This document shows, one piece after another, positions 1 to 64,000 of a DNA stretch of 64,000 nucleotides. Source of the stretch: Pontibacter harenae (lineage in GTDB: Bacteria; Bacteroidota; Bacteroidia; Cytophagales; Hymenobacteraceae). The stretch lies in contig NZ_JAJJWH010000003.1 in assembly GCF_020907245.1 (NCBI RefSeq), forward strand, positions 124,001 through 188,000. Direction: 5' to 3'. The position numbers and the translations under genes are program-made. Positions within the stretch are counted from its first letter, which is position 1. The number at the start of each line of letters is the position of its first letter. The notes under the pieces were generated by a model that was given only the letters and a program-made list of their open reading frames with translations, was not told the DNA's origin and ran no database searches.

Positions 1-732
1 ATCCAATTCCTTATTCTTTTTCAGAAAAGACGCTATTTGCATTATAATCTTTTCATTTGACTTATCAAATGATATCTTTTTTATGCAAGGTGTTAGCCCA
101 TGCTCTGCCAATGCGCCCTCATATCCCATACGCCTATCTATCATCTGAGACATGCTCGAGTCAAGAGTCACAAAACCAATGTTTTTATAACCCTGTTCTA
201 TTAGGTGGGTCACGCCCTTATAAGTACTGTCGTAATTATCAATTACGACATAGCTAGCATCTATCGCAGGCATGTATCTATCAAATAAAACAACAGGGCG
301 ATCTTCATTTATAAGCGACTGAATTTCTTCTTCTATACCTTCTGTTGGCGTAATGATAGAACCATCTATTTGCCAATCCTTAAACATGCTTATTAATTCG
401 CGTGCTTTATCAGCTTTGCCTTCTGTACTACAGTATAAAATTTTGTACCCTCTCTCATAGGCATTACCTTCTATCAGGCGCGCAACACTGGCGAAGAAAG
501 GGTTAGAGATATCCTCCACCATTAGCCCAATAATCTTCGACTTACCGGTTCTAAGACTCTGCGCAATCTGGTTTGGTTTGTAATTTACCTCCTCTACCAG
601 TTTCAGCACCTTGTTAGTTAGCTCATCACTTATACGCTTTTCTTTTGCTTTCCCATTCATTATAAAGGAAACAGTTGTGATAGAGATGTCCAGTTGTTTT
701 GCTATGTCTCGGATTGAGAGCTTTTTCTTCAT
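1..732 (-). CDS. LacI-family transcriptional regulator, C-terminus cut by window edge
   Basis: The minus-strand reading frame starts at the ATG at 732 and stays open to base 1, giving 244 codons with no stop, so the C-terminus lies outside the window. The N-terminus reads MKKKLSIRDIAKQLDIS and then ITTVSFIMNGKA, which is the LacI helix-turn-helix followed by the hinge helix region (YKPNQIAQSLRTGKS). It continues into a periplasmic-binding-protein-like effector domain (IIGLMVEDISNPFFA, then VVLFDRYMP and GYKNIGFVTLD). LacI proteins of this class bind a sugar or sugar phosphate and repress nearby carbohydrate genes. Its targets are probably to the left, outside the window, because the tRNA and ABC genes on the other side are not sugar genes. 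Family assignment is firm; the ligand is unknown. Confidence 0.93.
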   Translation of the reverse strand, partial: MKKKLSIRDIAKQLDISITTVSFIMNGKAKEKRISDELTNKVLKLVEEVNYKPNQIAQSLRTGKSKIIGLMVEDISNPFFASVARLIEGNAYERGYKILYCSTEGKADKARELISMFKDWQIDGSIITPTEGIEEEIQSLINEDRPVVLFDRYMPAIDASYVVIDNYDSTYKGVTHLIEQGYKNIGFVTLDSSMSQMIDRRMGYEGALAEHGLTPCIKKISFDKSNEKIIMQIASFLKKNKELD

Positions 733-1125
733 TCTTATTTTTCTAAGTTGTGCTATAGCATGTTGGTACCCCTACATGCACTATGTTTAAGCTTAAGCCT
801 TATAAAGAGGCTTTCCTGCTTAGACAAGGATCGAAGTACACCAATTGAATTGTGTCAATCGAATAAGTAAATACAGATTAGGTGCTTTATAGCTTTAAAT
901 ACACCTAGCTGCTTTGCCCGATGTACAATAAAGTTAATGTTTTAAATTTTATTGTATGCTTTATCCAGTTATATCTGAGCAGCCTAATTCAACCTCTAAA
1001 ACTTGTAAAAGCAATTTTAAACTTAAAGCTAAAATATTCTGAAGAAAGAGAAACAATCTTCAAGGCGCAAGAAGAGAAAGCAACGCTGCTTAGAACATGT
1101 TTAGATAACTTACGCTAAAGGCAAC
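733..1125. other. intergenic region with no convincing gene
   Basis: Apart from the inverted repeat at 758-779 and the tRNA terminator at its right edge, nothing is recognised here. A 65-codon plus-strand frame (921-1118) has no family resemblance and runs toward the tRNA terminator, so it is not called as a gene. Confidence 0.5.
758..779. promoter_or_regulatory. candidate operator of the LacI-family gene
   Basis: An inverted repeat GCATGT-N10-ACATGC lies 26 bases upstream of the LacI-family start codon. LacI regulators bind inverted repeats and are often autoregulated, so this is a plausible operator. Only one copy is seen and no other target is available for comparison. Confidence 0.3.
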
Positions 1126-1155
1126 AAAAAAAGCCTTGTCGAGGGACAAGGCTTT
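1124..1155 (-). terminator. intrinsic terminator of the tRNA-Leu gene
   Basis: An 11-bp perfect stem (1130-1140 pairing with 1145-1155) with a 4-base loop is followed, in minus-strand sense, by a run of seven or more T. It sits five bases past the 3' end of the tRNA, which fits a rho-independent terminator for a single tRNA unit. Confidence 0.85.
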
Positions 1156-1159
1156 GAAG

Positions 1160-1241
1160 TGCGCGCGGGGAGATTCGAACTCCCACACCCGAAGGCACCA
1201 CCCCCTCAAGATGGCGTGTCTACCAATTTCACCACGTGCGC
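1160..1241 (-). tRNA. tRNA-Leu, anticodon GAG
   Basis: The reverse complement folds as a class II tRNA. It has acceptor GCGCACG/CGCGCGC with one A-C mismatch at pair 5-68, a D arm with the GTGG...GGTAGACAC pattern, anticodon stem CCATC/GGTGG with loop TTGAGGG (anticodon GAG, reading CTC and CTT leucine codons), a long variable arm, and T arm GGGAG-TTCGAAT-CTCCC. CCA is not encoded. The long variable arm and the anticodon agree on leucine. It has its own promoter and terminator. Confidence 0.93.
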
Positions 1242-1256
1242 AGGTGTAAAGTGTGG

Positions 1257-1288
1257 CAAAAGTAAGGAGCCAAATCGACATAAACAAC
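1257..1288 (-). promoter_or_regulatory. promoter of the tRNA-Leu gene
   Basis: Read on the minus strand there is GTTG (1288-1285), about 20 bases, and then TACTTTTG (1264-1257), 16 bases before the mature tRNA 5' end. This matches the Bacteroidota sigma-AB consensus TTTG/TTG-N19-21-TAnnTTTG. Confidence 0.6.
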
Positions 1289-1539
1289 ACACACCTGCCC
1301 CTTCTTTTAAAGAAAAAATATCAAGTTTACTATTCCAGAATGTCCATACCGTTTTTTGTATTGCGACTTAAACTCTACAAAACAATTCCATCCAAGTTAC
1401 ACGAAAATAAAAAGTATAAATATTCCTAACTACATCAGAAACCTTATTTGCTCCGCATGATGTTGTATTAGCAGATCGAAAATAAAAAGGTGCTAAATCA
1501 AGCAAAGATTGCATCCAATAATGCTCTTTTGGCTAGGAC

Positions 1540-1570
1540 TTTGTTAGGCTAATGTATAAATTTATACTTG
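1540..1570 (+). promoter_or_regulatory. promoter of the ABC transporter unit
   Basis: TTTG at 1540-1543, a 19-base spacer and TATACTTG at 1563-1570 fit the Bacteroidota housekeeping promoter (TTTG-N19-TAnnTTTG) with one mismatch. It lies 57 bases upstream of the ATPase start. The rest of 1289-1539 shows nothing recognisable. Confidence 0.55.
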
Positions 1571-1627
1571 TGCAGCCTCAAATTTGGTTAGCGGCACGTT
1601 TCAATAAAAAGTGTACAATTCATTTAT

Positions 1628-2386
1628 ATGAGTATAGAGATTAGCGGATTATCGAAGGCTTATGGAAAGAAGCCAGTGCTGCAGGAGCTTAATCTAACCA
1701 TAGAACAAGGTCAATGCTATTGCCTGTTGGGGAAAAATGGTGTTGGCAAAAGTACATTCCTAAATTGTATCTTGGATTTTATACAACCTGATACAGGATC
1801 TGTGTCGCTTTTTGGCAAAGATTACAAACAGCATAGTATAGAGATAAAGCAAAATTTAGGTGCCCTATGCGAGGACAATCCGCTTATTGAGGAGTTTACA
1901 GGTATAGAATACTTAAACTTTGTGGCTAGGCTGTACAATCTCTCCCCTACTGAAACAGAAGAGCGCATTACCAGCCTAACCAATTACTTTTTCAACGATA
2001 GAGAATCGCTGCATAAGAACATAGCAGGCTATTCTACTGGCATGAAAAAGAAAATAGGTATTGCCGCCGCTATTTTGCACAAGCCAAGCATTTTGCTATT
2101 GGATGAGCCTTTTACTGGCCTTGACCCAATTGCAGCCCAACTGTTGGTACAATTAATACGAAGCTACAGAAACCCAAACCGTGTTGTGTTAATCTCTTCT
2201 CATGACCTAAACTACGTGGAACGGGTGGCTACTCACATTGGTGTACTGAATGATGGGCAGTTGATGTACAATGGCTCCGTAGAAGAATTCACCAAGAATG
2301 GAAATCACCTCATCGACCAGGCGCTTTTCCAGCTGTTGCTGCCGCACCATAACCCAGACACCAATATAGATTGGATGCTAAATTAG
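1628..2386 (+). CDS. ABC transporter ATP-binding protein
   Basis: The 252-residue protein is a standard single ATPase domain. Walker A is GKNGVGKST (35-43), the signature is YSTGMKKK (135-142), Walker B is ILLLDEP (155-161), followed by a D-loop (GLDP) and an H-loop (SSHD). The Q-loop position reads as in CcmA/NatA-type exporters (GALCEDNPL) rather than an importer. It hydrolyses ATP to drive the membrane partner encoded next (7-base gap). The short C-terminal tail has no extra domain. The pair resembles ABC-2-type export or membrane-remodelling systems; the substrate cannot be told. The ATG follows an isolated promoter at 1540-1570. Confidence 0.93.
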   Translation: MSIEISGLSKAYGKKPVLQELNLTIEQGQCYCLLGKNGVGKSTFLNCILDFIQPDTGSVSLFGKDYKQHSIEIKQNLGALCEDNPLIEEFTGIEYLNFVARLYNLSPTETEERITSLTNYFFNDRESLHKNIAGYSTGMKKKIGIAAAILHKPSILLLDEPFTGLDPIAAQLLVQLIRSYRNPNRVVLISSHDLNYVERVATHIGVLNDGQLMYNGSVEEFTKNGNHLIDQALFQLLLPHHNPDTNIDWMLN

Positions 2387-2393
2387 CCTATCT

Positions 2394-3749
2394 ATGAATT
2401 TAATCTTATTTTCTTGTAAAGCCAGGCTCAACAGTTACTTCCGACAGAAAAAGGCCTTGCGCCTATTCCTGTTGGCTATAGGCGTTGTTTTGTCGGCTAT
2501 GTACAGTTGGATTTTTGCAGAGCTACTTCAAAAAACAGCACAAGGTGCCTTAGAACTTACCGTCGAAAAGACTATAAGTTATACCAATCTGCTCCTGTTG
2601 GCGGTCATTATACTTCGTGGCTTTTTTCCAGCTTACATTCCCAGGGCTGAGTTCATTAGCAGGCTTTACCCCATAAAACCGATCAAGCGCTTTTGGCTAG
2701 AGCTGGTGGTGGAGTTGGCTTCGCCTTTTTACTTTATCCTGTTCAACTTCCTGATGATGCTGTTCCTGCTATCACCTATTTATGGCTTCGCATTTTTTAT
2801 GCAAAGCATTATGGTTATGGTGGCAGCTCATGTTACACGCCGTTCGTTGCAGCTATTTGTAGAACGCAGAATGCGCTGGGGCCACAGCACCTTTATAAGT
2901 GCTGCTGTGATGGGTGCGGCATTTTTGGCGCTGCAGGCAAAAGCCCCTATGTTTGAACCCAATGACTCTCTACCAATGCTATTGGTGCACATTGCCTCTC
3001 TAGCGTCTTTTGTTGTTTCTAACTTTTTGCTTGAGCAAGCCGCAGTAGAGCCTCGTTTAAAAGTTGTGAGCCATACCAGCAACTCCAGGCGAAGTTTAGG
3101 ATGGCGTTTGTTTAAAAACAACAAAACAGCAAAACAACTCCTTTTCTTCGCGATTGGGTTCAAGTTGCTTATGCTAGCTGTAGATGCTACTGTTTTTACG
3201 AACAAAGGATTTCATGTATTCGACAAGAACATGTCTATGTGGCTTTTTGTGGGTCCGTTAGTGCTGTATTCTTATGTGTTTAATAACCTGTGGGGCTTTT
3301 ACAAGAACATGTGGTTAACCATAGAGCGAACTACAGGCAACTACAAAGATTTTTTGAAAACATGCCTGCTGGCCCTTCGCATTCCTTTGATGATAGATGC
3401 AGGATTGATGATTGCCTATGTAGCCATCTTCAACCATGAGCATGCCATGTTTATACTACTCATGTACGCCACTGCTATTTTGGTTCTTACGCCAATTAGT
3501 ATTGTAGCTTCTATTGTGAGCCCAGTAGTTGTAAAGGGTGGCGCCATGAGCTTCAGTGCAAAAACATCTTACCTGTTTAACTTCATTTCTATACTCTTGA
3601 TGGGAATGCTTTTTCTGCCACTCATCCACCCATTGCTGTACCTGATTTACCCCTTGCTAATTGGTATAGCCTTCTTTGCGTTGGTAGCAGTACTGAAGGA
3701 ATATAAAAGTTATAAATACAAGCTGTTCGAAACGTTTTTCAAGGCTTAA
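2394..3749 (+). CDS. multi-pass membrane partner of the ABC ATPase (DUF5687-like)
   Basis: The 451-residue protein is rich in long hydrophobic segments, roughly ten, for example FLLAIGVVLSAMYSWIFA near the N-terminus and the LLYLIYPLLIGIAFFALVAV stretch near the C-terminus. Polar loops carry basic patches such as SNSRRSLGWRLFKNNK. The start overlaps nothing and follows the ATPase by 7 bases, so the two are co-transcribed. The architecture and neighbour match the Bacteroidota family I recall as DUF5687, the membrane half of a two-gene ABC system, but no search was run. The function is probably export or membrane maintenance. It is unrelated to the pectin locus that converges on it. Confidence 0.7.
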   Translation: MNLILFSCKARLNSYFRQKKALRLFLLAIGVVLSAMYSWIFAELLQKTAQGALELTVEKTISYTNLLLLAVIILRGFFPAYIPRAEFISRLYPIKPIKRFWLELVVELASPFYFILFNFLMMLFLLSPIYGFAFFMQSIMVMVAAHVTRRSLQLFVERRMRWGHSTFISAAVMGAAFLALQAKAPMFEPNDSLPMLLVHIASLASFVVSNFLLEQAAVEPRLKVVSHTSNSRRSLGWRLFKNNKTAKQLLFFAIGFKLLMLAVDATVFTNKGFHVFDKNMSMWLFVGPLVLYSYVFNNLWGFYKNMWLTIERTTGNYKDFLKTCLLALRIPLMIDAGLMIAYVAIFNHEHAMFILLMYATAILVLTPISIVASIVSPVVVKGGAMSFSAKTSYLFNFISILLMGMLFLPLIHPLLYLIYPLLIGIAFFALVAVLKEYKSYKYKLFETFFKA

Positions 3750-3763
3750 TAGAGCGAGTAAAC

Positions 3764-3817
3764 TTCCAAATAAAAAGCGCCCTGAACCAGCTGGTTCAGG
3801 GCGCTTTTTATTTGGAA
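3764..3817. terminator. bidirectional terminator, 54-bp perfect palindrome
   Basis: The two 27-base halves are exact reverse complements with no spacer (centre between 3790 and 3791). The GC-rich core AGCGCCCTGAACC is flanked by A5 and T5 tracts, so it gives a stem plus T-run on both strands. It lies between the convergent ABC permease and aldose epimerase genes, the expected place for a shared terminator. Confidence 0.88.
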
Positions 3818-3835
3818 AAGAATTAAATCTGGAAA

Positions 3836-5029
3836 TTACTTCTTTGCTACCTCACCGTTGTTAACAGAAAACTTATAGGTAGTGGTTGTGCTATAAGTAT
3901 CGCCTGGCTTCAAAGTAGTAGACGGGAAAGAAGGCTGATTAGGTGAATCTGGAAAGTGCTGTGTTTCCAGGCATAGCGCCGTACGGAATTCATCTTTACC
4001 GCCTTTCACAGTGTTTTGCCCAGCCATAAAGTTCCCGCTGTAAAACTGCAGACCTGGCTCCTCCGTGTAAACATCCATTTTAATACCAGTTTCAGTACCT
4101 ACTACAGTTGCAGCATGAGTCATTTCACCACCTTGGTTTGTTTTAAGCACATAGTTGTGGTCATAACCTTTGCCATACTTTAGCTGTGTATCATCGGCTT
4201 CTATTCTTTCACCTACAGGTGTTGGCTTACGGAAATCGAATGGAGTACCTTCCACAGAAGCGAGCTCACCAGTTGGAATAAGCGTAGAGTCTACTGGCGT
4301 ATACTTATCAGCATTAATCTGCAGAATGTGGTCTGCAATTGAGCCGCTGCCAACACCATTCATGTTAAAGAAGGCATGGTTGGTTAAGTTTACCACCGTT
4401 TTCTTATCGGTAGTAGCTTCATAATCAATTTTCAGTTCGTTATCGTTTGTAAGGGTGTAGGTAACTTTAACGTTTAGGTTGCCTGGGTATCCTTCTTCGC
4501 CGTCTTTAGACAAGTAAGTTAACTCCAACGTCTGGTCATTTACCTGGTTCGCATCCCAAACCACACGCGAAAAACCTTTGTCGCCACCATGCAAGTGGTT
4601 TGGATTGTTGTTGGTGGCCAAAGTATACTCCTGTCCGTCTAATTTGAATTTACCATTGGCGATACGGTTGCCATAACGTCCGATAGTAGCTCCGAAGAAA
4701 GTATCAGAACCTTCAGTAAAAGAAGCTACATCGTCAAAGCCAACAATAACGTCTGTCATGTTACCGTCCTTGTCTGGCACCAACATACTTATTACACGAC
4801 CGCCGTAGTTTGTAATAGCAGCTTGTACATTGTTGCTGTTCTTCAGTATAAACAGATCGGTTTCTTTTCCATCTATCGTTTGTTGAAAATCCGACCTTTG
4901 CGGCAATTGCGCCTGCACTGCGTTTGCAGTTGTGCTAGTGGTTTCTTCGGTGTTAGACGTTTGATTGCAGGCTCCTAAGGTAACCATACAAGCACAGGTA
5001 ATGAGTGCTAATTTTGAGCGAATGTTCAT
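3836..5029 (-). CDS. aldose 1-epimerase (mutarotase), lipoprotein
   Basis: The 397-residue GalM-family enzyme interconverts alpha and beta anomers of free aldoses. A lipoprotein signal ends at the lipobox LGAC (Cys21). Family motifs are present: NHLHGGDKGF (His145 and His147), NLTNHAFFN (His218, proton donor region) and the catalytic base region CLETQHFPDSPNQPSFPST (Glu355). Lipidation places it at the cell envelope, where it would anomerise arabinose or other sugars released by neighbouring glycosidases before uptake. It is the last gene of the minus-strand arabinan block, 57 bases after the GH43 gene, and ends at the bidirectional terminator. The true sugar is not determined; galM is its closest name. 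Confidence 0.93.
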   Translation of the reverse strand: MNIRSKLALITCACMVTLGACNQTSNTEETTSTTANAVQAQLPQRSDFQQTIDGKETDLFILKNSNNVQAAITNYGGRVISMLVPDKDGNMTDVIVGFDDVASFTEGSDTFFGATIGRYGNRIANGKFKLDGQEYTLATNNNPNHLHGGDKGFSRVVWDANQVNDQTLELTYLSKDGEEGYPGNLNVKVTYTLTNDNELKIDYEATTDKKTVVNLTNHAFFNMNGVGSGSIADHILQINADKYTPVDSTLIPTGELASVEGTPFDFRKPTPVGERIEADDTQLKYGKGYDHNYVLKTNQGGEMTHAATVVGTETGIKMDVYTEEPGLQFYSGNFMAGQNTVKGGKDEFRTALCLETQHFPDSPNQPSFPSTTLKPGDTYSTTTTYKFSVNNGEVAKK

Positions 5030-5086
5030 GTTTAGTTTATCGTGTCTGTTAAATAATCAAGTGAATAAATTATGTTTTAAGGGTTC

Positions 5087-6118
5087 CTACTGAAGCGATG
5101 CCACCACAGGCCATCCGTCTTTCGTCCAGCTCAATGGCTCTATTCTCAACTTCGATTTTCCTTCATCTTTAGCATCATAGCCATGGAAAATAAGATAGTC
5201 CTTACCGTCAAAAGTTTCCACTGCGTTATGTCCTACACCGTGCCAGTTCTCATCTCCTGCCAGTATAATGGTTCCTCCTGCGCTATCTAATCGGTTTCCT
5301 TCTTTATCTAAGTATGGTCCTTTTAGATCTTTCGATCTTCCCACAATCATTTTATAAGTGCTGTTTACGCCCTTACAGCAATAATCTATAGAAGCGAAAA
5401 GATAATAATATTTTCCCTTCTTAAAGATAAACGGCGCCTCAATTGCATTTCCGCCTGCGTCTTTAGGGTTATCATCTACTGAAGGAGGATTAGGTGCCGA
5501 TAAATTTCTTTTACGGCTGGCGATAATCTGTAAATTGTCAGGGCTCTCAGCAATTTTAGTTCTGTCTTTCGTAAGCTTTACAATTGGTAAGCCATTCCAG
5601 AAGGAGCCGAAGGCAAGGTATGCGTTTCCTTTCTTATCAGTGATAAGATTTGGGTCAATAGCATTCCAGTTGGTTTTGCCAGGATAAGACTGGATTACTT
5701 TGCCGTGGTCAGTCCACTTATAGTTCGGATCGGCTGTATCGAGTGTAGGAGTGGTGGCCACACCTATAGCAGAAGTATTTTTCCCGAATGCAGAAACAGA
5801 ATAGTAGATATAATATTTGCCATCGTAATAACAAATGTCTGGAGCCCAGATGTGTCCTTTAAAACCAGGAACAGCCTCAACAGCCCATTGCGGAGGAGCA
5901 TCGAAAACAGGTTTCTCACGCTTCCAGTTTTCCATGTCTTTAGATGACCACATAGATATCCCAAAGCCCGTGCTAAATAAATAATAGTTATCGCCCTGCT
6001 TAATCATTACAGGATCGTGCACGCTAATGTTTTTGCGCAGCTCCTGCGCTTGCGCACTTACCACCAGGCAAAGAAGGAAGCACGCTATAAGAAAAATACT
6101 TTGCTTAATCTGTTTCAT
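5087..6118 (-). CDS. GH43 arabinan endo-1,5-alpha-L-arabinosidase
   Basis: The 343-residue protein has a cleavable signal peptide (MKQIKQSIFLIACFLLCLVV, cut near AQA-QE) and one five-bladed propeller. The three GH43 acidic residues are visible: Asp35 in HDPVM (base), Asp155 in AIDPNL (pKa modulator) and Glu227 in IEAPF (acid). The segment around WAPDICYYDGKYYIYYS and the CCKG loop are typical of inverting endo-arabinanases that cut alpha-1,5-arabinan. No accessory domain follows. The protein is exported and probably periplasmic. It precedes the aldose epimerase by 57 bases and follows the GH97 by 117 bases, so it is likely in the same transcript. An exo-acting arabinosidase is the main alternative. 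Confidence 0.88.
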   Translation of the reverse strand: MKQIKQSIFLIACFLLCLVVSAQAQELRKNISVHDPVMIKQGDNYYLFSTGFGISMWSSKDMENWKREKPVFDAPPQWAVEAVPGFKGHIWAPDICYYDGKYYIYYSVSAFGKNTSAIGVATTPTLDTADPNYKWTDHGKVIQSYPGKTNWNAIDPNLITDKKGNAYLAFGSFWNGLPIVKLTKDRTKIAESPDNLQIIASRKRNLSAPNPPSVDDNPKDAGGNAIEAPFIFKKGKYYYLFASIDYCCKGVNSTYKMIVGRSKDLKGPYLDKEGNRLDSAGGTIILAGDENWHGVGHNAVETFDGKDYLIFHGYDAKDEGKSKLRIEPLSWTKDGWPVVASLQ

Positions 6119-6235
6119 ATAATTAAATAATAGTTAGTTGCTATGGCAAGTCAGAGAGACTTTATTTCTGATTTCTATCCTTTTAATAGAGAGAGCTTTA
6201 CTCCCCTCTTTGTACCCGTTATGAGCTTATCTAAA

Positions 6236-8224
6236 TTAAAACACCATTACAAAACCACCGTTCGGCTTCATAACCAGCTGCTGCGTCTGTCCTTGTGCTA
6301 AATTTAGCTGCTTTTTCGAAAAAGAATTCCATTCCGTTCCATCGGTTATCAGCTCGCCGCTCTTCTGCCCGATAAACGACAGATCGACTTGTACTGTCTT
6401 CTCCTGGTTTTCTCCATTTATACCTGCCACATACCAGCGGTTGCCTGTTCTGCGGGCTATTATAGCCAACTTTCCTGGGTAGCCATCAATAAATATTGTT
6501 TCGTCCCAGGCTGCAGGAACCTGGCGAAGGTAGTCTTTTACATAGGTTGGCACATGTGCCATGCCTCTGGGCGTTTCGGCAAAATGCTGTACACCAGATA
6601 GAAAGATAACAGGTAGTGCCACTTCGTAGCCTGTGGTGGTTCTTCTCTTGATATTGGGAATCTCGTGTAGGCTCAAGGGAGTGAAATCCATTGGGTCGAA
6701 AGCATTGCGGGTATAAGGCAGCATGGCCATGTGTGCAGGCGCCACATCTGCTACATTCTGTTCAAAGGTAATCATCTCAAAACCTTTCACGGCCTCCACC
6801 GTCATCAGATGCGGATACGTTCTCTGCCAGCCTCTAGGTAAAGTTGCGCCATGGAAGTTTACCAGTAGTTGGTAATCGGCTGCATCTTTCAGAATATCCA
6901 AGTAGTATTGTATAACGGATTGTCCGTCGCCGCCAAAGAAGTCAATCTTCACGCCTTTGATCCCCATGTCCCGGAGCCTGCTGAACTCCTTTACACGAAC
7001 CTCATGTGTGAGCAAAGCACTTTTTGGAGAGTATTCAGTGCTGTTCCAGCTACCTGAAGAATTGTACCAAAGCAGTAGTCCTACGTTCTTCTTTTTCCCA
7101 TAGTCAGCAAGTTCCTTTATTTTATCATAGCCTATTTTTCTGTCCCAGTTCACGTCAACTAAGCAGTAGCTCCAGTTCATATCTGCAGCATAGTCTATAA
7201 AGCGCTTTTGAACATTATATACAATAGAGTCATCTTTTAGAAGCGCCCAACTCCAAGTTGCATTTCCTGGTTTTATAAAAGATTTATCTATGTTGATAGC
7301 TGGCTTGGCAACATCCGTACCTAATGTAGATTCTACTATCGTTTTTAAACTACCTACCGTTACCACACGCCAAGGCGAGTACCACGGAAAAGTAGACTCA
7401 GGCTTTAGTGCACCACCTGGCATAACCTCCTGCTCCTGCGGAAAAGCCACCGCGTATTCACCACCAGAAGACTGCGGATGCAATCGTGTAGCACAATAGC
7501 TTCCGTCTAAGGCAGCTTCTGTCACTAGTACCCAGCTGTTGCCACTCTTGAACAAGGCAGGATATACCCAGCCTGCTTTTATAGGTGAAGGTGTTCCGAC
7601 AGCGGATTCCTGTATATAAGGCTCCTCGTAAGATGGATTCGTTTCGCTCCAACCTGACTTGGCGTCCGACATTGGCTGTAGCCAAGCTTTAGCCGATTCA
7701 GGAAAATTGTAAGAAGTCAGTTCCTGTGTAATCTGCTTCCTTCCTCCTGCCTCACCAGGGAAGTAATAACGGAAAGCAACACCATCATCAGACACGTTGA
7801 AGATCACATCCATAGGAGTGCCTTTTGGGTTCTTCAAATGGAATACCTGCTGCTTCGCGTTGTAGGTAACTTTACTGCGCTTCCCATGCACAAGTTCGTA
7901 AGAGTCCTGCACCGTTTCTACCTCAGAAACCGATTCCAGTGTTAAACTAGTCGAAAAATCTTCATCTGCCATCACCACTCCTAACTTTGATTCCTCTAGC
8001 ACCAGTTCACCACCTTTATTTATAGCATAAACAGGCTTTGAGTTCTTAAGCTCAAACGCAACGGTTATACTTTTATCGGGACTAGCAAGAGTGTACTCCT
8101 TTTGTGAAAGTGCTTGCTGACTAGACTCTGTGGCTCTGGGCGAACAACTATAAGCAAAGGTTAGAGATAAGGCTATATGTGCAGTAAACACCCTGCGCAC
8201 AAGAGAGTTAGAGAGGTTTTTCAT
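6236..8224 (-). CDS. GH97 retaining glycosidase, possibly beta-L-arabinopyranosidase or alpha-galactosidase
   Basis: The 662-residue lipoprotein (Cys27 in AYSC) has the GH97 layout: N-terminal beta-sandwich (about 40-310), catalytic barrel with WYNSSGSWN (386-394), GVKIDFFGG (Asp428) and LMTVEAVKG (Glu477), and a C-terminal beta-domain. SusB-type inverting members use glutamates as base. The Asp at 428 in KIDFF is the nucleophile of the retaining branch, which contains alpha-galactosidases and beta-L-arabinopyranosidases. The setting among arabinanases favours removal of arabinopyranose or galactose caps from arabinan or arabinogalactan. A candidate AraR operator lies 85 bases upstream of its start. 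The activity within GH97 is inferred. Confidence 0.9.
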   Translation of the reverse strand: MKNLSNSLVRRVFTAHIALSLTFAYSCSPRATESSQQALSQKEYTLASPDKSITVAFELKNSKPVYAINKGGELVLEESKLGVVMADEDFSTSLTLESVSEVETVQDSYELVHGKRSKVTYNAKQQVFHLKNPKGTPMDVIFNVSDDGVAFRYYFPGEAGGRKQITQELTSYNFPESAKAWLQPMSDAKSGWSETNPSYEEPYIQESAVGTPSPIKAGWVYPALFKSGNSWVLVTEAALDGSYCATRLHPQSSGGEYAVAFPQEQEVMPGGALKPESTFPWYSPWRVVTVGSLKTIVESTLGTDVAKPAINIDKSFIKPGNATWSWALLKDDSIVYNVQKRFIDYAADMNWSYCLVDVNWDRKIGYDKIKELADYGKKKNVGLLLWYNSSGSWNSTEYSPKSALLTHEVRVKEFSRLRDMGIKGVKIDFFGGDGQSVIQYYLDILKDAADYQLLVNFHGATLPRGWQRTYPHLMTVEAVKGFEMITFEQNVADVAPAHMAMLPYTRNAFDPMDFTPLSLHEIPNIKRRTTTGYEVALPVIFLSGVQHFAETPRGMAHVPTYVKDYLRQVPAAWDETIFIDGYPGKLAIIARRTGNRWYVAGINGENQEKTVQVDLSFIGQKSGELITDGTEWNSFSKKQLNLAQGQTQQLVMKPNGGFVMVF

Positions 8225-8304
8225 AGAAAAATAGTTAGTGACTACATGTAAATCAAAAGCTTTAAACCTAAGATTAGATGCAGTTGGGGTAGTAAGACTT
8301 ATTT

Positions 8305-8327
8305 TAAATGTATATATTACGCATATA
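8305..8327 (-). promoter_or_regulatory. candidate AraR operator (site C), GH97/GH43 divergent region
   Basis: On the minus strand GCGT-AATATA-TACA-TTTA matches the shared pattern GYGT-N6-KACA. It lies 85 bases before the GH97 start and about 135 before the divergent GH43 start, so one site could serve both genes. Confidence 0.45.
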
Positions 8328-8460
8328 AATATAAAATTAAATAAGTGTTAATAAAAGCTTTCCTATATTTTCTTTTATGCTGCTTTTAGGCAGCTACAGA
8401 AATAAGCATATGGAACGCACTTACCCTTCACTCAACAAAAGTTAATTAATAACATTAGTC

Positions 8461-9492
8461 ATGACAAAGACAGCTTTAGGCCTTAAATCAGGCAAAACTT
8501 TACGGAGAGCCGCCTCCCTTATTCTATCGAGTATGTTGCTTGCCTCTTGTGCAACCACTACTCAAAACACTACAGTAGCCACAACTGAGAACGCTGTTGG
8601 CAACCCGATCATTACGCACAAATATACTGCTGACCCTGCCGCTCTTGTTTACGATGATAAAGTTTACCTGTATGCGGGCCATGACGAAGCGCCTCCCCGC
8701 CACGAAGGCTACGTAATGAACGAATGGTTAGTGTTTTCTTCTCCTGATATGAAGAACTGGACGGAGCATGCCGTACCACTGGATGTTAAAGAATTTAAGT
8801 GGGCGAAATCTGATGCCTGGGCTTCGCATGTGGTAGAACGTAACGGCAAGTTTTACTGGTATTCTACTGTAGAGCACGCCACCATTCCTGGCAAATCTAT
8901 TGGTGTAGCTGTATCCGACAGTCCTATAGGTCCTTTCAAAGATGCTATAGGTTCAGCCCTCATAACCAACGACATGACGAAGCATACCCAAATTTTCTGG
9001 GACGATATTGATCCTGCCGTTTTTATAGACGACAACGGACAGGCTTATATTTTCTGGGGTAACACCGTGTGCCATTACGCAAAGCTGAAGGACAACATGA
9101 TTGAACTGGATGGGCCTATCAAAACTATTCAGCTTCCAAACTTCACAGAAGCACCGTGGGTACATAAGAACAAAGATTGGTACTATTTGTCTTACGCCTA
9201 CCAGTTTCCAGAGAAGACAGCCTATGCTATGAGCCGCAACATCGAAGGACCATGGGAATATAAAGGTATCTTGAACGAGGTAGCTGGTAACTCGAACACC
9301 AATCACCAAGCCATCATAGATTTTAAGGGACAATCATACTTCATTTACCATAACGGCAGCATTCCTACAGATGGAGGTAGCTTCCGTCGTTCTGTCTGTA
9401 TAGATTATTTATACTACAATGAAGATGGCACGATGAAACGTGTGGTTATGACAACAGAAGGGATCAACCCTGTCGCTGTAAAGGCACAATAA
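8461..9492 (+). CDS. GH43 glycosidase (arabinofuranosidase/xylosidase type), lipoprotein
   Basis: The 343-residue protein starts with a signal ending in the lipobox LASC (Cys30). GH43 residues are Asp58 in TADPAAL, Asp184 in DDIDPAVF and Glu230 in FTEAPW. The insert DEAPPRHEGYVMNEWLVFSS after the first blade is typical of short exo-acting GH43 enzymes rather than the endo-arabinanases nearby, so release of single arabinose (or xylose) units is likely. It is the only plus-strand gene of the arabinan block, divergent from GH97, and is followed by its own hairpin terminator. Substrate assignment is inferred from context. Confidence 0.88.
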   Translation: MTKTALGLKSGKTLRRAASLILSSMLLASCATTTQNTTVATTENAVGNPIITHKYTADPAALVYDDKVYLYAGHDEAPPRHEGYVMNEWLVFSSPDMKNWTEHAVPLDVKEFKWAKSDAWASHVVERNGKFYWYSTVEHATIPGKSIGVAVSDSPIGPFKDAIGSALITNDMTKHTQIFWDDIDPAVFIDDNGQAYIFWGNTVCHYAKLKDNMIELDGPIKTIQLPNFTEAPWVHKNKDWYYLSYAYQFPEKTAYAMSRNIEGPWEYKGILNEVAGNSNTNHQAIIDFKGQSYFIYHNGSIPTDGGSFRRSVCIDYLYYNEDGTMKRVVMTTEGINPVAVKAQ

Positions 9493-9505
9493 GCACGTCA
9501 AATTT

Positions 9506-9550
9506 AAAGCCAAACTGGAAGAAGTTTCTTCTTTTCAGTTTGGCTTTGTT
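9506..9550 (+). terminator. terminator of the plus-strand GH43 gene
   Basis: A 12-bp perfect stem AAAGCCAAACTG/CAGTTTGGCTTT (9506-9517 and 9536-9547) is followed by GTTT, 13 bases after the GH43 stop codon. Confidence 0.75.
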
Positions 9551-9712
9551 TATATCCTTACATCATTATTAATCCATACCTACACATTTATTAACCCGTG
9601 TAGCTTCACTAAACGTGTTTTGTCCCTCTCTCGAGTGAGCTGAGGGTAAGGTAAAGCTAGAATGTAGCAATGGGCAAATCTAGTGTCGATAACTAAATAA
9701 GCTAAACTTTAA

Positions 9713-9750
9713 CAAAAAAAGAGAGGCCACCAAAGTGACCTCTCTTTTTT
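9713..9750 (-). terminator. terminator of the GH51 pair
   Basis: GAGAGGCCAC pairs with GTGACCTCTC with one mismatch (9721-9730 and 9735-9744), flanked by A and T runs. The flanking AT-rich arms also pair in part (ATAAGCTAAAC with GTTTAGCTTAT), making a long cruciform-like structure. It lies 20 bases past the GH51 stop on the minus strand and can also stop plus-strand read-through. Confidence 0.7.
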
Positions 9751-9771
9751 GTTTAACGTTTAGCTTATATA

Positions 9772-11769
9772 CTAAGATATTTTAACTCTGATCACGTTTA
9801 CAGAATACGGCTGCAGTTTTAACTGCACTTTGTTGTTCTTTACCTGAATCTGCTTCTGAACTGGGCTAACTGCTTTCGGATTTTCAAAAGAGTTTTCCTG
9901 GTTTAGGTTATCGCTTCTCAATTCAGTATGTGTTCCTCTGTTCTGCAATTTCTTCACACCATCAATCACGAACTCATTGTTCATTTCTTTATCTGATGTG
10001 TTCACTACTTTCAAAATAACTTCGTTCGTCTTTTTATCGATAGAAGCAGAGGCAAATGTATTGTTCTGACCAGTTACTGCTATACCATCTAAAAGAACAG
10101 GTACTACTTGGGTTCCGCTGTTCGTAGAGAATAACTTCTGCACCTGATAGTTTGGAGTTCCGAAAGAGCGAAGGTTATCTACCCAAATCATATCTGGAGT
10201 CCACTGCCAGCCCTCTACGTGAGCAAACAAAGGAGCATAAGAAGCCATTACTACCACATCAGCATTACGCTCCAAGCCAGTCATAAAGGCTGCTTCAGAT
10301 AGCGCTGCATTCCAGTTGTTCCTGTTATCTGGGCTTGCTATGGCTACGGTTTGTGAGGCATACTCTCCTGCGAAAATCTTAGGTCCTTTACGGTCGTAGC
10401 TGTCGTAGCGTGTTGCGTTTTCTTTAAACCACTCTGGTGCACGGTAATAATGCTCGTCAATAATATCTACACGAGTATCTTTCATGCCTCTAAGCGTGGT
10501 ATTCAGGTAATCAAACTCTTCACCGTCAGGAAATGGACCTGTCGTCGTGATAAGCTTGATTTCTGGGTGCTTCTCAGAAAGTACTTTAGCGAATATTTTA
10601 TAGCGCTCAATGTACTGCTCTCCCCACTGCTCGTTACCTACACCTAAGAACTTCATATTGAAAGGCTCAGGATGCCCCATATCAGCACGTTTTTTACCCC
10701 AGGTAGTATTTACACCGCCATTTGCAAACTCGATCAGGTCAAGTGCATCCTGGATGTATGTGTCTAGTTGATCCAAAGGCACAACCTCTCCTGTGTTAAA
10801 CTGGCAAGCCATACCACAGTTCAGAATAGGAAGCGGTTCTGCTCCTATGTCTTCTGACAACTGGAAGTACTCAAAAAAGCCAAGTCCGAAAGACTGATAA
10901 TAGTCAGGTGTAAGGCGGTGGCCAAATTCTGTGTTCCAACGGTTTACAGTTAGCTCTCTGTTTTCAATTGGCCCAATCGTTTTTTTCCACTCAAAGCGCT
11001 CGTCCAGTGTACGGCCTTCTACTATACAACCACCAGGGAACCTGAAGAAGCCAGGCTTCATGTCTGCCAGCAACTGCACCATATCGGCACGTAAACCATT
11101 CGGACGCTGCTTCCAGGTATCCTGCGGGAACAGCGAAATCATGTCCATGTCTACCGTGCCCTTACCTTTTGCCCACACGTTCAAATAAGCTTTCGGTTCG
11201 GTTTCAGTAGCAGTAAAGCTCACGTTATACTTCTTCCACTGTTTGCCCTGCGGTGTTACAGTGGCTGATCCAATAGACTTACCATCTGGGTTTACAAGTT
11301 CCACCACAACGGCTACATTATCGCCCTGAGGCTGTCGTGCTAGTACAGAAAAGTTGTATTGGTTCCCTTTTTTAATGCCCATGCCACGGAAGCCTTCGTT
11401 AGACAAGCCAAAACCTTCGTCAGAACCAGATTCTACTCTGATAAAACGACGGTTCGAAGGGTTGATAGCTTCCTGATTATGCACTAATGCTTTACCAGTA
11501 GTTCCGTTTTTCTTCTGCTCTTTCCACCCCATCATAGGAGTAGCAAACTCAAAAGAACGGTTTTTTACCAGCTCCGCATAAATACCGCCATCAGCACCAA
11601 GGTTAATGTCTTCGAAAAAGATTCCCCACATAGTAGGTTGAATCTCAGCCGTAGGTTGGTTTGCTTTTACGACAAAAGAAGTAGCTTTCTGTGCTGCCAC
11701 GTTAGCCGACATCATACAGGCCACAGCAAGCGCACCAAGCGAAAAATATTTATTTTTCATGTTCGTCAT
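9772..11769 (-). CDS. GH51 alpha-L-arabinofuranosidase with inserted beta-sandwich
   Basis: This 665-residue secreted enzyme (signal about 1-27, MKNKYFSLGALAVACMMSAN...) removes non-reducing alpha-L-arabinofuranosyl residues. Acid/base Glu380 is in GVGNEQWG and nucleophile Glu469 is in FAGEYAS. Residues about 85-215 form a beta-sandwich of the CBM4_9 kind placed between the first barrel strand (MWGIFFEDIN) and the rest of the barrel (FRFPGGCIVEG). A C-terminal beta-domain follows. Start choice: ATG at 11769 gives MTNMKN; the second ATG at 11760 gives a more ordinary signal peptide and may be the real start. It lies 59 bases downstream of the second GH51 gene, so the two probably share a transcript. 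The architecture difference suggests different linkages or chain lengths. Confidence 0.94.
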   Translation of the reverse strand: MTNMKNKYFSLGALAVACMMSANVAAQKATSFVVKANQPTAEIQPTMWGIFFEDINLGADGGIYAELVKNRSFEFATPMMGWKEQKKNGTTGKALVHNQEAINPSNRRFIRVESGSDEGFGLSNEGFRGMGIKKGNQYNFSVLARQPQGDNVAVVVELVNPDGKSIGSATVTPQGKQWKKYNVSFTATETEPKAYLNVWAKGKGTVDMDMISLFPQDTWKQRPNGLRADMVQLLADMKPGFFRFPGGCIVEGRTLDERFEWKKTIGPIENRELTVNRWNTEFGHRLTPDYYQSFGLGFFEYFQLSEDIGAEPLPILNCGMACQFNTGEVVPLDQLDTYIQDALDLIEFANGGVNTTWGKKRADMGHPEPFNMKFLGVGNEQWGEQYIERYKIFAKVLSEKHPEIKLITTTGPFPDGEEFDYLNTTLRGMKDTRVDIIDEHYYRAPEWFKENATRYDSYDRKGPKIFAGEYASQTVAIASPDNRNNWNAALSEAAFMTGLERNADVVVMASYAPLFAHVEGWQWTPDMIWVDNLRSFGTPNYQVQKLFSTNSGTQVVPVLLDGIAVTGQNNTFASASIDKKTNEVILKVVNTSDKEMNNEFVIDGVKKLQNRGTHTELRSDNLNQENSFENPKAVSPVQKQIQVKNNKVQLKLQPYSVNVIRVKIS

Positions 11770-11828
11770 TTAAATTTACAGATAAGGCGAAGCACCTACA
11801 TCACTTGTTATTCTTGACAAGAAACAGA

Positions 11829-13370
11829 TTACTTCAACTCAAGAACAACTACAGAGAAAGGAGGCAATTCTACATTCAGGTTATTACCTCTCAGTTTTGC
11901 TCCTTTAAAGTTTGCTGGCTTAATCTTGTTCGGGTTGTCGAAGCTGTTGTAATCCTGGATGCTTTTGGAAGCAAGTATGCGTCCAGAAACAGACTTAAAC
12001 TTTGAACCCTGTACATCTATGCTGATTTGGTTAGACTTCTTAGGGTCGATGTTTGTAAGTGTAATATGTGTTACACCTTGCTGATCGCGTGAAGCAGATC
12101 CTGATACAGCTGGAAGTTTTTCGTTCCCGAAAGTAAAGTCAGCACTTTTCAACTCAAGCGGAAGGAAAGTAGCATCTTGGTGCACGTTATACATTTCCAT
12201 TACATGGTATGTAGGCGTCAACAGCATTTTCTCATCCTCTGTTAAAATTACAGCTTGCAGCACGTTTATGGCCTGTGCTAGGTTAGCCATTTTCACGCGG
12301 TCGCAGTGATTATTGAAAATATTCAAAGTTGCTCCAGCAATCATCGCATCACGCATCGTGTTCTGCTGATATAGGAAACCAGGGTTAGTTCCTGGCTCTA
12401 CATCATACCATCCACCCCACTCATCTACTACAAGCGCAACTTTGTGCTGCGGATCATATTTTTCCATGATGGCAGTGTGTTTGTTTATCAACTCCTCCAT
12501 AAACAAGGCACTCTTCATTGTCTTGAAATACTGCTCCTCCGAGAATCCTCTTGTTGGTCCTTTTTTGTTCCAGTCAATTACAGAGTAATGGTGCAGTGCA
12601 ACACCTTCTATAAGGTTCTTAGGGATGTTTTTCATCAACACTTCAGTCCAGTTGTAGTCTGCAGAGTTAGCACCAGAGGCAATACGGAAAAGGCCACCAG
12701 AGTTATCCCAGTCGGCTACGAAGGTAGCATACTTGCGGTATTCATTAGCATAGTAGTCAGGTGCCATGTTACCACCACAACCCCAAGCTTCGTTACCTAT
12801 ACCCCAGAACTTCACATTCCAAGGCTTATCTCTACCGTTTTCACGACGAAGCTTTGACATAGGGCTATCGCCTGCGAAGTTAACATACTGTACCCAATCA
12901 GACAGTTCCTGCACAAGGCCTGTTGCCATGTTACCTGCCAAGTAAGGTTCGGCACCTAACAGCTCGCACATGTTCAGGAAGTCGTGTGTACCAAAACTAT
13001 TGTTTTCAGTAACACCTCCCCACCAGCTGTTTACAATTGTTGGTCGCTGATCTTTTGGCCCGATACCATCTTTCCAATGGTAAGTATCGGCAAAACATCC
13101 ACCTGGCCAACGCAGGTTAGGAACCTTCAGCGTTTTTAAAGCCTCTACAACATCGTTTCTTACACCGTTCGTGTTCGGGATTTTTGTATTGTCCTCACCT
13201 ACATAAAAGCCACCATAAATACTGCGGCCCAAATGCTCAGCAAAATGGCCATATATATGTCTGCTGATTTTAAGGTTAGGATCACTGGGTGCATTTAATT
13301 TGCCTGTATTCTGTGCATAGCCTGTAAGGCTACAAAAAAGCACCATTAAGCTTAAAAGTTTCTTTTTCAT
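11829..13370 (-). CDS. GH51 alpha-L-arabinofuranosidase, compact form
   Basis: The 513-residue enzyme has a cleavable signal (MKKKLLSLMVLFCSLTGYA-Q) and the minimal GH51 plan of barrel plus C-terminal beta-sandwich, without the insert of its neighbour. Acid/base Glu194 is in WGIGNEAWG and nucleophile Glu317 is in VVDEWGG; LRWPGGCFAD (87-96) is the usual active-site loop. It hydrolyses terminal arabinofuranose from arabinan or arabino-oligosaccharides, probably in the periplasm. It is first in a two-gene unit with the larger GH51. A candidate AraR operator sits 40 bases upstream of its start. The two genes are only distantly alike, so they are not a recent duplication. Confidence 0.95.
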   Translation of the reverse strand: MKKKLLSLMVLFCSLTGYAQNTGKLNAPSDPNLKISRHIYGHFAEHLGRSIYGGFYVGEDNTKIPNTNGVRNDVVEALKTLKVPNLRWPGGCFADTYHWKDGIGPKDQRPTIVNSWWGGVTENNSFGTHDFLNMCELLGAEPYLAGNMATGLVQELSDWVQYVNFAGDSPMSKLRRENGRDKPWNVKFWGIGNEAWGCGGNMAPDYYANEYRKYATFVADWDNSGGLFRIASGANSADYNWTEVLMKNIPKNLIEGVALHHYSVIDWNKKGPTRGFSEEQYFKTMKSALFMEELINKHTAIMEKYDPQHKVALVVDEWGGWYDVEPGTNPGFLYQQNTMRDAMIAGATLNIFNNHCDRVKMANLAQAINVLQAVILTEDEKMLLTPTYHVMEMYNVHQDATFLPLELKSADFTFGNEKLPAVSGSASRDQQGVTHITLTNIDPKKSNQISIDVQGSKFKSVSGRILASKSIQDYNSFDNPNKIKPANFKGAKLRGNNLNVELPPFSVVVLELK

Positions 13371-13400
13371 TCCTTTGATTTATTGTTTTAAAGAAGTGGT

Positions 13401-13427
13401 ATTTATAAATGTAAAATTAACGCTTAT
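13401..13427 (-). promoter_or_regulatory. candidate AraR operator (site B) before the GH51 pair
   Basis: Minus-strand GCGT-TAATTT-TACA-TTTATA, 40 bases from the GH51 start, fits GYGT-N6-KACA and extends to the TACATTTWT shoulder seen at sites C, E and F. Confidence 0.5.
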
Positions 13428-13657
13428 AAATATAGCGGATTAATAAGCTTAAAAACAAGTAAAATTTGATTGTTCATTTACTAACTTCAACTTAATCGTT
13501 GGTTATGAGTGATTAATACCTTACCAACTATCTGTAGCTTTTATTCTTTAAGCTTTCACAGCAATCTATTTTTCGTACTTCTACCTTAGATTTGGAGCTT
13601 ATAGCTCACATATTAATAGTTATCTGAAAAGGTTGTTTGTACCTAGATAACTAATGA

Positions 13658-15229
13658 TCACTGCACTTTCTTCCCCCAAACAGGTAAACCACCTGAGGTT
13701 AGACCCGAAAAAGTAAGCGTAACTTTTCTTGGGGAAGCTTCCCAATCCCAAGCATTTGTAACTAAGTAATCTTTTCCATTTATCATCAGTACACCTCTGT
13801 TACTATCGAATGCCCATGTTCCTGATGCAGACCCACTTACTCTTTTATCAGCTGAAAGTGTTATTTTAGATGATTTTTGTATTGTTCTGTACTGATACTG
13901 CATTGTAATCTGCTCCCACGTACCTACTAAAGCTTCTTCAGTTATACTTGTTTCTGGTACTCCAGCATATCTTTCAGGCATAACTACTGGCCAGCCATCG
14001 CTTGTCCATTTAAGTTGCCTCACCTGCCCCATCATAACGGCATTAGACACATTGATACCAGCTAAACCTTCAGGTAAACGACCTTGAGAAGAGAAATACC
14101 ACTCACCCGTGGAAGGATCTTGGAAAACAGCACAATGAGAAATACCTACCCAGCCTGGATGTCCATTAAAAGCATATGGGTGTGTTAACATAGGCCATGA
14201 CTCTGCGCCATTTGTTACATTTCCGCCGTCTATACCAATGTATGGTCCCGCTATGTTTCTGGAACGTGCTACACGTGTGTTGTAGGCAACAGAAAGCTCA
14301 TCGTAAGCCAAAAACAGATAATAATATCCTGTAACCTCATTATAAACAATTTCAGGAGCTTCTAATCCTTGCCAGCGATTGGTATTGACATTGCCACGTC
14401 CAGCAATACGAACACCATGATCGTCGATGGTTTCGAGTTTATCTGGTTTACCTGTTATTGGGTTAAGTTTTAATGCAGCAATACCACTATGCCAGGAGCC
14501 ATAAATCAACCAATGCTCTCCTTCTGGTGTCTCAATAAAACTTGGATCAATAGCATTGAATTTATAGTATCCGTTCCAGTCATTCCCTCCACCTCTGTGA
14601 TAATCTACAACACCATCAGGTTCTGAGCTTACAACCATACCTTTATCAGTCCAGACATTACTGGCCAAATCATCTGTTTCTGCAAGACCAATGAAAGCAC
14701 GCTCTGACCAAGATGTATTAGGATCTGAACCTACAATGGGATTATCGACTACTATACTGTAGTACAACCTAAATTTATTACCGACTTTCCGTATGTTGGG
14801 TGCCCAGAACCCATAGTTAGGATTAGCTATTGGAGGGAGATTGATACGTGCTCTTTTATTATTCAGGCTATCTTTTACCCATGCAGGAGGGCTAGAAAAA
14901 GCCATTCCCATGAACTCCCAGTTCACTAAATCTTTTGAACGCCTATATGGGTAGTGTCCTTTTCCAGCATGTGCATTCCCATAAGACGCATCAGTTTGAT
15001 ACATGTAGTAGTACTCCCCGCTTTTGGCGACAGTTGGGTCATGTACATTCGCTAAATTCCACTGAGAACGATTAGCCCATGATGCAATTGGTGTGTAATT
15101 ATCTGGATAAGTAGGTCCGTCAAACTCTTCAACCTCAGGTTTTGGTACATCTGGTTCTGTAGAGCTTTTTTCGCAGCCCATAATGCTAAACAACAGGCAT
15201 GCGGCAATTATAGTTGTTAGACTTTTCAT
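13658..15229 (-). CDS. GH43 endo-arabinanase-like lipoprotein with C-terminal beta-domain
   Basis: The 523-residue protein is anchored at Cys19 (SIMGC). The propeller carries Asp64 in HDPTV, Asp228 in AIDPSF and Glu290 in LEAPEI, the GH43 catalytic set. The long loops (GHYPYRRSK, VVDYHRGGGNDWNGYYKF) are typical of the two-domain endo-arabinanases related to the Bacillus AbnB type. From about residue 438 (LVGTWEQI...) to the end there is a small beta-barrel domain of the kind that closes these enzymes. It probably sits on the cell surface and makes the first cuts in arabinan for SusD/SusC capture. It is separated from the SusCD operon by the terminator at 15431-15482, so it needs its own promoter in 15230-15430, where no AraR-like site was found. 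Confidence 0.87.
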   Translation of the reverse strand: MKSLTTIIAACLLFSIMGCEKSSTEPDVPKPEVEEFDGPTYPDNYTPIASWANRSQWNLANVHDPTVAKSGEYYYMYQTDASYGNAHAGKGHYPYRRSKDLVNWEFMGMAFSSPPAWVKDSLNNKRARINLPPIANPNYGFWAPNIRKVGNKFRLYYSIVVDNPIVGSDPNTSWSERAFIGLAETDDLASNVWTDKGMVVSSEPDGVVDYHRGGGNDWNGYYKFNAIDPSFIETPEGEHWLIYGSWHSGIAALKLNPITGKPDKLETIDDHGVRIAGRGNVNTNRWQGLEAPEIVYNEVTGYYYLFLAYDELSVAYNTRVARSRNIAGPYIGIDGGNVTNGAESWPMLTHPYAFNGHPGWVGISHCAVFQDPSTGEWYFSSQGRLPEGLAGINVSNAVMMGQVRQLKWTSDGWPVVMPERYAGVPETSITEEALVGTWEQITMQYQYRTIQKSSKITLSADKRVSGSASGTWAFDSNRGVLMINGKDYLVTNAWDWEASPRKVTLTFSGLTSGGLPVWGKKVQ

Positions 15230-15430
15230 TCGCTAGTATTCTTTCCCTCAATCTTTATTGAAACCCGTTTTAAGCAGACCAATTAAAACTCCAACCTTAC
15301 AACTGTTGCCACTATGTAAATCAGAGCCTACCTATTGAACCCGTTTTACGCCCACTTTCTATATTAGATAGACATAGGAGAACTTCTAGCAAAGTAGTCT
15401 ATTATGGTCATCATTTAGATATAAATGGGC

Positions 15431-15482
15431 AAAAAAAAATTCGGCTGCCAAGTTTGTAGAATTTACAGTTTGGCAGCCGAAT
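15431..15482 (-). terminator. terminator of the arabinan SusCD operon
   Basis: A 13-bp stem (15439-15451 pairing with 15470-15482, ATTCGGCTGCCAA) with an 18-base loop is followed in minus sense by a run of nine T. It begins 12 bases past the stop of the DUF3823-type gene. Confidence 0.85.
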
Positions 15483-15493
15483 AGAATTTAAAT

Positions 15494-16174
15494 TTAGTTT
15501 AACTCAACCCTATGAACAGGTGTATAGAGCATTTCCTCAATGCCTGCTATTTTCAAACCTACTCGGGCAAACACATAACCCTTGCTCACAAGATTTGCAG
15601 GAACAGTTAAACTCATCGTCTTGGTCTCTTCAAGTGTAGCTGGGTCTGGCCACCAAATATCTGTAACAGCCGCCCAGTTTTGTGCATCTACAATTGTAGT
15701 ACCGCTTAAATAATAAGTTATTCTTTCCAGTTCTCTTCCAGCGGTTACTTGGTTCACATCAACTGTAGTTGTGATCACATTTCCGCTTAGTTGGAACGTC
15801 TCATTCTGGATGTTAAAATAAGGCTGAACTGGCACATCAATTGTTGTCGAGCCATTTACCTGAACATTAAGGCTATCTGTGTTGTTAACCCAAGGTCCAT
15901 TTCCAGGAAGTAAAACCAGTTTATAATTCCCATCAAACAAAGTAGCCGAGTATGTTCCGTCTTGGGCTACATATACTGGTATCTTTTCAAAATTTTGATA
16001 TCCTCTCTGCCACAGTTCTAATTGCACTCCATTACTTCTTAGGTTTACAGGCTCTCCATTATAAACAACACGGCCTGTTAGTGTTGATGTAGGTGGCTCA
16101 TAATTATCTTTCTCACAACCTGTCAACACCACGACTAAGGCTGCTATTAAGTACGATATTGCTCTAATTTTCAT
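15494..16174 (-). CDS. DUF3823-type lipoprotein, SusCD accessory
   Basis: The 226-residue lipoprotein (Cys20 in LTGC) has an N-terminal carboxypeptidase-regulatory-like beta-sandwich (TLTGRVVYNGEPV, then GTYSATLFDGNYKLVLLPGNGPW) and a second beta-domain (about 115-226). This is the arrangement I recall as DUF3823, found directly after susD in many Bacteroidota loci. It is probably surface-exposed and may bind glycan, as SusE/SusF-type proteins do; no catalytic motif is visible. It starts 8 bases after the SusD stop codon and is the last gene before the operon terminator. Role is inferred from position. Confidence 0.8.
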   Translation of the reverse strand: MKIRAISYLIAALVVVLTGCEKDNYEPPTSTLTGRVVYNGEPVNLRSNGVQLELWQRGYQNFEKIPVYVAQDGTYSATLFDGNYKLVLLPGNGPWVNNTDSLNVQVNGSTTIDVPVQPYFNIQNETFQLSGNVITTTVDVNQVTAGRELERITYYLSGTTIVDAQNWAAVTDIWWPDPATLEETKTMSLTVPANLVSKGYVFARVGLKIAGIEEMLYTPVHRVELN

Positions 16175-16182
16175 ATCTACTA

Positions 16183-18021
16183 TTAATGAAATGGATTTCT
16201 AACAATTTTAGGATTATTATTAATTACTACTTGATCGATAGATGAGTAGTAATTACCAAGTCGGAAAAGATGCGGAGAAACAAACCTCGGAGCCACCATC
16301 TTCATAAATATGTATTTATTGTGTTGCGGCGTACCAGGGCGTATTACACGATAAGGGTACAAAGCATACACACTCGCATCAGGGTTACTGGCACTACCGT
16401 CCCAGATTTCATGCGCAATTCTCCAGCGCTTAACATCCCACACACGATGATCTTCAAAAGCAAGTTCTACTCTACGCTCGTTTCTTAGCCTCTCTATAGT
16501 TAATGAGGAAAGACTATTTGCACCAAATCCTGCTCTTTCCCTAACTTGGTTTACATAGCCTACTGCCTCATCTTCCAATTCCAGTTCAAGGGCCGCCTCA
16601 GCTGCGTTTAATAACACCTCAGCGTAACGGAACCTTACCCACCACATAGTACTCAACTGGCTTCTAGATCCAGCACCAGCCTGTGCATCCAAATATTTTC
16701 TTAGATAGAATCCTGTGTTGGTAGTTTCTAGTTGAGAGCGTCGTGGGCCATCGGCACCTGTAAGCAATCCGCCATCGGTATAAGTAGACCCTAGTGGGCC
16801 TTCAACTACTTCATAGCTACTACCGTTCCATACCACTACACCTGCTTGTATCTCAGCTTCTATACCTCTAAAAGAGCTTCCTGGATAAATAACAGTTCCA
16901 TACAAGCGTGCATCTTTATTTGCAAAGATATCTTCAGGATTTTCGTAATAAATATAATCACTGTTATCAGCTGTTCTGGTTTGCAGTGTCCCCTCAGACC
17001 CATCTAAATACTCATAGCTTTCTACTAAATTTAGTGAAGGAGTAATAGCACTTGGGCTAAGGTTATCCTCTCTTGCAGAGAAGAAGATGTTGTCGAAAGT
17101 AAAGAAGTGTGTTTTACCTACTGCAAAATCCTGTGCCCAGATTACTTCAGGATTAGCTGACTTTTTAGCTATAGCCTCATAGAAGTTTTCGCCTAGATCT
17201 GGATTACCTTGATATAAACTATAGGCACCAGAGTTAATAATTTCTTTTGATGCTTCCAGCGATTCTTGAAAATAACCTTCTGCTCTAGCTGCTGGAATTC
17301 CAACCTCACCACCAGGGGTAGTTATGGGAGCCGCCAACTGATTATTATACTTAGCAAGCGAACCTGCATAAAGCATAGCTCTTGATTTGAGCGCCAAAGC
17401 CGTGAACTTATTGGCTCTTGTATTACTGCCAGTATTTCCAAGTTGGTCTTTTATCGCCTCAACTTCGCTTGAAATAAAGTCATAAACCTCTTCCTCTTTG
17501 CTTCTTGGAATTTGTAATGGAGTAGGATCACCACTGAAATCATATATAAGCTGAGTAGTAACCAAGGGTACTCCACCCATTCTTTTTACCAATTCAAAAT
17601 AATTGTAGGCTCTTAAGAACCGTAACTCTGCCACAAACTCACTTTTTTGAGTTTCTGTAAGAGATGTGGAAGCAGTGATGTTTTCAATTGCCAAATTTAT
17701 GTCTCTGATAAGGCCGTAATCCCATAGCCTCCATCTGTCATAACCATAGTTTGGCAAATTGTTTCTCCACTCATCAACACCAAAACCAGACCACAAGGCA
17801 TCATCATATTCTGCAAAAGCCTGCCAGCCTACAGTTAGAGATTGGTGTGCTGGTAACCTGTTGTAGAAGTTAGCCAGCACAGCTGTAATTATTTGAGGGT
17901 CATTCCAGGTCTGCTCATCTGTTATGATTGTTTGTGGTTCTCGATCCAACCAGTCCTCTTCACAAGAAGTAGCAGAAAACAAGGTAGCGCCCAAAAGAAT
18001 GCACTTAAATATATTTTTCAT
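16183..18021 (-). CDS. SusD/RagB outer-membrane glycan-binding lipoprotein (arabinan)
   Basis: The 612-residue lipoprotein (Cys20 in ATSC) has the SusD layout: N-terminal EEDWLDREPQTIITDEQTW, TPR-like helices (FVAELRFLRAYNYFELVKRMGGVPL, a highly conserved SusD segment), and the C-terminal VRERAGF...LRNERRVELAFEDHRVWDVKRWR block. SusD lids its SusC partner and captures oligosaccharides. It is encoded 11 bases after susC. The enzymes on both sides make arabinan oligosaccharides the likely ligand. Confidence 0.95.
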   Translation of the reverse strand: MKNIFKCILLGATLFSATSCEEDWLDREPQTIITDEQTWNDPQIITAVLANFYNRLPAHQSLTVGWQAFAEYDDALWSGFGVDEWRNNLPNYGYDRWRLWDYGLIRDINLAIENITASTSLTETQKSEFVAELRFLRAYNYFELVKRMGGVPLVTTQLIYDFSGDPTPLQIPRSKEEEVYDFISSEVEAIKDQLGNTGSNTRANKFTALALKSRAMLYAGSLAKYNNQLAAPITTPGGEVGIPAARAEGYFQESLEASKEIINSGAYSLYQGNPDLGENFYEAIAKKSANPEVIWAQDFAVGKTHFFTFDNIFFSAREDNLSPSAITPSLNLVESYEYLDGSEGTLQTRTADNSDYIYYENPEDIFANKDARLYGTVIYPGSSFRGIEAEIQAGVVVWNGSSYEVVEGPLGSTYTDGGLLTGADGPRRSQLETTNTGFYLRKYLDAQAGAGSRSQLSTMWWVRFRYAEVLLNAAEAALELELEDEAVGYVNQVRERAGFGANSLSSLTIERLRNERRVELAFEDHRVWDVKRWRIAHEIWDGSASNPDASVYALYPYRVIRPGTPQHNKYIFMKMVAPRFVSPHLFRLGNYYSSIDQVVINNNPKIVRNPFH

Positions 18022-18032
18022 CTGAAAATCAA

Positions 18033-21000
18033 TTAAAAGGATAAATTAAAGCCAAAATTATAAACCCTCTGTTGTGGGTAAACCAGGCCATTGCCTGAAG
18101 AAACCTCTGGGTCTATACCAAACTCTTTTGTATTGTCTAATGAAAAGAGGTTTGAGCCATTGGCATAAACTCTTAGAGCAGACATTCCAAATTTGCTAAT
18201 CAATGCTTCTGGAAAGTTGTAGCCAAGCTCTAAATTACGAAGTCGGAGGTATCTCACATTCGTTAACCAAAACGTGCTGTGGCGGTAGTTAGAATGGTTA
18301 TTAAAATCTTTTCTTAAGGCAGGATATGTACCTGGAACCCAAGCGCTTGTATTGTCAAACGGATCTTCACGGTGCCAGCGGTCTTCCAGCATATAATCTG
18401 GTGAGTTACCGTTATTCTGGAACGGATATCTTAGTTCCCACTCACGCAGATAGCTTTGCATACCAGCTCCAGTTAAGTCAAACTGCAAGGTAAAATTCTT
18501 ATATGAGACGCTTCCGTTAATACCGTAGGCAAAGTATGGAAGAGCCCCTTGAGCATAACCAATAGGTCTTTCATCCATCCCGTTAATTATGCCATCATCA
18601 TTAACATCCTTGTAAATTAAATCGCCTGGCAAAAGCGTTCTGTTACCCTGACCATCGATATTCACAGGATAGTTATCGATCTCTTCCTGCGACTGGAACT
18701 GACCTATGTGCTCATACCCCCAGTTAATACTTGCCCATCTGTCTTCAATTGAAGAACGATATTCGTTCCAAGAGTTTCCAAATCTAGGCTTATAAGTATT
18801 TAAGTGGAATAATCTAGCCAAAGTGGCATTCACGCCTATAGAATATCCAACTTGGCCAATTGAGTTTCTATGAATAATAGCACCCTCTATACCTCTATGC
18901 GCATCAGAGTTCAGGTTCTCATTTGGCAAACCATATCCTACCTCGCTAGGTAGCAATACATCATACCTTGGCGCAGGCCAACCAGAACGCTTACGTTCAA
19001 ACACATCAAACTGCGCTGTAATTTTGTTAGAAAGTAAACCGATATCAAAACCAACGTTTTTAGAGATACTAGTTACCCAAGACAAGTTAGTAACTGGCAA
19101 GCCCCTTGGCTGCACACCTGATATAAGATTACCATTGAACACAGCACTTCCCACACCAAATGTAGTACCACTTAAATAATCAAATGCATTTATACCCTGC
19201 TCTAAACCAGTCTCTCCGTAAGAAGCTCTTAACTTTAAGTCAGTAAGCCAGTTTCCTGCAATTTCCTGCATAAATGGCTCTTCAGCAATACGCCAGCCTA
19301 AAGAAACCCCAGGAAAAAAGCCCCAGCGCTTATCTGTCGCATATAAAGAAGATCCATCATAGCGACCTAACACTTCAACCAGATACTTTTCTTTATAGTT
19401 GTAATTAACACGCCCAATATAACCAGCTCTCGCTACTACTCCCCAAGTATCTTCAAGTCCTATTTGATCATTGAAGGATATTTGGGGGATGTAGTTGTTC
19501 GGGGGATTGCTAGCTATCTGCAAAAATGTGTCTTCTCTATCTTGAATTTCATAACCTAAAAGGCCCGCAATATTGTGGTCTCCTATTGTTTTCTTATAGT
19601 TCAACTGGATCTGACCAACGTTCTCTGTAATAGTCGATCTCCTTTTCTGTCTCCATGGGTTAGGATTTCCACCCCATACTTCATAAGAATCAGTCTGAGG
19701 CACATACCTGTATGCATCATAAGTATATTCAAAGCCTTCGAAGTTACCAAGGGTATAAGTATAAGAATAAGTTGCTCTGGCTGTTAATCCAAACCCGAAA
19801 TCATACTCACCAAAGAAATTACCTCTGAACGCACGCCAAGTCTCATCTACATATCCTGCTATATTCTCGTCATAGGTAGCGGGGTTTACATTTACATTAT
19901 GCACTTCGCCATTTATATAATTAGGATTGTCGTTGGCATAAGGCCGCTCAGTTGGCCACATTGTAAATATGCTGAGGAAAGGGTTAAAATAGTCATCCAT
20001 ACCTGGTACACCAGTTTGGTGACGATCCTCTATTCTTCCGCTTATTTGAGCACCTACTTTCAAGCCTTTGCCTAAACCAGCTTCTATGTTTGCCTGAATG
20101 TTAGTTCTGTTAAAGTTAAAATCTTCAATCATTGCCTCCTGGTTCAGGTGACCAACAGATAAGTAATACCTAATATTTTCAGAACCTCCAGACGCATTTG
20201 CGTTTATGTAAGACTGCGGCACATTAGGCTTTATCACAAAATCATAGTAATCAAAGCTCTGGTAGCCTGGCTCTGTACCTACTCTCCAACTTTCTAATTG
20301 TTCTGGAGTCCATCCTGTAGCGAAACCTCTGTTCTGATCCGATTCAATAAGACCACGCACATATTGGTAAGCATTAGCTGGTTTTGGATAGCGGGTAAAG
20401 TTTTGCAATCCGTAATAACCTGACAGATTAATACGTGTCTTCTCTCCTGCTTTACCTTTTTTAGTTGTAACCAAAACAACCCCGTTCGACGCTCTTAAAC
20501 CATAAATAGAGGCAGATGCATCTTTCAACAGGGAAATACTTTCAATATCGTTTATACCTAAGTTGTTAAAGCTTCCTTCATCAGATGGGATACCATCAAT
20601 AACATATAAAGGAGTACCCATGTTACGAATCTGAAGGGCAGTACTTGCTCCAGGTCTTGCATCCGCCTGACGAGCTGTAATACCTGGCACTTTACCTACC
20701 AAGGCACCTGAGGTTGTAACGGCAGTAGTTCTTGTTATGTCTTCAGACTGGATGTCACTAACGGCACCCGTCACAGTTTGCCTTTTCTGCGTACCGTAAC
20801 CTACCACTACTACTTCCTCCAAAGCTTTTGAATCAGGCTTGAGAGAAACTGTCAGTGTTGCTCGTCCGTTAATCGGCACTTCCTGTGGCTGATAGCCAAC
20901 AAAAGAAAATACTAATGTACCATCTTCAGGTGCTACTATAGTAAAGTTACCATCTACATCTGTAGACATCCCTTTAGTGGTACCTTTTACTACGACAGTT

Positions 21001-21269
21001 ACACCTGGCAACCCTACGCCGTTTTCATCAGTCACTTTACCTGACACAGTAATGTCCGCAAATAATTTGCCAGACAGTCCTGATACAGCAGAAACTGAAA
21101 ATTCTGGATGTGCGGGGTTTGCATAAACCCCTATACCACTCTTCTTAGATCCATGGCCGAACAAAGGCTCACCCTTTACAGCCGTAGCATTGGCACCTAT
21201 TACCGAAAATAACACGAAGCATGCGGTAAGGGCCAAACTACATTTACTAATGGTAAAGTTATTTCTCAT
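18033..21269 (-). CDS. SusC/RagA TonB-dependent outer-membrane transporter (arabinan)
   Basis: The 1078-residue protein has a signal peptide (about 1-29, ending SVIGANA), an N-terminal carboxypeptidase-regulatory-like domain (about 70-150, ISGKVTDENGVGLPGVTV-like core), the TonB-box region (EEVVVVGYGTQKRQTVTGAVS), the plug with the SusC signature (ISLLKDASASIYGLRASNG) and a 22-strand barrel ending in the aromatic F. It imports oligosaccharides powered by TonB. First gene of the SusC-SusD-DUF3823 operon, with a candidate AraR operator 64 bases upstream. Odd point: about 30 extra residues separate the signal peptide from the regulatory domain. Confidence 0.95.
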   Translation of the reverse strand: MRNNFTISKCSLALTACFVLFSVIGANATAVKGEPLFGHGSKKSGIGVYANPAHPEFSVSAVSGLSGKLFADITVSGKVTDENGVGLPGVTVVVKGTTKGMSTDVDGNFTIVAPEDGTLVFSFVGYQPQEVPINGRATLTVSLKPDSKALEEVVVVGYGTQKRQTVTGAVSDIQSEDITRTTAVTTSGALVGKVPGITARQADARPGASTALQIRNMGTPLYVIDGIPSDEGSFNNLGINDIESISLLKDASASIYGLRASNGVVLVTTKKGKAGEKTRINLSGYYGLQNFTRYPKPANAYQYVRGLIESDQNRGFATGWTPEQLESWRVGTEPGYQSFDYYDFVIKPNVPQSYINANASGGSENIRYYLSVGHLNQEAMIEDFNFNRTNIQANIEAGLGKGLKVGAQISGRIEDRHQTGVPGMDDYFNPFLSIFTMWPTERPYANDNPNYINGEVHNVNVNPATYDENIAGYVDETWRAFRGNFFGEYDFGFGLTARATYSYTYTLGNFEGFEYTYDAYRYVPQTDSYEVWGGNPNPWRQKRRSTITENVGQIQLNYKKTIGDHNIAGLLGYEIQDREDTFLQIASNPPNNYIPQISFNDQIGLEDTWGVVARAGYIGRVNYNYKEKYLVEVLGRYDGSSLYATDKRWGFFPGVSLGWRIAEEPFMQEIAGNWLTDLKLRASYGETGLEQGINAFDYLSGTTFGVGSAVFNGNLISGVQPRGLPVTNLSWVTSISKNVGFDIGLLSNKITAQFDVFERKRSGWPAPRYDVLLPSEVGYGLPNENLNSDAHRGIEGAIIHRNSIGQVGYSIGVNATLARLFHLNTYKPRFGNSWNEYRSSIEDRWASINWGYEHIGQFQSQEEIDNYPVNIDGQGNRTLLPGDLIYKDVNDDGIINGMDERPIGYAQGALPYFAYGINGSVSYKNFTLQFDLTGAGMQSYLREWELRYPFQNNGNSPDYMLEDRWHREDPFDNTSAWVPGTYPALRKDFNNHSNYRHSTFWLTNVRYLRLRNLELGYNFPEALISKFGMSALRVYANGSNLFSLDNTKEFGIDPEVSSGNGLVYPQQRVYNFGFNLSF

Positions 21270-21332
21270 ATGTGAAATGTTTATTGTAATAACTTTTATT
21301 TTAGACGTTTATCAAAAACCTGAACTATACAT

Positions 21333-21346
21333 TGTCATTTATACAC
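21333..21346 (-). promoter_or_regulatory. candidate AraR operator (site D) before susC
   Basis: Minus-strand GTGT-ATAAAT-GACA-ATG lies 64 bases upstream of the susC start. It fits GYGT-N6-KACA with the GACA variant also seen before araB. Confidence 0.5.
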
Positions 21347-21588
21347 TTTTTGAAAGGAGCAAAAAAATACACCCTCTTAACTTGAATCACCTTGTACCTT
21401 TAAAAGGACTAAAACGAAAAGATGCAATAACATATAACCTCATTGTAAAAATTCAACCAAAACTATAAAGAGGGGACTCTACTAAGTAATCACTTAAATT
21501 AAAATTGCAATTATCACTAAGACGCATCCATAAATTTGTAGCCACTGCTCTTCTTCTGCCCTCGGATATGACCTCTTCTAGTAATAAA

Positions 21589-21605
21589 ATGTAATATTGA
21601 CACAA
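21589..21605 (-). promoter_or_regulatory. candidate AraR operator (site F) between susC and araR
   Basis: Minus-strand GTGT-CAATAT-TACA-TTTTATT matches site E before araA almost to the end of the shoulder. It is about 275 bases upstream of the araR start and 320 upstream of susC, so it could act in autoregulation or by looping. Confidence 0.45.
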
Positions 21606-21879
21606 TTATAAAATTAACTTCAGAGAAAAACAAATAATTACAAATATAAAAGTAAGTAATCGCTCATTATAACCCGTACAGATCCGAACTTATTTTCCCT
21701 TGAATTAAAACTTGATAAGTAATCTTAAAATAACGGCTGTAAACACCAATACACAGGAAAAGAATGCTAGCCTGTACGTAAAGCATCAATAAAAGTGTTG
21801 CTTTAACATTTATTTTCCTAGTGAGTATACACTTGAAAATAAAAAGTATATATTTGCTCAATACTTCCTAAATTTTGCT

Positions 21880-22593
21880 ATGAAATATTCTGGACAGATA
21901 AGGACGCTGGTAGCCGTTGACTGTATAATACTAGGTTTTGACGGAGAAGAGTATAAACTCCTACTGATCCAGAGGGGTTTTGCTCCTGAAAAGAAAAAAT
22001 GGAGTTTGATGGGCGGTTTTATCCAGCCTACCGAAACGCTAGAGGAAGCCGCAATCAGAATTCTGAAGCAGTTGACGGGGCTAGAAAATGTTTACATGGA
22101 GCAACTCCACACATTTAGCGACCCCAACCGTGACCCAGTGGAGAGAACAATAGCTGTAGCCTATTTTGCCTTAGTTGATATTCAGAAGTATGAAAAGCAG
22201 ATTAGCAAGGAATTTCATGCTGAGTGGTTTTCATTGAAGGATACCCCCGAGTTAATCTTTGACCACAACCAAATGATAGAAATGGCTAAGAATAGATTAC
22301 GCTATAAAGCAGCCTTTCATCCTATCCTGTTTGAGCTTTTACCAGACAAATTCACCCTTCCGCAATTACAAGCCTTATACGAAGGCTTATATGACACCCT
22401 TTTCGACCGTAGGAATTTCAGCAGAAAGCTTCTTTCCACAGGACTTTTTATCAAACAGAAAGAAAAAGAAAAAGAAACGTCAAAGAAAGGGGCCTTTTAT
22501 TACAAGCTCGACCAAGACAGATATCTAAGTGATTTTCAAGCTTTTCTAAAGTTTATCCCTAACCCAGATAAACTCATGTATCAAGAAGCTTAG
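21880..22593 (+). CDS. araR: AraR, Nudix-type transcriptional regulator of arabinose use
   Basis: The 237-residue protein has an N-terminal Nudix fold (about 8-140) and a C-terminal winged helix (about 150-235, FTLPQLQALYEGLYDTLFDRRNF). The Nudix box GFIQPTETLEEAAIRILKQ lacks the catalytic pattern: the RE-U-x-EE part reads RILKQL, so the metal-binding glutamates are missing and hydrolysis is not expected. This matches the Bacteroidota AraR family known from Bacteroides thetaiotaomicron, where the Nudix-like domain senses L-arabinose and the protein represses arabinan and arabinose genes. The following genes araB, araD, symporter and araA give the same order as known AraR clusters. It is a separate gene with a 204-base gap before araB. 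Confidence 0.9.
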   Translation: MKYSGQIRTLVAVDCIILGFDGEEYKLLLIQRGFAPEKKKWSLMGGFIQPTETLEEAAIRILKQLTGLENVYMEQLHTFSDPNRDPVERTIAVAYFALVDIQKYEKQISKEFHAEWFSLKDTPELIFDHNQMIEMAKNRLRYKAAFHPILFELLPDKFTLPQLQALYEGLYDTLFDRRNFSRKLLSTGLFIKQKEKEKETSKKGAFYYKLDQDRYLSDFQAFLKFIPNPDKLMYQEA

Positions 22594-22753
22594 GCATTTC
22601 GTCAAGTCTACCCTTTAAAGGTTGTAACCTTTTCTACCTGATAGTGAGTAATCAGTAGCTGCGATATTGCTACATTAGTACAATTCCGCTTTCTGTTTAC
22701 AAACTTCCAAGTCATCCAGAAAGAAACCAACATTAAAATCGGCTTTTTAAAAT

Positions 22754-22782
22754 AATAAGTGTTATTTTGACACCAACTTTAT
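22754..22782 (+). promoter_or_regulatory. candidate AraR operator (site A) before araB
   Basis: GTGT-TATTTT-GACA-CC (22759-22772) lies 26 bases before the araB start. It is the most symmetric of the six sites, with AAGTGT facing ACACCAACTT. Binding here would block transcription start or early elongation. Confidence 0.55.
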
Positions 22783-22797
22783 AAAAACTCTAAAATC

Positions 22798-24519
22798 GTG
22801 ATACAAGATTCATATGTTATTGGCGTAGACTACGGCTCTGACTCTGTCCGCTCAGTATTAGTTAATGCCCAAAATGGCCAGGAAATAGCTAACTCTGTTT
22901 ACTATTATCCGCGTTGGCAAAAAGGCCTCTTCTGTGTACCGGCTGCAAACCAGTTTCGCCAGCACCCATTAGACTATGTGGAAGGACTAGAATATACGAT
23001 CAAAGAGTGCCTTAGTCAGGCAGGTGACCCAGCCATAGCTAAAGCCGTAAAGGGTATAGCTGTGGACACAACGGGTTCTACACCTGTAGCGGTAGACAAA
23101 ACAGGTACTCCCCTAGCACTTCTTCCAGAGTTCGAAAACAACCCTAACGCTATGTTTGTCCTCTGGAAAGACCATACTGGTGTGGGAGAAGCAGCTGAAA
23201 TAAATGCTCATGCCGAGAAATTCGACACCAACTACTTAAAATATGTAGGCGGTATTTACTCTTCTGAGTGGTTCTGGGCAAAGTTACTGCACGTACTTCG
23301 CACTGATGAGGAAGTGAAAAATGCCTGCTACTCTTGGGTAGAGCACTGCGACTGGATTCCGTTTTTATTAACAGGTGGAAATGACGTAACACAAATGAAG
23401 CGTGGCGTATGCTCAGCTGGACATAAGTCTCTGTGGGCAGAAGAATTTGGCGGCCTACCTCCACAGGATTTCTTCACTTCCCTAGACCCTGTTTTGTCAG
23501 GATTCACCGAAAGACTGTTTACTGAAACATATACATCTGACCAAGCAGCTGGCAACCTTAGCACCGAGTGGGCTGAACGCTTAGGTTTGACTACAGATGT
23601 GGTTGTTGGTGTTGGTGCTTTTGATGCACATATGGGCGCTGTAGGCGGCCAAATTGAACCGTACCACCTGAGTAAAGTAATGGGTACCTCTACCTGCGAT
23701 ATGCTAGTAGCTCCTATCGAGGAAGTTGAAGATAAACTGGTAAAAGGAATTTGTGGCCAAGTACCTGGCTCTATTATACCTGGCATGATGGGCTTAGAAG
23801 CAGGTCAGTCTGCGTTTGGCGATACCTATGCCTGGTTTAAGAGAATCCTGATGTGGCCAATGCAAAACCTGCTTTCTCAGTCGAAGACAGTTTCTCCAGA
23901 AACAGCAGAGGCTCTAATCAATGAAATATCTGATAACATCATACCTGAACTAAGCAAGCAGGCCGATGCACTTCCATTGTCTGAGAGCGATGAATTTGCT
24001 ATCGACTGGTTTAACGGCCGTCGTACGCCAGATGCTAACCAAATGCTGAAAGGCGCCATTCTTGGATTAGGTTTAGGTAGCGATGCACCGCGTGTATTTA
24101 AAGCGTTGGTAGAAGCAACCTGCTTCGGTGCTAAAATGATTGTGGACAGATTTAATGAGCAAGGCGTTCCAGTTAAAGGACTGATTGGATTAGGCGGCGT
24201 GGCTAAAAAGTCTCCTTTCATTATGCAGATGATGGCCGACGTGATGGATATGCCAATCCGTATTCATAAGTCAGAACAAACTTGTGCGATTGGCGCTGCC
24301 ATGTTTGCGGCTACAGCTGCTGGCATATATTCTAAAGTAGAAGATGCTATGGCTGCAATGGGACAAGGTTTTGATGCAGAATATCATCCGAACCAAGACC
24401 GTGTGGCAGTTTATGCCACACGCTATGCTAAGTATAAAGCGCAAGGCCAAAGCATCGAAGAGCTAACTTCATCGGCTAATGCACCAGTTACTGACATCCA
24501 AGAAAAAGTTGTAAGATAG
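22798..24519 (+). CDS. araB: L-ribulokinase
   Basis: The 573-residue FGGY-family kinase phosphorylates L-ribulose to L-ribulose 5-phosphate with ATP in the cytoplasm. The N-terminal ATPase motif YVIGVDYGSDSVRSVLV, TTGSTPVAVD, a sugar-site region with GVGAFDAHMGAVGG, and the C-terminal GLGGVAKKSPFIMQMMADVM and CAIGAAMFAA motifs are all characteristic. The reading frame opens with GTG, not ATG; the residue after it (IQDSYVIGVDYG) fits the usual family N-terminus, so GTG is accepted as the start. It is first in the araB-araD-symporter unit and araD follows after 8 bases. Confidence 0.95.
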   Translation: MIQDSYVIGVDYGSDSVRSVLVNAQNGQEIANSVYYYPRWQKGLFCVPAANQFRQHPLDYVEGLEYTIKECLSQAGDPAIAKAVKGIAVDTTGSTPVAVDKTGTPLALLPEFENNPNAMFVLWKDHTGVGEAAEINAHAEKFDTNYLKYVGGIYSSEWFWAKLLHVLRTDEEVKNACYSWVEHCDWIPFLLTGGNDVTQMKRGVCSAGHKSLWAEEFGGLPPQDFFTSLDPVLSGFTERLFTETYTSDQAAGNLSTEWAERLGLTTDVVVGVGAFDAHMGAVGGQIEPYHLSKVMGTSTCDMLVAPIEEVEDKLVKGICGQVPGSIIPGMMGLEAGQSAFGDTYAWFKRILMWPMQNLLSQSKTVSPETAEALINEISDNIIPELSKQADALPLSESDEFAIDWFNGRRTPDANQMLKGAILGLGLGSDAPRVFKALVEATCFGAKMIVDRFNEQGVPVKGLIGLGGVAKKSPFIMQMMADVMDMPIRIHKSEQTCAIGAAMFAATAAGIYSKVEDAMAAMGQGFDAEYHPNQDRVAVYATRYAKYKAQGQSIEELTSSANAPVTDIQEKVVR

Positions 24520-24527
24520 ATTTATAC

Positions 24528-25226
24528 ATGAGTAAGTATCAACACATAAAACAAAGTGCCTACGAGGCAAATATGCAGCTACCTAAGCTGGGCTTAGTGC
24601 TTTTCACTTTCGGAAACGTTAGCGCCGCAGACCGTGAATTGGGCGTTTTTGCCATCAAACCAAGCGGTGTTCCTTACGAAGACCTCTCTGCAGACAAAAT
24701 GGTGATAGTAGATTTCGACGGAAACACCGTAGAAGGTGACTTAAGACCGTCTTCTGATACCAAAACCCACGCAGTGCTTTATAAGCATTGGGAAAACATT
24801 GGTGGTATTGTTCACACTCACTCCACTTATGCTACGTCATGGGCACAAGCGCAGCGCGATATTCCGATTTACGGTACCACGCACGCCGACCATAATACAG
24901 TAGACATCCCTTGTGCTCCACCAATGAATGATGAGATGATTCAGGGGAATTATGAATACGAGACAGGGTTCCAGATTATGAACTACCTGCAAGAAAAAGG
25001 GATGAGTTATGAGGAGGTAGAGATGGTGCTAGTGGGTAACCATGCTCCTTTTACCTGGGGTAAAACACCAGCGAAAGCAGTTTACAACAGCGCAGTGCTG
25101 GAAGAGGTAGCACGCATGGCTTACCTGACAGAACAGATCAGAAATGATGCTCCCCGCCTGCAGGATTCTCTCATTAAGAAGCATTTTGAGAGAAAACATG
25201 GCCCAGATTCATATTATGGACAATAA
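24528..25226 (+). CDS. araD: L-ribulose-5-phosphate 4-epimerase
   Basis: The 232-residue class II aldolase-fold enzyme converts L-ribulose 5-phosphate to D-xylulose 5-phosphate. Zinc ligands His96 and His98 (GGIVHTHSTYATSWAQ) and His172 (VGNHAPFTWG) are present, as are the phosphate-binding FTFGNVSAAD and KPSGVPYEDL segments. Length and motifs match the E. coli AraD family. It lies 8 bases after araB and 73 before the symporter, so it is co-transcribed with araB. It ends the arabinose pathway, feeding the pentose phosphate route. Confidence 0.96.
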   Translation: MSKYQHIKQSAYEANMQLPKLGLVLFTFGNVSAADRELGVFAIKPSGVPYEDLSADKMVIVDFDGNTVEGDLRPSSDTKTHAVLYKHWENIGGIVHTHSTYATSWAQAQRDIPIYGTTHADHNTVDIPCAPPMNDEMIQGNYEYETGFQIMNYLQEKGMSYEEVEMVLVGNHAPFTWGKTPAKAVYNSAVLEEVARMAYLTEQIRNDAPRLQDSLIKKHFERKHGPDSYYGQ

Positions 25227-25299
25227 TATTAGATTTGTATATATTTGTTAGTATATTAACCTTTTATAGTCTAATCAATCATAACTAAACGTCCTTTTC

Positions 25300-27174
25300 A
25301 TGACATCTGGATTTTCAACGCTAGACTATGCCGTCTTTATTGTTTATGCCATTATAATCCTCTTTCTTGGGCTATGGGTATCAAGAAGTAAGACAGGTGT
25401 AGAAAAAACATCGCAAGAATATTTCCTTGCTGACAAATCCCTTACCTGGTGGGCTGTAGGAGCCTCCCTAATTGCAGCAAACATTTCAGCCGAGCACTTT
25501 ATCGGTACTTCAGGCTCAGGCTTTGCCATTGGTTTGGCCATTTCGGCTTATGAGTGGATGGCAGCTGTGGCACTTATTATAGTTGCTAAATACTTCTTGC
25601 CAGTTTTCATAGACAAAGGCATTTACACAATGCCTCAGTTCCTGAGCCAACGCTTTAACAAAGGCGTTAGTACAGCATTTGCTGTTTTCTGGTTGCTAGT
25701 ATACGTGTTTGTAAACCTTACATCAGTAAGCTACCTCGGCGCCCTGGCTATGGAGAATATCATGGGCATTCCGTTACAGTATGGCATTATCGGATTACTG
25801 GCTTTCTCTGCCATTTACTCTATCTATGGTGGTCTGGAAGCAGTAGCCTGGACAGACGTTGTACAGGTAATATTCCTGGTAGGCGGTGGTTTGGTAACTA
25901 CTTACTTGGCCCTAGATGCAGTTGGTGCTGGCGAAGGTGTTGTTACTGGTTTGGTTAACCTTTACGACAGAGCGAGAGAGCACTTCACCATGGTTTTACC
26001 AGAAGGCCATCTCATGATTCCAGATGGCTCAGGTGGCCAGAAAGATGCTTTTATCGATTTACCAGGTATAGCTGTTATTGCGGGTGCTATGTGGGCAACT
26101 AACCTTGGATACTGGGGCTTTAACCAGTACATCATCCAAAAAGGTCTGGCTGCCAAGAGCATCAACGAAGCAAAACGTGGCCTTCTTTTCGCAGGTTACC
26201 TGAAGATCTTAATGCCAATTATCGTGGTTATACCTGGTATTGCGGCTTATGTATTGCTTAACGCGCACACTCCTGAAGAACTTGCAACAATTTTAGGTAA
26301 GTCTTTAAGCGAAATGGGTACTATCGAAAAATCTGACCAGGCTTACCCATGGCTTTTAAAGAACTTTGTACCAACAGGTGTTAGAGGCCTTGCTTTTGCA
26401 GCGCTTACGGCGGCTATTGTTTCTTCTCTTGCTTCTATGGTGAACAGTACTTCTACTATCTTCACGATGGATATTTACAACCCTTACTTCAAGCCAAATG
26501 CATCAAGCAGAGAGTTGGTACGTGTGGGTAGAATTGTAGCAGTAGTAGCTCTGGCTATAGCGGCACTTGTGGCACCTCAATTAAGCTCTCTGGACCAGGT
26601 GTTCCAGTACATTCAGGAGTATACAGGTTATATTTATCCTGGTGTGGTGGCTGTGTTTGGTATGGGTCTTTTCTGGAGACAGATTACTGGCAACGCAGCT
26701 CTTTGGACTGCAATCGCTACAATTCCAGCAGGTATCATCTTCAAGATAGTTTATCCTGATATGCCATTCCTGTTGCGTATGGGCTATGTGTTTATCGTGC
26801 TGTGTGTAATAGCTTCAGTTATCAGCTTTGCAGAAAAAGGAGTTAAAGTAAATGCACCAGTTCCAGCACCAGCAAGACAAAAGAAACTAGTAACATTCTC
26901 TTATGTGTTCTTTGCACTTGGCGCTGTCGCCCTTATTTCAGCAATTGTATTCACACCTGAGTACAGTTATATGGGTATAGAGGCACTTTATTTCTTAGCA
27001 TCTTTCTTAATTATGGTGGGTATCATACTTTACACCAATGCTAAAATGACGATTGCTGATCCGAAGGCCATTGTATCTGATCCAGTATTATTCAATACAG
27101 GTACTCCATTTAATATTGGAGCGGCAGGTATCATACTCATTATAGGTTTGATATACTATTTCTTCTGGTATTAA
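25300..27174 (+). CDS. sodium/solute symporter, probable arabinose transporter
   Basis: The 624-residue inner-membrane protein of the SSS family starts STLDYAVFIVYAIIILFLGLW and has about 14 hydrophobic segments. SSS features include GASLIAANISAEHFIGTSGSGF (TM2 region), YGGLEAVAWTDVVQ and TAAIVSSLASMVNSTSTIFTMDIY (sodium-site helix). It resembles vSGLT-type sugar carriers. The location between araD and araA makes L-arabinose the likely cargo; the orthologous position in Bacteroides clusters is called AraP. A hairpin terminator follows 16 bases after the stop. Confidence 0.9.
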   Translation: MTSGFSTLDYAVFIVYAIIILFLGLWVSRSKTGVEKTSQEYFLADKSLTWWAVGASLIAANISAEHFIGTSGSGFAIGLAISAYEWMAAVALIIVAKYFLPVFIDKGIYTMPQFLSQRFNKGVSTAFAVFWLLVYVFVNLTSVSYLGALAMENIMGIPLQYGIIGLLAFSAIYSIYGGLEAVAWTDVVQVIFLVGGGLVTTYLALDAVGAGEGVVTGLVNLYDRAREHFTMVLPEGHLMIPDGSGGQKDAFIDLPGIAVIAGAMWATNLGYWGFNQYIIQKGLAAKSINEAKRGLLFAGYLKILMPIIVVIPGIAAYVLLNAHTPEELATILGKSLSEMGTIEKSDQAYPWLLKNFVPTGVRGLAFAALTAAIVSSLASMVNSTSTIFTMDIYNPYFKPNASSRELVRVGRIVAVVALAIAALVAPQLSSLDQVFQYIQEYTGYIYPGVVAVFGMGLFWRQITGNAALWTAIATIPAGIIFKIVYPDMPFLLRMGYVFIVLCVIASVISFAEKGVKVNAPVPAPARQKKLVTFSYVFFALGAVALISAIVFTPEYSYMGIEALYFLASFLIMVGIILYTNAKMTIADPKAIVSDPVLFNTGTPFNIGAAGIILIIGLIYYFFWY

Positions 27175-27190
27175 CACATATATCTTAGAG

Positions 27191-27220
27191 AGTGCAGCTG
27201 AGAAATGCTGCACTTTTTTT
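27191..27220 (+). terminator. terminator between the symporter and araA
   Basis: The stem AGTGCAGC/GCTGCACT (27191-27198, 27207-27214) with an 8-base loop is followed by seven T. It separates araB-araD-symporter from araA, which then has its own candidate AraR site. Confidence 0.8.
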
Positions 27221-27232
27221 ACTTAAATTAAT

Positions 27233-27252
27233 TCGTGTACAACATACATTTT
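27233..27252 (+). promoter_or_regulatory. candidate AraR operator (site E) before araA
   Basis: GTGT-ACAACA-TACA-TTTTATT (27235-27248 core) lies 12 bases before the araA ATG, overlapping the probable translation start region. It matches the pattern of the other five sites. Confidence 0.5.
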
Positions 27253-27259
27253 ATTTTCA

Positions 27260-28765
27260 ATGATAGATCTTAAACAATACGAAGTGTGGTTTGTGACAGG
27301 CAGCCAGCACTTATACGGAGAAGAAACACTTAGACAAGTTGCAGAACATTCTCAAAAAATAGCTCAGGGCTTAGACCAATCTGCAAACGTACCTGTGCGG
27401 GTAGTGTTTAAACCAGTGGTTAAAACAACTGAAGAAATTTACCGCATCTGCCAGGATGCCAACGTAGCCGAAAACTGCGTAGGTGTAGTTGCCTGGATGC
27501 ACACATTCTCTCCTGCCAAAATGTGGATTGGCGGCCTTAAAATACTTAAGAAGCCACTTTTGCACTTGCACACACAGTTTAACCGTGATATTCCGTGGAG
27601 TTCCATCGATATGGACTTCATGAACCTGAACCAGAGTGCGCATGGCGACCGTGAATTCGGATTCATAGTTTCAAGAATGCGCATTAACCGCAAGGTAGTT
27701 GTTGGGCATTGGGAAGAGGAATCTGTGCAGAAGCAGATCGGCGACTGGAGCCGTGTAGCCTGCGGCTGGCACGACTGGCAAGGTGCAAAGTATGCCCGTA
27801 TTGGTGACAACATGCGCTTTGTAGCCGTAACAGAAGGTGATAAAGTAGAAGCAGAAATGCAGCTTGGCTTCTCTGTGAATACTTATGGCGTAGGTGACCT
27901 GGTTAAAGTTATCAACGCGATCAGCGACAGTGCTGTGGATGAACTGACCAAAGAATACGAAGAACGATATGCCGTTGTGGAATCTCTTCGTAAAGGTGGT
28001 GCTCAGTACAACTCGCTAAGAGAGGCTGCTAAGATAGAAATTGGTCTACGTACTTTCTTGGAAGAAGGCAACTTTAAAGGGTTTTCTGACACGTTCGAAG
28101 ACCTGCATGGCATGGTACAGTTACCAGGTATAGCAGCTCAGCGTTTAATGGGCCAAGGCTATGGCTTTGCTGGCGAAGGTGACTGGAAAACAGCTGCCTT
28201 GGTTAGAGCCATGAAAGTAATGGGTAGTGGCCTGAAAGGTGGCAACGCCTTTATGGAAGACTATACTTACCACTTCGATCCTAACAATGCACTTGTACTA
28301 GGTTCGCACATGCTGGAGATCGACGAATCTATTGCAAACGGCAAACCTTCTTGTGAAATTCATCCGCTAGGTATTGGTGGCAAAGAAGATCCTGTTCGTT
28401 TAGTGTTTAACGTAGTAGGTGGTCCTGCGCTAAACGCATCTATCATAGACATGGGTAACCGCTTCAGGTTATTAGTGAACGAGGTAGAGGCCGTAGAGCC
28501 GCAGCACGACCTGCCAAACCTGCCAGTTGCACGCGTACTTTGGAAGCCATACCCAGATATGAAAACTGGATGCGCTGCCTGGATATTAGCTGGAGGTGCA
28601 CACCACACCTGCTACAGCCAAAACCTAAGCTCAGAGCAACTGCAGGATTTTGCCAACATAGCTGGTATAGAGTGCGTGGTAATCGACAAAGAAACACGCC
28701 TTCGCCAGTTGCAGAACGAACTGCGCTGGAGCGAAGCTTATTACCAGATCAACCGCACTTTCTAG
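27260..28765 (+). CDS. araA: L-arabinose isomerase
   Basis: The 501-residue cytoplasmic enzyme interconverts L-arabinose and L-ribulose. Metal and catalytic residues fall at the same positions as in E. coli AraA: Glu306 ([10 protein letters not shown]), Glu333 (FMEDYTYHF), His350 (LGSHMLEI) and a histidine in GGAHHTC (448/449). The start [22 protein letters not shown] is the standard family N-terminus. Length is normal. It is transcribed on its own between two terminators, with a candidate AraR operator just upstream. It is the first step of the pathway completed by AraB and AraD. Confidence 0.97.
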
Positions 28766-28791
28766 TGTAACAAAAGTTTTAAACTTTTATA

Positions 28792-28832
28792 TAAACCAAA
28801 AGAGCAGGCATATTGCCTGCTCTTTTGGTTTA
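28792..28832. terminator. bidirectional terminator after araA
   Basis: Two 19-base arms (28792-28810 and 28814-28832) with a 3-base loop. The GC core AGAGCAGGCA is flanked by A-rich and T-rich ends, so it can stop araA and also leftward transcription from the HAD gene side. Confidence 0.85.
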
Positions 28833-28965
28833 TAATTACGTGTGCCTTCTGAACTGAAACCTCTTTCGCCTTAATCTTACTTGTTCCCAAATTACAAGTT
28901 TATTGGAATAGAAAGATTTCTCACTTCAATAAAAAACATGCTGGCTGTAGAAGATTAAGCTATTA

Positions 28966-29631
28966 CTACTTAAAGAAGTTCGTGATGTAAGGGTCGTTAT
29001 AATCTTCTATAAAAGCGACGACATTTTTATATTGGCTAAAATCTTCCTTCGGATGCGCAGTTAAAATAACGATACAATCCATACCAGCATTCTCAGCAGC
29101 CTCTACCCCTTTTGGCGCATCTTCCAGCACCACACACTCTGATGGGGCAAAATTCAGCTTTTCGGCCGCTTTCAGAAAAGTTTCTGGGTCAGGCTTGCTA
29201 TGGTGTACATCATCGGCACTTACAATGGCATCAAAATAACGCCGTACGTCCAGGTTATCCAGCACAAAATCGATGTTATCAGTGATGGCAGCCGAAGCAA
29301 TGGCCATTTTAATATTATGTTCAGTGGCATCCTCTAAAAACTTTTCCAATCCGTTAATCAGCTTCAGGTTCGGCTTGTATTCGCTTTGGTAGCGCTTTTC
29401 CTTTTTAATAGAAAGCTCTTCCGCCTCTTCATCAGAGAATTTATCCTCTCCAAAAATACGGTTCAATACTTCCCTATTCTTACCGTACATCTGTTTTTGT
29501 ACCTCCTCCCACGTCAGGTCAGCTCCTAAATCCTCATTTAGTACACCATACCAGGCTTTGCCATGATAGTGCATATCATCAATCACAGTACCATTTAAAT
29601 CGAAAAGAAGCGCTTTATAGTTATTACCCAT
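28966..29631 (-). CDS. HAD-family hydrolase, beta-phosphoglucomutase-like, motif I DxN
   Basis: The 221-residue protein has the HAD subfamily I fold: motif I FDLNGTVIDD (Asp11, Asn13), a helical cap (about 18-90), motif II Ser in IASAA, motif III Lys in HSKPDPETF and motif IV VVLEDAPKG. The nucleophile Asp11 is present, but the residue two positions later, normally the Asp acid/base, is Asn13. This DLNGT variant recurs in a Bacteroidota group, so it is probably not a sequencing error. Loss of the acid/base would slow phosphoryl transfer or change the mechanism. Substrate unknown; a sugar phosphate is likely. It stands alone between arabinose and pectin genes. Confidence 0.88.
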   Translation of the reverse strand: MGNNYKALLFDLNGTVIDDMHYHGKAWYGVLNEDLGADLTWEEVQKQMYGKNREVLNRIFGEDKFSDEEAEELSIKKEKRYQSEYKPNLKLINGLEKFLEDATEHNIKMAIASAAITDNIDFVLDNLDVRRYFDAIVSADDVHHSKPDPETFLKAAEKLNFAPSECVVLEDAPKGVEAAENAGMDCIVILTAHPKEDFSQYKNVVAFIEDYNDPYITNFFK

Positions 29632-29820
29632 TTTAGTTTTATCCTTTTATTCTCGCTGCTGTTATACTTTATCAGATGTTTAAAGTTGTAACAACACGCG
29701 ATGCAGTTCTGTAAAATCAATTTAGTGAAAAGGCAAACGGAGATCTTCATGCCCATTTCAGGAAAAAAATTCATGCATACAGTTACTAAGTAGCTGTGTG
29801 TTTACAGAAGCCAAAAGCTT

Positions 29821-30438
29821 CTACTTCGTTGGCATCAGGCTGATCAGTTCGGAAATATTCACTTCAAGGTTAGCTTGTGCTTCAAGTATAAGCGTTACCT
29901 TCTCTGGCTGCGGCAAAACATCCTGCACCAGAACACCCTCTACTGCACCTGTAAGTTTAAGCCCTTTCAGCTCAAGCCCTTTTTCCAGCATCGTGTTGGC
30001 TTTCTTCAACTCTGTTGCAAGGATTTCCTTTATATTTAACCTGCTTTTTTGTATAATCTGATTGTAGGCTACTTTATTAACCAGCACTTCTAAGGCCGTG
30101 TTGTAAAAGCCGCTGGTTGTTTTGGCCTCCATATTAAACCGCTGAACAAATAGCTGTTGTGCCGTATTATCATAAGTTAATTTAGCCTGCACATACAGCT
30201 CCACCTGGTCCCGCTTAAGCACCGTTCGTAGCACTCGAATTTTCACTCTTAATATGATGTTGTAGGTGCCTGAACTACTGCCTACCACCCCTACATCCAG
30301 AATTTGAGCGTAAGGAGAGGCCTTCACTCCTTCCTCTAGTTTGGGAATGTATTCGCCAACCATTTTCTTTTTGAGTACCTCCTCCAGGGCAGGATAAGTT
30401 ACTCCTATCGGCAAATGCACTTTTATTTGATTTTCCAT
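29821..30438 (-). CDS. DUF4403-like protein
   Basis: The frame is open from 30483, but the MENQIKVHLPIGVTYPALEE start at 30438 (206 residues) is favoured, because the preceding 15 residues look like untranslated sequence. The content is alternating beta-strands and amphipathic helices with repeated IILRVKIRVLRT, LYVQAKLTYDNT and VTLILEAQANLEVNISELI blocks, resembling the lipid-binding-like fold of the DUF4403 family; it seems shorter than usual members. No signal peptide or catalytic motif is visible. It lies between the HAD gene (189-base gap) and the GH43 gene, separated from the latter by a terminator. Function unknown. Confidence 0.6.
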   Translation of the reverse strand: MENQIKVHLPIGVTYPALEEVLKKKMVGEYIPKLEEGVKASPYAQILDVGVVGSSSGTYNIILRVKIRVLRTVLKRDQVELYVQAKLTYDNTAQQLFVQRFNMEAKTTSGFYNTALEVLVNKVAYNQIIQKSRLNIKEILATELKKANTMLEKGLELKGLKLTGAVEGVLVQDVLPQPEKVTLILEAQANLEVNISELISLMPTK

Positions 30439-30524
30439 AGAATAAACTCCAGTAAAGAGAAAGTATGAGCTACACTCCTCCACTGCCTGCCTAACGCAGG
30501 CAAAAAAACTGGTTTACCAAAAAT

Positions 30525-30560
30525 AGAAAAAAAATACCTCAAACGTATGCTTGAGGTATT
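30525..30560 (-). terminator. terminator of the GH105-GH43 unit
   Basis: The stem AATACCTCAA/TTGAGGTATT (30533-30542 and 30551-30560) with an 8-base loop is followed in minus sense by a T-run. It lies 135 bases past the GH43 stop codon and separates it from the DUF4403-like gene. Confidence 0.7.
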
Positions 30561-30694
30561 GGAAGTGTCCTAGCCAGAACTCATCGTGAATCAACTATGC
30601 ACCCACTCTAGTTTAAATATTTATGAAGTAACTACTTTATAAGTGCTTTTTTTAGCCTCAATCTTTTAACAAATTAACTGTTGCCTTCAGTAAC

Positions 30695-31633
30695 TCATTG
30701 CAGTTTCTCAAACTCAGCCTTTGTTACTTTAAAGATAGAGCCATGCCGCATACCTTTCGGAAATGATATCTTATCAGAGATATCGGTCCAGTTCTGCATA
30801 TCTTCTGACTGCACAGCTCCCATACTATGCTCAGTATACTTATCGAAGTAGACAAGCCATTTATCTCCGAGCTTTAGTGTTGTCGGCCCTTCTGCCCAGT
30901 AGTTGCCCGTAATGGGCGGCCCAGCTTCACTATAAGGTCCTGTTAAACTTTCACTATAGGCCATTCTAATATTCTTCTTAGCTGGCTCCCTCGTTTCGTC
31001 TTTCAGAAACATCACGTATCGGTTATCGTCTTTTATAATCGTAGCATCTATAACGTTAAAGCCTGGGTCGTATAGCAGCTTTGTTTCGCTAAAATTCTTA
31101 AAATCCTTGGTGGTGACGTAATACATGCGGTGGTTATACGCATCATCCTTCTCAGACTGAGTCTCAGGGTAAAGGCCTGTGATCGTAGTGGCCCAGTAGA
31201 TCATGTATTCCTTCTTCTCCTCATTATACGTCAGCTCAGGTGCCCATGTGTTACGAGCTTTAGGCTCATGCGCCATAACAGGTACAAACTGCTGCTCCGA
31301 CCAATGTAGCAAATCATCTGAACTAGCGTAGCCAAGGCCTTTCTCATTCCAGCTTACCGTCCATACCATATGAAACCTACCGTCTGCGCCGCGGATAATG
31401 CAGGGGTCGCGCATCAGTTTATCGTTGCCTGCAGTTGGTTTCAGAAAAATAGAATCGTTCTTTAGCGCCTGCCAATTATAGCCATCCAGGCTGTAAGCTA
31501 GGTGCAGCCCATCTCCATTGCCTTTAAAATAGGAAAACAAATACACCTCCTCTGCCTGCGCAGGCTGTTTCTTGGTAGAAGCACAGGAGCAAAAGATAAA
31601 TAAGATTAAAAAGAAGAACGGCAATTGCCTCAT
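30695..31633 (-). CDS. GH43 glycosidase lipoprotein of the RG-I block
   Basis: The 312-residue lipoprotein (Cys17 in IFCSC) is a small propeller enzyme. Asp76 (LMRDPCI), Asp196 (NVIDATII) and Glu248 (YWAEGPT) give the GH43 triad, although the first motif differs from the arabinan GH43 genes in this window. The segment YWATTITGLYPETQSEKDD suggests the branch found beside GH105 in rhamnogalacturonan loci, where arabinofuranosidase or galactosidase activity on side chains is known. It follows the GH105 gene by 34 bases and is co-transcribed with it. Specific activity undetermined. Confidence 0.8.
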   Translation of the reverse strand: MRQLPFFFLILFIFCSCASTKKQPAQAEEVYLFSYFKGNGDGLHLAYSLDGYNWQALKNDSIFLKPTAGNDKLMRDPCIIRGADGRFHMVWTVSWNEKGLGYASSDDLLHWSEQQFVPVMAHEPKARNTWAPELTYNEEKKEYMIYWATTITGLYPETQSEKDDAYNHRMYYVTTKDFKNFSETKLLYDPGFNVIDATIIKDDNRYVMFLKDETREPAKKNIRMAYSESLTGPYSEAGPPITGNYWAEGPTTLKLGDKWLVYFDKYTEHSMGAVQSEDMQNWTDISDKISFPKGMRHGSIFKVTKAEFEKLQ

Positions 31634-31667
31634 GTTGCTACTAGTTAAGATAAATTCAAAAACTAAT

Positions 31668-32819
31668 TTACTTCATCCTTATAATTTCTGTACCAGCAAG
31701 CAGGAAACAACCAAGGCCATAGTCTTCGAAATCTGGTTTGCTGGTGTACGAAACTGGCTGCCCGTCTTTAGGCTCTTTGCCCGTACCCTGCACATAGCCC
31801 AGAAAGCCATTCGGATGCACAGCCTCCTTCTCCATCGCGTTCCATGCTTTTGCAATAGCTGGCTTATACATCTTTGGGTCAAGTAAACCATTATTAACCC
31901 CCCAAGCCATACCATAAGTAAATAAAGCAGTGCCAGTCGTTTCTTTTCCACCGAAGTGGTTAGGGTCGTGCAGACTTACATTCCAGAAGCCATCCTCTCT
32001 TTGCAGCGGCATCAGTGCCTCCATCATTTCCAGGTAAGTTTTCTCATACTCCTCGCGGTGCGGCGCATCTTTTGGCAGTGTATCTAACACTCTTACAAGC
32101 GCACCTACCACCCAGCCATTGCCTCTGGACCAGTAGCAGTCTTCACCGTTTGGCGCTTTGTAAGGCGGCACAAAATCAGCATCGCGCCACCAAAGGCCGT
32201 CTTCTGGGTTATACAAACCTCCGCCTATTTCCGTTTTAGAAGTGCTGTATAAGTCATACATTTTTGCATGATAAGCAGCGGCATCCTGTGGGTAAATCTC
32301 GCCTAACTGCGCATACAGTGGCATTGCCATCATCAGAGCGTCAATCCAGGTCCAGTCATCCGATTTGCTACTGTTCACCATGTTATCCACAGATGCTTTT
32401 ATTGATTCAATTCTTTCTGGCTTCTGATCAATTTTATAAAGCTCTATATAAGTCTGCCCGCAGGTCTGGTAGTCGGCGTGACGCACATGGTCACCTCCTG
32501 TTAGGCCCCAATTATGCTTCTGCCCCCACTCTACAGCATAGTCGTAGTATTTCTGTTTTGGGTCTACTTCGTAGAGTTCCATTAACCCGATGTAGTAGAT
32601 GCCACGGGTCCAGATATTGCTGGGGCGAGTTTTATTTGTAACAATCTCCTTACCTGGGTCTGGCCATTTCTGCATAAAATAATCATTGGCAAGGGTAAGA
32701 GTTTCGAGTATCTTACTCTTCTTCGGTAGTTTTTCAGTACCTACATCCTGCGTTTTACAGGCAAAGGCAAACAAACACAAAAAGAAGCTAATCCGAACAA
32801 ATGTTTTACTGGTGGTCAT
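31668..32819 (-). CDS. GH105 unsaturated rhamnogalacturonyl hydrolase, lipoprotein
   Basis: The 383-residue lipoprotein (Cys21 in FAFAC) has an (alpha/alpha)6 barrel. Asp160 in DWTWIDALMMAMPLYAQ aligns with the catalytic Asp of the YteR type; the second conserved region is HADYQTCGQTYIEL (Asp116). It removes the unsaturated galacturonyl residue left at the non-reducing end by RG lyases. It leads the minus unit with the GH43, 34 bases apart, and is divergent from the second GH105. A candidate 10-bp direct-repeat regulatory site lies about 150 bases upstream. No RG lyase gene is visible in the window, so the lyase must be elsewhere. Confidence 0.9.
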   Translation of the reverse strand: MTTSKTFVRISFFLCLFAFACKTQDVGTEKLPKKSKILETLTLANDYFMQKWPDPGKEIVTNKTRPSNIWTRGIYYIGLMELYEVDPKQKYYDYAVEWGQKHNWGLTGGDHVRHADYQTCGQTYIELYKIDQKPERIESIKASVDNMVNSSKSDDWTWIDALMMAMPLYAQLGEIYPQDAAAYHAKMYDLYSTSKTEIGGGLYNPEDGLWWRDADFVPPYKAPNGEDCYWSRGNGWVVGALVRVLDTLPKDAPHREEYEKTYLEMMEALMPLQREDGFWNVSLHDPNHFGGKETTGTALFTYGMAWGVNNGLLDPKMYKPAIAKAWNAMEKEAVHPNGFLGYVQGTGKEPKDGQPVSYTSKPDFEDYGLGCFLLAGTEIIRMK

Positions 32820-32970
32820 GTGATTATTTATAATATACTGCTCTATAGTTAATATTGCCTCGTTAGCTGAACTTTGGAAACTATAAAGCTTTCATGGTTC
32901 CTTAAGATACAGCTAAAAGCTAACAAAGCACTTCTACTAAGCTAAAAGTAATTTACTTGTATTAGCCTTC

Positions 32971-32988
32971 TATCCTGCTCTATCCTGC
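32971..32988 (-). promoter_or_regulatory. candidate RG-I regulator site 1 (10-bp direct repeat)
   Basis: On the minus strand CAGGATAGAGCAGGATA carries AGGATA twice, 10 bases apart, pointing to the GH105 gene at 32819. It is the best copy of the motif. Confidence 0.5.
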
Positions 32989-33081
32989 AAACCACATGCG
33001 CGAACACAAGAGCTACATAATTAACTGTAGAGTTGTCAATGTCCTTCATACTATAGCAGCATATATTCTGCAGCTTCCAAG

Positions 33082-33100
33082 CTGGACAGTACAGGACAGC
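33082..33100 (+). promoter_or_regulatory. candidate RG-I regulator site 2 (10-bp direct repeat)
   Basis: GGACAG at 33084-33089 and again at 33094-33099, 10 bases apart with TACA between, points to the plus-strand GH105 at 33225 (125 bases away). It is a variant of AGGATAG with C for T at one position. Confidence 0.4.
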
Positions 33101-33224
33101 CAACATTCATTTTCTTACTATTTTGGATGATTGCCTTCTAGTGCAGTTAGAAGCAGAAACCTATTTGATGGAAAGCAATCGATGAGGTTCAAAAGAACCA
33201 GCACTAAACTAAAACACCAGCAGC

Positions 33225-34640
33225 ATGAAAGCAGAAGCAACAGATTTTATTTCTGTTAAAGAAAAGCACAATTACTTAAACTATAACTTCAGGAAGGTCT
33301 TGCTTTCCCTTGCCTTCGTAGCAAATTGGCAAACGGCACAAGCACAGACAAAACCCATCAAAATTTCAGACACAAATACACCGCTGCACGCCATGCAGCC
33401 CGACTACCCTACACCATATGGCAACACGACAGTAGAAGATATCACAAAGGTACTCACAAGGGTACACACTTATTTAGACGCCGCCACACCTGCTCGTATG
33501 GTTGACAAAAAAACAGGAAAGCCAGTTACAGACTTAAAAAAACTGAACAGCGATGTTATTATAGAGCAAGGCGACTTTCGATTAACCAGCTATGAGTGGG
33601 GAGTAACATACGCAGGGATGTTGTTAGCTGGAGAAGCTACTGGAGATGCTCGTTTCACAAACTATACAGCAAAGCGCCTGAAATTCCTGGCTGATCTGGC
33701 TCCTTACTACCAGAACGAGCTTAAGAAAAACCCAAAAGCTGAAACGCCACTGCGCCAGGTGCTGTCACCCCATGCCTTGGATGACGCAGGCGCAATGTGC
33801 GCCGCCATGATAAAGGCTGGCCGTTACGGTGTCACAACAGCTGATCTACGCCCTTTGATTGATAACTACATAGACTATATCAGCAACAAGGAGTTTCGCC
33901 TGGCCGACGGTACATTAGCACGAAACCGTCCGCTGCCGAATACCATTTGGCTGGATGACCTGTTTATGAGTGTGCCAGCGTTGGCGCAGATGGGAAAGCT
34001 AACGGGAGAGCGGCGCTACTATGATGATGCTGTAAAACAGGTGGTCCAGTTTTCTGATCGCATGTTCAACAAAGAGAAAGGCTTGTATATGCATGGTTGG
34101 GTGCAGGGTATGGAGCCGCACCCGCAGTTCCACTGGGCACGCGCCAATGGCTGGGCAGTAATGACGTTAGTAGAACTGCTCGAGGTGCTACCCCAGGACC
34201 ACCCTGGTTACCCGAAAGTTATGGCTCAACTGAGAGCGCATATACAAGGACTCGCGTCTTACCAGGCAGGTGAAGGATTCTGGCATCAACTCATCGATCG
34301 CAACAATTCATACTTGGAAACCTCTGCCACCGCAATTTATACTTATGCCATTGCCCGCGCCATCAACAAAGGCTGGATCGACAAGCAAGCTTACGGACCT
34401 ATGGTGCTGCTGGCCTGGAACGCTGTAGCGACTAAGGTAAACGAAAAGGGGCAGGTAGAAGGAACCTGCGTGGGCACAGGTATGGCCTTCGATCCAGCCT
34501 TTTACTATTACCGCCCCATTAACGTGTATGCTGCACACAGTTATGGTCCTGTTTTACTCGCAGGTGCTGAAGTTATCAACCTGTTAAAAGGAAACAAACA
34601 CGAAATAAATGATAGTGCAGTTCAATTCTCAGCCAAATAA
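33225..34640 (+). CDS. GH105 unsaturated uronyl hydrolase, second copy
   Basis: This 471-residue protein is longer than its divergent neighbour. The (alpha/alpha)6 core contains NTIWLDDLFMSVPALAQ (Asp244, catalytic position), HWARANGWAVMTLVELLEVLP and the C-terminal SYGPVLLAGAEVI shared with GH105. About 40 residues precede it: a long basic n-region (MKAEATDFISVKEKHNY...) then a hydrophobic stretch ending AQA-QT, so the signal peptide is unusually long; the true start could be downstream at a non-ATG codon. Insertions at 90-120 and 150-185 set it apart from the first GH105, suggesting a different linkage or chain length. It acts on unsaturated galacturonyl (or glucuronyl) oligosaccharides. 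Confidence 0.87.
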   Translation: MKAEATDFISVKEKHNYLNYNFRKVLLSLAFVANWQTAQAQTKPIKISDTNTPLHAMQPDYPTPYGNTTVEDITKVLTRVHTYLDAATPARMVDKKTGKPVTDLKKLNSDVIIEQGDFRLTSYEWGVTYAGMLLAGEATGDARFTNYTAKRLKFLADLAPYYQNELKKNPKAETPLRQVLSPHALDDAGAMCAAMIKAGRYGVTTADLRPLIDNYIDYISNKEFRLADGTLARNRPLPNTIWLDDLFMSVPALAQMGKLTGERRYYDDAVKQVVQFSDRMFNKEKGLYMHGWVQGMEPHPQFHWARANGWAVMTLVELLEVLPQDHPGYPKVMAQLRAHIQGLASYQAGEGFWHQLIDRNNSYLETSATAIYTYAIARAINKGWIDKQAYGPMVLLAWNAVATKVNEKGQVEGTCVGTGMAFDPAFYYYRPINVYAAHSYGPVLLAGAEVINLLKGNKHEINDSAVQFSAK

Positions 34641-34818
34641 AGTAAAAACTGTATATAAATTTAGTGGGTATTTGTGACTCATCTGGTGTTATGCTTTCAT
34701 AAATAGCTTAGGTCTTTTACTCCCTTACTTTGACCTGATCAACTATAAACTCAAAACACCACCAGTTACTAACACTGCATTGGCAGTTCTAAAACCGACT
34801 TCAGCTCTTGAGAAGCAC

Positions 34819-34837
34819 AGGATGGAGCAGGATAGAA
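34819..34837 (+). promoter_or_regulatory. candidate RG-I regulator site 3 before GH28
   Basis: AGGAT at 34819-34823 and 34829-34833, 10 bases apart, reads in the same direction as the GH28 gene and lies about 60 bases before its ATG. Confidence 0.5.
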
Positions 34838-34895
34838 AATCTAACACTAATGACGAACTTAGAGAGAACAGTAACCCTGTGCTTAAACAGAATTC

Positions 34896-36353
34896 ATGAG
34901 ATACTTTAAAAAGAAAACACAGCCTTTTGCTTTCCTTCTTGTTTTGTGCCTATTGGCTTCGGCTTGTACGGCTTTTAAAACTAATCCTGCTAATGACGAT
35001 TTACCTAAACTAGCTTGGTTAAAAGAGGTGGGAGCTAAGAAAATGCCTTCCAGAAAAAAAGTATATGATGCAACAAAGTACGGTGCCGTAAACGACGGTA
35101 AAACACTTAACACTAAAGCGATTCAGGCAGCCATTGATGCTTGTGCAGCCAAAGGCGGAGGCATCATCACTTTTGAACCTGGCGACTACCTTTCTGGCTC
35201 TATCTATCTTAAAAAAGGCGTTCACCTGCGGCTAGACGAGGGAGTTCAGCTGTTAGGAAGCCAGAACCTGGCAGACTATCCTGAAATAGAAACACGTGTG
35301 GCTGGCATCGAGATGAAATGGCCTTCGGCGCTGATCAATGTGCTGGATCAGGAGAATGTGGCCATCTCGGGTAAAGGCGTGGTACATGCGCAGGGTAAGC
35401 CGTTCTGGGACTTGTACTGGAACATGCGCAAAGAGTATGAGCCTAAGGGGTTGCGCTGGATTGTGGATTATGATGCTAAACGTCCGCGCACACTACTGGT
35501 TTCTAAATCTTCTGATGTTACTATCAAGGATATCACCATGAAGCAGGCAGGCTTCTGGACAGTACACATTCTTTATTCAGATCATGTTACCGTTGATGGC
35601 GTTGTCATACAGAATAACATTGACGGCCACGGTCCCAGTACCGATGGCATTGACATTGACTCTTCCTCCTATATACTGGTGCAGAACTGCGACATTGACT
35701 GCAACGACGACAACTTCTGCCTTAAATCTGGCCGTGATTGGGATGGCCTAAGGGTAAACCGTCCAACAGAATACGTCCTGATCCGTGACTGTATTTCACG
35801 CGCGGGAGGCGGCTTAATAACTTTTGGCAGCGAAACATCGGGAGGCATCCGACATGTGCTGGCGCATAACTTGAAAGCTAAAGGAACAGGTGTCGGTATT
35901 CGCTTCAAATCGGCTACTACCAGAGGAGGAACAGTAGAAGAGATTTATATGCAGCAAATAGAGATGGATGGTGTAAAGGTTCCAATCGAAGTTTCTATGA
36001 ACTGGAACCCGAGCTATAGCTATTCAACTTTACCCGAAGGTTACACTTTCGAAACGATTCCGCAGCACTGGAAAACGATGCTAAAAAAAGTAGAGCCAGA
36101 AGAAAAGGGCATCCCTAAGTTCAGAAATGTGTACATCTCCGACATCTATGTAAAAGATGCCACCAAGGCACTTTCTGCTGCTGGCATTCCGCAGTCATCT
36201 ATCGAGAGTTTCCATCTTAGTGATATCAACATAAAAGCTAAAACAGCGGGAGAAATCACTTACGCCAAAAACTGGAAGTTTAATGATGTCGATATCGACA
36301 CAGAAGATAACAGCAAAATTGAAGTGCAGAACAGCACAAACATCAATTTATAA
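34896..36353 (+). CDS. GH28 polygalacturonase/rhamnogalacturonase, lipoprotein
   Basis: The 485-residue lipoprotein (Cys24 in ASAC) is a right-handed beta-helix. GH28 motifs are STDGID (Asp250), NDDNFC (Asp271/Asp272), GSETSGG (311-317, in place of GHG) and RFKSAT (336-341, in place of RIK). It inverts and cleaves galacturonosyl linkages in homogalacturonan or the RG-I backbone; the GSE replacement is common in exo-acting or RG-type members. The following fusion gene starts 22 bases later, so they are co-transcribed. A candidate direct-repeat regulatory site precedes it. Confidence 0.9.
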   Translation: MRYFKKKTQPFAFLLVLCLLASACTAFKTNPANDDLPKLAWLKEVGAKKMPSRKKVYDATKYGAVNDGKTLNTKAIQAAIDACAAKGGGIITFEPGDYLSGSIYLKKGVHLRLDEGVQLLGSQNLADYPEIETRVAGIEMKWPSALINVLDQENVAISGKGVVHAQGKPFWDLYWNMRKEYEPKGLRWIVDYDAKRPRTLLVSKSSDVTIKDITMKQAGFWTVHILYSDHVTVDGVVIQNNIDGHGPSTDGIDIDSSSYILVQNCDIDCNDDNFCLKSGRDWDGLRVNRPTEYVLIRDCISRAGGGLITFGSETSGGIRHVLAHNLKAKGTGVGIRFKSATTRGGTVEEIYMQQIEMDGVKVPIEVSMNWNPSYSYSTLPEGYTFETIPQHWKTMLKKVEPEEKGIPKFRNVYISDIYVKDATKALSAAGIPQSSIESFHLSDINIKAKTAGEITYAKNWKFNDVDIDTEDNSKIEVQNSTNINL

Positions 36354-36375
36354 TATTCTTACTGTAGAATTTGCG

Positions 36376-39300
36376 ATGCTAGTAACATTTCAAAAGATAG
36401 TGAAAAAGGCGTGGCAAATGCCTGCTGTACTAGCCTTCTGCCTGCTGCCACTCTCAGTACATCTTACGCTACACAAGGTGCAGGCACAAACTACTCCTGC
36501 TGTAGCAGCCTTGCCTGCCATCGATTTTTCGCATGCTGGCTACGAAGGCGGTGAAGGCGGTGGGGTTCAGATTCCTGATGTGCCAGCCGTACTTACTGTA
36601 AAACCGACTGGCAGCGACGACACCCGCTTATTACAAGCTGCCCTCGATCATATAGCTAATTTGCCTATGCAAGAGAATGGTTACAGAGGTGCGTTACAAC
36701 TGGCAGAGGGAAAATTTCTGGTTGGTGGTCAGCTTCGTTTAACAGCAGGAGGTGTAGTTTTAAGAGGAAGCGGTGAAAGGAAAACAACTATAGTTGCCAC
36801 GGGTAAAAACAGACGCAGCTTAATTGAAGCAGGAAATAACCAAGCGCCTAAACTCGATACAGCTATTAAAGTAACAGACGATGTAGTTCCTGTCGGAGGC
36901 CACACGCTTAGCCTGGAAAACGTTGAGGGGCTAAAGGTTGGAGATCAAATTGTGATAACGCGCCCCAGCACAAAAGAATGGATATCAGATTTGGGCATGG
37001 ACACTTTGAAAGGCGTTTTTCCTGACCTGCGTTTCCATTGGACACCAGGCTCCAGAAACCTCATGTGGGACCGCACAATCACGGCTGTTAACGCTGCTGC
37101 AAAGAAGATAACCATAGATGCTCCCCTCACCACAGCACTCGCACATAAGTACGGCGTAGGTACAGTAGCAAAAGTAGCGGCAGAGGCACCTCTGCTGCAC
37201 ATTGGCCTAGAGAACCTGGTACTGGAGAGTGATTTTGACAGGAACAATAACAAAGACGAAGAACATGCCTGGTTTGCTATTGCCTTAGACAATGTACAGG
37301 ATGCGTGGGTACGCTCTGTCACCGCACGTCATTTTGTTTCCTCGTCAGTACGTGTCGGGCCGCGGGCACGCAGGGTAACGGTTGTAGATTGCCAGAATGA
37401 ACAGCCTATATCAGAAATAGGCGGCTACCGCAGGCACAGCTTTTTGGTAGAGGGGCAGCAGGTGCTGGTGCAGAATTGTACAGCCGATTCAGGAGTAAAC
37501 GATTTTGCCATAGGCTTTACCGCTGCTGGCCCCAACGTGTTTCTCAACTGCACAGCCACCAACGCTCTTGGCGCCAGCGGCTCCTATGAAAGTTGGGCTT
37601 CTGGCGTTCTGTATGAAAACGTGCAAGTAGAAGGGGCTGATTTAAGATTGACTTATGACCTAGATCGGGTGCAGGCAGGCGGCTGGACGGCTGCCAACAG
37701 TGTGATCTGGAATTGCGAAGCGAAAGAGATTGTAGCAATAGGACCACCACAGGCACCTGTTGTTATCATCACCTCTTCTGCACCGCTTTATCGAAACCAA
37801 CTTCAGAAAAGACTTGGCAAACAAGCGTTCGCAGAGATCATTATTCAGTCTGCTAAAGATGCTGGTACGGTAGCAGCAACAGCACAGGAGTTCGTACCAA
37901 AAGACATTCCTCCTGCCCCACCTGTAGCATCTAAAAAGAAACTCGCTCTACAACTAATAAACGGCCGTTTTGTAATAGGCGATAAAGCACTTTGGGGAGG
38001 TGCCGTAAACGATGCCTGGTGGCTGGGGCAAACATCTCCTAACAACGCACTGGATGCAGGTAGAAGTATAGTCCGCTTTGTTCCAGGGCGCGTTGGGCCA
38101 GGGCTGACCGAAAACCTGCCTGCACTCGCTGCCAGCGTAGCGGCACAAGGTACTCCTTTTTACCAAAGCGGTCCCGCCATCTGGTACGATCGCCGCCGCG
38201 ACGACCACTCTATTATAGAACGTCCAGATGGCAATGTGTGGGCTGCATTTTACGAACTGCCCTGGGCACGCAGTGGTAAAGGAAAAGCTTGGGATGGTTT
38301 AAGCAAGTACGATGTTTCCACCTATAACTCCTGGTATTTCGAACGTATGCAGGAGTTTGCCCGCCTCTGTGATAAGCAGGGTATTGTGCTGTATCACCAC
38401 TTGTACAATAACCACAACCTGCTCGAAACCGCCTCCCACTGGATTGATTTCCCCTGGCGGCCAGCTAACAACATTAATAACACAGATCTGCCAGAACCTC
38501 CTCCGCTGGAGCCTCGAGATCGTGTACACGTTGCTAATCAGTTTTATGATGCCTCCAATCCCAAGCTTCGTGCTTTACACAAGGCTTACATCTCCCATGT
38601 GCTAGATGAGTTAGGAAAGTATGACAACATCATTTTCGGGTTAAGCTTTCAATATTCTGGCCCTGTAGCGTTTCAGAAGTTCTTTCAGCAGACGGTAGCG
38701 GAGTGGGAGCAAAAGAATAACAGGAAGGTAAAGCTCGTGCTGGATACGAGCAAAAATGTAACTGATGCCATTCTCTCCGACCCTGAGCTGGCAAAGCAGG
38801 TGGCGGTAATAGATATGCGGTACTGGCATTACTTACCTGATGGCTCTTTATGGGCACCAGAAGGAGGACGAAATCTTGCTTTTAGAGAAATGCATCCGAA
38901 AGAATTTGGAGACCCAACAACGCCTGAGCAGGTATACCGACAAGTTCGGGAATACCACAACAAATATCCAGACAAAGCCATTGTGGCCTGGCACAGCGGA
39001 GCAGGTCCTATACCTACTCTAATGGCTGGAGGAGCCCAGGTGCTGATGCGCAACCCAACTGCCGGGCATGGCCAGGGCAGAACTGTAGATTCCCATCCGC
39101 TGGATAAGTTTGTGCAGCAGCATTTAGCAGATAAGTTAATGTATATGCAACCGCAGGACGGTATACTAGCCAACGCTGAAAAAAACTGGGTTTTGGCTGA
39201 TGAAGCACAGAATACTATACTTCTATCCTCCTTACCTGGACAAGAAATGACACTCAGCCAGAAGCTCCCGAAGAAGAATTTCACAGGCTTGTGGTTTAAT

Positions 39301-39423
39301 CCAGAAACAGGAAATACCCATTCTGCTGAACTACCTAAATCCTTGAAAAAAGGAACTACCATACAGAAACCAACAGCGGAACATTGGCTCCTGTTAATCA
39401 AAAAACAAGAAGAGCAGCTTTAA
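36376..39423 (+). CDS. beta-helix plus barrel fusion protein (DUF6298-like), putative pectin enzyme
   Basis: The frame is open from 36283, overlapping GH28, but the ATG at 36376 starts a proper signal (MLVTFQKIVKKAWQM... ending VQA-QT) and leaves a 22-base gap, giving 1015 residues. Residues about 40-510 look like a pectate-lyase-type right-handed beta-helix (ALQLAEGKFLVGGQLRLTAGGVVLRGSGERKTTI; ENLVLESDF; VLVQNCTADS). Residues about 515-1015 (LINGRFVIGDKALWGGAVNDAW, FQYSGP, GLWFNPETG) look like a TIM-barrel glycosidase with a short C-terminal beta-domain, resembling what I recall as DUF6298. Conserved-looking acidic sites include IWYDRRRDDHS and IIFGLSFQYSG. Activity unknown. Two catalytic-type folds in one chain next to GH28 suggests coupled cleavage. 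Confidence 0.72.
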   Translation: MLVTFQKIVKKAWQMPAVLAFCLLPLSVHLTLHKVQAQTTPAVAALPAIDFSHAGYEGGEGGGVQIPDVPAVLTVKPTGSDDTRLLQAALDHIANLPMQENGYRGALQLAEGKFLVGGQLRLTAGGVVLRGSGERKTTIVATGKNRRSLIEAGNNQAPKLDTAIKVTDDVVPVGGHTLSLENVEGLKVGDQIVITRPSTKEWISDLGMDTLKGVFPDLRFHWTPGSRNLMWDRTITAVNAAAKKITIDAPLTTALAHKYGVGTVAKVAAEAPLLHIGLENLVLESDFDRNNNKDEEHAWFAIALDNVQDAWVRSVTARHFVSSSVRVGPRARRVTVVDCQNEQPISEIGGYRRHSFLVEGQQVLVQNCTADSGVNDFAIGFTAAGPNVFLNCTATNALGASGSYESWASGVLYENVQVEGADLRLTYDLDRVQAGGWTAANSVIWNCEAKEIVAIGPPQAPVVIITSSAPLYRNQLQKRLGKQAFAEIIIQSAKDAGTVAATAQEFVPKDIPPAPPVASKKKLALQLINGRFVIGDKALWGGAVNDAWWLGQTSPNNALDAGRSIVRFVPGRVGPGLTENLPALAASVAAQGTPFYQSGPAIWYDRRRDDHSIIERPDGNVWAAFYELPWARSGKGKAWDGLSKYDVSTYNSWYFERMQEFARLCDKQGIVLYHHLYNNHNLLETASHWIDFPWRPANNINNTDLPEPPPLEPRDRVHVANQFYDASNPKLRALHKAYISHVLDELGKYDNIIFGLSFQYSGPVAFQKFFQQTVAEWEQKNNRKVKLVLDTSKNVTDAILSDPELAKQVAVIDMRYWHYLPDGSLWAPEGGRNLAFREMHPKEFGDPTTPEQVYRQVREYHNKYPDKAIVAWHSGAGPIPTLMAGGAQVLMRNPTAGHGQGRTVDSHPLDKFVQQHLADKLMYMQPQDGILANAEKNWVLADEAQNTILLSSLPGQEMTLSQKLPKKNFTGLWFNPETGNTHSAELPKSLKKGTTIQKPTAEHWLLLIKKQEEQL

Positions 39424-39925
39424 GCTTTTCTTGTCATAAGAGACTACACATCCAATGCTGTTGCTGATTGATAAATGATGTAGCTTAATAGTCACCTTAG
39501 CCTTATACCTCTAAAAGAGGAGCATCAAGCACAGATTAGGGTTCTTCATGATTACTTTTTAGGTTAATAACCTGTCGCAAGGATATTAAACAACCGCATC
39601 AGAATCGCTCTTCAAAACTTGTTGGTGCATAATCGATTTTTCGATGCCCATTTCAAGCCCGCGCAGTTCTACCAGACCGTGCAACTGACCAAGGCAGAAT
39701 AGCCTGGGTTGGTAACTTTGTGCAGATCATCTGGTGTTCATGGTCGGGCGCATTCGTATATTTATGCCCCTTTCCTGCATCAGGAGCCCGAACTCCTTCA
39801 TTACAGCATACATATCCACGTCCTCCTCCAGGTGATTGGCTTTATAGAAATTGCGGCCCCTGTAATTTCTATAAACTTTTCCACACAGGGAAAACTATTC
39901 TAACCCGTTCACATAACCGAATGCT
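39424..39925. other. gap with possible gene remnants
   Basis: No intact gene. On plus, 39586-39702 encodes a protein-like fragment (HNRFFDAHFKPAQFYQTVQL then TKAE and a stop) without a start. On minus, 39902-39727 has about 57 open codons (for example [20 protein letters not shown]) also without a start. They look like decayed pieces of genes, but chance cannot be excluded. Confidence 0.3.
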
Positions 39926-41227
39926 TTAATTTCCGTCTGGTTTTTCTAAGCTTGCCGCAGGGCTTGGTGGCCAGTTAAAAGTTTCAAAAGCATCAGGACG
40001 AGTAGGATCGAAAGCAGGTGTATCTACAAGATAGTCTGCTAAACCGAGCTTATTAGCCTTGATGCCCTCCACCACTATTTTTGCAATCTCGTAAGCTCCG
40101 TAAGGATTAAAATGCGTGTTATCATTCAGATTCTTCTCTGGGTATATCACAAAAGCATTTTTAGAACCTTCTACTCCAAGAGCTTCATACAAGGCTGTTG
40201 TTTGGGCCGTAAGATCTATCAGCGGCACATTTTCTTCTGCTGCTACTTTTTTGGCAGCGTCTGGATACTCCCCGTGGGTGTTGTTCAGCCTCCCTTCTTC
40301 ATTAAATGATCTTCGGGCGGTTGGCGTCAGGATAACCAAGTTTCCCCCTTTCTTTTTTACCTCTCTGGCAAACAGGCGCAGGCGCTCGCTGTACGATTTA
40401 TAAGGACCGTCATTGGGTCCTTTCTCCTTTTCGTCATTATGCCCGAACTCTACAAACACATAGTCGCCAGGCTTTATCACGCTCAAAATCTTATCTAGCC
40501 TGTTGCTACTAATAAAGCTTCCTAAGGATAATCCAGACTCCGCATGGTTGGCGATAGCCACCCCTGATTTAAAAAATCGCGTAACCATCTGGCCCCAAGA
40601 AGCCCACGGTTCCTGTTCCTGATTTACCACGGTGGAGTTTCCTGCCAGAAAAACAGTTATTTGATCATCGGCTTTTTCAATCTCGATAGCATTAACAGCT
40701 GCTTTCAAGTCAAACTCAAAGGTGAGTTTGTTGTCCCAATCGAGCTTGGTCAGTTCCCTTGTCTTGAGCTTTACCTGATTTTCGTTATCAATCTTTCTGT
40801 CTTTGATGTGGACGATAAAGGTTTTTGTCTCAAACTGCCCGCGTTCCGTCTGCAGATCCTCTAGCATCAGGCGTCGGGATTCAGCTTTAACCGTTGTTCT
40901 CGTATCCCCCTTTCTATCGCCAAGCGTAAGGGTAACTTTGTAATTCCCCTCGGGCACCTTCACCGAAAAATAGAAGGGCTCGGTACTAGTAACAAAATCT
41001 CTTTTAAGGGGATCTTTCCCGCCACGATCCACATCCTGCACTTTCGTTCCGTTGTCAAACCCATACCCGATCTCATCTGTGTAGACATCCTGTGAGGAGA
41101 TTTTAGTAAAGCCTTTAGCTACTTTCCCAGCACCAAAATCAAATTTGTAAGAGGTACTCTGCGCAAAGCCTACGCTGGTAAGTCCTAGTGCCAGTGCCAG
41201 CGTACCCAAAATGGTAACTGTTTTCAT
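39926..41227 (-). CDS. rhamnogalacturonan acetylesterase (CE12, SGNH hydrolase)
   Basis: The 433-residue secreted protein (signal ending FAQ-S) has an N-terminal beta-sandwich (about 25-185) and a C-terminal SGNH hydrolase. The catalytic blocks are GNSTV (Ser198), FGHND (Asn264) and NDNTHFN (Asp369, His372). It removes acetyl groups from galacturonic acid in RG-I so that GH28 and lyases can act. The N-terminal domain (SYKFDFGAGKVAKGFTKIS) is the usual partner in Bacteroidota CE12 proteins. It converges with the fusion gene and is followed on the minus side by 343 bases before GH115. Confidence 0.93.
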   Translation of the reverse strand: MKTVTILGTLALALGLTSVGFAQSTSYKFDFGAGKVAKGFTKISSQDVYTDEIGYGFDNGTKVQDVDRGGKDPLKRDFVTSTEPFYFSVKVPEGNYKVTLTLGDRKGDTRTTVKAESRRLMLEDLQTERGQFETKTFIVHIKDRKIDNENQVKLKTRELTKLDWDNKLTFEFDLKAAVNAIEIEKADDQITVFLAGNSTVVNQEQEPWASWGQMVTRFFKSGVAIANHAESGLSLGSFISSNRLDKILSVIKPGDYVFVEFGHNDEKEKGPNDGPYKSYSERLRLFAREVKKKGGNLVILTPTARRSFNEEGRLNNTHGEYPDAAKKVAAEENVPLIDLTAQTTALYEALGVEGSKNAFVIYPEKNLNDNTHFNPYGAYEIAKIVVEGIKANKLGLADYLVDTPAFDPTRPDAFETFNWPPSPAASLEKPDGN

Positions 41228-41570
41228 TCTTAAATTCTTATAGTTGATAAAGAACTAACATCACAGTAGTCATGACTGCATTCGTGTGTGTATCTAAATA
41301 TGAAAAAGATTCTGTTGGTGAAGATCAAGCGAAAGTCATGGCTTCAGCACCAGCAAAATCTCCTACCTGCACTTTCCACTCAGTAATGAAGTTATACTTT
41401 TGCCTATGTCCTGTAGCAGGCTTCGGAGCCGCCACAGCAAAAAGCAGAGTCCCACACTAAACATGTAAATAGAAACAATTTTGCATCTATAAAAATACTC
41501 ATTTGTAAACGGGTTTAAGAGTTTACATATAGAAGCATCTTCTGGAAAGCTTAACTTTAACTAACACTGA
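41228..41570. other. intergenic region, nothing recognised
   Basis: A 343-base gap upstream of CE12. A 62-codon frame at 41272-41460 has no family resemblance. No copy of either regulatory motif was found here. Confidence 0.5.
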
Positions 41571-44549
41571 TTACTTAAGCGTAACTTTTTCATGCGTCTG
41601 ATGCAATGTCTCTGGAACAGTAGTATAAGCTTGTTTCAGCCCTCCCAGGTCGATGGTTATATTATCTAGCACCACTCCAGGATCCATCATATAAACTTTC
41701 AGGGTATGCTTTCCCTGGCTTAGATGCGGATATTTTATCTGCCGTTTCGCCTTGTTTGCAAGCACGTTTTGCTTCCACTCTTCGCTTCTGCCGAAAGTCT
41801 GAAAATCTACGACCTCTACAGGACCGTCATCAATAGAGACAGCATAACGCATGCTGTGCTCGCTAGTAACCGGATGCATGGGCAGTGTGGAAACCGTAAT
41901 GGTAGGTGAAGCCGCTGTTAGAGTATAAAAATCATACGCCACAAAAGGTGCATTTTCTTTTAGCTCTCTCGTATCTGTTACTGGTTTTGCCTGCAACGGA
42001 ACCGCCATCAACGATTGTCCCGTATGTCCCAGGCCTTCAACCAGCGTCCATTCTCTATTCTGCTGAACTTTCTTGTCGGTATAGTGCTCTGCATTAATAG
42101 AGACATAGCCATTGCTTTCAATAAACCCTTTATAAGTAGCAAGCGCAGGATCAGATGGATTGAACGCACTCACCTTTATCTTAAATGTTTTACCTGCCCC
42201 TTTCAAGGTAATGTATCCAGTAGGCTCCGCTCGTACAGGAACTTTACTCCAGTCGATACTTACCCAGATACGCTGCTGTTTCTGCCCAAAATCAGAACTT
42301 AGCTTTCCCTTCTTTTCTGAAAGCTTTATCCATTTATCAGAAGCTGTAGCCTTCCATGAAACTGAATTGCTGCCAGTCAGGAAAAGATCAACAAAGTAAT
42401 CTTGGCTGCCCCACTCATAATATGTTGGCAGTGCAAGTTGGCTCGATGATGTAAGCGAAGAGTCTGCCATCACAAATCCTTCTGGCGCAACGCTCCATGT
42501 TCCAGAGCCACCGCTGTTTAGTTCAGGCAACACTGGCTCTTTGTAAACAGGCAGGTTGCGTGGCTTCATCGACATCATGCCATTCCACTTGCCATTAGCC
42601 AGTTGTTTGTTATAGTAATTTGTTTCCTCCACAATACCATCATAAGCTTGGCGGGAAAGTTCTGCGTAATCGCTGGAACTTGTCCGATTTTGTTTAGCAT
42701 ACAGGAGGCTTTTGTCGCGATACAGGAACTTCTTATTCATAAGGGATGCAGCCACTACAGGGTAGTATACCAACTGGTAAAAGGCATCTTTATCTGCCAT
42801 CATGCTGCGGAGCGATTTTACCTCTTTCTCCAGTGCCTCATAGCGCTCCAAGCGTTTTTGTGCTTCATCGCCAAAGTAAAAATGGTTGTATTCCGTCAGA
42901 GTAGTTTGGGTTGTTGGCTCTGTTCTGCTCCAGCCCATAAATTCAGGTCGTCTTTCAAAAGCCAGATCGTAATATGCCCACAAGCTATTGCTTATAGCAG
43001 TTGCATGGATTTCTCCGAATGTCTCTTTTACCCAATTATGCAGGTGCTTTTTCACAAAGCTGCTTTCCTGAAAAGGCTCCGCATTATAGGCCATATCCAT
43101 AAACAGGCTGATGCTGTACTCTAGCGGCTTTATGTCTCCCACATTCAGCACCCACAACTGGCGCGCCTGCATATGGTAGGCCTTCATCATTTCTTCCCAT
43201 ATCAGGGAGGGATGGGTAGAACTGAGCCAGAGGTAGTCGTGGGGTCGCCCCCAATACGAAGCATGATAATACACTCCCGACCCACCTGCTCGCAGCTGCT
43301 CCTGTGGGTTGCTCAGCCGGTGAATATAGCCGTAGTTGTCGTCAGGCCATACGATGGTGATATCTTCAGGAAGCTTCAGGCCCTGGTCATAAATATCCAG
43401 CACCTCTTTATAAGCCGTAAAAGCCTGCGGAACACTAGTTACATCTATGTTCACGTACTTTTTAAGCAGGTCGCGCTGGTTAGAGATGATTTGATCAACC
43501 ATTTTGGCTGCCTCTTTTATGTTTTTAGCGCCTTTCATGCCGCTATCGTGTTCGCCTCGCATACCTAGGGTATATATGGCATCCTGCTTGGCAGCCTTTT
43601 GCACCCGCTTCTCCCAATAAGCATGAACAGATTCCTGATTGTTGAAGTAGTCAAAAGGCCCCATGGATTTAGAGTCCCATTCGTCCACGTTGTTACGCAA
43701 CATAGGCTCAGCATGTGAGGTACCCACCACAATGCTATAAGCTTCGGCGACTGCTGTGTTACCAGGGTAATAAAAGAAGGCTTTGGTGCTGGGGTGCATA
43801 GCTGGCCAGATAAGATTGGCCTTCAGGCGAAGCAACAGTTCAAAGATGCGGGCATAAGTGTTAGGACCAACGTCTTTGATGTCTTTGTCCATATTCAGAG
43901 CGGCCCATGGCTGTAGTCCCCAGTCTTCGTCGTTCAGGAAAATACCGCGGTACTTTACTGATGGCGGCCCCTGCACCAGCTTGCCATTTGTTATATATAA
44001 GTTCTCCTGTTGCCTGGGCTGCACATCTGCCCACCAATACCAGGGCGATACGCCTAACCGCCGCGAGAGCTCGAACACGCCATAGGCAGTTCCACGTTTA
44101 TCGCTTCCAGCAATTGCCAGAGCCTGCTTTATATTACCAGAAGGCTGATTTACCACTGCTATGCTGTAGCTTTCCCACTTTCCTCTAATGTCATCTATGT
44201 TTAGTTTATTGGCATCGATCAGTTTGTCCACCAGCTCAGACTGGCCGATGGTGCCGATAATAACTGGATAGCCTGAGATATCTTGTAAGCTGTTGCTACT
44301 CTCAACTACTGCCTTTCTGCTTGTTATACTTCGGATATCCTCGCTTAAAGCCTCTGCCGCAATACGAACGACTTCCGCATCATCTGCATCTATAAAAACA
44401 GGCGCAGCTTTAGCTTTATGAACAAGAGGAAAAGCATTACGCGTGGCTTCGACAGAAACCTTAAGGTCATTCTTAGAAAGGTCCTTCGACTGAAGGCTAA
44501 AACCTGTCAGAACATAAACTAAAATAAAAGGGATGCTTATTCTCTTCAA
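41571..44549 (-). CDS. GH115 alpha-glucuronidase-like enzyme
   Basis: The 992-residue secreted protein (signal about 1-21) has the GH115 plan: N-terminal alpha/beta domain (about 30-180), a TIM-barrel with RGIFLNDEDWGLQPWA (202-217), NLIWPAMHPS and GMRGEHDSGM, a helical bundle (about 480-690) and a C-terminal beta-sandwich (about 800-992). GH115 removes (4-O-methyl)glucuronic acid side groups, classically from xylan. Placement in an RG-I locus without xylanases suggests glucuronic acid on pectin or arabinogalactan side chains as substrate. It stands alone with gaps of about 340 and 360 bases on either side. Confidence 0.93.
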   Translation of the reverse strand: MKRISIPFILVYVLTGFSLQSKDLSKNDLKVSVEATRNAFPLVHKAKAAPVFIDADDAEVVRIAAEALSEDIRSITSRKAVVESSNSLQDISGYPVIIGTIGQSELVDKLIDANKLNIDDIRGKWESYSIAVVNQPSGNIKQALAIAGSDKRGTAYGVFELSRRLGVSPWYWWADVQPRQQENLYITNGKLVQGPPSVKYRGIFLNDEDWGLQPWAALNMDKDIKDVGPNTYARIFELLLRLKANLIWPAMHPSTKAFFYYPGNTAVAEAYSIVVGTSHAEPMLRNNVDEWDSKSMGPFDYFNNQESVHAYWEKRVQKAAKQDAIYTLGMRGEHDSGMKGAKNIKEAAKMVDQIISNQRDLLKKYVNIDVTSVPQAFTAYKEVLDIYDQGLKLPEDITIVWPDDNYGYIHRLSNPQEQLRAGGSGVYYHASYWGRPHDYLWLSSTHPSLIWEEMMKAYHMQARQLWVLNVGDIKPLEYSISLFMDMAYNAEPFQESSFVKKHLHNWVKETFGEIHATAISNSLWAYYDLAFERRPEFMGWSRTEPTTQTTLTEYNHFYFGDEAQKRLERYEALEKEVKSLRSMMADKDAFYQLVYYPVVAASLMNKKFLYRDKSLLYAKQNRTSSSDYAELSRQAYDGIVEETNYYNKQLANGKWNGMMSMKPRNLPVYKEPVLPELNSGGSGTWSVAPEGFVMADSSLTSSSQLALPTYYEWGSQDYFVDLFLTGSNSVSWKATASDKWIKLSEKKGKLSSDFGQKQQRIWVSIDWSKVPVRAEPTGYITLKGAGKTFKIKVSAFNPSDPALATYKGFIESNGYVSINAEHYTDKKVQQNREWTLVEGLGHTGQSLMAVPLQAKPVTDTRELKENAPFVAYDFYTLTAASPTITVSTLPMHPVTSEHSMRYAVSIDDGPVEVVDFQTFGRSEEWKQNVLANKAKRQIKYPHLSQGKHTLKVYMMDPGVVLDNITIDLGGLKQAYTTVPETLHQTHEKVTLK

Positions 44550-44911
44550 AACCTGTTGCTTATGTGTAGTAGGATGGCTTTACAACTTACCTTAGCGACT
44601 TCTTAGTTTTAGCGATAAATGAGTAGCAGAGGTTACTTTTGAGAAGCCTCTCCTATTTACACTTTAGAATTTATTTTACCCTTGATTTTGTTCCAAAGCA
44701 GCCCCTCTGTTACATTCGATTATTTGCACAAGATAGGCTGCCCCTACTGACTTACCGATAGCTAGATTCGTATTTGTTCATCACTATCAAAACAGAACAT
44801 CATATCGTTATCGGTCTTTCTAAAACATGAGGAAGCTCTGAGAACTACTCCCCCTAATGTAAGCTCATGCCACCCTTACAACCTACAGTTTACCTATTCA
44901 GAAATATTAAG
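44550..44911. other. intergenic region, nothing recognised
   Basis: A 362-base gap upstream of GH115. It holds a half-copy-like AGATAGG at 44731-44737 but no full direct repeat. No gene or clear terminator seen. Confidence 0.5.
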
Positions 44912-46600
44912 CTAATTGCTATTTGCCGCCTTCTCAGGTGTAAATTTATAACCCCAGTCAAACCCTAACGCTTCCAACAGCGCGACACGCTCTGGTTCAA
45001 GATGCGCTTTATCAACTCGTATCCTACTGGTCCACTTTCCTAGCTTAGGGTCCTCCTTCCATTTTACAGGAACCCGCGTGTGGCCGTGCTCCTTTTTGAA
45101 CGCCACCAAACGGTCATACATAACCTCCCATGGCAATACGGTTCTTTTGCTCAGGTTCCAGTCAAAACCAATCTCATTCAGCAGCTCTGTTTGTGAAGAA
45201 GCCAATGTTATTTTGTTCGATTTTACTCTGTAAACCCACGCAGCCAGTTGCGGATTTGGTTTCCACAGGAAGGGAACACGTGTATAGCCAAACTGCTTTT
45301 TGAAGTCAATCAGGGCATCGTACATCTGCATCCAATATCCTTCCTGTACACTCCATGGAAACCTGATATCATGAAGTCTTTCAATACGGTCTTGCGACAG
45401 TTTGCCTTTGTAGAAAAGTTTTCGCTGCAAGCTGGTCCAGCGCTGAAGCGCAGGATCTATTTTAAGAGAAACCTGAAAAGTGCCGTGCACCTGCATATAA
45501 GCCTTTAGCTTTTCAAACTTACTTTCCCACTGGGTATTATGAGCAGATTTCAACTGTTGTTGCGTGTTTCTGCTCCACACAAAATCCAGGTTTTCAAGCT
45601 TCTTCTTTTTAACTGATCCGAGTTTGCCTTTTGCTTCCAAGGCTCTTTGCGAAGCAACCCATGTACCTAACTGTTTGTTCTCGCTAAAACTAACTGGGAC
45701 GAAGCTATGGCCGTGTTGTTGGTGGTAGGCTTGCAGTTGTTCGTATTTCTCATCCCATTTTCTCTTTTTGATCCCTTCGCAGCTCCATATAAACCCAATC
45801 TCATCCAGCCTCTTTTCACGTCCGACTGATAACAACTTATTCTTTTTGGCGAGTCTTTGCCTTTCGATCCAGCTTACAAGCTTTTTATGTTTACATGGTA
45901 CTCTGCAGTGGCCATACGTTTTGTGAAAGGAGGCCACCTTTTGGAAGTATAGCTCCCACTGAGACTCATATACGTCTTTTATGCTCCAGACAAAGTTAAG
46001 CGCACTTAGTTTCAGCTTCCGATCTTCCCTTATTTTGTCTTTAGCATACATCTTTCGCTGCATCATTACCCAATGCGCAAGCTGTTTATCTTTTGCCCAA
46101 TTTTGAGGCACCATACTAAGCCCAAATGTGGTGTAAAAGTCTTTTAGCTTCCAGTACATTTGCTCCCACCGATGATCCCTGCTGATGGGCATATCCCAGT
46201 AAACGCCCAGGCTGTCCAGCTTCTGAAACTGGTCTTCAGAGAGGTACCTTCTGCCAAGAACTTGCCTCACCAACCAATCTTTTAAATCTTCATGCTTCTG
46301 GTCTGTGGGCAGGCACGAGTGTCCGTGCGTTTGCACAAACTCTGCAAGCTGCCTATACATGGTGATCCAGGAGAAATCCTTTTCTTCAAAACTAAAACGA
46401 AGCGCTGCTAACTCCACTTTGAGTTCATTCGGCAGCATGTGGCTGATGCGTCGTTGAATACTAACCCACTGCGCCAACTGGTCATCAAGACTAGCATCAA
46501 TAGGTTTACCCTGCTTGCAAAGCGCTTCCAACTTCTGATAATTATGACTCCATACATTCAGAAAGTTTTCGTCAAACAACTTCTTCTCTACACTTGCCAT
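44912..46600 (-). CDS. helicase-associated (HA) repeat protein, no helicase
   Basis: The 562-residue protein consists of about eight tandem repeats of 60-70 residues with the pattern W(E/D)xxYxxLxxFxxxHGHxxVPxxxxxxxxLxxWVxxQR, ending in a short helix with LxxLxFxW. Repeat starts are visible at FSWITMYRQL, RWEQMYWKL, QWELYFQKV, KWDEKYEQL, QWESKFEKL, YWMQMYDAL and PWEVMYDRL, plus a degenerate first copy. These match the helicase-associated domain family (PF03457), usually C-terminal to a SNF2/DEAD helicase; here no ATPase motif exists. It has no signal peptide and is very basic, so nucleic-acid binding is plausible. It sits between GH2 (81-base gap) and GH115 without a functional link. Confidence 0.82.
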   Translation of the reverse strand: MASVEKKLFDENFLNVWSHNYQKLEALCKQGKPIDASLDDQLAQWVSIQRRISHMLPNELKVELAALRFSFEEKDFSWITMYRQLAEFVQTHGHSCLPTDQKHEDLKDWLVRQVLGRRYLSEDQFQKLDSLGVYWDMPISRDHRWEQMYWKLKDFYTTFGLSMVPQNWAKDKQLAHWVMMQRKMYAKDKIREDRKLKLSALNFVWSIKDVYESQWELYFQKVASFHKTYGHCRVPCKHKKLVSWIERQRLAKKNKLLSVGREKRLDEIGFIWSCEGIKKRKWDEKYEQLQAYHQQHGHSFVPVSFSENKQLGTWVASQRALEAKGKLGSVKKKKLENLDFVWSRNTQQQLKSAHNTQWESKFEKLKAYMQVHGTFQVSLKIDPALQRWTSLQRKLFYKGKLSQDRIERLHDIRFPWSVQEGYWMQMYDALIDFKKQFGYTRVPFLWKPNPQLAAWVYRVKSNKITLASSQTELLNEIGFDWNLSKRTVLPWEVMYDRLVAFKKEHGHTRVPVKWKEDPKLGKWTSRIRVDKAHLEPERVALLEALGFDWGYKFTPEKAANSN

Positions 46601-46681
46601 ATAGTTTGTTTCTCCAGTTTTTATATTGCAGAAGATCTGGCTTCTTTATTAGCTGGCATAGTTTGGTTTATAGGATTCCTA

Positions 46682-49612
46682 CTAAAACAGCTCATCTTTA
46701 ACTGGCCTGTTGAACTGCTGCGGAGAAGTATCTCCTGTTTCAGGAAGGCCGAAGTAGAAGTATAATGTTCTCTTAACAGGGCCGCTCACCTTATTCATTT
46801 CTCCCGCTGGTCCCAAGTTCTTTGTGTTAGCACTGATGTTTAAAGCTAACTTTGTTCCCAGCGGCGGTATGTTGTCCAGGAAAGAGATGTTGCCCACAGG
46901 AAGGCTAGGATGCGGTTTAACGCCTGACAAGCCGTAGAAGTCTAGGCGGCGCACAAACAGATCGTCTTCTTTGCTTGCTACCAAAAATTTACCTTCGGCT
47001 GTACTGAACTCCATCCAGGTTACATCTGCAAAGTATCCTTTAAACTCAGGATAAATCCAGGGAGCGCTACCTGTATGTGTGTCGTTGTAGGCATTCTCCC
47101 ACACATTAAGCGCCACGCCCTGCTGTCTGTTTTTCCAAACACGGTATGGCCCTCTGCCCAGCCATTTGGCGCTGATCATAAAGTTCTCAGGGTAGGTAAA
47201 ACTGATGCCCGTAAAAGGATAATTGCCGTTCAGACTGTACTCATACTCTAGGCTCAACCAGCCGCTACCGTGCATTTTCCACTTCGCATACTTCATATCG
47301 CCTGAATAGTTTACTTCCACCACGTGGCCATCTCCTTCTTCATAGTTCTTCACGCTGGCCACTGCTGCATTTCCAGCTACCATTACAGGGCCGTTGCCGA
47401 AAGTCAGGCTCTTACTTTTATCGTTTGCAAGCCCTACAATAGTGCCGTCCTTCTTACTTAAGGTTACGGCAATTTCACCGCCTTTTAGGGTAATGGAGGA
47501 TTCTGTTTCCGTAACTTCTACTTTCCAATCTGCACCATTTTTGTTTTTTTGCTTCTGGGCAGTAGTATCAGCTTTTGCAACAGCTGCGGCTTGTTCTCTT
47601 GTCAGTATCACAATATCCTCCAACAGCGTTTCATTACACTTCACGTTCCAAGTCCAGGTATAAAGCAGCTCTTTATGCGAATCATAAGCTGAGAGCAGCA
47701 GCATATCGTAGACTTTCCAGTCGGATGGTAGGTTGAGTTTTAGGTTTCCTTTGGCAACAGGCGCAATAGAAGGTCCTGCGCCTGTTCCTTTTTTCCTGGT
47801 GATGTAGCCCGCAAAAACATCGCCTGGCTTTCTATAGTCAGCCAGTTCCCACTGAAACATACACTGGTTAAGATTTGTGAAATGGTACCTATTCTCTACA
47901 GGAATTTCACCGTTGAAATTCACAGGCAGTTCTTCTAGTTTTATATGAACGGGCGAATAAATTTCTTTGATCGCAAAGAAGCTTCCCTCCTTTTCTCTAT
48001 GCGGTCCCATCAAACCGTCGGGTGCATTTACCCTGTTCACATCTATAATGCCGTTCTGATCGGTGCGCACAATGCCTTCGTCTGTCAAATCCCATAGAAA
48101 ACCTCCTGCCCCAAGCTTGCTGTTCCAATGTAGTTCCCAAAAATCCGCCAACGATGTGCCGCCACCCCCATCGTCCTGAGCGTGCAGAAATTCTGTTGGC
48201 ATGTAAATATTCGGGCCTTCCAGTATCTTCTTGGTGCTGTAGTAGTCTTCGTAGTGGTTGCAGTCTATGCCGTTAAAAACATTTCCTGGGCGGTGGTGTG
48301 CATGTATAACAGGTCGCTTAGAATGGTCATACTTTCCGTAATCATCATCCAGTTCAAAGTTATGACCACCTTCATTGCCGTTGCTCCAGAAAATAACAGA
48401 AGGGTGGTTTACATCCCGTATCACCATTTCTTTTACCAGAGGCTCCCCCGCTTCTGTGCTATAGGCATTCTGCCAGCCAGCCAGTTCATCCAGCACATAC
48501 AGGCCAAGTGAATCGCAAATCTGCAGAAAGCTTTTGTTTGGCGGATAATGTGAGCAGCGCACCGCATTCATGTTCATCTCCTTCATTAGCTTCACATCCA
48601 TTAAGTCGATGGCAGCACTTACAGCACGGCCAGTTTCAGGCCACCACACATGGCGGTTCACGCCTTTCATTTTAATTTTAGTGCCATTCAGGTAAATCCC
48701 ATCCCCTTCTCTTATCTCAATCGTTCGGAATCCGAACTTATCTGTAGCCTGGAAAATTTCTTTTCTTCCTGATTTAATGGAGGTTTGAACTGTATAGAGA
48801 TTAGGCGTTTCGGCCGTCCATTGCAGCGGGTTATTTACTTTCGTTTTGATGTTTACAACCGTGTCGCCAGGTGAGAATGAAGCTGCAGCCGTACCAACTA
48901 CCTTTCCGTTTGCATCTAAAATTCGTGCAGCCACTTCATGCTTTTCCCCAGAATTTCGGAGGTGCACATTCATAGAAAAAGCACCGTCTGCCTTTGCATC
49001 GATAGCGGTATAGGCAATGTGTTCTTTCGGGAACGATTCGAGGTAAACTGGGCGGAAGATACCGCCGAAGATCCAGTAATCGGCCAGGCGCTCGGCATTG
49101 TTCACCGATGGGCTGGCAGACATTTTACTCACCGTAACCTCCAGCACATTCTCCTTGCCGTACTCCAGTTTGTCACTGATGTTATACTTAAACTCATAGA
49201 AGGCGCCCTGGTGAATGGGCCCAGCTGGCTTACCGTTCACCTTCACTTCCGTATCGGTCATGGAGCCTTCAAAAACAATAAACACATCCCTGCCTTTCCA
49301 GTTTTTAGGAACCTCAAACGTGTGCTTATACATTCCTTTTTCATCGGCAAAGCGGAAGTTTTTGCCATAGGTCACATAGTCGCGGCCATAGTTGTAAGTT
49401 CCAAACCCCTCCTGCTCCCAATGCGACGGCACAGGTATCTGCGTCCAATAGCCACTCTTTCGCCCTCCAGTTACATAAAAATCCCAGGGAACTGTGTTCT
49501 CGTTGTCCGTGCCAGACAGATATTTTACTTGTCTGGTATCTGGTCCTTTGGCATAAGCCTCTGCTACACTTAGCAGTATAAAAAGTATAGATAAAAGTCT
49601 TTTGATAAACAT
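46682..49612 (-). CDS. GH2 beta-galactosidase-type enzyme
   Basis: The 976-residue secreted protein (signal about 1-21) follows the GH2 order: sugar-binding jelly-roll (about 30-195), immunoglobulin-like domain (200-300), TIM-barrel with KGVNRHVWWPETGRA (316-330), acid/base Glu414 in SNGNEGGHNF, nucleophile Glu474 in MPTEFLHA, then two C-terminal beta domains including a galactose mutarotase-like part (about 700-976). It is expected to release terminal beta-linked galactose (or a uronic acid) from RG-I galactan or arabinogalactan side chains. A candidate direct-repeat site lies about 100 bases upstream. It is the first gene left of the SusCD-FAS1 operon terminator. Confidence 0.9.
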   Translation of the reverse strand: MFIKRLLSILFILLSVAEAYAKGPDTRQVKYLSGTDNENTVPWDFYVTGGRKSGYWTQIPVPSHWEQEGFGTYNYGRDYVTYGKNFRFADEKGMYKHTFEVPKNWKGRDVFIVFEGSMTDTEVKVNGKPAGPIHQGAFYEFKYNISDKLEYGKENVLEVTVSKMSASPSVNNAERLADYWIFGGIFRPVYLESFPKEHIAYTAIDAKADGAFSMNVHLRNSGEKHEVAARILDANGKVVGTAAASFSPGDTVVNIKTKVNNPLQWTAETPNLYTVQTSIKSGRKEIFQATDKFGFRTIEIREGDGIYLNGTKIKMKGVNRHVWWPETGRAVSAAIDLMDVKLMKEMNMNAVRCSHYPPNKSFLQICDSLGLYVLDELAGWQNAYSTEAGEPLVKEMVIRDVNHPSVIFWSNGNEGGHNFELDDDYGKYDHSKRPVIHAHHRPGNVFNGIDCNHYEDYYSTKKILEGPNIYMPTEFLHAQDDGGGGTSLADFWELHWNSKLGAGGFLWDLTDEGIVRTDQNGIIDVNRVNAPDGLMGPHREKEGSFFAIKEIYSPVHIKLEELPVNFNGEIPVENRYHFTNLNQCMFQWELADYRKPGDVFAGYITRKKGTGAGPSIAPVAKGNLKLNLPSDWKVYDMLLLSAYDSHKELLYTWTWNVKCNETLLEDIVILTREQAAAVAKADTTAQKQKNKNGADWKVEVTETESSITLKGGEIAVTLSKKDGTIVGLANDKSKSLTFGNGPVMVAGNAAVASVKNYEEGDGHVVEVNYSGDMKYAKWKMHGSGWLSLEYEYSLNGNYPFTGISFTYPENFMISAKWLGRGPYRVWKNRQQGVALNVWENAYNDTHTGSAPWIYPEFKGYFADVTWMEFSTAEGKFLVASKEDDLFVRRLDFYGLSGVKPHPSLPVGNISFLDNIPPLGTKLALNISANTKNLGPAGEMNKVSGPVKRTLYFYFGLPETGDTSPQQFNRPVKDELF

Positions 49613-49958
49613 ATGGCTATTTTAGTAATACTCCTTTCAATATTGTTGCTTTACATGCACTTTCCCCACTATCATTATCCCCACATCTAAAACTATCCGT
49701 TTCCATCTAAAAAAGTATCCTGTACTATCTTGGTTGCTTTATTTTTAGTCTAGAAAGGCTGACGCTTCACCAAGCCTGCGATCTAATATGCTCGAAACAG
49801 AACCTGCACTACCCTCTGCTACAGGTCAGACTTGTATTCTATAAGTCTGATACAGTTATGGTATAGCCTTTGCCCTTTTTTCAACTGCCATTTTTTCTAA
49901 GGAAGAGAACTTTATGTAGCCGCTTTTCTCAAAGCTTTGAAACATACACGTTTGATAA
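49613..49958. other. GH2 upstream region
   Basis: This gap of about 350 bases between GH2 and the SusCD operon terminator has no gene. Its only recognisable element is the direct-repeat site at 49716-49732. Confidence 0.5.
49716..49732 (-). promoter_or_regulatory. candidate RG-I regulator site 4 before GH2
   Basis: Plus-strand TATCCTG (49716-49722) and TATCTTG (49726-49732), 10 bases apart. In gene sense they read AAGATAGTACAGGATA toward GH2. Confidence 0.45.
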
Positions 49959-50024
49959 TAAAGTCTCCATCAAAAACAAAGGCAACCAGTTGCTTGGTTG
50001 CCTTTGTTTTTGATGGAGACTTTA
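49959..50024 (-). terminator. terminator of the SusCD-FAS1 operon, 30-bp arms
   Basis: Two 30-base exact arms (49959-49988 and 49995-50024) with a 6-base loop. The GC part GGCAACCA is near the loop, then AAACAAA/TTTGTTT and a further 14 paired bases. It lies 40 bases after the SusD stop and is far longer than needed for termination. Confidence 0.8.
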
Positions 50025-50083
50025 CTGAATACTTTATTCCCAACGGAAAGGCAACTGAATACTTTATTCCCAACGGAAAGGCA
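50024..50083. repeat. perfect 30-bp tandem duplication at the susD 3' end
   Basis: Two identical adjacent 30-base units (50024-50053 and 50054-50083). The second unit contains the last six codons and stop of susD; the first is a non-coding copy just downstream of the stop and abuts the terminator arm. Confidence 0.9.
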
Positions 50084-51803
50084 GGAACCAGTTTTCTTTG
50101 TTCATCAACTTTGACCGTACCGCCGAAGCCTGTGGATTTCCTGCTTTCTGCAGCTTTTCATACACACGGTCAGCCAGAAAGGCAGGATCGTTTCTTCTAA
50201 TCGCAATACGAAGCAAATCAGGCCACCTGTTTCCTTCAAAAGCCAGTTCCAGTGCTGCTTCTTCTATAATTTTATCTTCGATATGCGTTACCAAACCATT
50301 CTGGTCTGTTAGAACAGGAGCTGACCTGATAGAAAGATCATAGTATGCTGTTGAGTCTATTTGGTTAGTTCTTACACCAATTCTGCCTCTGATACCTGTG
50401 TTTCTGTACCAAGGCCCTCTATAGTTAGGAAAGTCGCCCTGCCTGCCATCAAAGTCATAAGGAGCAGCATCGAGAGTGCGCTGTATGTCTGTGACATCTT
50501 TGTTAATCGAAAGGGAAGGACGTGTTATCGGATTCCAGGTTGGATCGTAAGTAGCTCTGATGCCGTCATTTAGCAAAGCATAAGCAACTTTATGCTTCCC
50601 GTCTCGGTTTGCAGCCTCTGCAAATCGCAAATGTACAAGAGAAGCACGTGCTAAAAACCAGTTACCTGGTGCTTCACGAGGAAGAAGAGGATTTATGTTT
50701 TCCAAGTACTTCTGTACAACGGGTTTACCTGCTATGTACTCTACAGCGGCATAAAACCTCGGATCAATAGGTGTGTTGTCTAATCTGGTTTCTGCATTCC
50801 ATTTATCAATTATCGACTCAGATGGTTTAAGTAAGTAGGCTCCCACGTTGTTTGAAAACAGATCCACGAAAGGATTCTTAGGGTTAAAGTTTTTATTGAA
50901 AGGCAGATCCCAGATAAACTCAAAGTTCCAGTTTCTGGACTGCGATCCTGTAAAACCATCTTCATGAGAAAAAGGATATCCCCAGGCAACTCTGTACTGC
51001 CCGTAGTAATTATCTAAGTTGCTGTCGGTGGTGCCGGTTTCCATAACGGCTTTGTAATGCGTAGCGGCCTGTGTATAATTGCCTTTCCATAGGTGCAAAT
51101 CGCCGAGCAGCAAGTGTTTGTTTATAAAGAACTTCTGTGTGTTATAGCCATCGGTAGTAGCCATTAAGGAAGCACTCTGCGGATAGGGTTGCATGTAAGG
51201 AAGGGCCTCTGTAAATCCAATCAGCTCATCCAGCAGCTGGTCTAACTCCAACACAGGAAACTTAGACTGGTCCTTCAGGTCTTCTACAGTAGCCAGCGGA
51301 TCAGTAACATAAGGCACTCTTCCGAAGTGAATACCCAACTGATAGTAAACCCAGCTCCTTAGCGCGCCAACATCAGAATACCGCTGTGCATACTCAGCCT
51401 GCTCCATTTTATTTTCCTGCACCATCTTGTCGAAGTTTGCCAGAACATCGTTGCAGTTAATAATAACCTCATAAAAAGGCCGTGGATCGGCATATTTGTT
51501 TGTTGCGTCTACGCTATGGTTGTTAATCTGGATAAGATCGGGATTGGCAGACGCATTTTCCGTTACATTCAGCAGATCGCCTCTAAGCTCGTTCAGCACT
51601 ACATACTGCTCAGCCAGGTTCATAAACTTGCCATAAACCCCTATCACAGCTGCATCGGCATCAAACACGTTCTGGTACGTTTGGTCTTTGTCGAGTGCAG
51701 TCTCTGGTTTTATATCGAACGTTTCTTCGCAGGAGAGTGTGGCTATGCCAAGCAGTACGAATGGCACCACACGCATCAATGGTCTGAATAAATTCTTTTT
51801 CAT
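50064..51803 (-). CDS. SusD/RagB lipoprotein, third pair
   Basis: This 579-residue lipoprotein (Cys25 in TLSC) has the SusD segments FDIKPETALDKDQTYQNVFDADAAVIGVYG, SDVGALRSWVYYQLGIHFGRVPYV and the C-terminal EEAALELAFEGNRWPDLLRIAIRR, ending WFLPFRWE. It captures glycan at the surface with the SusC encoded 33 bases upstream in the operon. The end of the gene carries the 30-bp duplication. RG-I oligosaccharide is the likely ligand from context only. Confidence 0.93.
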   Translation of the reverse strand: MKKNLFRPLMRVVPFVLLGIATLSCEETFDIKPETALDKDQTYQNVFDADAAVIGVYGKFMNLAEQYVVLNELRGDLLNVTENASANPDLIQINNHSVDATNKYADPRPFYEVIINCNDVLANFDKMVQENKMEQAEYAQRYSDVGALRSWVYYQLGIHFGRVPYVTDPLATVEDLKDQSKFPVLELDQLLDELIGFTEALPYMQPYPQSASLMATTDGYNTQKFFINKHLLLGDLHLWKGNYTQAATHYKAVMETGTTDSNLDNYYGQYRVAWGYPFSHEDGFTGSQSRNWNFEFIWDLPFNKNFNPKNPFVDLFSNNVGAYLLKPSESIIDKWNAETRLDNTPIDPRFYAAVEYIAGKPVVQKYLENINPLLPREAPGNWFLARASLVHLRFAEAANRDGKHKVAYALLNDGIRATYDPTWNPITRPSLSINKDVTDIQRTLDAAPYDFDGRQGDFPNYRGPWYRNTGIRGRIGVRTNQIDSTAYYDLSIRSAPVLTDQNGLVTHIEDKIIEEAALELAFEGNRWPDLLRIAIRRNDPAFLADRVYEKLQKAGNPQASAVRSKLMNKENWFLPFRWE

Positions 51804-51836
51804 AAGATCGTATGTTTTATCGAAGAAGTCTTTTTA

Positions 51837-54800
51837 TTATAATCCTAACCGCACACCCAACAGTACAGACTTAAACTGTGGTATCAGCCCTACGTCAACA
51901 CCTTGCGCAAAAATGATTGATGAGGCACTAAACTCTGGATCGTAGCCCAGGTAATTTGTTACAGTAAATAGGTTATTCGCTGTAGCATAAACTGAGGCGT
52001 TTTTCAAGAAACGGTTTTGAATTGCAAGGTCGTAGTTCAAGGTCAGGGACCGCAAACGCAGATACGAACCATCTTCAATCCACCTGTCGGAGAAACGGGC
52101 ATTGCCCATCGGGTCGCCCCAGGTAGCTTTTGGCATATCTGTTACCTGGCCGTTTGCTCTCCATCTGTTCTGCACGCTCTGCAGTTGATTGTTTGTTCCA
52201 GCCATTGACTCCAGCTGCGCACGCGTATAGTTGAAGATGTCGTTGCCTTTGCTAAAAGTAAAAGCAGCATCAAGAGATAGCTTTTTATAAGTAACTCTGG
52301 AACTGAACATGCCCGTGAAGTCAGGGTTTGGGTTACCAATTACAACTCTGTCTTCTTCATCTATAACATTATCATTGTTCATGTCAACGAACCGCATATC
52401 GCCTCCGCTAAACGCAGTATAAGTACCGTCTGGAGTTCTGGTAGTTAAACCTGCGTTACTTGCTTCCCCGTCAGAAGTGTACACGCCGTTTGTTTTGTAC
52501 CCATAAAACAGGTTTGCCTGCTGTCCCACCTGTGTTAGAATGTTGGCTCCAGCAAAATTTGTGAGCATTCTATCGCCAGGCAGTTTTGTAATCTCATTTT
52601 TAATGGTTGCTATGTTTAAGCCCACATCCCATTTAAATGTTTCGTTGTTGATCAGGCGACTGTTTAGGGAAAGCTCCACGCCTCTGTTTTGCATTGCGCC
52701 GTTGTTGGTATACATATACTCAAGCCCAGCAGCGCTTATCAGGCGCTCCTGAATCAGCATGTTATCGGTTGTGCTATGGAAAACGTTTCCACTTAGCGAT
52801 ACTTTTTCATTTAGCAAAGCCAGATCCACTCCTGCGTTTAGCTTTTTGTAGGTTTCCCACTGCAGCTCTGGGTTTCCTATGTTGCCCCGTATCAACCCTT
52901 GCAAGCCCAACAGGTTCTGCGATACATAAAACTGCCGCGAATTATAGTTACCGATGTCGTCGTTACCTGTTATGCTATAAGTTGTATGCACCTTCAACAT
53001 GTCAATAAAACCAAGGTTTGCCATAAAGTCTTCGGAGGAAACAAGCCATGCCGCACCAACAGAAGGGAAAACCCCAAATCGGTTGCCGTTAATCCCCACT
53101 CCTCCTTCGGCTTGCTGGCCAAAGCGGGAAGAACCGTCCATAGACAAATTCATCGACAGGAAGTATTTATCTAAATAGCCGTAGTTTAAGCCTGAATAAA
53201 TACTCATCCAGTTCCATCTTCCTATGTCTCCGCCTGCTCTGCGCAATGCCGTTGAACCTGTTCCTATACTTCTTAGCTCATCTGTTGCGGAGTTAAATCC
53301 CAAACCATAGTCTCTTTCACTGTTGTTGTCGTTGTACCGAAAGCCAACGGCAGCATTCAGGTGATGTACTTGGTTAAATCTCTTATTATAAGAAAGTCGG
53401 GAATCGTTGTATACAGCGAAAAGGCGTTTAATCTGGTTTCCCATTCTGCTGTCTGCCACAGCGCTTTCCAGTGTATCAGCTAGTGTGCCCCTGCGCGGTA
53501 CAAAGAAGCTTTCACGGACTTTATCGTAGGTTATTCCAAACTGTGTGCTAGCACTTAGATGCTCATTAAACTGATAGTTGAATATAATTGAGCCAAAGAA
53601 CCTATAGTTCTGGCCTGTGGATGATACATAGTTAACTACACTCGCAGGGTTTCCTATGTTAAACACATCTACATCCGATAAGTTAGGAGAGGTTATGCCT
53701 TCATCTGACACCTCGTTTCTAGACAAAAACGGTGCTTTGACTAAGCTTAAGTAAATAGGATTAGTTTTGAAGGCAAGGCCTTGCTCTGCTAAGTTTTGCT
53801 CACTGTAAGAGAAGCCCAGGTTGGATTGCACCTTCAGCTTTGGTGACATGTTCAGGTCTGCGTTAAACCTGGTTGTATACCTGTTAAAGTCAGTGTTTTT
53901 AATTATTCCACCCTGGTCCAGGTAGCCTAATGATAGGGCATATTTGGCTATGTTGTCGCCACCAGAAACTTTGAGATAGTAGTTTTTATTTAAACTTTTG
54001 TCGAATACTTCTTTCTGCCAATTGGTGTTGTTGTGGTAGTTGTAATAACCTGGGGCATCAGGAGCATCATTCATAAAAGGGAGTTCCTGAATCTCCTGAT
54101 CTGAGTAACCGCTGCTTTTGAGCACATCAGACAAATAAACTCTGTAATTATAGGCATCCATCACGGGTAAGGCATCAGGAGCCTGGTTAACACCAGCATA
54201 GGTGGCAAAATCGATTTTAGTGGCTAGCTGCTCTGCATGCGCAGTGGTGATCATTATCGCACCGTTTGCTCCTTTAGATCCATACAGCGAAGTAGCGTCT
54301 TTTAAAACTGTAATGTTGTCAATGTCCTTTATATCGATGTTGCTAAGCGGATTTGTAAAGTGGTTGTTGATGAGGGAGCCGCCATAATCATTTATGTCGT
54401 ATATCATCCCATCTACCACAATCAGAGGTTGGTTGCTTGTGTACAGCGATGAATACCCCCGCAGTATCAGGTTGGCACCTGAACCAGGTTCTCCTGAGCG
54501 CCTGATCACATTAAGCCCAGCCACTCTGCCTTGTAAATAATTCTCTGGCGTTTCGGCCTGCGTCGCCCACTTTGCCTGCTTTGGATTTAAGGAGGAAACA
54601 GCGCCTGTTGTGTGGTTTAACGGTTTATCTAAGCCACCAGGCAGGTTGGCTATTTCATACAAGGAGTTGAAGGACTCTTCGTGTAAACTAACCGTTACAT
54701 TGCTTTGGCCTTTCACTGCTACTTCCTTGCGCTGGAATCCTTCACCTGTAATAACTATGGCAGCAGAAGGATCAGGAATATTTAATTTAAAATTTCCATT

Positions 54801-55022
54801 ATCGTCTGTCAGTGCTGCAGAGTAACCAGGTGCACTTATACTTACACCTGGTACTGGACGTCCAGAGGTAGCATCTTTCACTATACCTGTAACCACAGTT
54901 CCGCCAGTGTATTGTCTTGCAACCGTAACCGAATCTGCGCTCTGTGCAAAAAGCCACACTGGCGAACCAGCTAAAGCAAAGAGAAACGACAGCTCTTTAA
55001 TTCTTTTAGTAATTATCTGCAT
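51837..55022 (-). CDS. SusC/RagA TonB-dependent transporter, third pair
   Basis: The frame is open from 55103, but that start overlaps the preceding FAS1 gene. The ATG at 55022 gives a normal signal (MQIITKRIKELSFLFALAGS, cut near LFAQ) and 1061 residues with a 28-base gap. Domains are carboxypeptidase-regulatory-like (TGIVKDATSGRPVPGVSIS), plug (ITVLKDATSLYGSKGANGAIMITT) and a barrel ending LLGVRLGL. The TonB-box stretch is atypical: instead of EVVVVGYG it reads NSLYEIANLPGGLDKPLNHTT. This divergent plug is often seen in SusC proteins paired with FAS1 lipoproteins. Confidence 0.92.
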   Translation of the reverse strand: MQIITKRIKELSFLFALAGSPVWLFAQSADSVTVARQYTGGTVVTGIVKDATSGRPVPGVSISAPGYSAALTDDNGNFKLNIPDPSAAIVITGEGFQRKEVAVKGQSNVTVSLHEESFNSLYEIANLPGGLDKPLNHTTGAVSSLNPKQAKWATQAETPENYLQGRVAGLNVIRRSGEPGSGANLILRGYSSLYTSNQPLIVVDGMIYDINDYGGSLINNHFTNPLSNIDIKDIDNITVLKDATSLYGSKGANGAIMITTAHAEQLATKIDFATYAGVNQAPDALPVMDAYNYRVYLSDVLKSSGYSDQEIQELPFMNDAPDAPGYYNYHNNTNWQKEVFDKSLNKNYYLKVSGGDNIAKYALSLGYLDQGGIIKNTDFNRYTTRFNADLNMSPKLKVQSNLGFSYSEQNLAEQGLAFKTNPIYLSLVKAPFLSRNEVSDEGITSPNLSDVDVFNIGNPASVVNYVSSTGQNYRFFGSIIFNYQFNEHLSASTQFGITYDKVRESFFVPRRGTLADTLESAVADSRMGNQIKRLFAVYNDSRLSYNKRFNQVHHLNAAVGFRYNDNNSERDYGLGFNSATDELRSIGTGSTALRRAGGDIGRWNWMSIYSGLNYGYLDKYFLSMNLSMDGSSRFGQQAEGGVGINGNRFGVFPSVGAAWLVSSEDFMANLGFIDMLKVHTTYSITGNDDIGNYNSRQFYVSQNLLGLQGLIRGNIGNPELQWETYKKLNAGVDLALLNEKVSLSGNVFHSTTDNMLIQERLISAAGLEYMYTNNGAMQNRGVELSLNSRLINNETFKWDVGLNIATIKNEITKLPGDRMLTNFAGANILTQVGQQANLFYGYKTNGVYTSDGEASNAGLTTRTPDGTYTAFSGGDMRFVDMNNDNVIDEEDRVVIGNPNPDFTGMFSSRVTYKKLSLDAAFTFSKGNDIFNYTRAQLESMAGTNNQLQSVQNRWRANGQVTDMPKATWGDPMGNARFSDRWIEDGSYLRLRSLTLNYDLAIQNRFLKNASVYATANNLFTVTNYLGYDPEFSASSIIFAQGVDVGLIPQFKSVLLGVRLGL

Positions 55023-55050
55023 AATATTGTGTTTAATATTATTAAGGTCT

Positions 55051-56508
55051 TTAGAACACCGGTACCAGTTCGATATAATCCACAGAAAGCGGATTGGCCG
55101 CATCGCTTGTAGAAAGAGCTCCTACCAAGTACATGTTTATGTATCCGAACTTATCAACTGTGTATTCTCCAAGCAGCATTTTTTGGCTGTAGTTATTTGG
55201 TTCTACAGTGGTATAGGGTAGTTCAGAAGCTCCAGGGGTTTTAAAAGCTATTTTCTGCTGAAACGTATTCCCTCCGTTAAAGTCGTTCAGGGCTTGCCAG
55301 TACACCTTATAGGTTGTTGAGTTCACGTTAGGCACCCGATACCGTATATGAAAGCCCCGTATGTCGTGGTTATAAGCCAGAATATCCTGAAATATCTCAC
55401 CTGACTCGCTTCTTCTCCTGCGTGTGCTTACACTTCCTGCCTTTTCGGGGTGGCTCAGGGATAATGATCTGTTCAGGAAAGCTGTTTCGCCTTCTATTCT
55501 AATCGGTTGAATTTTATCGGAAGGCAGAACATCCAGGCTATTTAGTACATACACAATTCCGTTGCTGGTCTTTTCTGTACGAACAATGGCATTTTGGTCT
55601 ATATGCACTTTCACGCTGTCTCTGGAGTAAAGTACATCAGGCAGGTTTTCAGGTGTATACGCCCCTCTTAACGCAAGGTCTTTTACTACTCCCCATGCAG
55701 TGGCTAAATTGGTGCTGTCTGTTGTGTTGGTGGTATAGTATTGCCTGTATTCATCCATTTCGGCCTGAAAAGCTTCATCTGTCAGAACTATAAAAGTGTA
55801 CAGAGAATCTTCATTCGAGATGTCAAATGCTTCATGGAAATAACGGTTACGCAGCACCATGCCTGGAATAGAATCATATACTGGTCTTCCAGTGGCAGGA
55901 TCCACGCCTATTTGGGTGGCAAGACTGTCAATAAACACCGTGTACTCAAGTGATTTCATAAATTCTTTCTGCCTGGAGCCAAATGCTGTTCCGTTCAGAA
56001 ATTCCCAGGAGTTCATTTTAGGAACCATGGCAGCATCCACAACATGTAGTACACCATTGCCAGCATATCTGTCGGCTTGTTTTATACTGGCTCCCTCTAC
56101 TTTGGCAGCCTGTTTATCCCATGTTATATACTTCCCGTTCAGTGTCTGAATGCGTGAAGAAGCGGGAAGCGGTGTGTTTGTCAGGTACTGCTGATAGCTA
56201 ATGTGGTTTCCGACAAAAACCTTCAGCTTTTCCGGATCATTGAGGACTGCCTGATCCAGGTTTTGCAAAGCATCGTTTGTAGGTGCCCAAACAGTAAACG
56301 TTTTCGAGGATTTCAACACCTGGTCATACTCTGTTTGCACCAGATACTCGCTGAACTTGCTTAACTCTGGGTTGGCTTCTATCGCCTGAAAAACATTCTC
56401 CCCCAGAGCCTGATCATTCACTGCGATACATTCTTCCCATTTGTCATCACAGGCCACAAAAGTGGAAAGGATAAACAGGCAGAGTATAATTTTTTTATAT
56501 GATACCAT
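55051..56508 (-). CDS. fasciclin (FAS1) domain lipoprotein, second in operon
   Basis: The 485-residue lipoprotein (Cys20 in FVAC) has two FAS1-like units, the first about 25-165 (LSKFSEYLVQTEYDQVL, FTVWAPTNDALQNL, NGVLHVVDAAMVP) and a less regular one about 185-345 (VFIDSLATQIG..., NGIVYVLNSLDVLP). A C-terminal beta-sandwich (about 350-485, DIRGFHIRYRVPNV...YIELVPVF) follows. FAS1 domains mediate adhesion or protein contacts; in SusCD loci they are thought to act as surface accessory or glycan-binding proteins. It follows the other FAS1 gene by 121 bases and precedes susC by 28. No catalytic motif. Confidence 0.85.
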   Translation of the reverse strand: MVSYKKIILCLFILSTFVACDDKWEECIAVNDQALGENVFQAIEANPELSKFSEYLVQTEYDQVLKSSKTFTVWAPTNDALQNLDQAVLNDPEKLKVFVGNHISYQQYLTNTPLPASSRIQTLNGKYITWDKQAAKVEGASIKQADRYAGNGVLHVVDAAMVPKMNSWEFLNGTAFGSRQKEFMKSLEYTVFIDSLATQIGVDPATGRPVYDSIPGMVLRNRYFHEAFDISNEDSLYTFIVLTDEAFQAEMDEYRQYYTTNTTDSTNLATAWGVVKDLALRGAYTPENLPDVLYSRDSVKVHIDQNAIVRTEKTSNGIVYVLNSLDVLPSDKIQPIRIEGETAFLNRSLSLSHPEKAGSVSTRRRRSESGEIFQDILAYNHDIRGFHIRYRVPNVNSTTYKVYWQALNDFNGGNTFQQKIAFKTPGASELPYTTVEPNNYSQKMLLGEYTVDKFGYINMYLVGALSTSDAANPLSVDYIELVPVF

Positions 56509-56629
56509 CTTTCAATAATTTAATTAAAAGGAGATGAAATGCTTTAAGCACGCTGGCAGTAAGCTTGCCTCTGCCAGAATACCTGAAGCTATCGTTTTGT
56601 TGAATTACTGTAGCACATTGGTTTACCAC

Positions 56630-58306
56630 TTAGTACACAGGAGTACCGTCTCTGTCTAGCTTAGGCCATAGTTGGTCCTGATCAACAGGTATAAACTGTA
56701 TCATGTCTAGCTGAATCCACTGCCGTGATAAGTTTACAAGGCCTACCAACTTTATGGTATGGCGGTCGGTGGTTTTTACATCGATGGTGCCAGCCAGCCT
56801 TGCAAAGCTATTGTTCTCCGGAGCTGTCGTATATCTTTTCCAACCCTGTGCCAGCAAGTCCCCTTCTGGCACACCAGCAGGCCAGTAATCTGACATGTTG
56901 ATGGTTCTTTGCAATGGCTCTCCGTCGAAGAAGGTTTGTATGGTAGTTCCCAACCTTCTGTAGGCGATCCAGACTTTGTATTTTCCTTTAATTAAAACAG
57001 GAGTCTTGAACTCAATAGATTTTACAACGGCTGGCCTTAAGTATACCTCCAGATAGTCGTTGTAGACACGGGTGTTGCTCTCTGACGATGGCACCGTCAC
57101 ATACCTGAAGTCGCCACCGTCGGTACCGCCGTCCAGCTTTACATCTTTTAGCTGTGTTATACCCAAGTTAGTAGAAGTTGGGGCAGCTGTACGCCATTGG
57201 GGCATTACGCGTAACTCTGGCTGGTCGGCCACATCAAAATTAACGCGGGTAGGCTTCCTAACTTTAATCGCGATATTCCTTTCTATGGAATGCAACACTC
57301 CATTGGTGGCTGTGTTATCACTCTTAGAACGATCTATAGGTGCGCCTTTTTCCAGTATACCATTAAACACTTCTTCATTTATCAGCACAGAGTCTCCTTT
57401 TAATTTAGTCGTTAATACTTCAAGCGGAGCCAAGGTTTCATGAGACTGAGACGTTACAATATCGGCTACGTACTTATTATCTGGTATAATATGGAAAGCA
57501 ACATATAGGTTTAAGCTATCAGTGGCATCAGCAGGGTTACCAGTACTGGAGTATTTGTCTTCAAGCTCCTCATAATTGTCAATTCCCATGCTCCTATACA
57601 CTTCATCGGTCTGAGCTAGCAAAGTGTACCAGGCTCTTTCTGTATTGCCAGCATCCAGATAATAAGTATTTAATTTTTCGAAATATCCCGTCTCTTTTAA
57701 GGCAGTAGTGAAGATGGTATAGGCTGGGTTTTCGGCTACAAGTTCAGCTACTGTTTTTGTAGCAGGCTCCAGCACCTTATCAATGCTGTGGATAATGCCG
57801 TTCCCAACCTTAATGTTTCCCTCTACAAGTTTCGCCTGACGATTTATACTGATACTGGATTTACCGTTCTCGTTCACGGCCCCCGTAATCAGGTATTGGC
57901 CCAGCATGGTTATTCTTGGCAGCTTACCATCTGTAAACGCAGACGTGGAGATTGTGTCCTCTATTAAGTGAAGTTTAACGATATCTTTCAGCTCGTCTAA
58001 GTCAAGCTGCTCGACAGCGCTAACCCCTTTCTGCTGCATAAAAAGTTGCACAGCATCGTTAGTCGGTGCAAAAAGGGTATACGCTCCGTAGGCCCCTAAA
58101 TAACCTGCGTTACCAGTCACCTCCAACACCTTCAGAAACTCTGAGAACTGCTCCGGATATCTCTCAAGGTACCCCGTCATGTTTACATCATTAGTGGTAC
58201 TCATCTCAAGGTTTTCTTCCTGGCACCCCAGCAACATAGTTACCATGAGCAGGCATACAGCTGTAATTCGTGCCAGGCTATTCCAACTACCAATTATATT
58301 TTTCAT
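56630..58306 (-). CDS. fasciclin (FAS1) domain lipoprotein, first in operon after SusD
   Basis: The 558-residue lipoprotein (Cys28 in LLGC) begins with a FAS1 unit (about 35-180: LSKVLEVTGNAGYL-like start, YTLFAPTNDAVQLFM, GNGIIHSIDKVLEP), a second unit (about 185-350 ending TNGVLHSIERNIAIKV) and a C-terminal beta-sandwich (about 360-558, with VNFDVADQPELRVMPQW and WIQLDMIQFIPV). The three-part design matches the next gene, so the two are paralogues of the same architecture. It is 23 bases after SusD. Surface-exposed role with its SusCD pair is inferred. Confidence 0.85.
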   Translation of the reverse strand: MKNIIGSWNSLARITAVCLLMVTMLLGCQEENLEMSTTNDVNMTGYLERYPEQFSEFLKVLEVTGNAGYLGAYGAYTLFAPTNDAVQLFMQQKGVSAVEQLDLDELKDIVKLHLIEDTISTSAFTDGKLPRITMLGQYLITGAVNENGKSSISINRQAKLVEGNIKVGNGIIHSIDKVLEPATKTVAELVAENPAYTIFTTALKETGYFEKLNTYYLDAGNTERAWYTLLAQTDEVYRSMGIDNYEELEDKYSSTGNPADATDSLNLYVAFHIIPDNKYVADIVTSQSHETLAPLEVLTTKLKGDSVLINEEVFNGILEKGAPIDRSKSDNTATNGVLHSIERNIAIKVRKPTRVNFDVADQPELRVMPQWRTAAPTSTNLGITQLKDVKLDGGTDGGDFRYVTVPSSESNTRVYNDYLEVYLRPAVVKSIEFKTPVLIKGKYKVWIAYRRLGTTIQTFFDGEPLQRTINMSDYWPAGVPEGDLLAQGWKRYTTAPENNSFARLAGTIDVKTTDRHTIKLVGLVNLSRQWIQLDMIQFIPVDQDQLWPKLDRDGTPVY

Positions 58307-58329
58307 ATTATTAAAGCTTAAATAAACTA

Positions 58330-59823
58330 CTATTGATAAAATGGATTCTGCACCAGATTCTTGTTTGTCAGCAGCTCGTACTGGTATATAGGCCAGTAAT
58401 GGCTGTTCACGTCTCTGATCTTATTCATGATAGTCTGTTGCCTATCCACAGGAGCGCTTGAAATAACCATATCTCGCAGAATGTCCATGCGGGCATAGTT
58501 GTCTCGCTTGGCATTGCGTAGCACATCGTACCACCGCTTTCCTTCAAAAGCGAATTCCCTCGCCCGTTCTTCCAGAATATAGTCAATCAACCCGTTTACG
58601 TCGCCAGCCCCTACGTTTCGTTCGGTACCTGGCAGCGCGTTTGCACGTGCACGAATTGTCTCTACAATACTCAGCGCTTCCTCACCCCGTCCTGTTAGAG
58701 CTAGAGCCTCCGCTTTCATCAGTAAGATATCTGCATAGCGATAAACAATGAAATGCGCATAGGAATCGTTTTGGGATCTGGACTGATCTAATGATAAACC
58801 AAGATACTTCCATACTTCACTGTTAGAGATTCTGACAGAAGCATTTAACCTCGAATCGACATTCAAAGGATCGTTTTCGTCTAAGGTATATACTTCCTCT
58901 ATTACACGGGGAGCAGCCAGAAACCTTCTGCCTACACTGGCACTGAGGAGGGGATAATAAGGATTTGTTTTCTGTGCATTAAACTGTAGCTCAAAAATGG
59001 CCTCACTGGAGTTACCAATGCCGTACAACTCCTGAAACCAGTTTGAATTGATTTTAGGCTGCACTAAGGCAAACTGACCTGAGTTGATAAGTTTATCACA
59101 GGCTACAATGCAGCTATCGTACTGGTTTTTCCAGAGGTATACATCAGCTTGTAGTGCATTTACAGTATATTTTGTAACTCTACCCTTATCAAACGCATTG
59201 TTGCCATACGAAATCACCGCCCACTCTTCTGCCGTTTGAAGATCTTTTGTTATCTGGTCCAGTATCTCTTCGGAAGTATTTTTTGGCAGGGCAATGTCTT
59301 GGTCGTCGCTTATAGTAGCGTCTAGTTTTAACGGAACTTCCCCGAAACTTCGCACTAAGTAAAAGTACATCAGGCTTCGGATGGTAAGCGCTTCCGCCAT
59401 GTAAGCGTGCAGCTGCTCCTCATTAAAGGTCATATCTTCATTTAAAGTAGCTGGGGCAAGATCTAAAACTGTGTTGCAGTAGTTTATCGTTTTGTAGAAA
59501 GACCGCCAGTCCACAATAGGGTTAGTATCTACAATGTTACCGTTGATCACATCCATCTCGTTAAACCGCACACCTGAGTTTGCCATCAACATATCTGCCC
59601 GCAATTCGCCCCACAAGAACAGTTTTTCAGAGAGGTCGTTTTCTAGCATGGAGGCATAAATGCCTATCACGGCAGACTGAACCTGTTCCTTCGTTTTCCA
59701 GAAGTTTTGCCTCACAATACCGTCCTGAGGCTTCAGGTCGAGGTATTTGTCACAGGCACTTGTTATGCACAGCACTGCCATTAACAGTGTTGCTTTTAGT
59801 AGTATATTCTTATTCTTAAACAT
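58330..59823 (-). CDS. SusD/RagB lipoprotein, second pair
   Basis: The 497-residue lipoprotein (Cys24 in TSAC) has the family segments KYLDLKPQDGIVRQNFWKT, AEALTIRSLMYFYLVRSFGEVPL and LEERAREFAFEGKRWYDVLRNAKR. It is encoded 30 bases after its SusC and 23 before the FAS1 gene. It is shorter than the other two SusD proteins here. Captures glycan for the paired transporter; ligand unknown. Confidence 0.94.
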   Translation of the reverse strand: MFKNKNILLKATLLMAVLCITSACDKYLDLKPQDGIVRQNFWKTKEQVQSAVIGIYASMLENDLSEKLFLWGELRADMLMANSGVRFNEMDVINGNIVDTNPIVDWRSFYKTINYCNTVLDLAPATLNEDMTFNEEQLHAYMAEALTIRSLMYFYLVRSFGEVPLKLDATISDDQDIALPKNTSEEILDQITKDLQTAEEWAVISYGNNAFDKGRVTKYTVNALQADVYLWKNQYDSCIVACDKLINSGQFALVQPKINSNWFQELYGIGNSSEAIFELQFNAQKTNPYYPLLSASVGRRFLAAPRVIEEVYTLDENDPLNVDSRLNASVRISNSEVWKYLGLSLDQSRSQNDSYAHFIVYRYADILLMKAEALALTGRGEEALSIVETIRARANALPGTERNVGAGDVNGLIDYILEERAREFAFEGKRWYDVLRNAKRDNYARMDILRDMVISSAPVDRQQTIMNKIRDVNSHYWPIYQYELLTNKNLVQNPFYQ

Positions 59824-59853
59824 ATTCAGATAGTTTAGAGCCTACTGTAAATT

Positions 59854-62800
59854 TTAGAATCTGACATTTGCGCCAACCGTAATGTTCTGCACCGGAGGTG
59901 TTCTAGACTCATCAAAGCCAATGCGAAGCGGGTCGCTTCCCCTTAAGGTTACCTCTGGGTCCTGGCCTGTGTAGTTCGTGAAAGTGAGCAGGTTCTCGGC
60001 TGTTACATAAAACCCTAGATCCTGCACTCCCAACGACTGTAGGATATGTGCTGGCAGGTTGTATCTGATAGTTATGTATTTAAAGCGAAGGAAAGATGCA
60101 TCTTCTACGTAGCGGTCTGAGGCAAGCCAGTTATAACCATAGCCCAAAAGCGCGCGCGGAATGTCTGTTTCATCACCAGGGTTTCTCCATCTTCTTAATA
60201 CAGCAGTACTTTGGTTATCATAACCATACATGTTCTCTGTCAGCATTTTGGTCTGGTTAACCACATCAAACTTATATCTGAAGTTGAAGAACAGGTTAAC
60301 TTTCCAGTTCTTATAGCTAAGTGAGGGACCGAAGCCACCAGTAAGCTTTGGGTTGGCGTTACCGAGGTACACTACATCCATGTGGTCGATGTTACCGTCA
60401 TGGTTAATATCCTCATACATCGCGTCGCCTGGTTGAAACACATAGTCAATAGTAGGATAGCCAAAGCGCATCGGAATTACCTGCCCATTAGGGCCGACAA
60501 TGGCATTCCCGTCTTTATCTTTTGCGATGATAGACTCTGAATCTGGATAAACGCCTTTGTACCTATAGCCATAGAAAGATCCGAACGGGTTATTCTCCTG
60601 TATCGTGATCAGATAACTGCCGTTTCGAAGCAAATCACCTGAAGTACGCGGGTATAAATCTGATATTTCGCGGATGATGTTGTTGTTTTTAGCTAGGTTT
60701 AAAGCAAAGTTTATCGTTAGATCATTCGCTTGGTATGGCGTGGTGTTGAAGGCAATTTCCCATCCCTGGTTGTCCATAACACCCACGTTCATATCCACAT
60801 TGCTGAAGCCAGAAACCGACGAAATGTCCAACCCTCTGTAAAACATGTCTTTTGTCCGCTTCTTGTAGAAATCCACATCCACACCCAAACGGTACTGAAA
60901 CATCTGGAGGTTAAAGCCTACGTTTTGCTGCACCACCGTTTCCCACTTCAGGTTCTTCAGTTCCATGTTGGCTGGGTACACACCCGACATACCAAGGTAG
61001 TTCCAGTCGAAGTTGTTGTAGATGTTAAAATGGCCATAACTCGCACTTGGCTCGTTACCACTTGTGCCATAACTTACCCTTGCACTTAAATCATCTACCA
61101 TGGTTAACCCCTGCATAAACGGTTCCCCTGAAACGCGCCATCTGGCCGAGACAGATGGGAAAGTACCCCAGCGGTGGTTTTCACCAAATTTTGAACTACC
61201 GTCTCTGCGAATGCTGCCGTTAATAATATAGCGGTCTAGGTAGCTGTACTGCGCGTTTAGTAGCACACCAACACTTCTGTTCTGAACTGAGGAAGAGTTA
61301 AGTGTAAGTTCCTCATTCTGTATTCTTGATGGCACAGAAGGATCCTGAAGCAGTGCCGACGCTGCGTTAGATGTGGTAACCCCGAAACCTACAGTTTTAT
61401 AGTCGAAGGTCATGAAAGATGCTATAGCCTGCAAGTTGTGATCTGGGCTTAAGCGTGGGGTATAAAGAAGGTTTGTTTTCGAAACTACGCTGAACTGATC
61501 TAAATCAGAGTCTGAAGCTCTGTTCACAGAGGTCTCCGTCCATGGCCTTCCCGTGGCAGTTTGCGGCAGAAACATCTTTGTTTTGCTGTTGTTGATGTCA
61601 AACTGCACATCGGAAGACGCCATCAGCTTGTCTGGAATAATATCATACTGCAAATTAAATTTGGGAATGATACGCTCACCAATTAGTCTGTTTTGTCCCT
61701 CCAGGGCCATGGCAAGCGGGTTAAACGTTCCCAGCACCCTTCCATCAGATCTTAAGCTTGCGCCCCCCTGGATGTTTGTTGCAGGCGAGAAGTAATTTGG
61801 AGTCACATTTCCATACTCATCCACTTCATATAGCCCCATGTTTGGCATTTTATTGTAGGCTACCGAACGGATGCTGTTTGTATAGTTTCTGTTGTTTACA
61901 GAGTGCGTATAAGCAAGGTCTGTTCTGAATCTTATGCGCTCCGACACGTTAAAGTCGAGGTTGATGCGGGTGGAGATACGGGAAAGATCGGTGCCTATTG
62001 TAGTACCTTTCTGCCCCAGGTAACCAACAGAAGTATAATACCTTGCTTTGTCACCACCACCTGATAAGGAAATGTTATGGTCATTTATCAAGCCTGTCTG
62101 TGTGATGGCATCTATCCAATCTGTGTTGTTGCTGTAGTTATAGTAGTAATAAGGGTCATTCGGATCGTATAAAAACTCTTTTATGGTCGTAGTATTCAGA
62201 GGCATTCCTGTACGGTTCATGTAAGCCTCTGGTATCAGCATAGAATACTGGTCTCCACTTAGCATCGGAATGGGATCCGGCTGCTTTGTAACAGTACCTT
62301 TAAAGGTGTAGTTAATAGTAGGTTTGCCTTTCGATCCTCTTTTAGTTGTGATTACCAACACCCCGTTCGAAGCTCTGGAACCCCATAGAGCAGTAGCAGC
62401 AGCATCTTTCAAAACAGAAATTTCTTTAATATCGGCAGGAGCAATGTTAAGCAGCTGAGCGTAACCCTGCTCATCGGCAGTTGCAAAGTTGAAGTCAGAG
62501 GCAATCTCGATAGCATAAGGCATTCCGTCTACCACAATAAGCGGGTCTGCATTAGAGTTGATGGAAGAAGTACCGCGTATTCTAATAGACATTCCAGCGC
62601 CAGGGTCACCTGTATTCGCTACAATATCCACACCAGCCATACGCCCCTGCAGTGCCTGGTCTATTGAGGTTGCCTGTACCTCCTGAATCTCCTTCGCACT
62701 TACCGTGGCAATAGCAGAGGTTAAATTTCGCTTATCAATAGCCATCATGCCAGTGTTTACCTCTTCGGCAACAATCTCTACTTCCCCTAGTGCTTTAGCG

Positions 62801-63129
62801 CTAGACTCAAGCTGTACATTAATTTCAGATCGATTGTTAGGGTTCACTGTTACAGTTTTAAATCCCATGTAGGAAATGACCAGCTTATGCGAAGGATCTT
62901 TCATCTTAACTGCAAAGTTTCCCTCTAAGTCAGTCTGCGCTCCAGTTACAACCCGATTGTCTTCATCCATTTCAGTAACCGACACACCAACCAAAGGTTC
63001 TTTGCTACCTTGCTCCGTTACCTTGCCCCGTACAATTAGCGGTGTTGTCTGCGCGTTTGCTACGACACCACTCAGCAGAAGAACTGCTAACAGAGGCAGG
63101 CATAAAATCTTTTCAAGTATTTTTTTCAT
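59854..63129 (-). CDS. SusC/RagA TonB-dependent transporter, second pair
   Basis: The 1091-residue protein has a signal (about 1-26, ending VANA-Q), carboxypeptidase-regulatory-like domain (VRGKVTEQGSKEPLVGVSVTE), plug (IKEISVLKDAAATALWGSRASNG, a clear SusC signature) and a 22-strand barrel ending NITVGANVRF. The TonB-box region reads LGEVEIVAEEVNTGMM. It imports oligosaccharides with the SusD encoded 30 bases downstream and follows the FAS1 gene by 27 bases within the same operon. Confidence 0.94.
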   Translation of the reverse strand: MKKILEKILCLPLLAVLLLSGVVANAQTTPLIVRGKVTEQGSKEPLVGVSVTEMDEDNRVVTGAQTDLEGNFAVKMKDPSHKLVISYMGFKTVTVNPNNRSEINVQLESSAKALGEVEIVAEEVNTGMMAIDKRNLTSAIATVSAKEIQEVQATSIDQALQGRMAGVDIVANTGDPGAGMSIRIRGTSSINSNADPLIVVDGMPYAIEIASDFNFATADEQGYAQLLNIAPADIKEISVLKDAAATALWGSRASNGVLVITTKRGSKGKPTINYTFKGTVTKQPDPIPMLSGDQYSMLIPEAYMNRTGMPLNTTTIKEFLYDPNDPYYYYNYSNNTDWIDAITQTGLINDHNISLSGGGDKARYYTSVGYLGQKGTTIGTDLSRISTRINLDFNVSERIRFRTDLAYTHSVNNRNYTNSIRSVAYNKMPNMGLYEVDEYGNVTPNYFSPATNIQGGASLRSDGRVLGTFNPLAMALEGQNRLIGERIIPKFNLQYDIIPDKLMASSDVQFDINNSKTKMFLPQTATGRPWTETSVNRASDSDLDQFSVVSKTNLLYTPRLSPDHNLQAIASFMTFDYKTVGFGVTTSNAASALLQDPSVPSRIQNEELTLNSSSVQNRSVGVLLNAQYSYLDRYIINGSIRRDGSSKFGENHRWGTFPSVSARWRVSGEPFMQGLTMVDDLSARVSYGTSGNEPSASYGHFNIYNNFDWNYLGMSGVYPANMELKNLKWETVVQQNVGFNLQMFQYRLGVDVDFYKKRTKDMFYRGLDISSVSGFSNVDMNVGVMDNQGWEIAFNTTPYQANDLTINFALNLAKNNNIIREISDLYPRTSGDLLRNGSYLITIQENNPFGSFYGYRYKGVYPDSESIIAKDKDGNAIVGPNGQVIPMRFGYPTIDYVFQPGDAMYEDINHDGNIDHMDVVYLGNANPKLTGGFGPSLSYKNWKVNLFFNFRYKFDVVNQTKMLTENMYGYDNQSTAVLRRWRNPGDETDIPRALLGYGYNWLASDRYVEDASFLRFKYITIRYNLPAHILQSLGVQDLGFYVTAENLLTFTNYTGQDPEVTLRGSDPLRIGFDESRTPPVQNITVGANVRF

Positions 63130-63156
63130 ATCTACTATCGATTAATTCTGCTTCAT

Positions 63157-64000
63157 TTAATATTCAGGGTACTGTAAATAATTGTCTATCTGATGGATGA
63201 TCACCTTATTAGACAAGATATTGCTGTTAGCCTGGATCAGATTAGCTGTTCTTGCTTTGGCATCCGTCACCTGTGCATCAACCAGTTTACCTGGTGTTGT
63301 AGCCTGACCAGCCTGGAAAGTAACAGAGGCACTAACACCGTCAATATCCTTGTAGAGGGTTGTGTAGCTGCCTGTTTTCAGACCGTCAGTTACTATGTTC
63401 TGGTTATCAACAATGTGGTAGAGTATAAAGCTCGCTATTTGTTCCTGCTCGTCTTGCGATAGCCTAGTCTTTAACTCAGGCAGTTTACCATCAGCTACAG
63501 CCTGATCAATAGCTTCATTTGTCGGCACAAAAAAGGTATAGGGAGTTCCGCCAGAGGTGCCTTTAATATCCAGCGTAGCCATATCGAAAGCTAATGAAGT
63601 GCTAGTCAGGTAGGAATAGAATTTAGAGAATTCAGGGTTTTCTTCAAGATGCTGACTTGGCTTTTTATCTGTAAAGGTCAAGAGCTTGTCCAGGTAGTAC
63701 ACAGTACCATTCAGGGTTTCCACAGGGCCTGATACCTGAAGCATTTCATCGTTATCTGCATTTCCGGACGCAAAGACTCTTCCGTTTTTGTACTTGATGT
63801 ACTCACCACCAAAGGTCTCTACAATACCTTCTCCACTTAAATTGTCTAGTTGGTTATCGAAGGTAAAAGCAATGTGCTGTTGTATGAGTCTATTCATCCG
63901 TAGCTGCGCCTGCCCACCCGACAGCACAGCCCCTCCCGCAGGCGGAGTATAAATCCAGTAGTTGTACTGAGAATCCCAATGGAAACCTGCTTCTGTCAGG
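63157..64000 (-). CDS. fasciclin (FAS1) domain protein, N-terminus beyond window
   Basis: The frame stays open to base 64000 (LTEAGFHWDSQYNYWIYTPP before the first possible internal start), so the gene is 5'-truncated. About 281 residues are visible: the end of one FAS1 unit (LNGTVYYLDKLLTF) and a second (about 120-281: FSKFYSYLTSTSLAF, YTFFVPTNEAIDQAV, SNKVIIHQIDNYLQYPEY). Unlike the two later FAS1 genes it ends right after the FAS1 unit, without the C-terminal beta-sandwich. It is the first visible gene of the operon, 27 bases before susC. Confidence 0.85.
   Translation of the reverse strand, partial: LTEAGFHWDSQYNYWIYTPPAGGAVLSGGQAQLRMNRLIQQHIAFTFDNQLDNLSGEGIVETFGGEYIKYKNGRVFASGNADNDEMLQVSGPVETLNGTVYYLDKLLTFTDKKPSQHLEENPEFSKFYSYLTSTSLAFDMATLDIKGTSGGTPYTFFVPTNEAIDQAVADGKLPELKTRLSQDEQEQIASFILYHIVDNQNIVTDGLKTGSYTTLYKDIDGVSASVTFQAGQATTPGKLVDAQVTDAKARTANLIQANSNILSNKVIIHQIDNYLQYPEY

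Follow-up and report, generated by a model that had tools for sequence, protein, structure and literature searches.

A 1015-residue protein encoded in the window, the whole 64,000-nucleotide stretch of Pontibacter harenae DNA that we analysed, joins a beta-helix to a DUF6298 barrel and belongs to one of two paralogous clades of such proteins, designated here A and B. The window protein is a member of clade B and has Gln at position 759 and Glu at position 838, whereas clade A has Glu at 759 and Gln at 838. We interpret clade B as a paralogue that has taken on a new function, most likely that of a pectin glycosidase whose acid chemistry is altered, with the helix as a uronate-binding or residual lyase module; we advance this reading tentatively and give it something close to an even chance.

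The gene (36376..39423, + strand) is an uninterrupted open reading frame from ATG to stop, so the 1015-residue frame originally predicted is real. Other in-frame ATG codons lie at 36283 and 36418, and a start at the former would make the gene overlap its GH28 neighbour. On the basis of an N-terminal signal peptide judged by eye, the product is probably secreted. The GH28 gene (34896..36353, +; Pfam E = 1.3e-26) adjoins it upstream, where the same prediction had placed it, and since the two share a strand and are separated by a 22-base gap, their co-transcription is plausible. The neighbourhood also contains a GH88/GH105-type unsaturated uronyl hydrolase (33225..34640, +; Pfam Glyco_hydro_88 E = 3.2e-87), a second GH88/GH105-type gene (31668..32819, -; Pfam Glyco_hydro_88 E = 1.6e-84), a GH43 with a BT_3657-like N domain (30695..31633, -; Pfam) that shares 48% identity over 289 aa with the GH43 of a clade A operon (locus L084), and two further genes assigned by Pfam, a GDSL esterase with a galactose-binding-like domain (39926..41227, -) and a GH115 (41571..44549, -). 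A GH2, two SusC/SusD-like pairs, an L-arabinose isomerase, a sodium symporter and an FGGY kinase are also encoded in the window. The gene setting is one of pectin and arabinose, and the pectin setting that had been proposed is borne out by the GH28, GH88/GH105 and GH43 neighbours. The window's own genome, which is about 88% complete, carries a PL11 gene elsewhere and matches the GH140 profile once over the cut-off (79 bits, on another contig) and once below it; neither a BT_1020-like gene nor a match to PF00544 was found in this genome, and no frame in the window resembles the L084 GH140 at E <= 1e-5.

Three structural parts can be recognized in the protein. Residues 46-500, approximately, form a right-handed beta-helix (36511..37875, +), as indicated by the predicted model, fold search and a distant PL29 match; this half has no Pfam match of its own at E <= 0.01. 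Residues from about 505 to 930 form a DUF6298 (beta/alpha)8 barrel (37888..39165, +), recognized by Pfam, the predicted model and a GH140-like fold. The DUF6298 profile (PF19815) matches residues 506-887 with E = 1.6e-129 and 433.4 bits, the cut-off being 28.1, and its positions 1-84 are unmatched in the window protein. The C-terminal beta-sandwich, from about residue 931 to 1015 (39166..39420, +), is seen in the predicted model and shows a weak Collagen_bind_2 likeness (Pfam E = 0.0041; 17.4 bits, under the cut-off of 22); a Collagen_bind_2-like domain also closes a GH140 (that of L084). AlphaFold2 modelled the window protein with a mean pLDDT of 87.5 and a pTM of 0.88, and a clade A member (L075) with values of 89.0 and 0.89. 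A pectate-lyase-type helix, a DUF6298 domain and a glycosidase-like barrel had all been named in the original prediction, and each of them is confirmed here.

This architecture is not peculiar to the window protein. There are many full-length relatives, with identities of 34-76%, so the combination of helix and barrel is not a chance observation, and the layout is shared by the window protein and the full-length relatives examined; the fusion is therefore general among these family members. A newly made fusion was considered and is ruled out, since the relatives have the same helix and barrel. Across 296 genomes surveyed within the phylum, DUF6298 matches reached E <= 0.001 in 20 and exceeded the cut-off in 16, while in the genome collection at least 590 stretches encode a relative. 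From these we took the best 80, those most similar to the window protein, and clade A is thus partly sampled. The literature searched yielded no paper naming DUF6298, consistent with the earlier statement that no catalytic assignment is known for the C-terminal half, no paper on DUF4955 and nothing relevant on BT1013.

Among the best 80 of at least 590 relatives, 79 sequences were counted, comprising 61 from clade A and 18, including the window protein, from clade B. One sequence (L101) was left out of all clade counts and another whose frame ends early (L097) out of the residue counts as well, while a contig-edge fragment (L060) was kept in clade B; the two structure alignments, A2 and A5, were built from 55 and 46 sequences, respectively. 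A tree of the helix half, made by a quick method with SH-aLRT values only from 37 clade A, 18 clade B and 10 outgroup helix proteins, separates clade A, clade B and the outgroup, each being set apart from the rest by a branch (SH-aLRT 95, 99 and 99, respectively). Six of the 10 outgroup proteins were scanned with Pfam, and none of these had a barrel match. Both clades occur in one assembly, as judged by a shared record prefix, at least twice (L047 with L075 in P. beigongshangensis and L048 with L098 in P. qinzhouensis), which makes A and B paralogues.

The differences between these paralogues are concentrated in the barrel. When a fixed difference is defined as one letter in at least 93% of clade A and another in at least 90% of clade B, 9 of the 910 columns tested qualify among the best 80 of at least 590 relatives (579, 630, 655, 718, 759, 770, 796, 838 and 887), and all nine lie in the barrel half even though 432 of the tested columns belong to the helix (binomial p of 0.003 or 0.0045, with relatedness ignored). 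In 10 of 10 clade B pairs the barrel is more conserved in identity than the helix. Values of dN/dS within clade B, which are rough because dS is near or beyond saturation, are 0.04-0.08 for the barrel (computable in 5 of 10 pairs) and 0.07-0.13 for the helix (6 of 10); in one pair (L050 and L056) the barrel value is not below that of the helix. The clade B barrel is under strong purifying selection and is not decaying.

RG-II is among the most complex of plant polysaccharides, and BT1020 acts in its breakdown. The genes around clade A point towards this substrate. In the operon at L084 the order is a DUF5123 protein, a pectate-lyase-like protein, a 541-aa (TSP3) protein, the DUF6298 protein, a GH140, a GH43, a BT_1020-like propeller and a SASA esterase. 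Context was counted for 62 clade A and 17 clade B loci from the best 80 of at least 590 relatives; the counts, for which matches needed E <= 1e-10 or 1e-15, are lower bounds, and flanks were short at L053, L060, L070, L078, L098 and L118. On this basis a GH140 gene is present in 38 of the 62 clade A flanks, and in 37 of these 38 it lies directly downstream on the same strand within 363 bp, the exception (L106) being 5.8 kb away. BT_1020-like genes are found in 42 clade A flanks, GH43 genes of the L084 type in 41, SASA esterases in 26 and GH78-like genes in 30. The pectate-lyase-like and 541-aa (TSP3) genes were each counted in 58 of 62 flanks, and these two equal counts may be one signal counted twice. 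Because of the GH140, BT_1020-like and other neighbour counts, RG-II is the likely target of clade A. Passages of PMC7939467 describe BT1012 as a beta-apiosidase and BT1021 as an alpha-arabinofuranosidase of RG-II breakdown.

A link of clade B to such an RG-II-like operon was also sought, and GH140, L084-type GH43, BT_1020-like and SASA esterase genes were found in 0 of its 17 flanks (best 80 of at least 590 relatives). Pectate-lyase-like, 541-aa (TSP3) and GH78-like genes occur together in a single clade B flank, that of L058. Of 115 clade B neighbours, 81 were run against Pfam, and the 25 families listed out of 118 include SusD, BD-FAE-type esterases, GH88/105, GH43, GH28, GH2, PL11-type lyases and pectinesterases; other GH43s account for 3 of the 81. 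With GH28 at 5 and GH88/105 at 4 of the 17 clade B loci among the best 80 of at least 590 relatives, no one partner gene defines clade B. A Rufibacter locus (L045) repeats the arrangement of the window, with a GH28 of 77% identity directly upstream at 173 bp. The contexts of the two clades are not wholly distinct, because the GH43 in the window shares 48% identity with its L084 counterpart and three clade A-type neighbours are present at L058; the former speaks for some overlap in substrate between the clades. RG-I, suggested as a substrate in the original prediction, is not singled out: clade A points to RG-II and clade B to pectin generally.

The helix half matches beta-helix structures over model residues of about 70-469 in VIA-align, including a K1 capsule lyase (7w1c_D; Z 29.0, 10% identity), the mannuronan epimerase AlgE6 (5lw3; Z 26.1, 17% identity) and a GH28 polygalacturonase (1bhe; Z 25.0, 14% identity). 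The Glyco_hydro_28 profile has no match on the window protein at E <= 0.01, in contrast to the match of the neighbouring gene. A PDB sequence search with the window protein gave no match at E <= 1, and the A2 profile gave five weak PDB matches, all to the helix half (7chu_A at 4.5e-6, the rest at 0.21 or worse). There is also a distant likeness to PL29 (the BT_3328 family, NF058554), at E = 3.1e-4 and with 19.1 bits where the cut-off is 1100, while the helix of a clade A member (L114) matches the same profile at 6.7e-13. Passages of PMC6994673 and PMC9067506 describe PL29 as a surface endo-lyase acting on glycosaminoglycans. No protein in the 198 genomes searched exceeded the NF058554 cut-off, the best PL29-like protein scoring 406.6 bits, and the comparison of residues covered PL29-like proteins only.

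One residue of the helix separates the clades almost completely. Among the best 80 of at least 590 relatives, His375 is found in 59 of 61 clade A and 0 of 18 clade B sequences, with Asn in its place in 13 of the 18; the window protein has Asn375-Asp376. Nine of 10 other helix proteins have His at this column, and of seven PL29-like proteins aligned from a set of nine (L146 and L147 being left out), two have it at column 375 and five at 376, so that the age of this residue beyond clade A and the other helix proteins is unsure.

The barrel contains a reciprocal exchange. Among the best 80 of at least 590 relatives, position 759 is Glu in 61 of 61 clade A and Gln in 17 of 18 clade B sequences, and position 838 is Gln in 61 of 61 and Glu in 17 of 18, respectively. 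Three further clade B sequences that are not copies (L026, L028 and L034) also have Q759 and E838. The exchange is not strictly coupled, because one sequence (L052) has Glu at both positions and another (L058) Gln at both. In the predicted model residue 759 directly follows strand 752-758, which we read as beta4, while D813 ends strand 809-813 (beta6) and 838 is in the loop after beta6; the mean pLDDT of residues 831-850 is only 66-69, which leaves the place of E838 unsure. Position 759 aligns with the Glu of an NE motif in stand-alone barrels, and since this residue is Glu in 5 of 5 of them, Glu is the likely ancestral state. By its position, E759 would be the general acid of clade A, although the loop acids E627, E684, D609 and D610 could be catalytic instead. 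A barrel devoid of conserved acids, which the original prediction had named as evidence against its own reading, was not what we found: R606-R608, D609, D610, H611, E627, D646, H680, E684 and D797 are present in 79 of 79 sequences, and D813 in 60 of 61 clade A and 18 of 18 clade B sequences (all from the best 80 of at least 590 relatives).

The closest structural counterpart of this barrel is the GH140 apiosidase. A GH140 (8t9w_B) was the top barrel match of the window model in Foldseek (E = 6.5e-12), and in VIA-align the barrel and sandwich together matched 8t9w_A with Z 21.8 and an rmsd of 3.6 over 357 aligned residues (model 524-1012) and BT_1012 (5msy_B) with Z 20.2 and an rmsd of 3.9 over 368, at only 10-13% identity. 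The clade A model (L075) gave the same two kinds of match in Foldseek, with 8t9w ninth, while among the 50 VIA-align rows listed for it, mostly helix rows, no GH140 was present. Direct profile alignment (hhalign) of the barrel with GH140 covered the C-terminal sandwich only (probability 17 for clade A and 41 for all sequences), and a forced global alignment gave no result, so the link between barrel and GH140 rests on fold searches. DUF6298 aligns with the stand-alone barrels (hhalign probability 99, E = 1.6e-18), and these in turn match GH140 over the last 138 columns only (probability 90). Two acids are invariant in 43 of 43 GH140s (D187 and E280 of L132), which we take to be the catalytic acids at the ends of beta4 and beta7, and the window barrel keeps neither. 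Where GH140 has Asp at the beta4 end, the window protein has Q759, a correspondence drawn from strand order and the hhalign match to stand-alone barrels rather than from direct residue alignment; where GH140 has Glu at the beta7 end, the window protein has no acid at 870-878 (strand 868-872), and neither clade has a conserved equivalent of this Glu among the best 80 of at least 590 relatives. Membership of GH140 was considered and set aside, given that both acids are missing and that there is no PF13204 (apiosidase profile) match on the window protein at E <= 0.01. A match to a characterised family had been named beforehand as a test of novelty; there is a clear structural match to GH140, but by sequence and acids the protein is not a member of it.

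These observations bear on several other explanations. That the protein is a divergent GH140 apiosidase and nothing more seems to us very improbable: although GH140 supplies the best-ranked barrel fold and a weak alignment to the C-terminal sandwich, its profile and both of its acids are missing, and many clade A relatives adjoin a true GH140 gene with which they would be redundant. A closer competitor takes the clade B barrel for a pseudo-glycosidase with a pectin fragment as its ligand, the protein then being a binding or presenting factor or one in which the helix is the sole enzyme. The loss of Glu at 759 and the lack of any conserved acid at the beta7 end (870-878) are consistent with this, but a Glu has been gained at a second position in 17 of 18 clade B sequences, conservation is higher in the barrel than in the helix in every one of the 10 pairs, and the loop acids E627, E684, D609, D610 and D646 do not vary in any of the 79 sequences from the best 80 of at least 590; we regard a binding-only barrel as possible, though on the unlikely side.

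The original prediction held that two active folds in one chain act in sequence, which we rephrase as a helix that cuts a uronate backbone, by hydrolysis or beta-elimination, and a barrel that then strips a side group from the resulting product. Wherever selection could be computed, it was purifying in both halves; the helix has the fold of lyases and polygalacturonases and keeps E295, H297, E347, R352 and R353 in 79 of 79 sequences (best 80 of at least 590 relatives), and two adjoining GH88/GH105-type genes could use unsaturated products. Against these points, clade B lacks Glu759 in 17 of 18 sequences and His375, whose catalytic role is putative, in all 18, even though the latter is general in clade A and the other helix proteins, and the PL11 gene elsewhere in the genome could supply the GH88/105 substrates. 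The two modules predicted are present, but sequential action by both is a weak proposition here, and we consider it doubtful. A more specific version of a catalytic barrel is that the carboxylate of an apiosidase-like barrel was relocated from the Glu at beta4 to the loop after beta6, giving clade B a new pectin glycosidase activity, with clade A as an RG-II-breakdown enzyme beside the GH140 apiosidase; taken as a whole, this is a possibility that we rate as rather improbable.

Under our preferred reading of clade B as a neofunctionalised pectin glycosidase, the barrel would be the selected working part, a putative glycosidase for a side group or oligosaccharide of pectin. The ancestral general acid, Glu759 at the beta4 end, would have become Gln and position 838, on the catalytic side, Glu, so that acid catalysis may have moved or may no longer be needed, as in plant myrosinases. 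A passage of PMC9632345, citing Burmeister 2000, states that in plant myrosinase the acid/base Glu is replaced by Gln. The likeness to this GH1 enzyme would be in working only, as a glycosidase that has Gln where an acid/base Glu is expected; it belongs to another family, and its cofactor and substrate are not comparable. Because the helix shares its fold with uronate epimerases, lyases and polygalacturonases yet lacks the His375 of clade A, it would more likely hold a galacturonate chain for the barrel than cut that chain, although residual lyase activity that feeds the neighbouring GH88/GH105 genes is possible. Several observations count against this reading: the uncertain place of E838, the loose coupling of the exchange, the alternative loop acids, the presence of GH88/105 genes at just 4 of 17 clade B loci and the partial overlap in gene context between the clades.

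The recurrence of clade A directly upstream of an apiosidase gene narrows its substrate to a short, testable list. Clade B in turn provides a clean natural comparison, with nine barrel changes that include a reciprocal Glu/Gln exchange, in which relocation of the acid or acid-free catalysis is testable. If our interpretation is true, a new CAZy family with two subfamilies would be justified.

Two further features of the window lie on its reverse strand. One is a gene within the pectin gene cluster (44912-46600), whose 562-aa product contains the helicase-associated (HA, PF03457) repeat seven times; in a Pfam scan (E≤1e-5), HA was the only family found in this protein and no helicase domain was detected. 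The other (50064-58306) comprises a SusC/SusD-like pair and two adjoining fasciclin-domain proteins.

The two halves of the DUF6298 helix-barrel architecture also have relatives in other proteins. Distantly related to the barrel are stand-alone proteins of about 484 aa (L016-L024). In the five scanned (L016, L017, L018, L019 and L021), no Pfam family beyond the barrel was found, and the position equivalent to barrel residue 759 of the window protein lies in a conserved NE; neither of two stand-alone proteins tested matched NCBIfam. A 549-aa frame with a clade B barrel, L034, lies close to a contig end in genome G377; it could be a barrel that stands alone, or a gene that is truncated or broken.

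The barrel is absent from a broader set of helix proteins (L125-L130, L141-L145 and L148), some of which carry F5/8-type C domains or DUF4955, of which no mention was found in the literature searched. This group is intermediate between the DUF6298 helix and the lyase family PL29.
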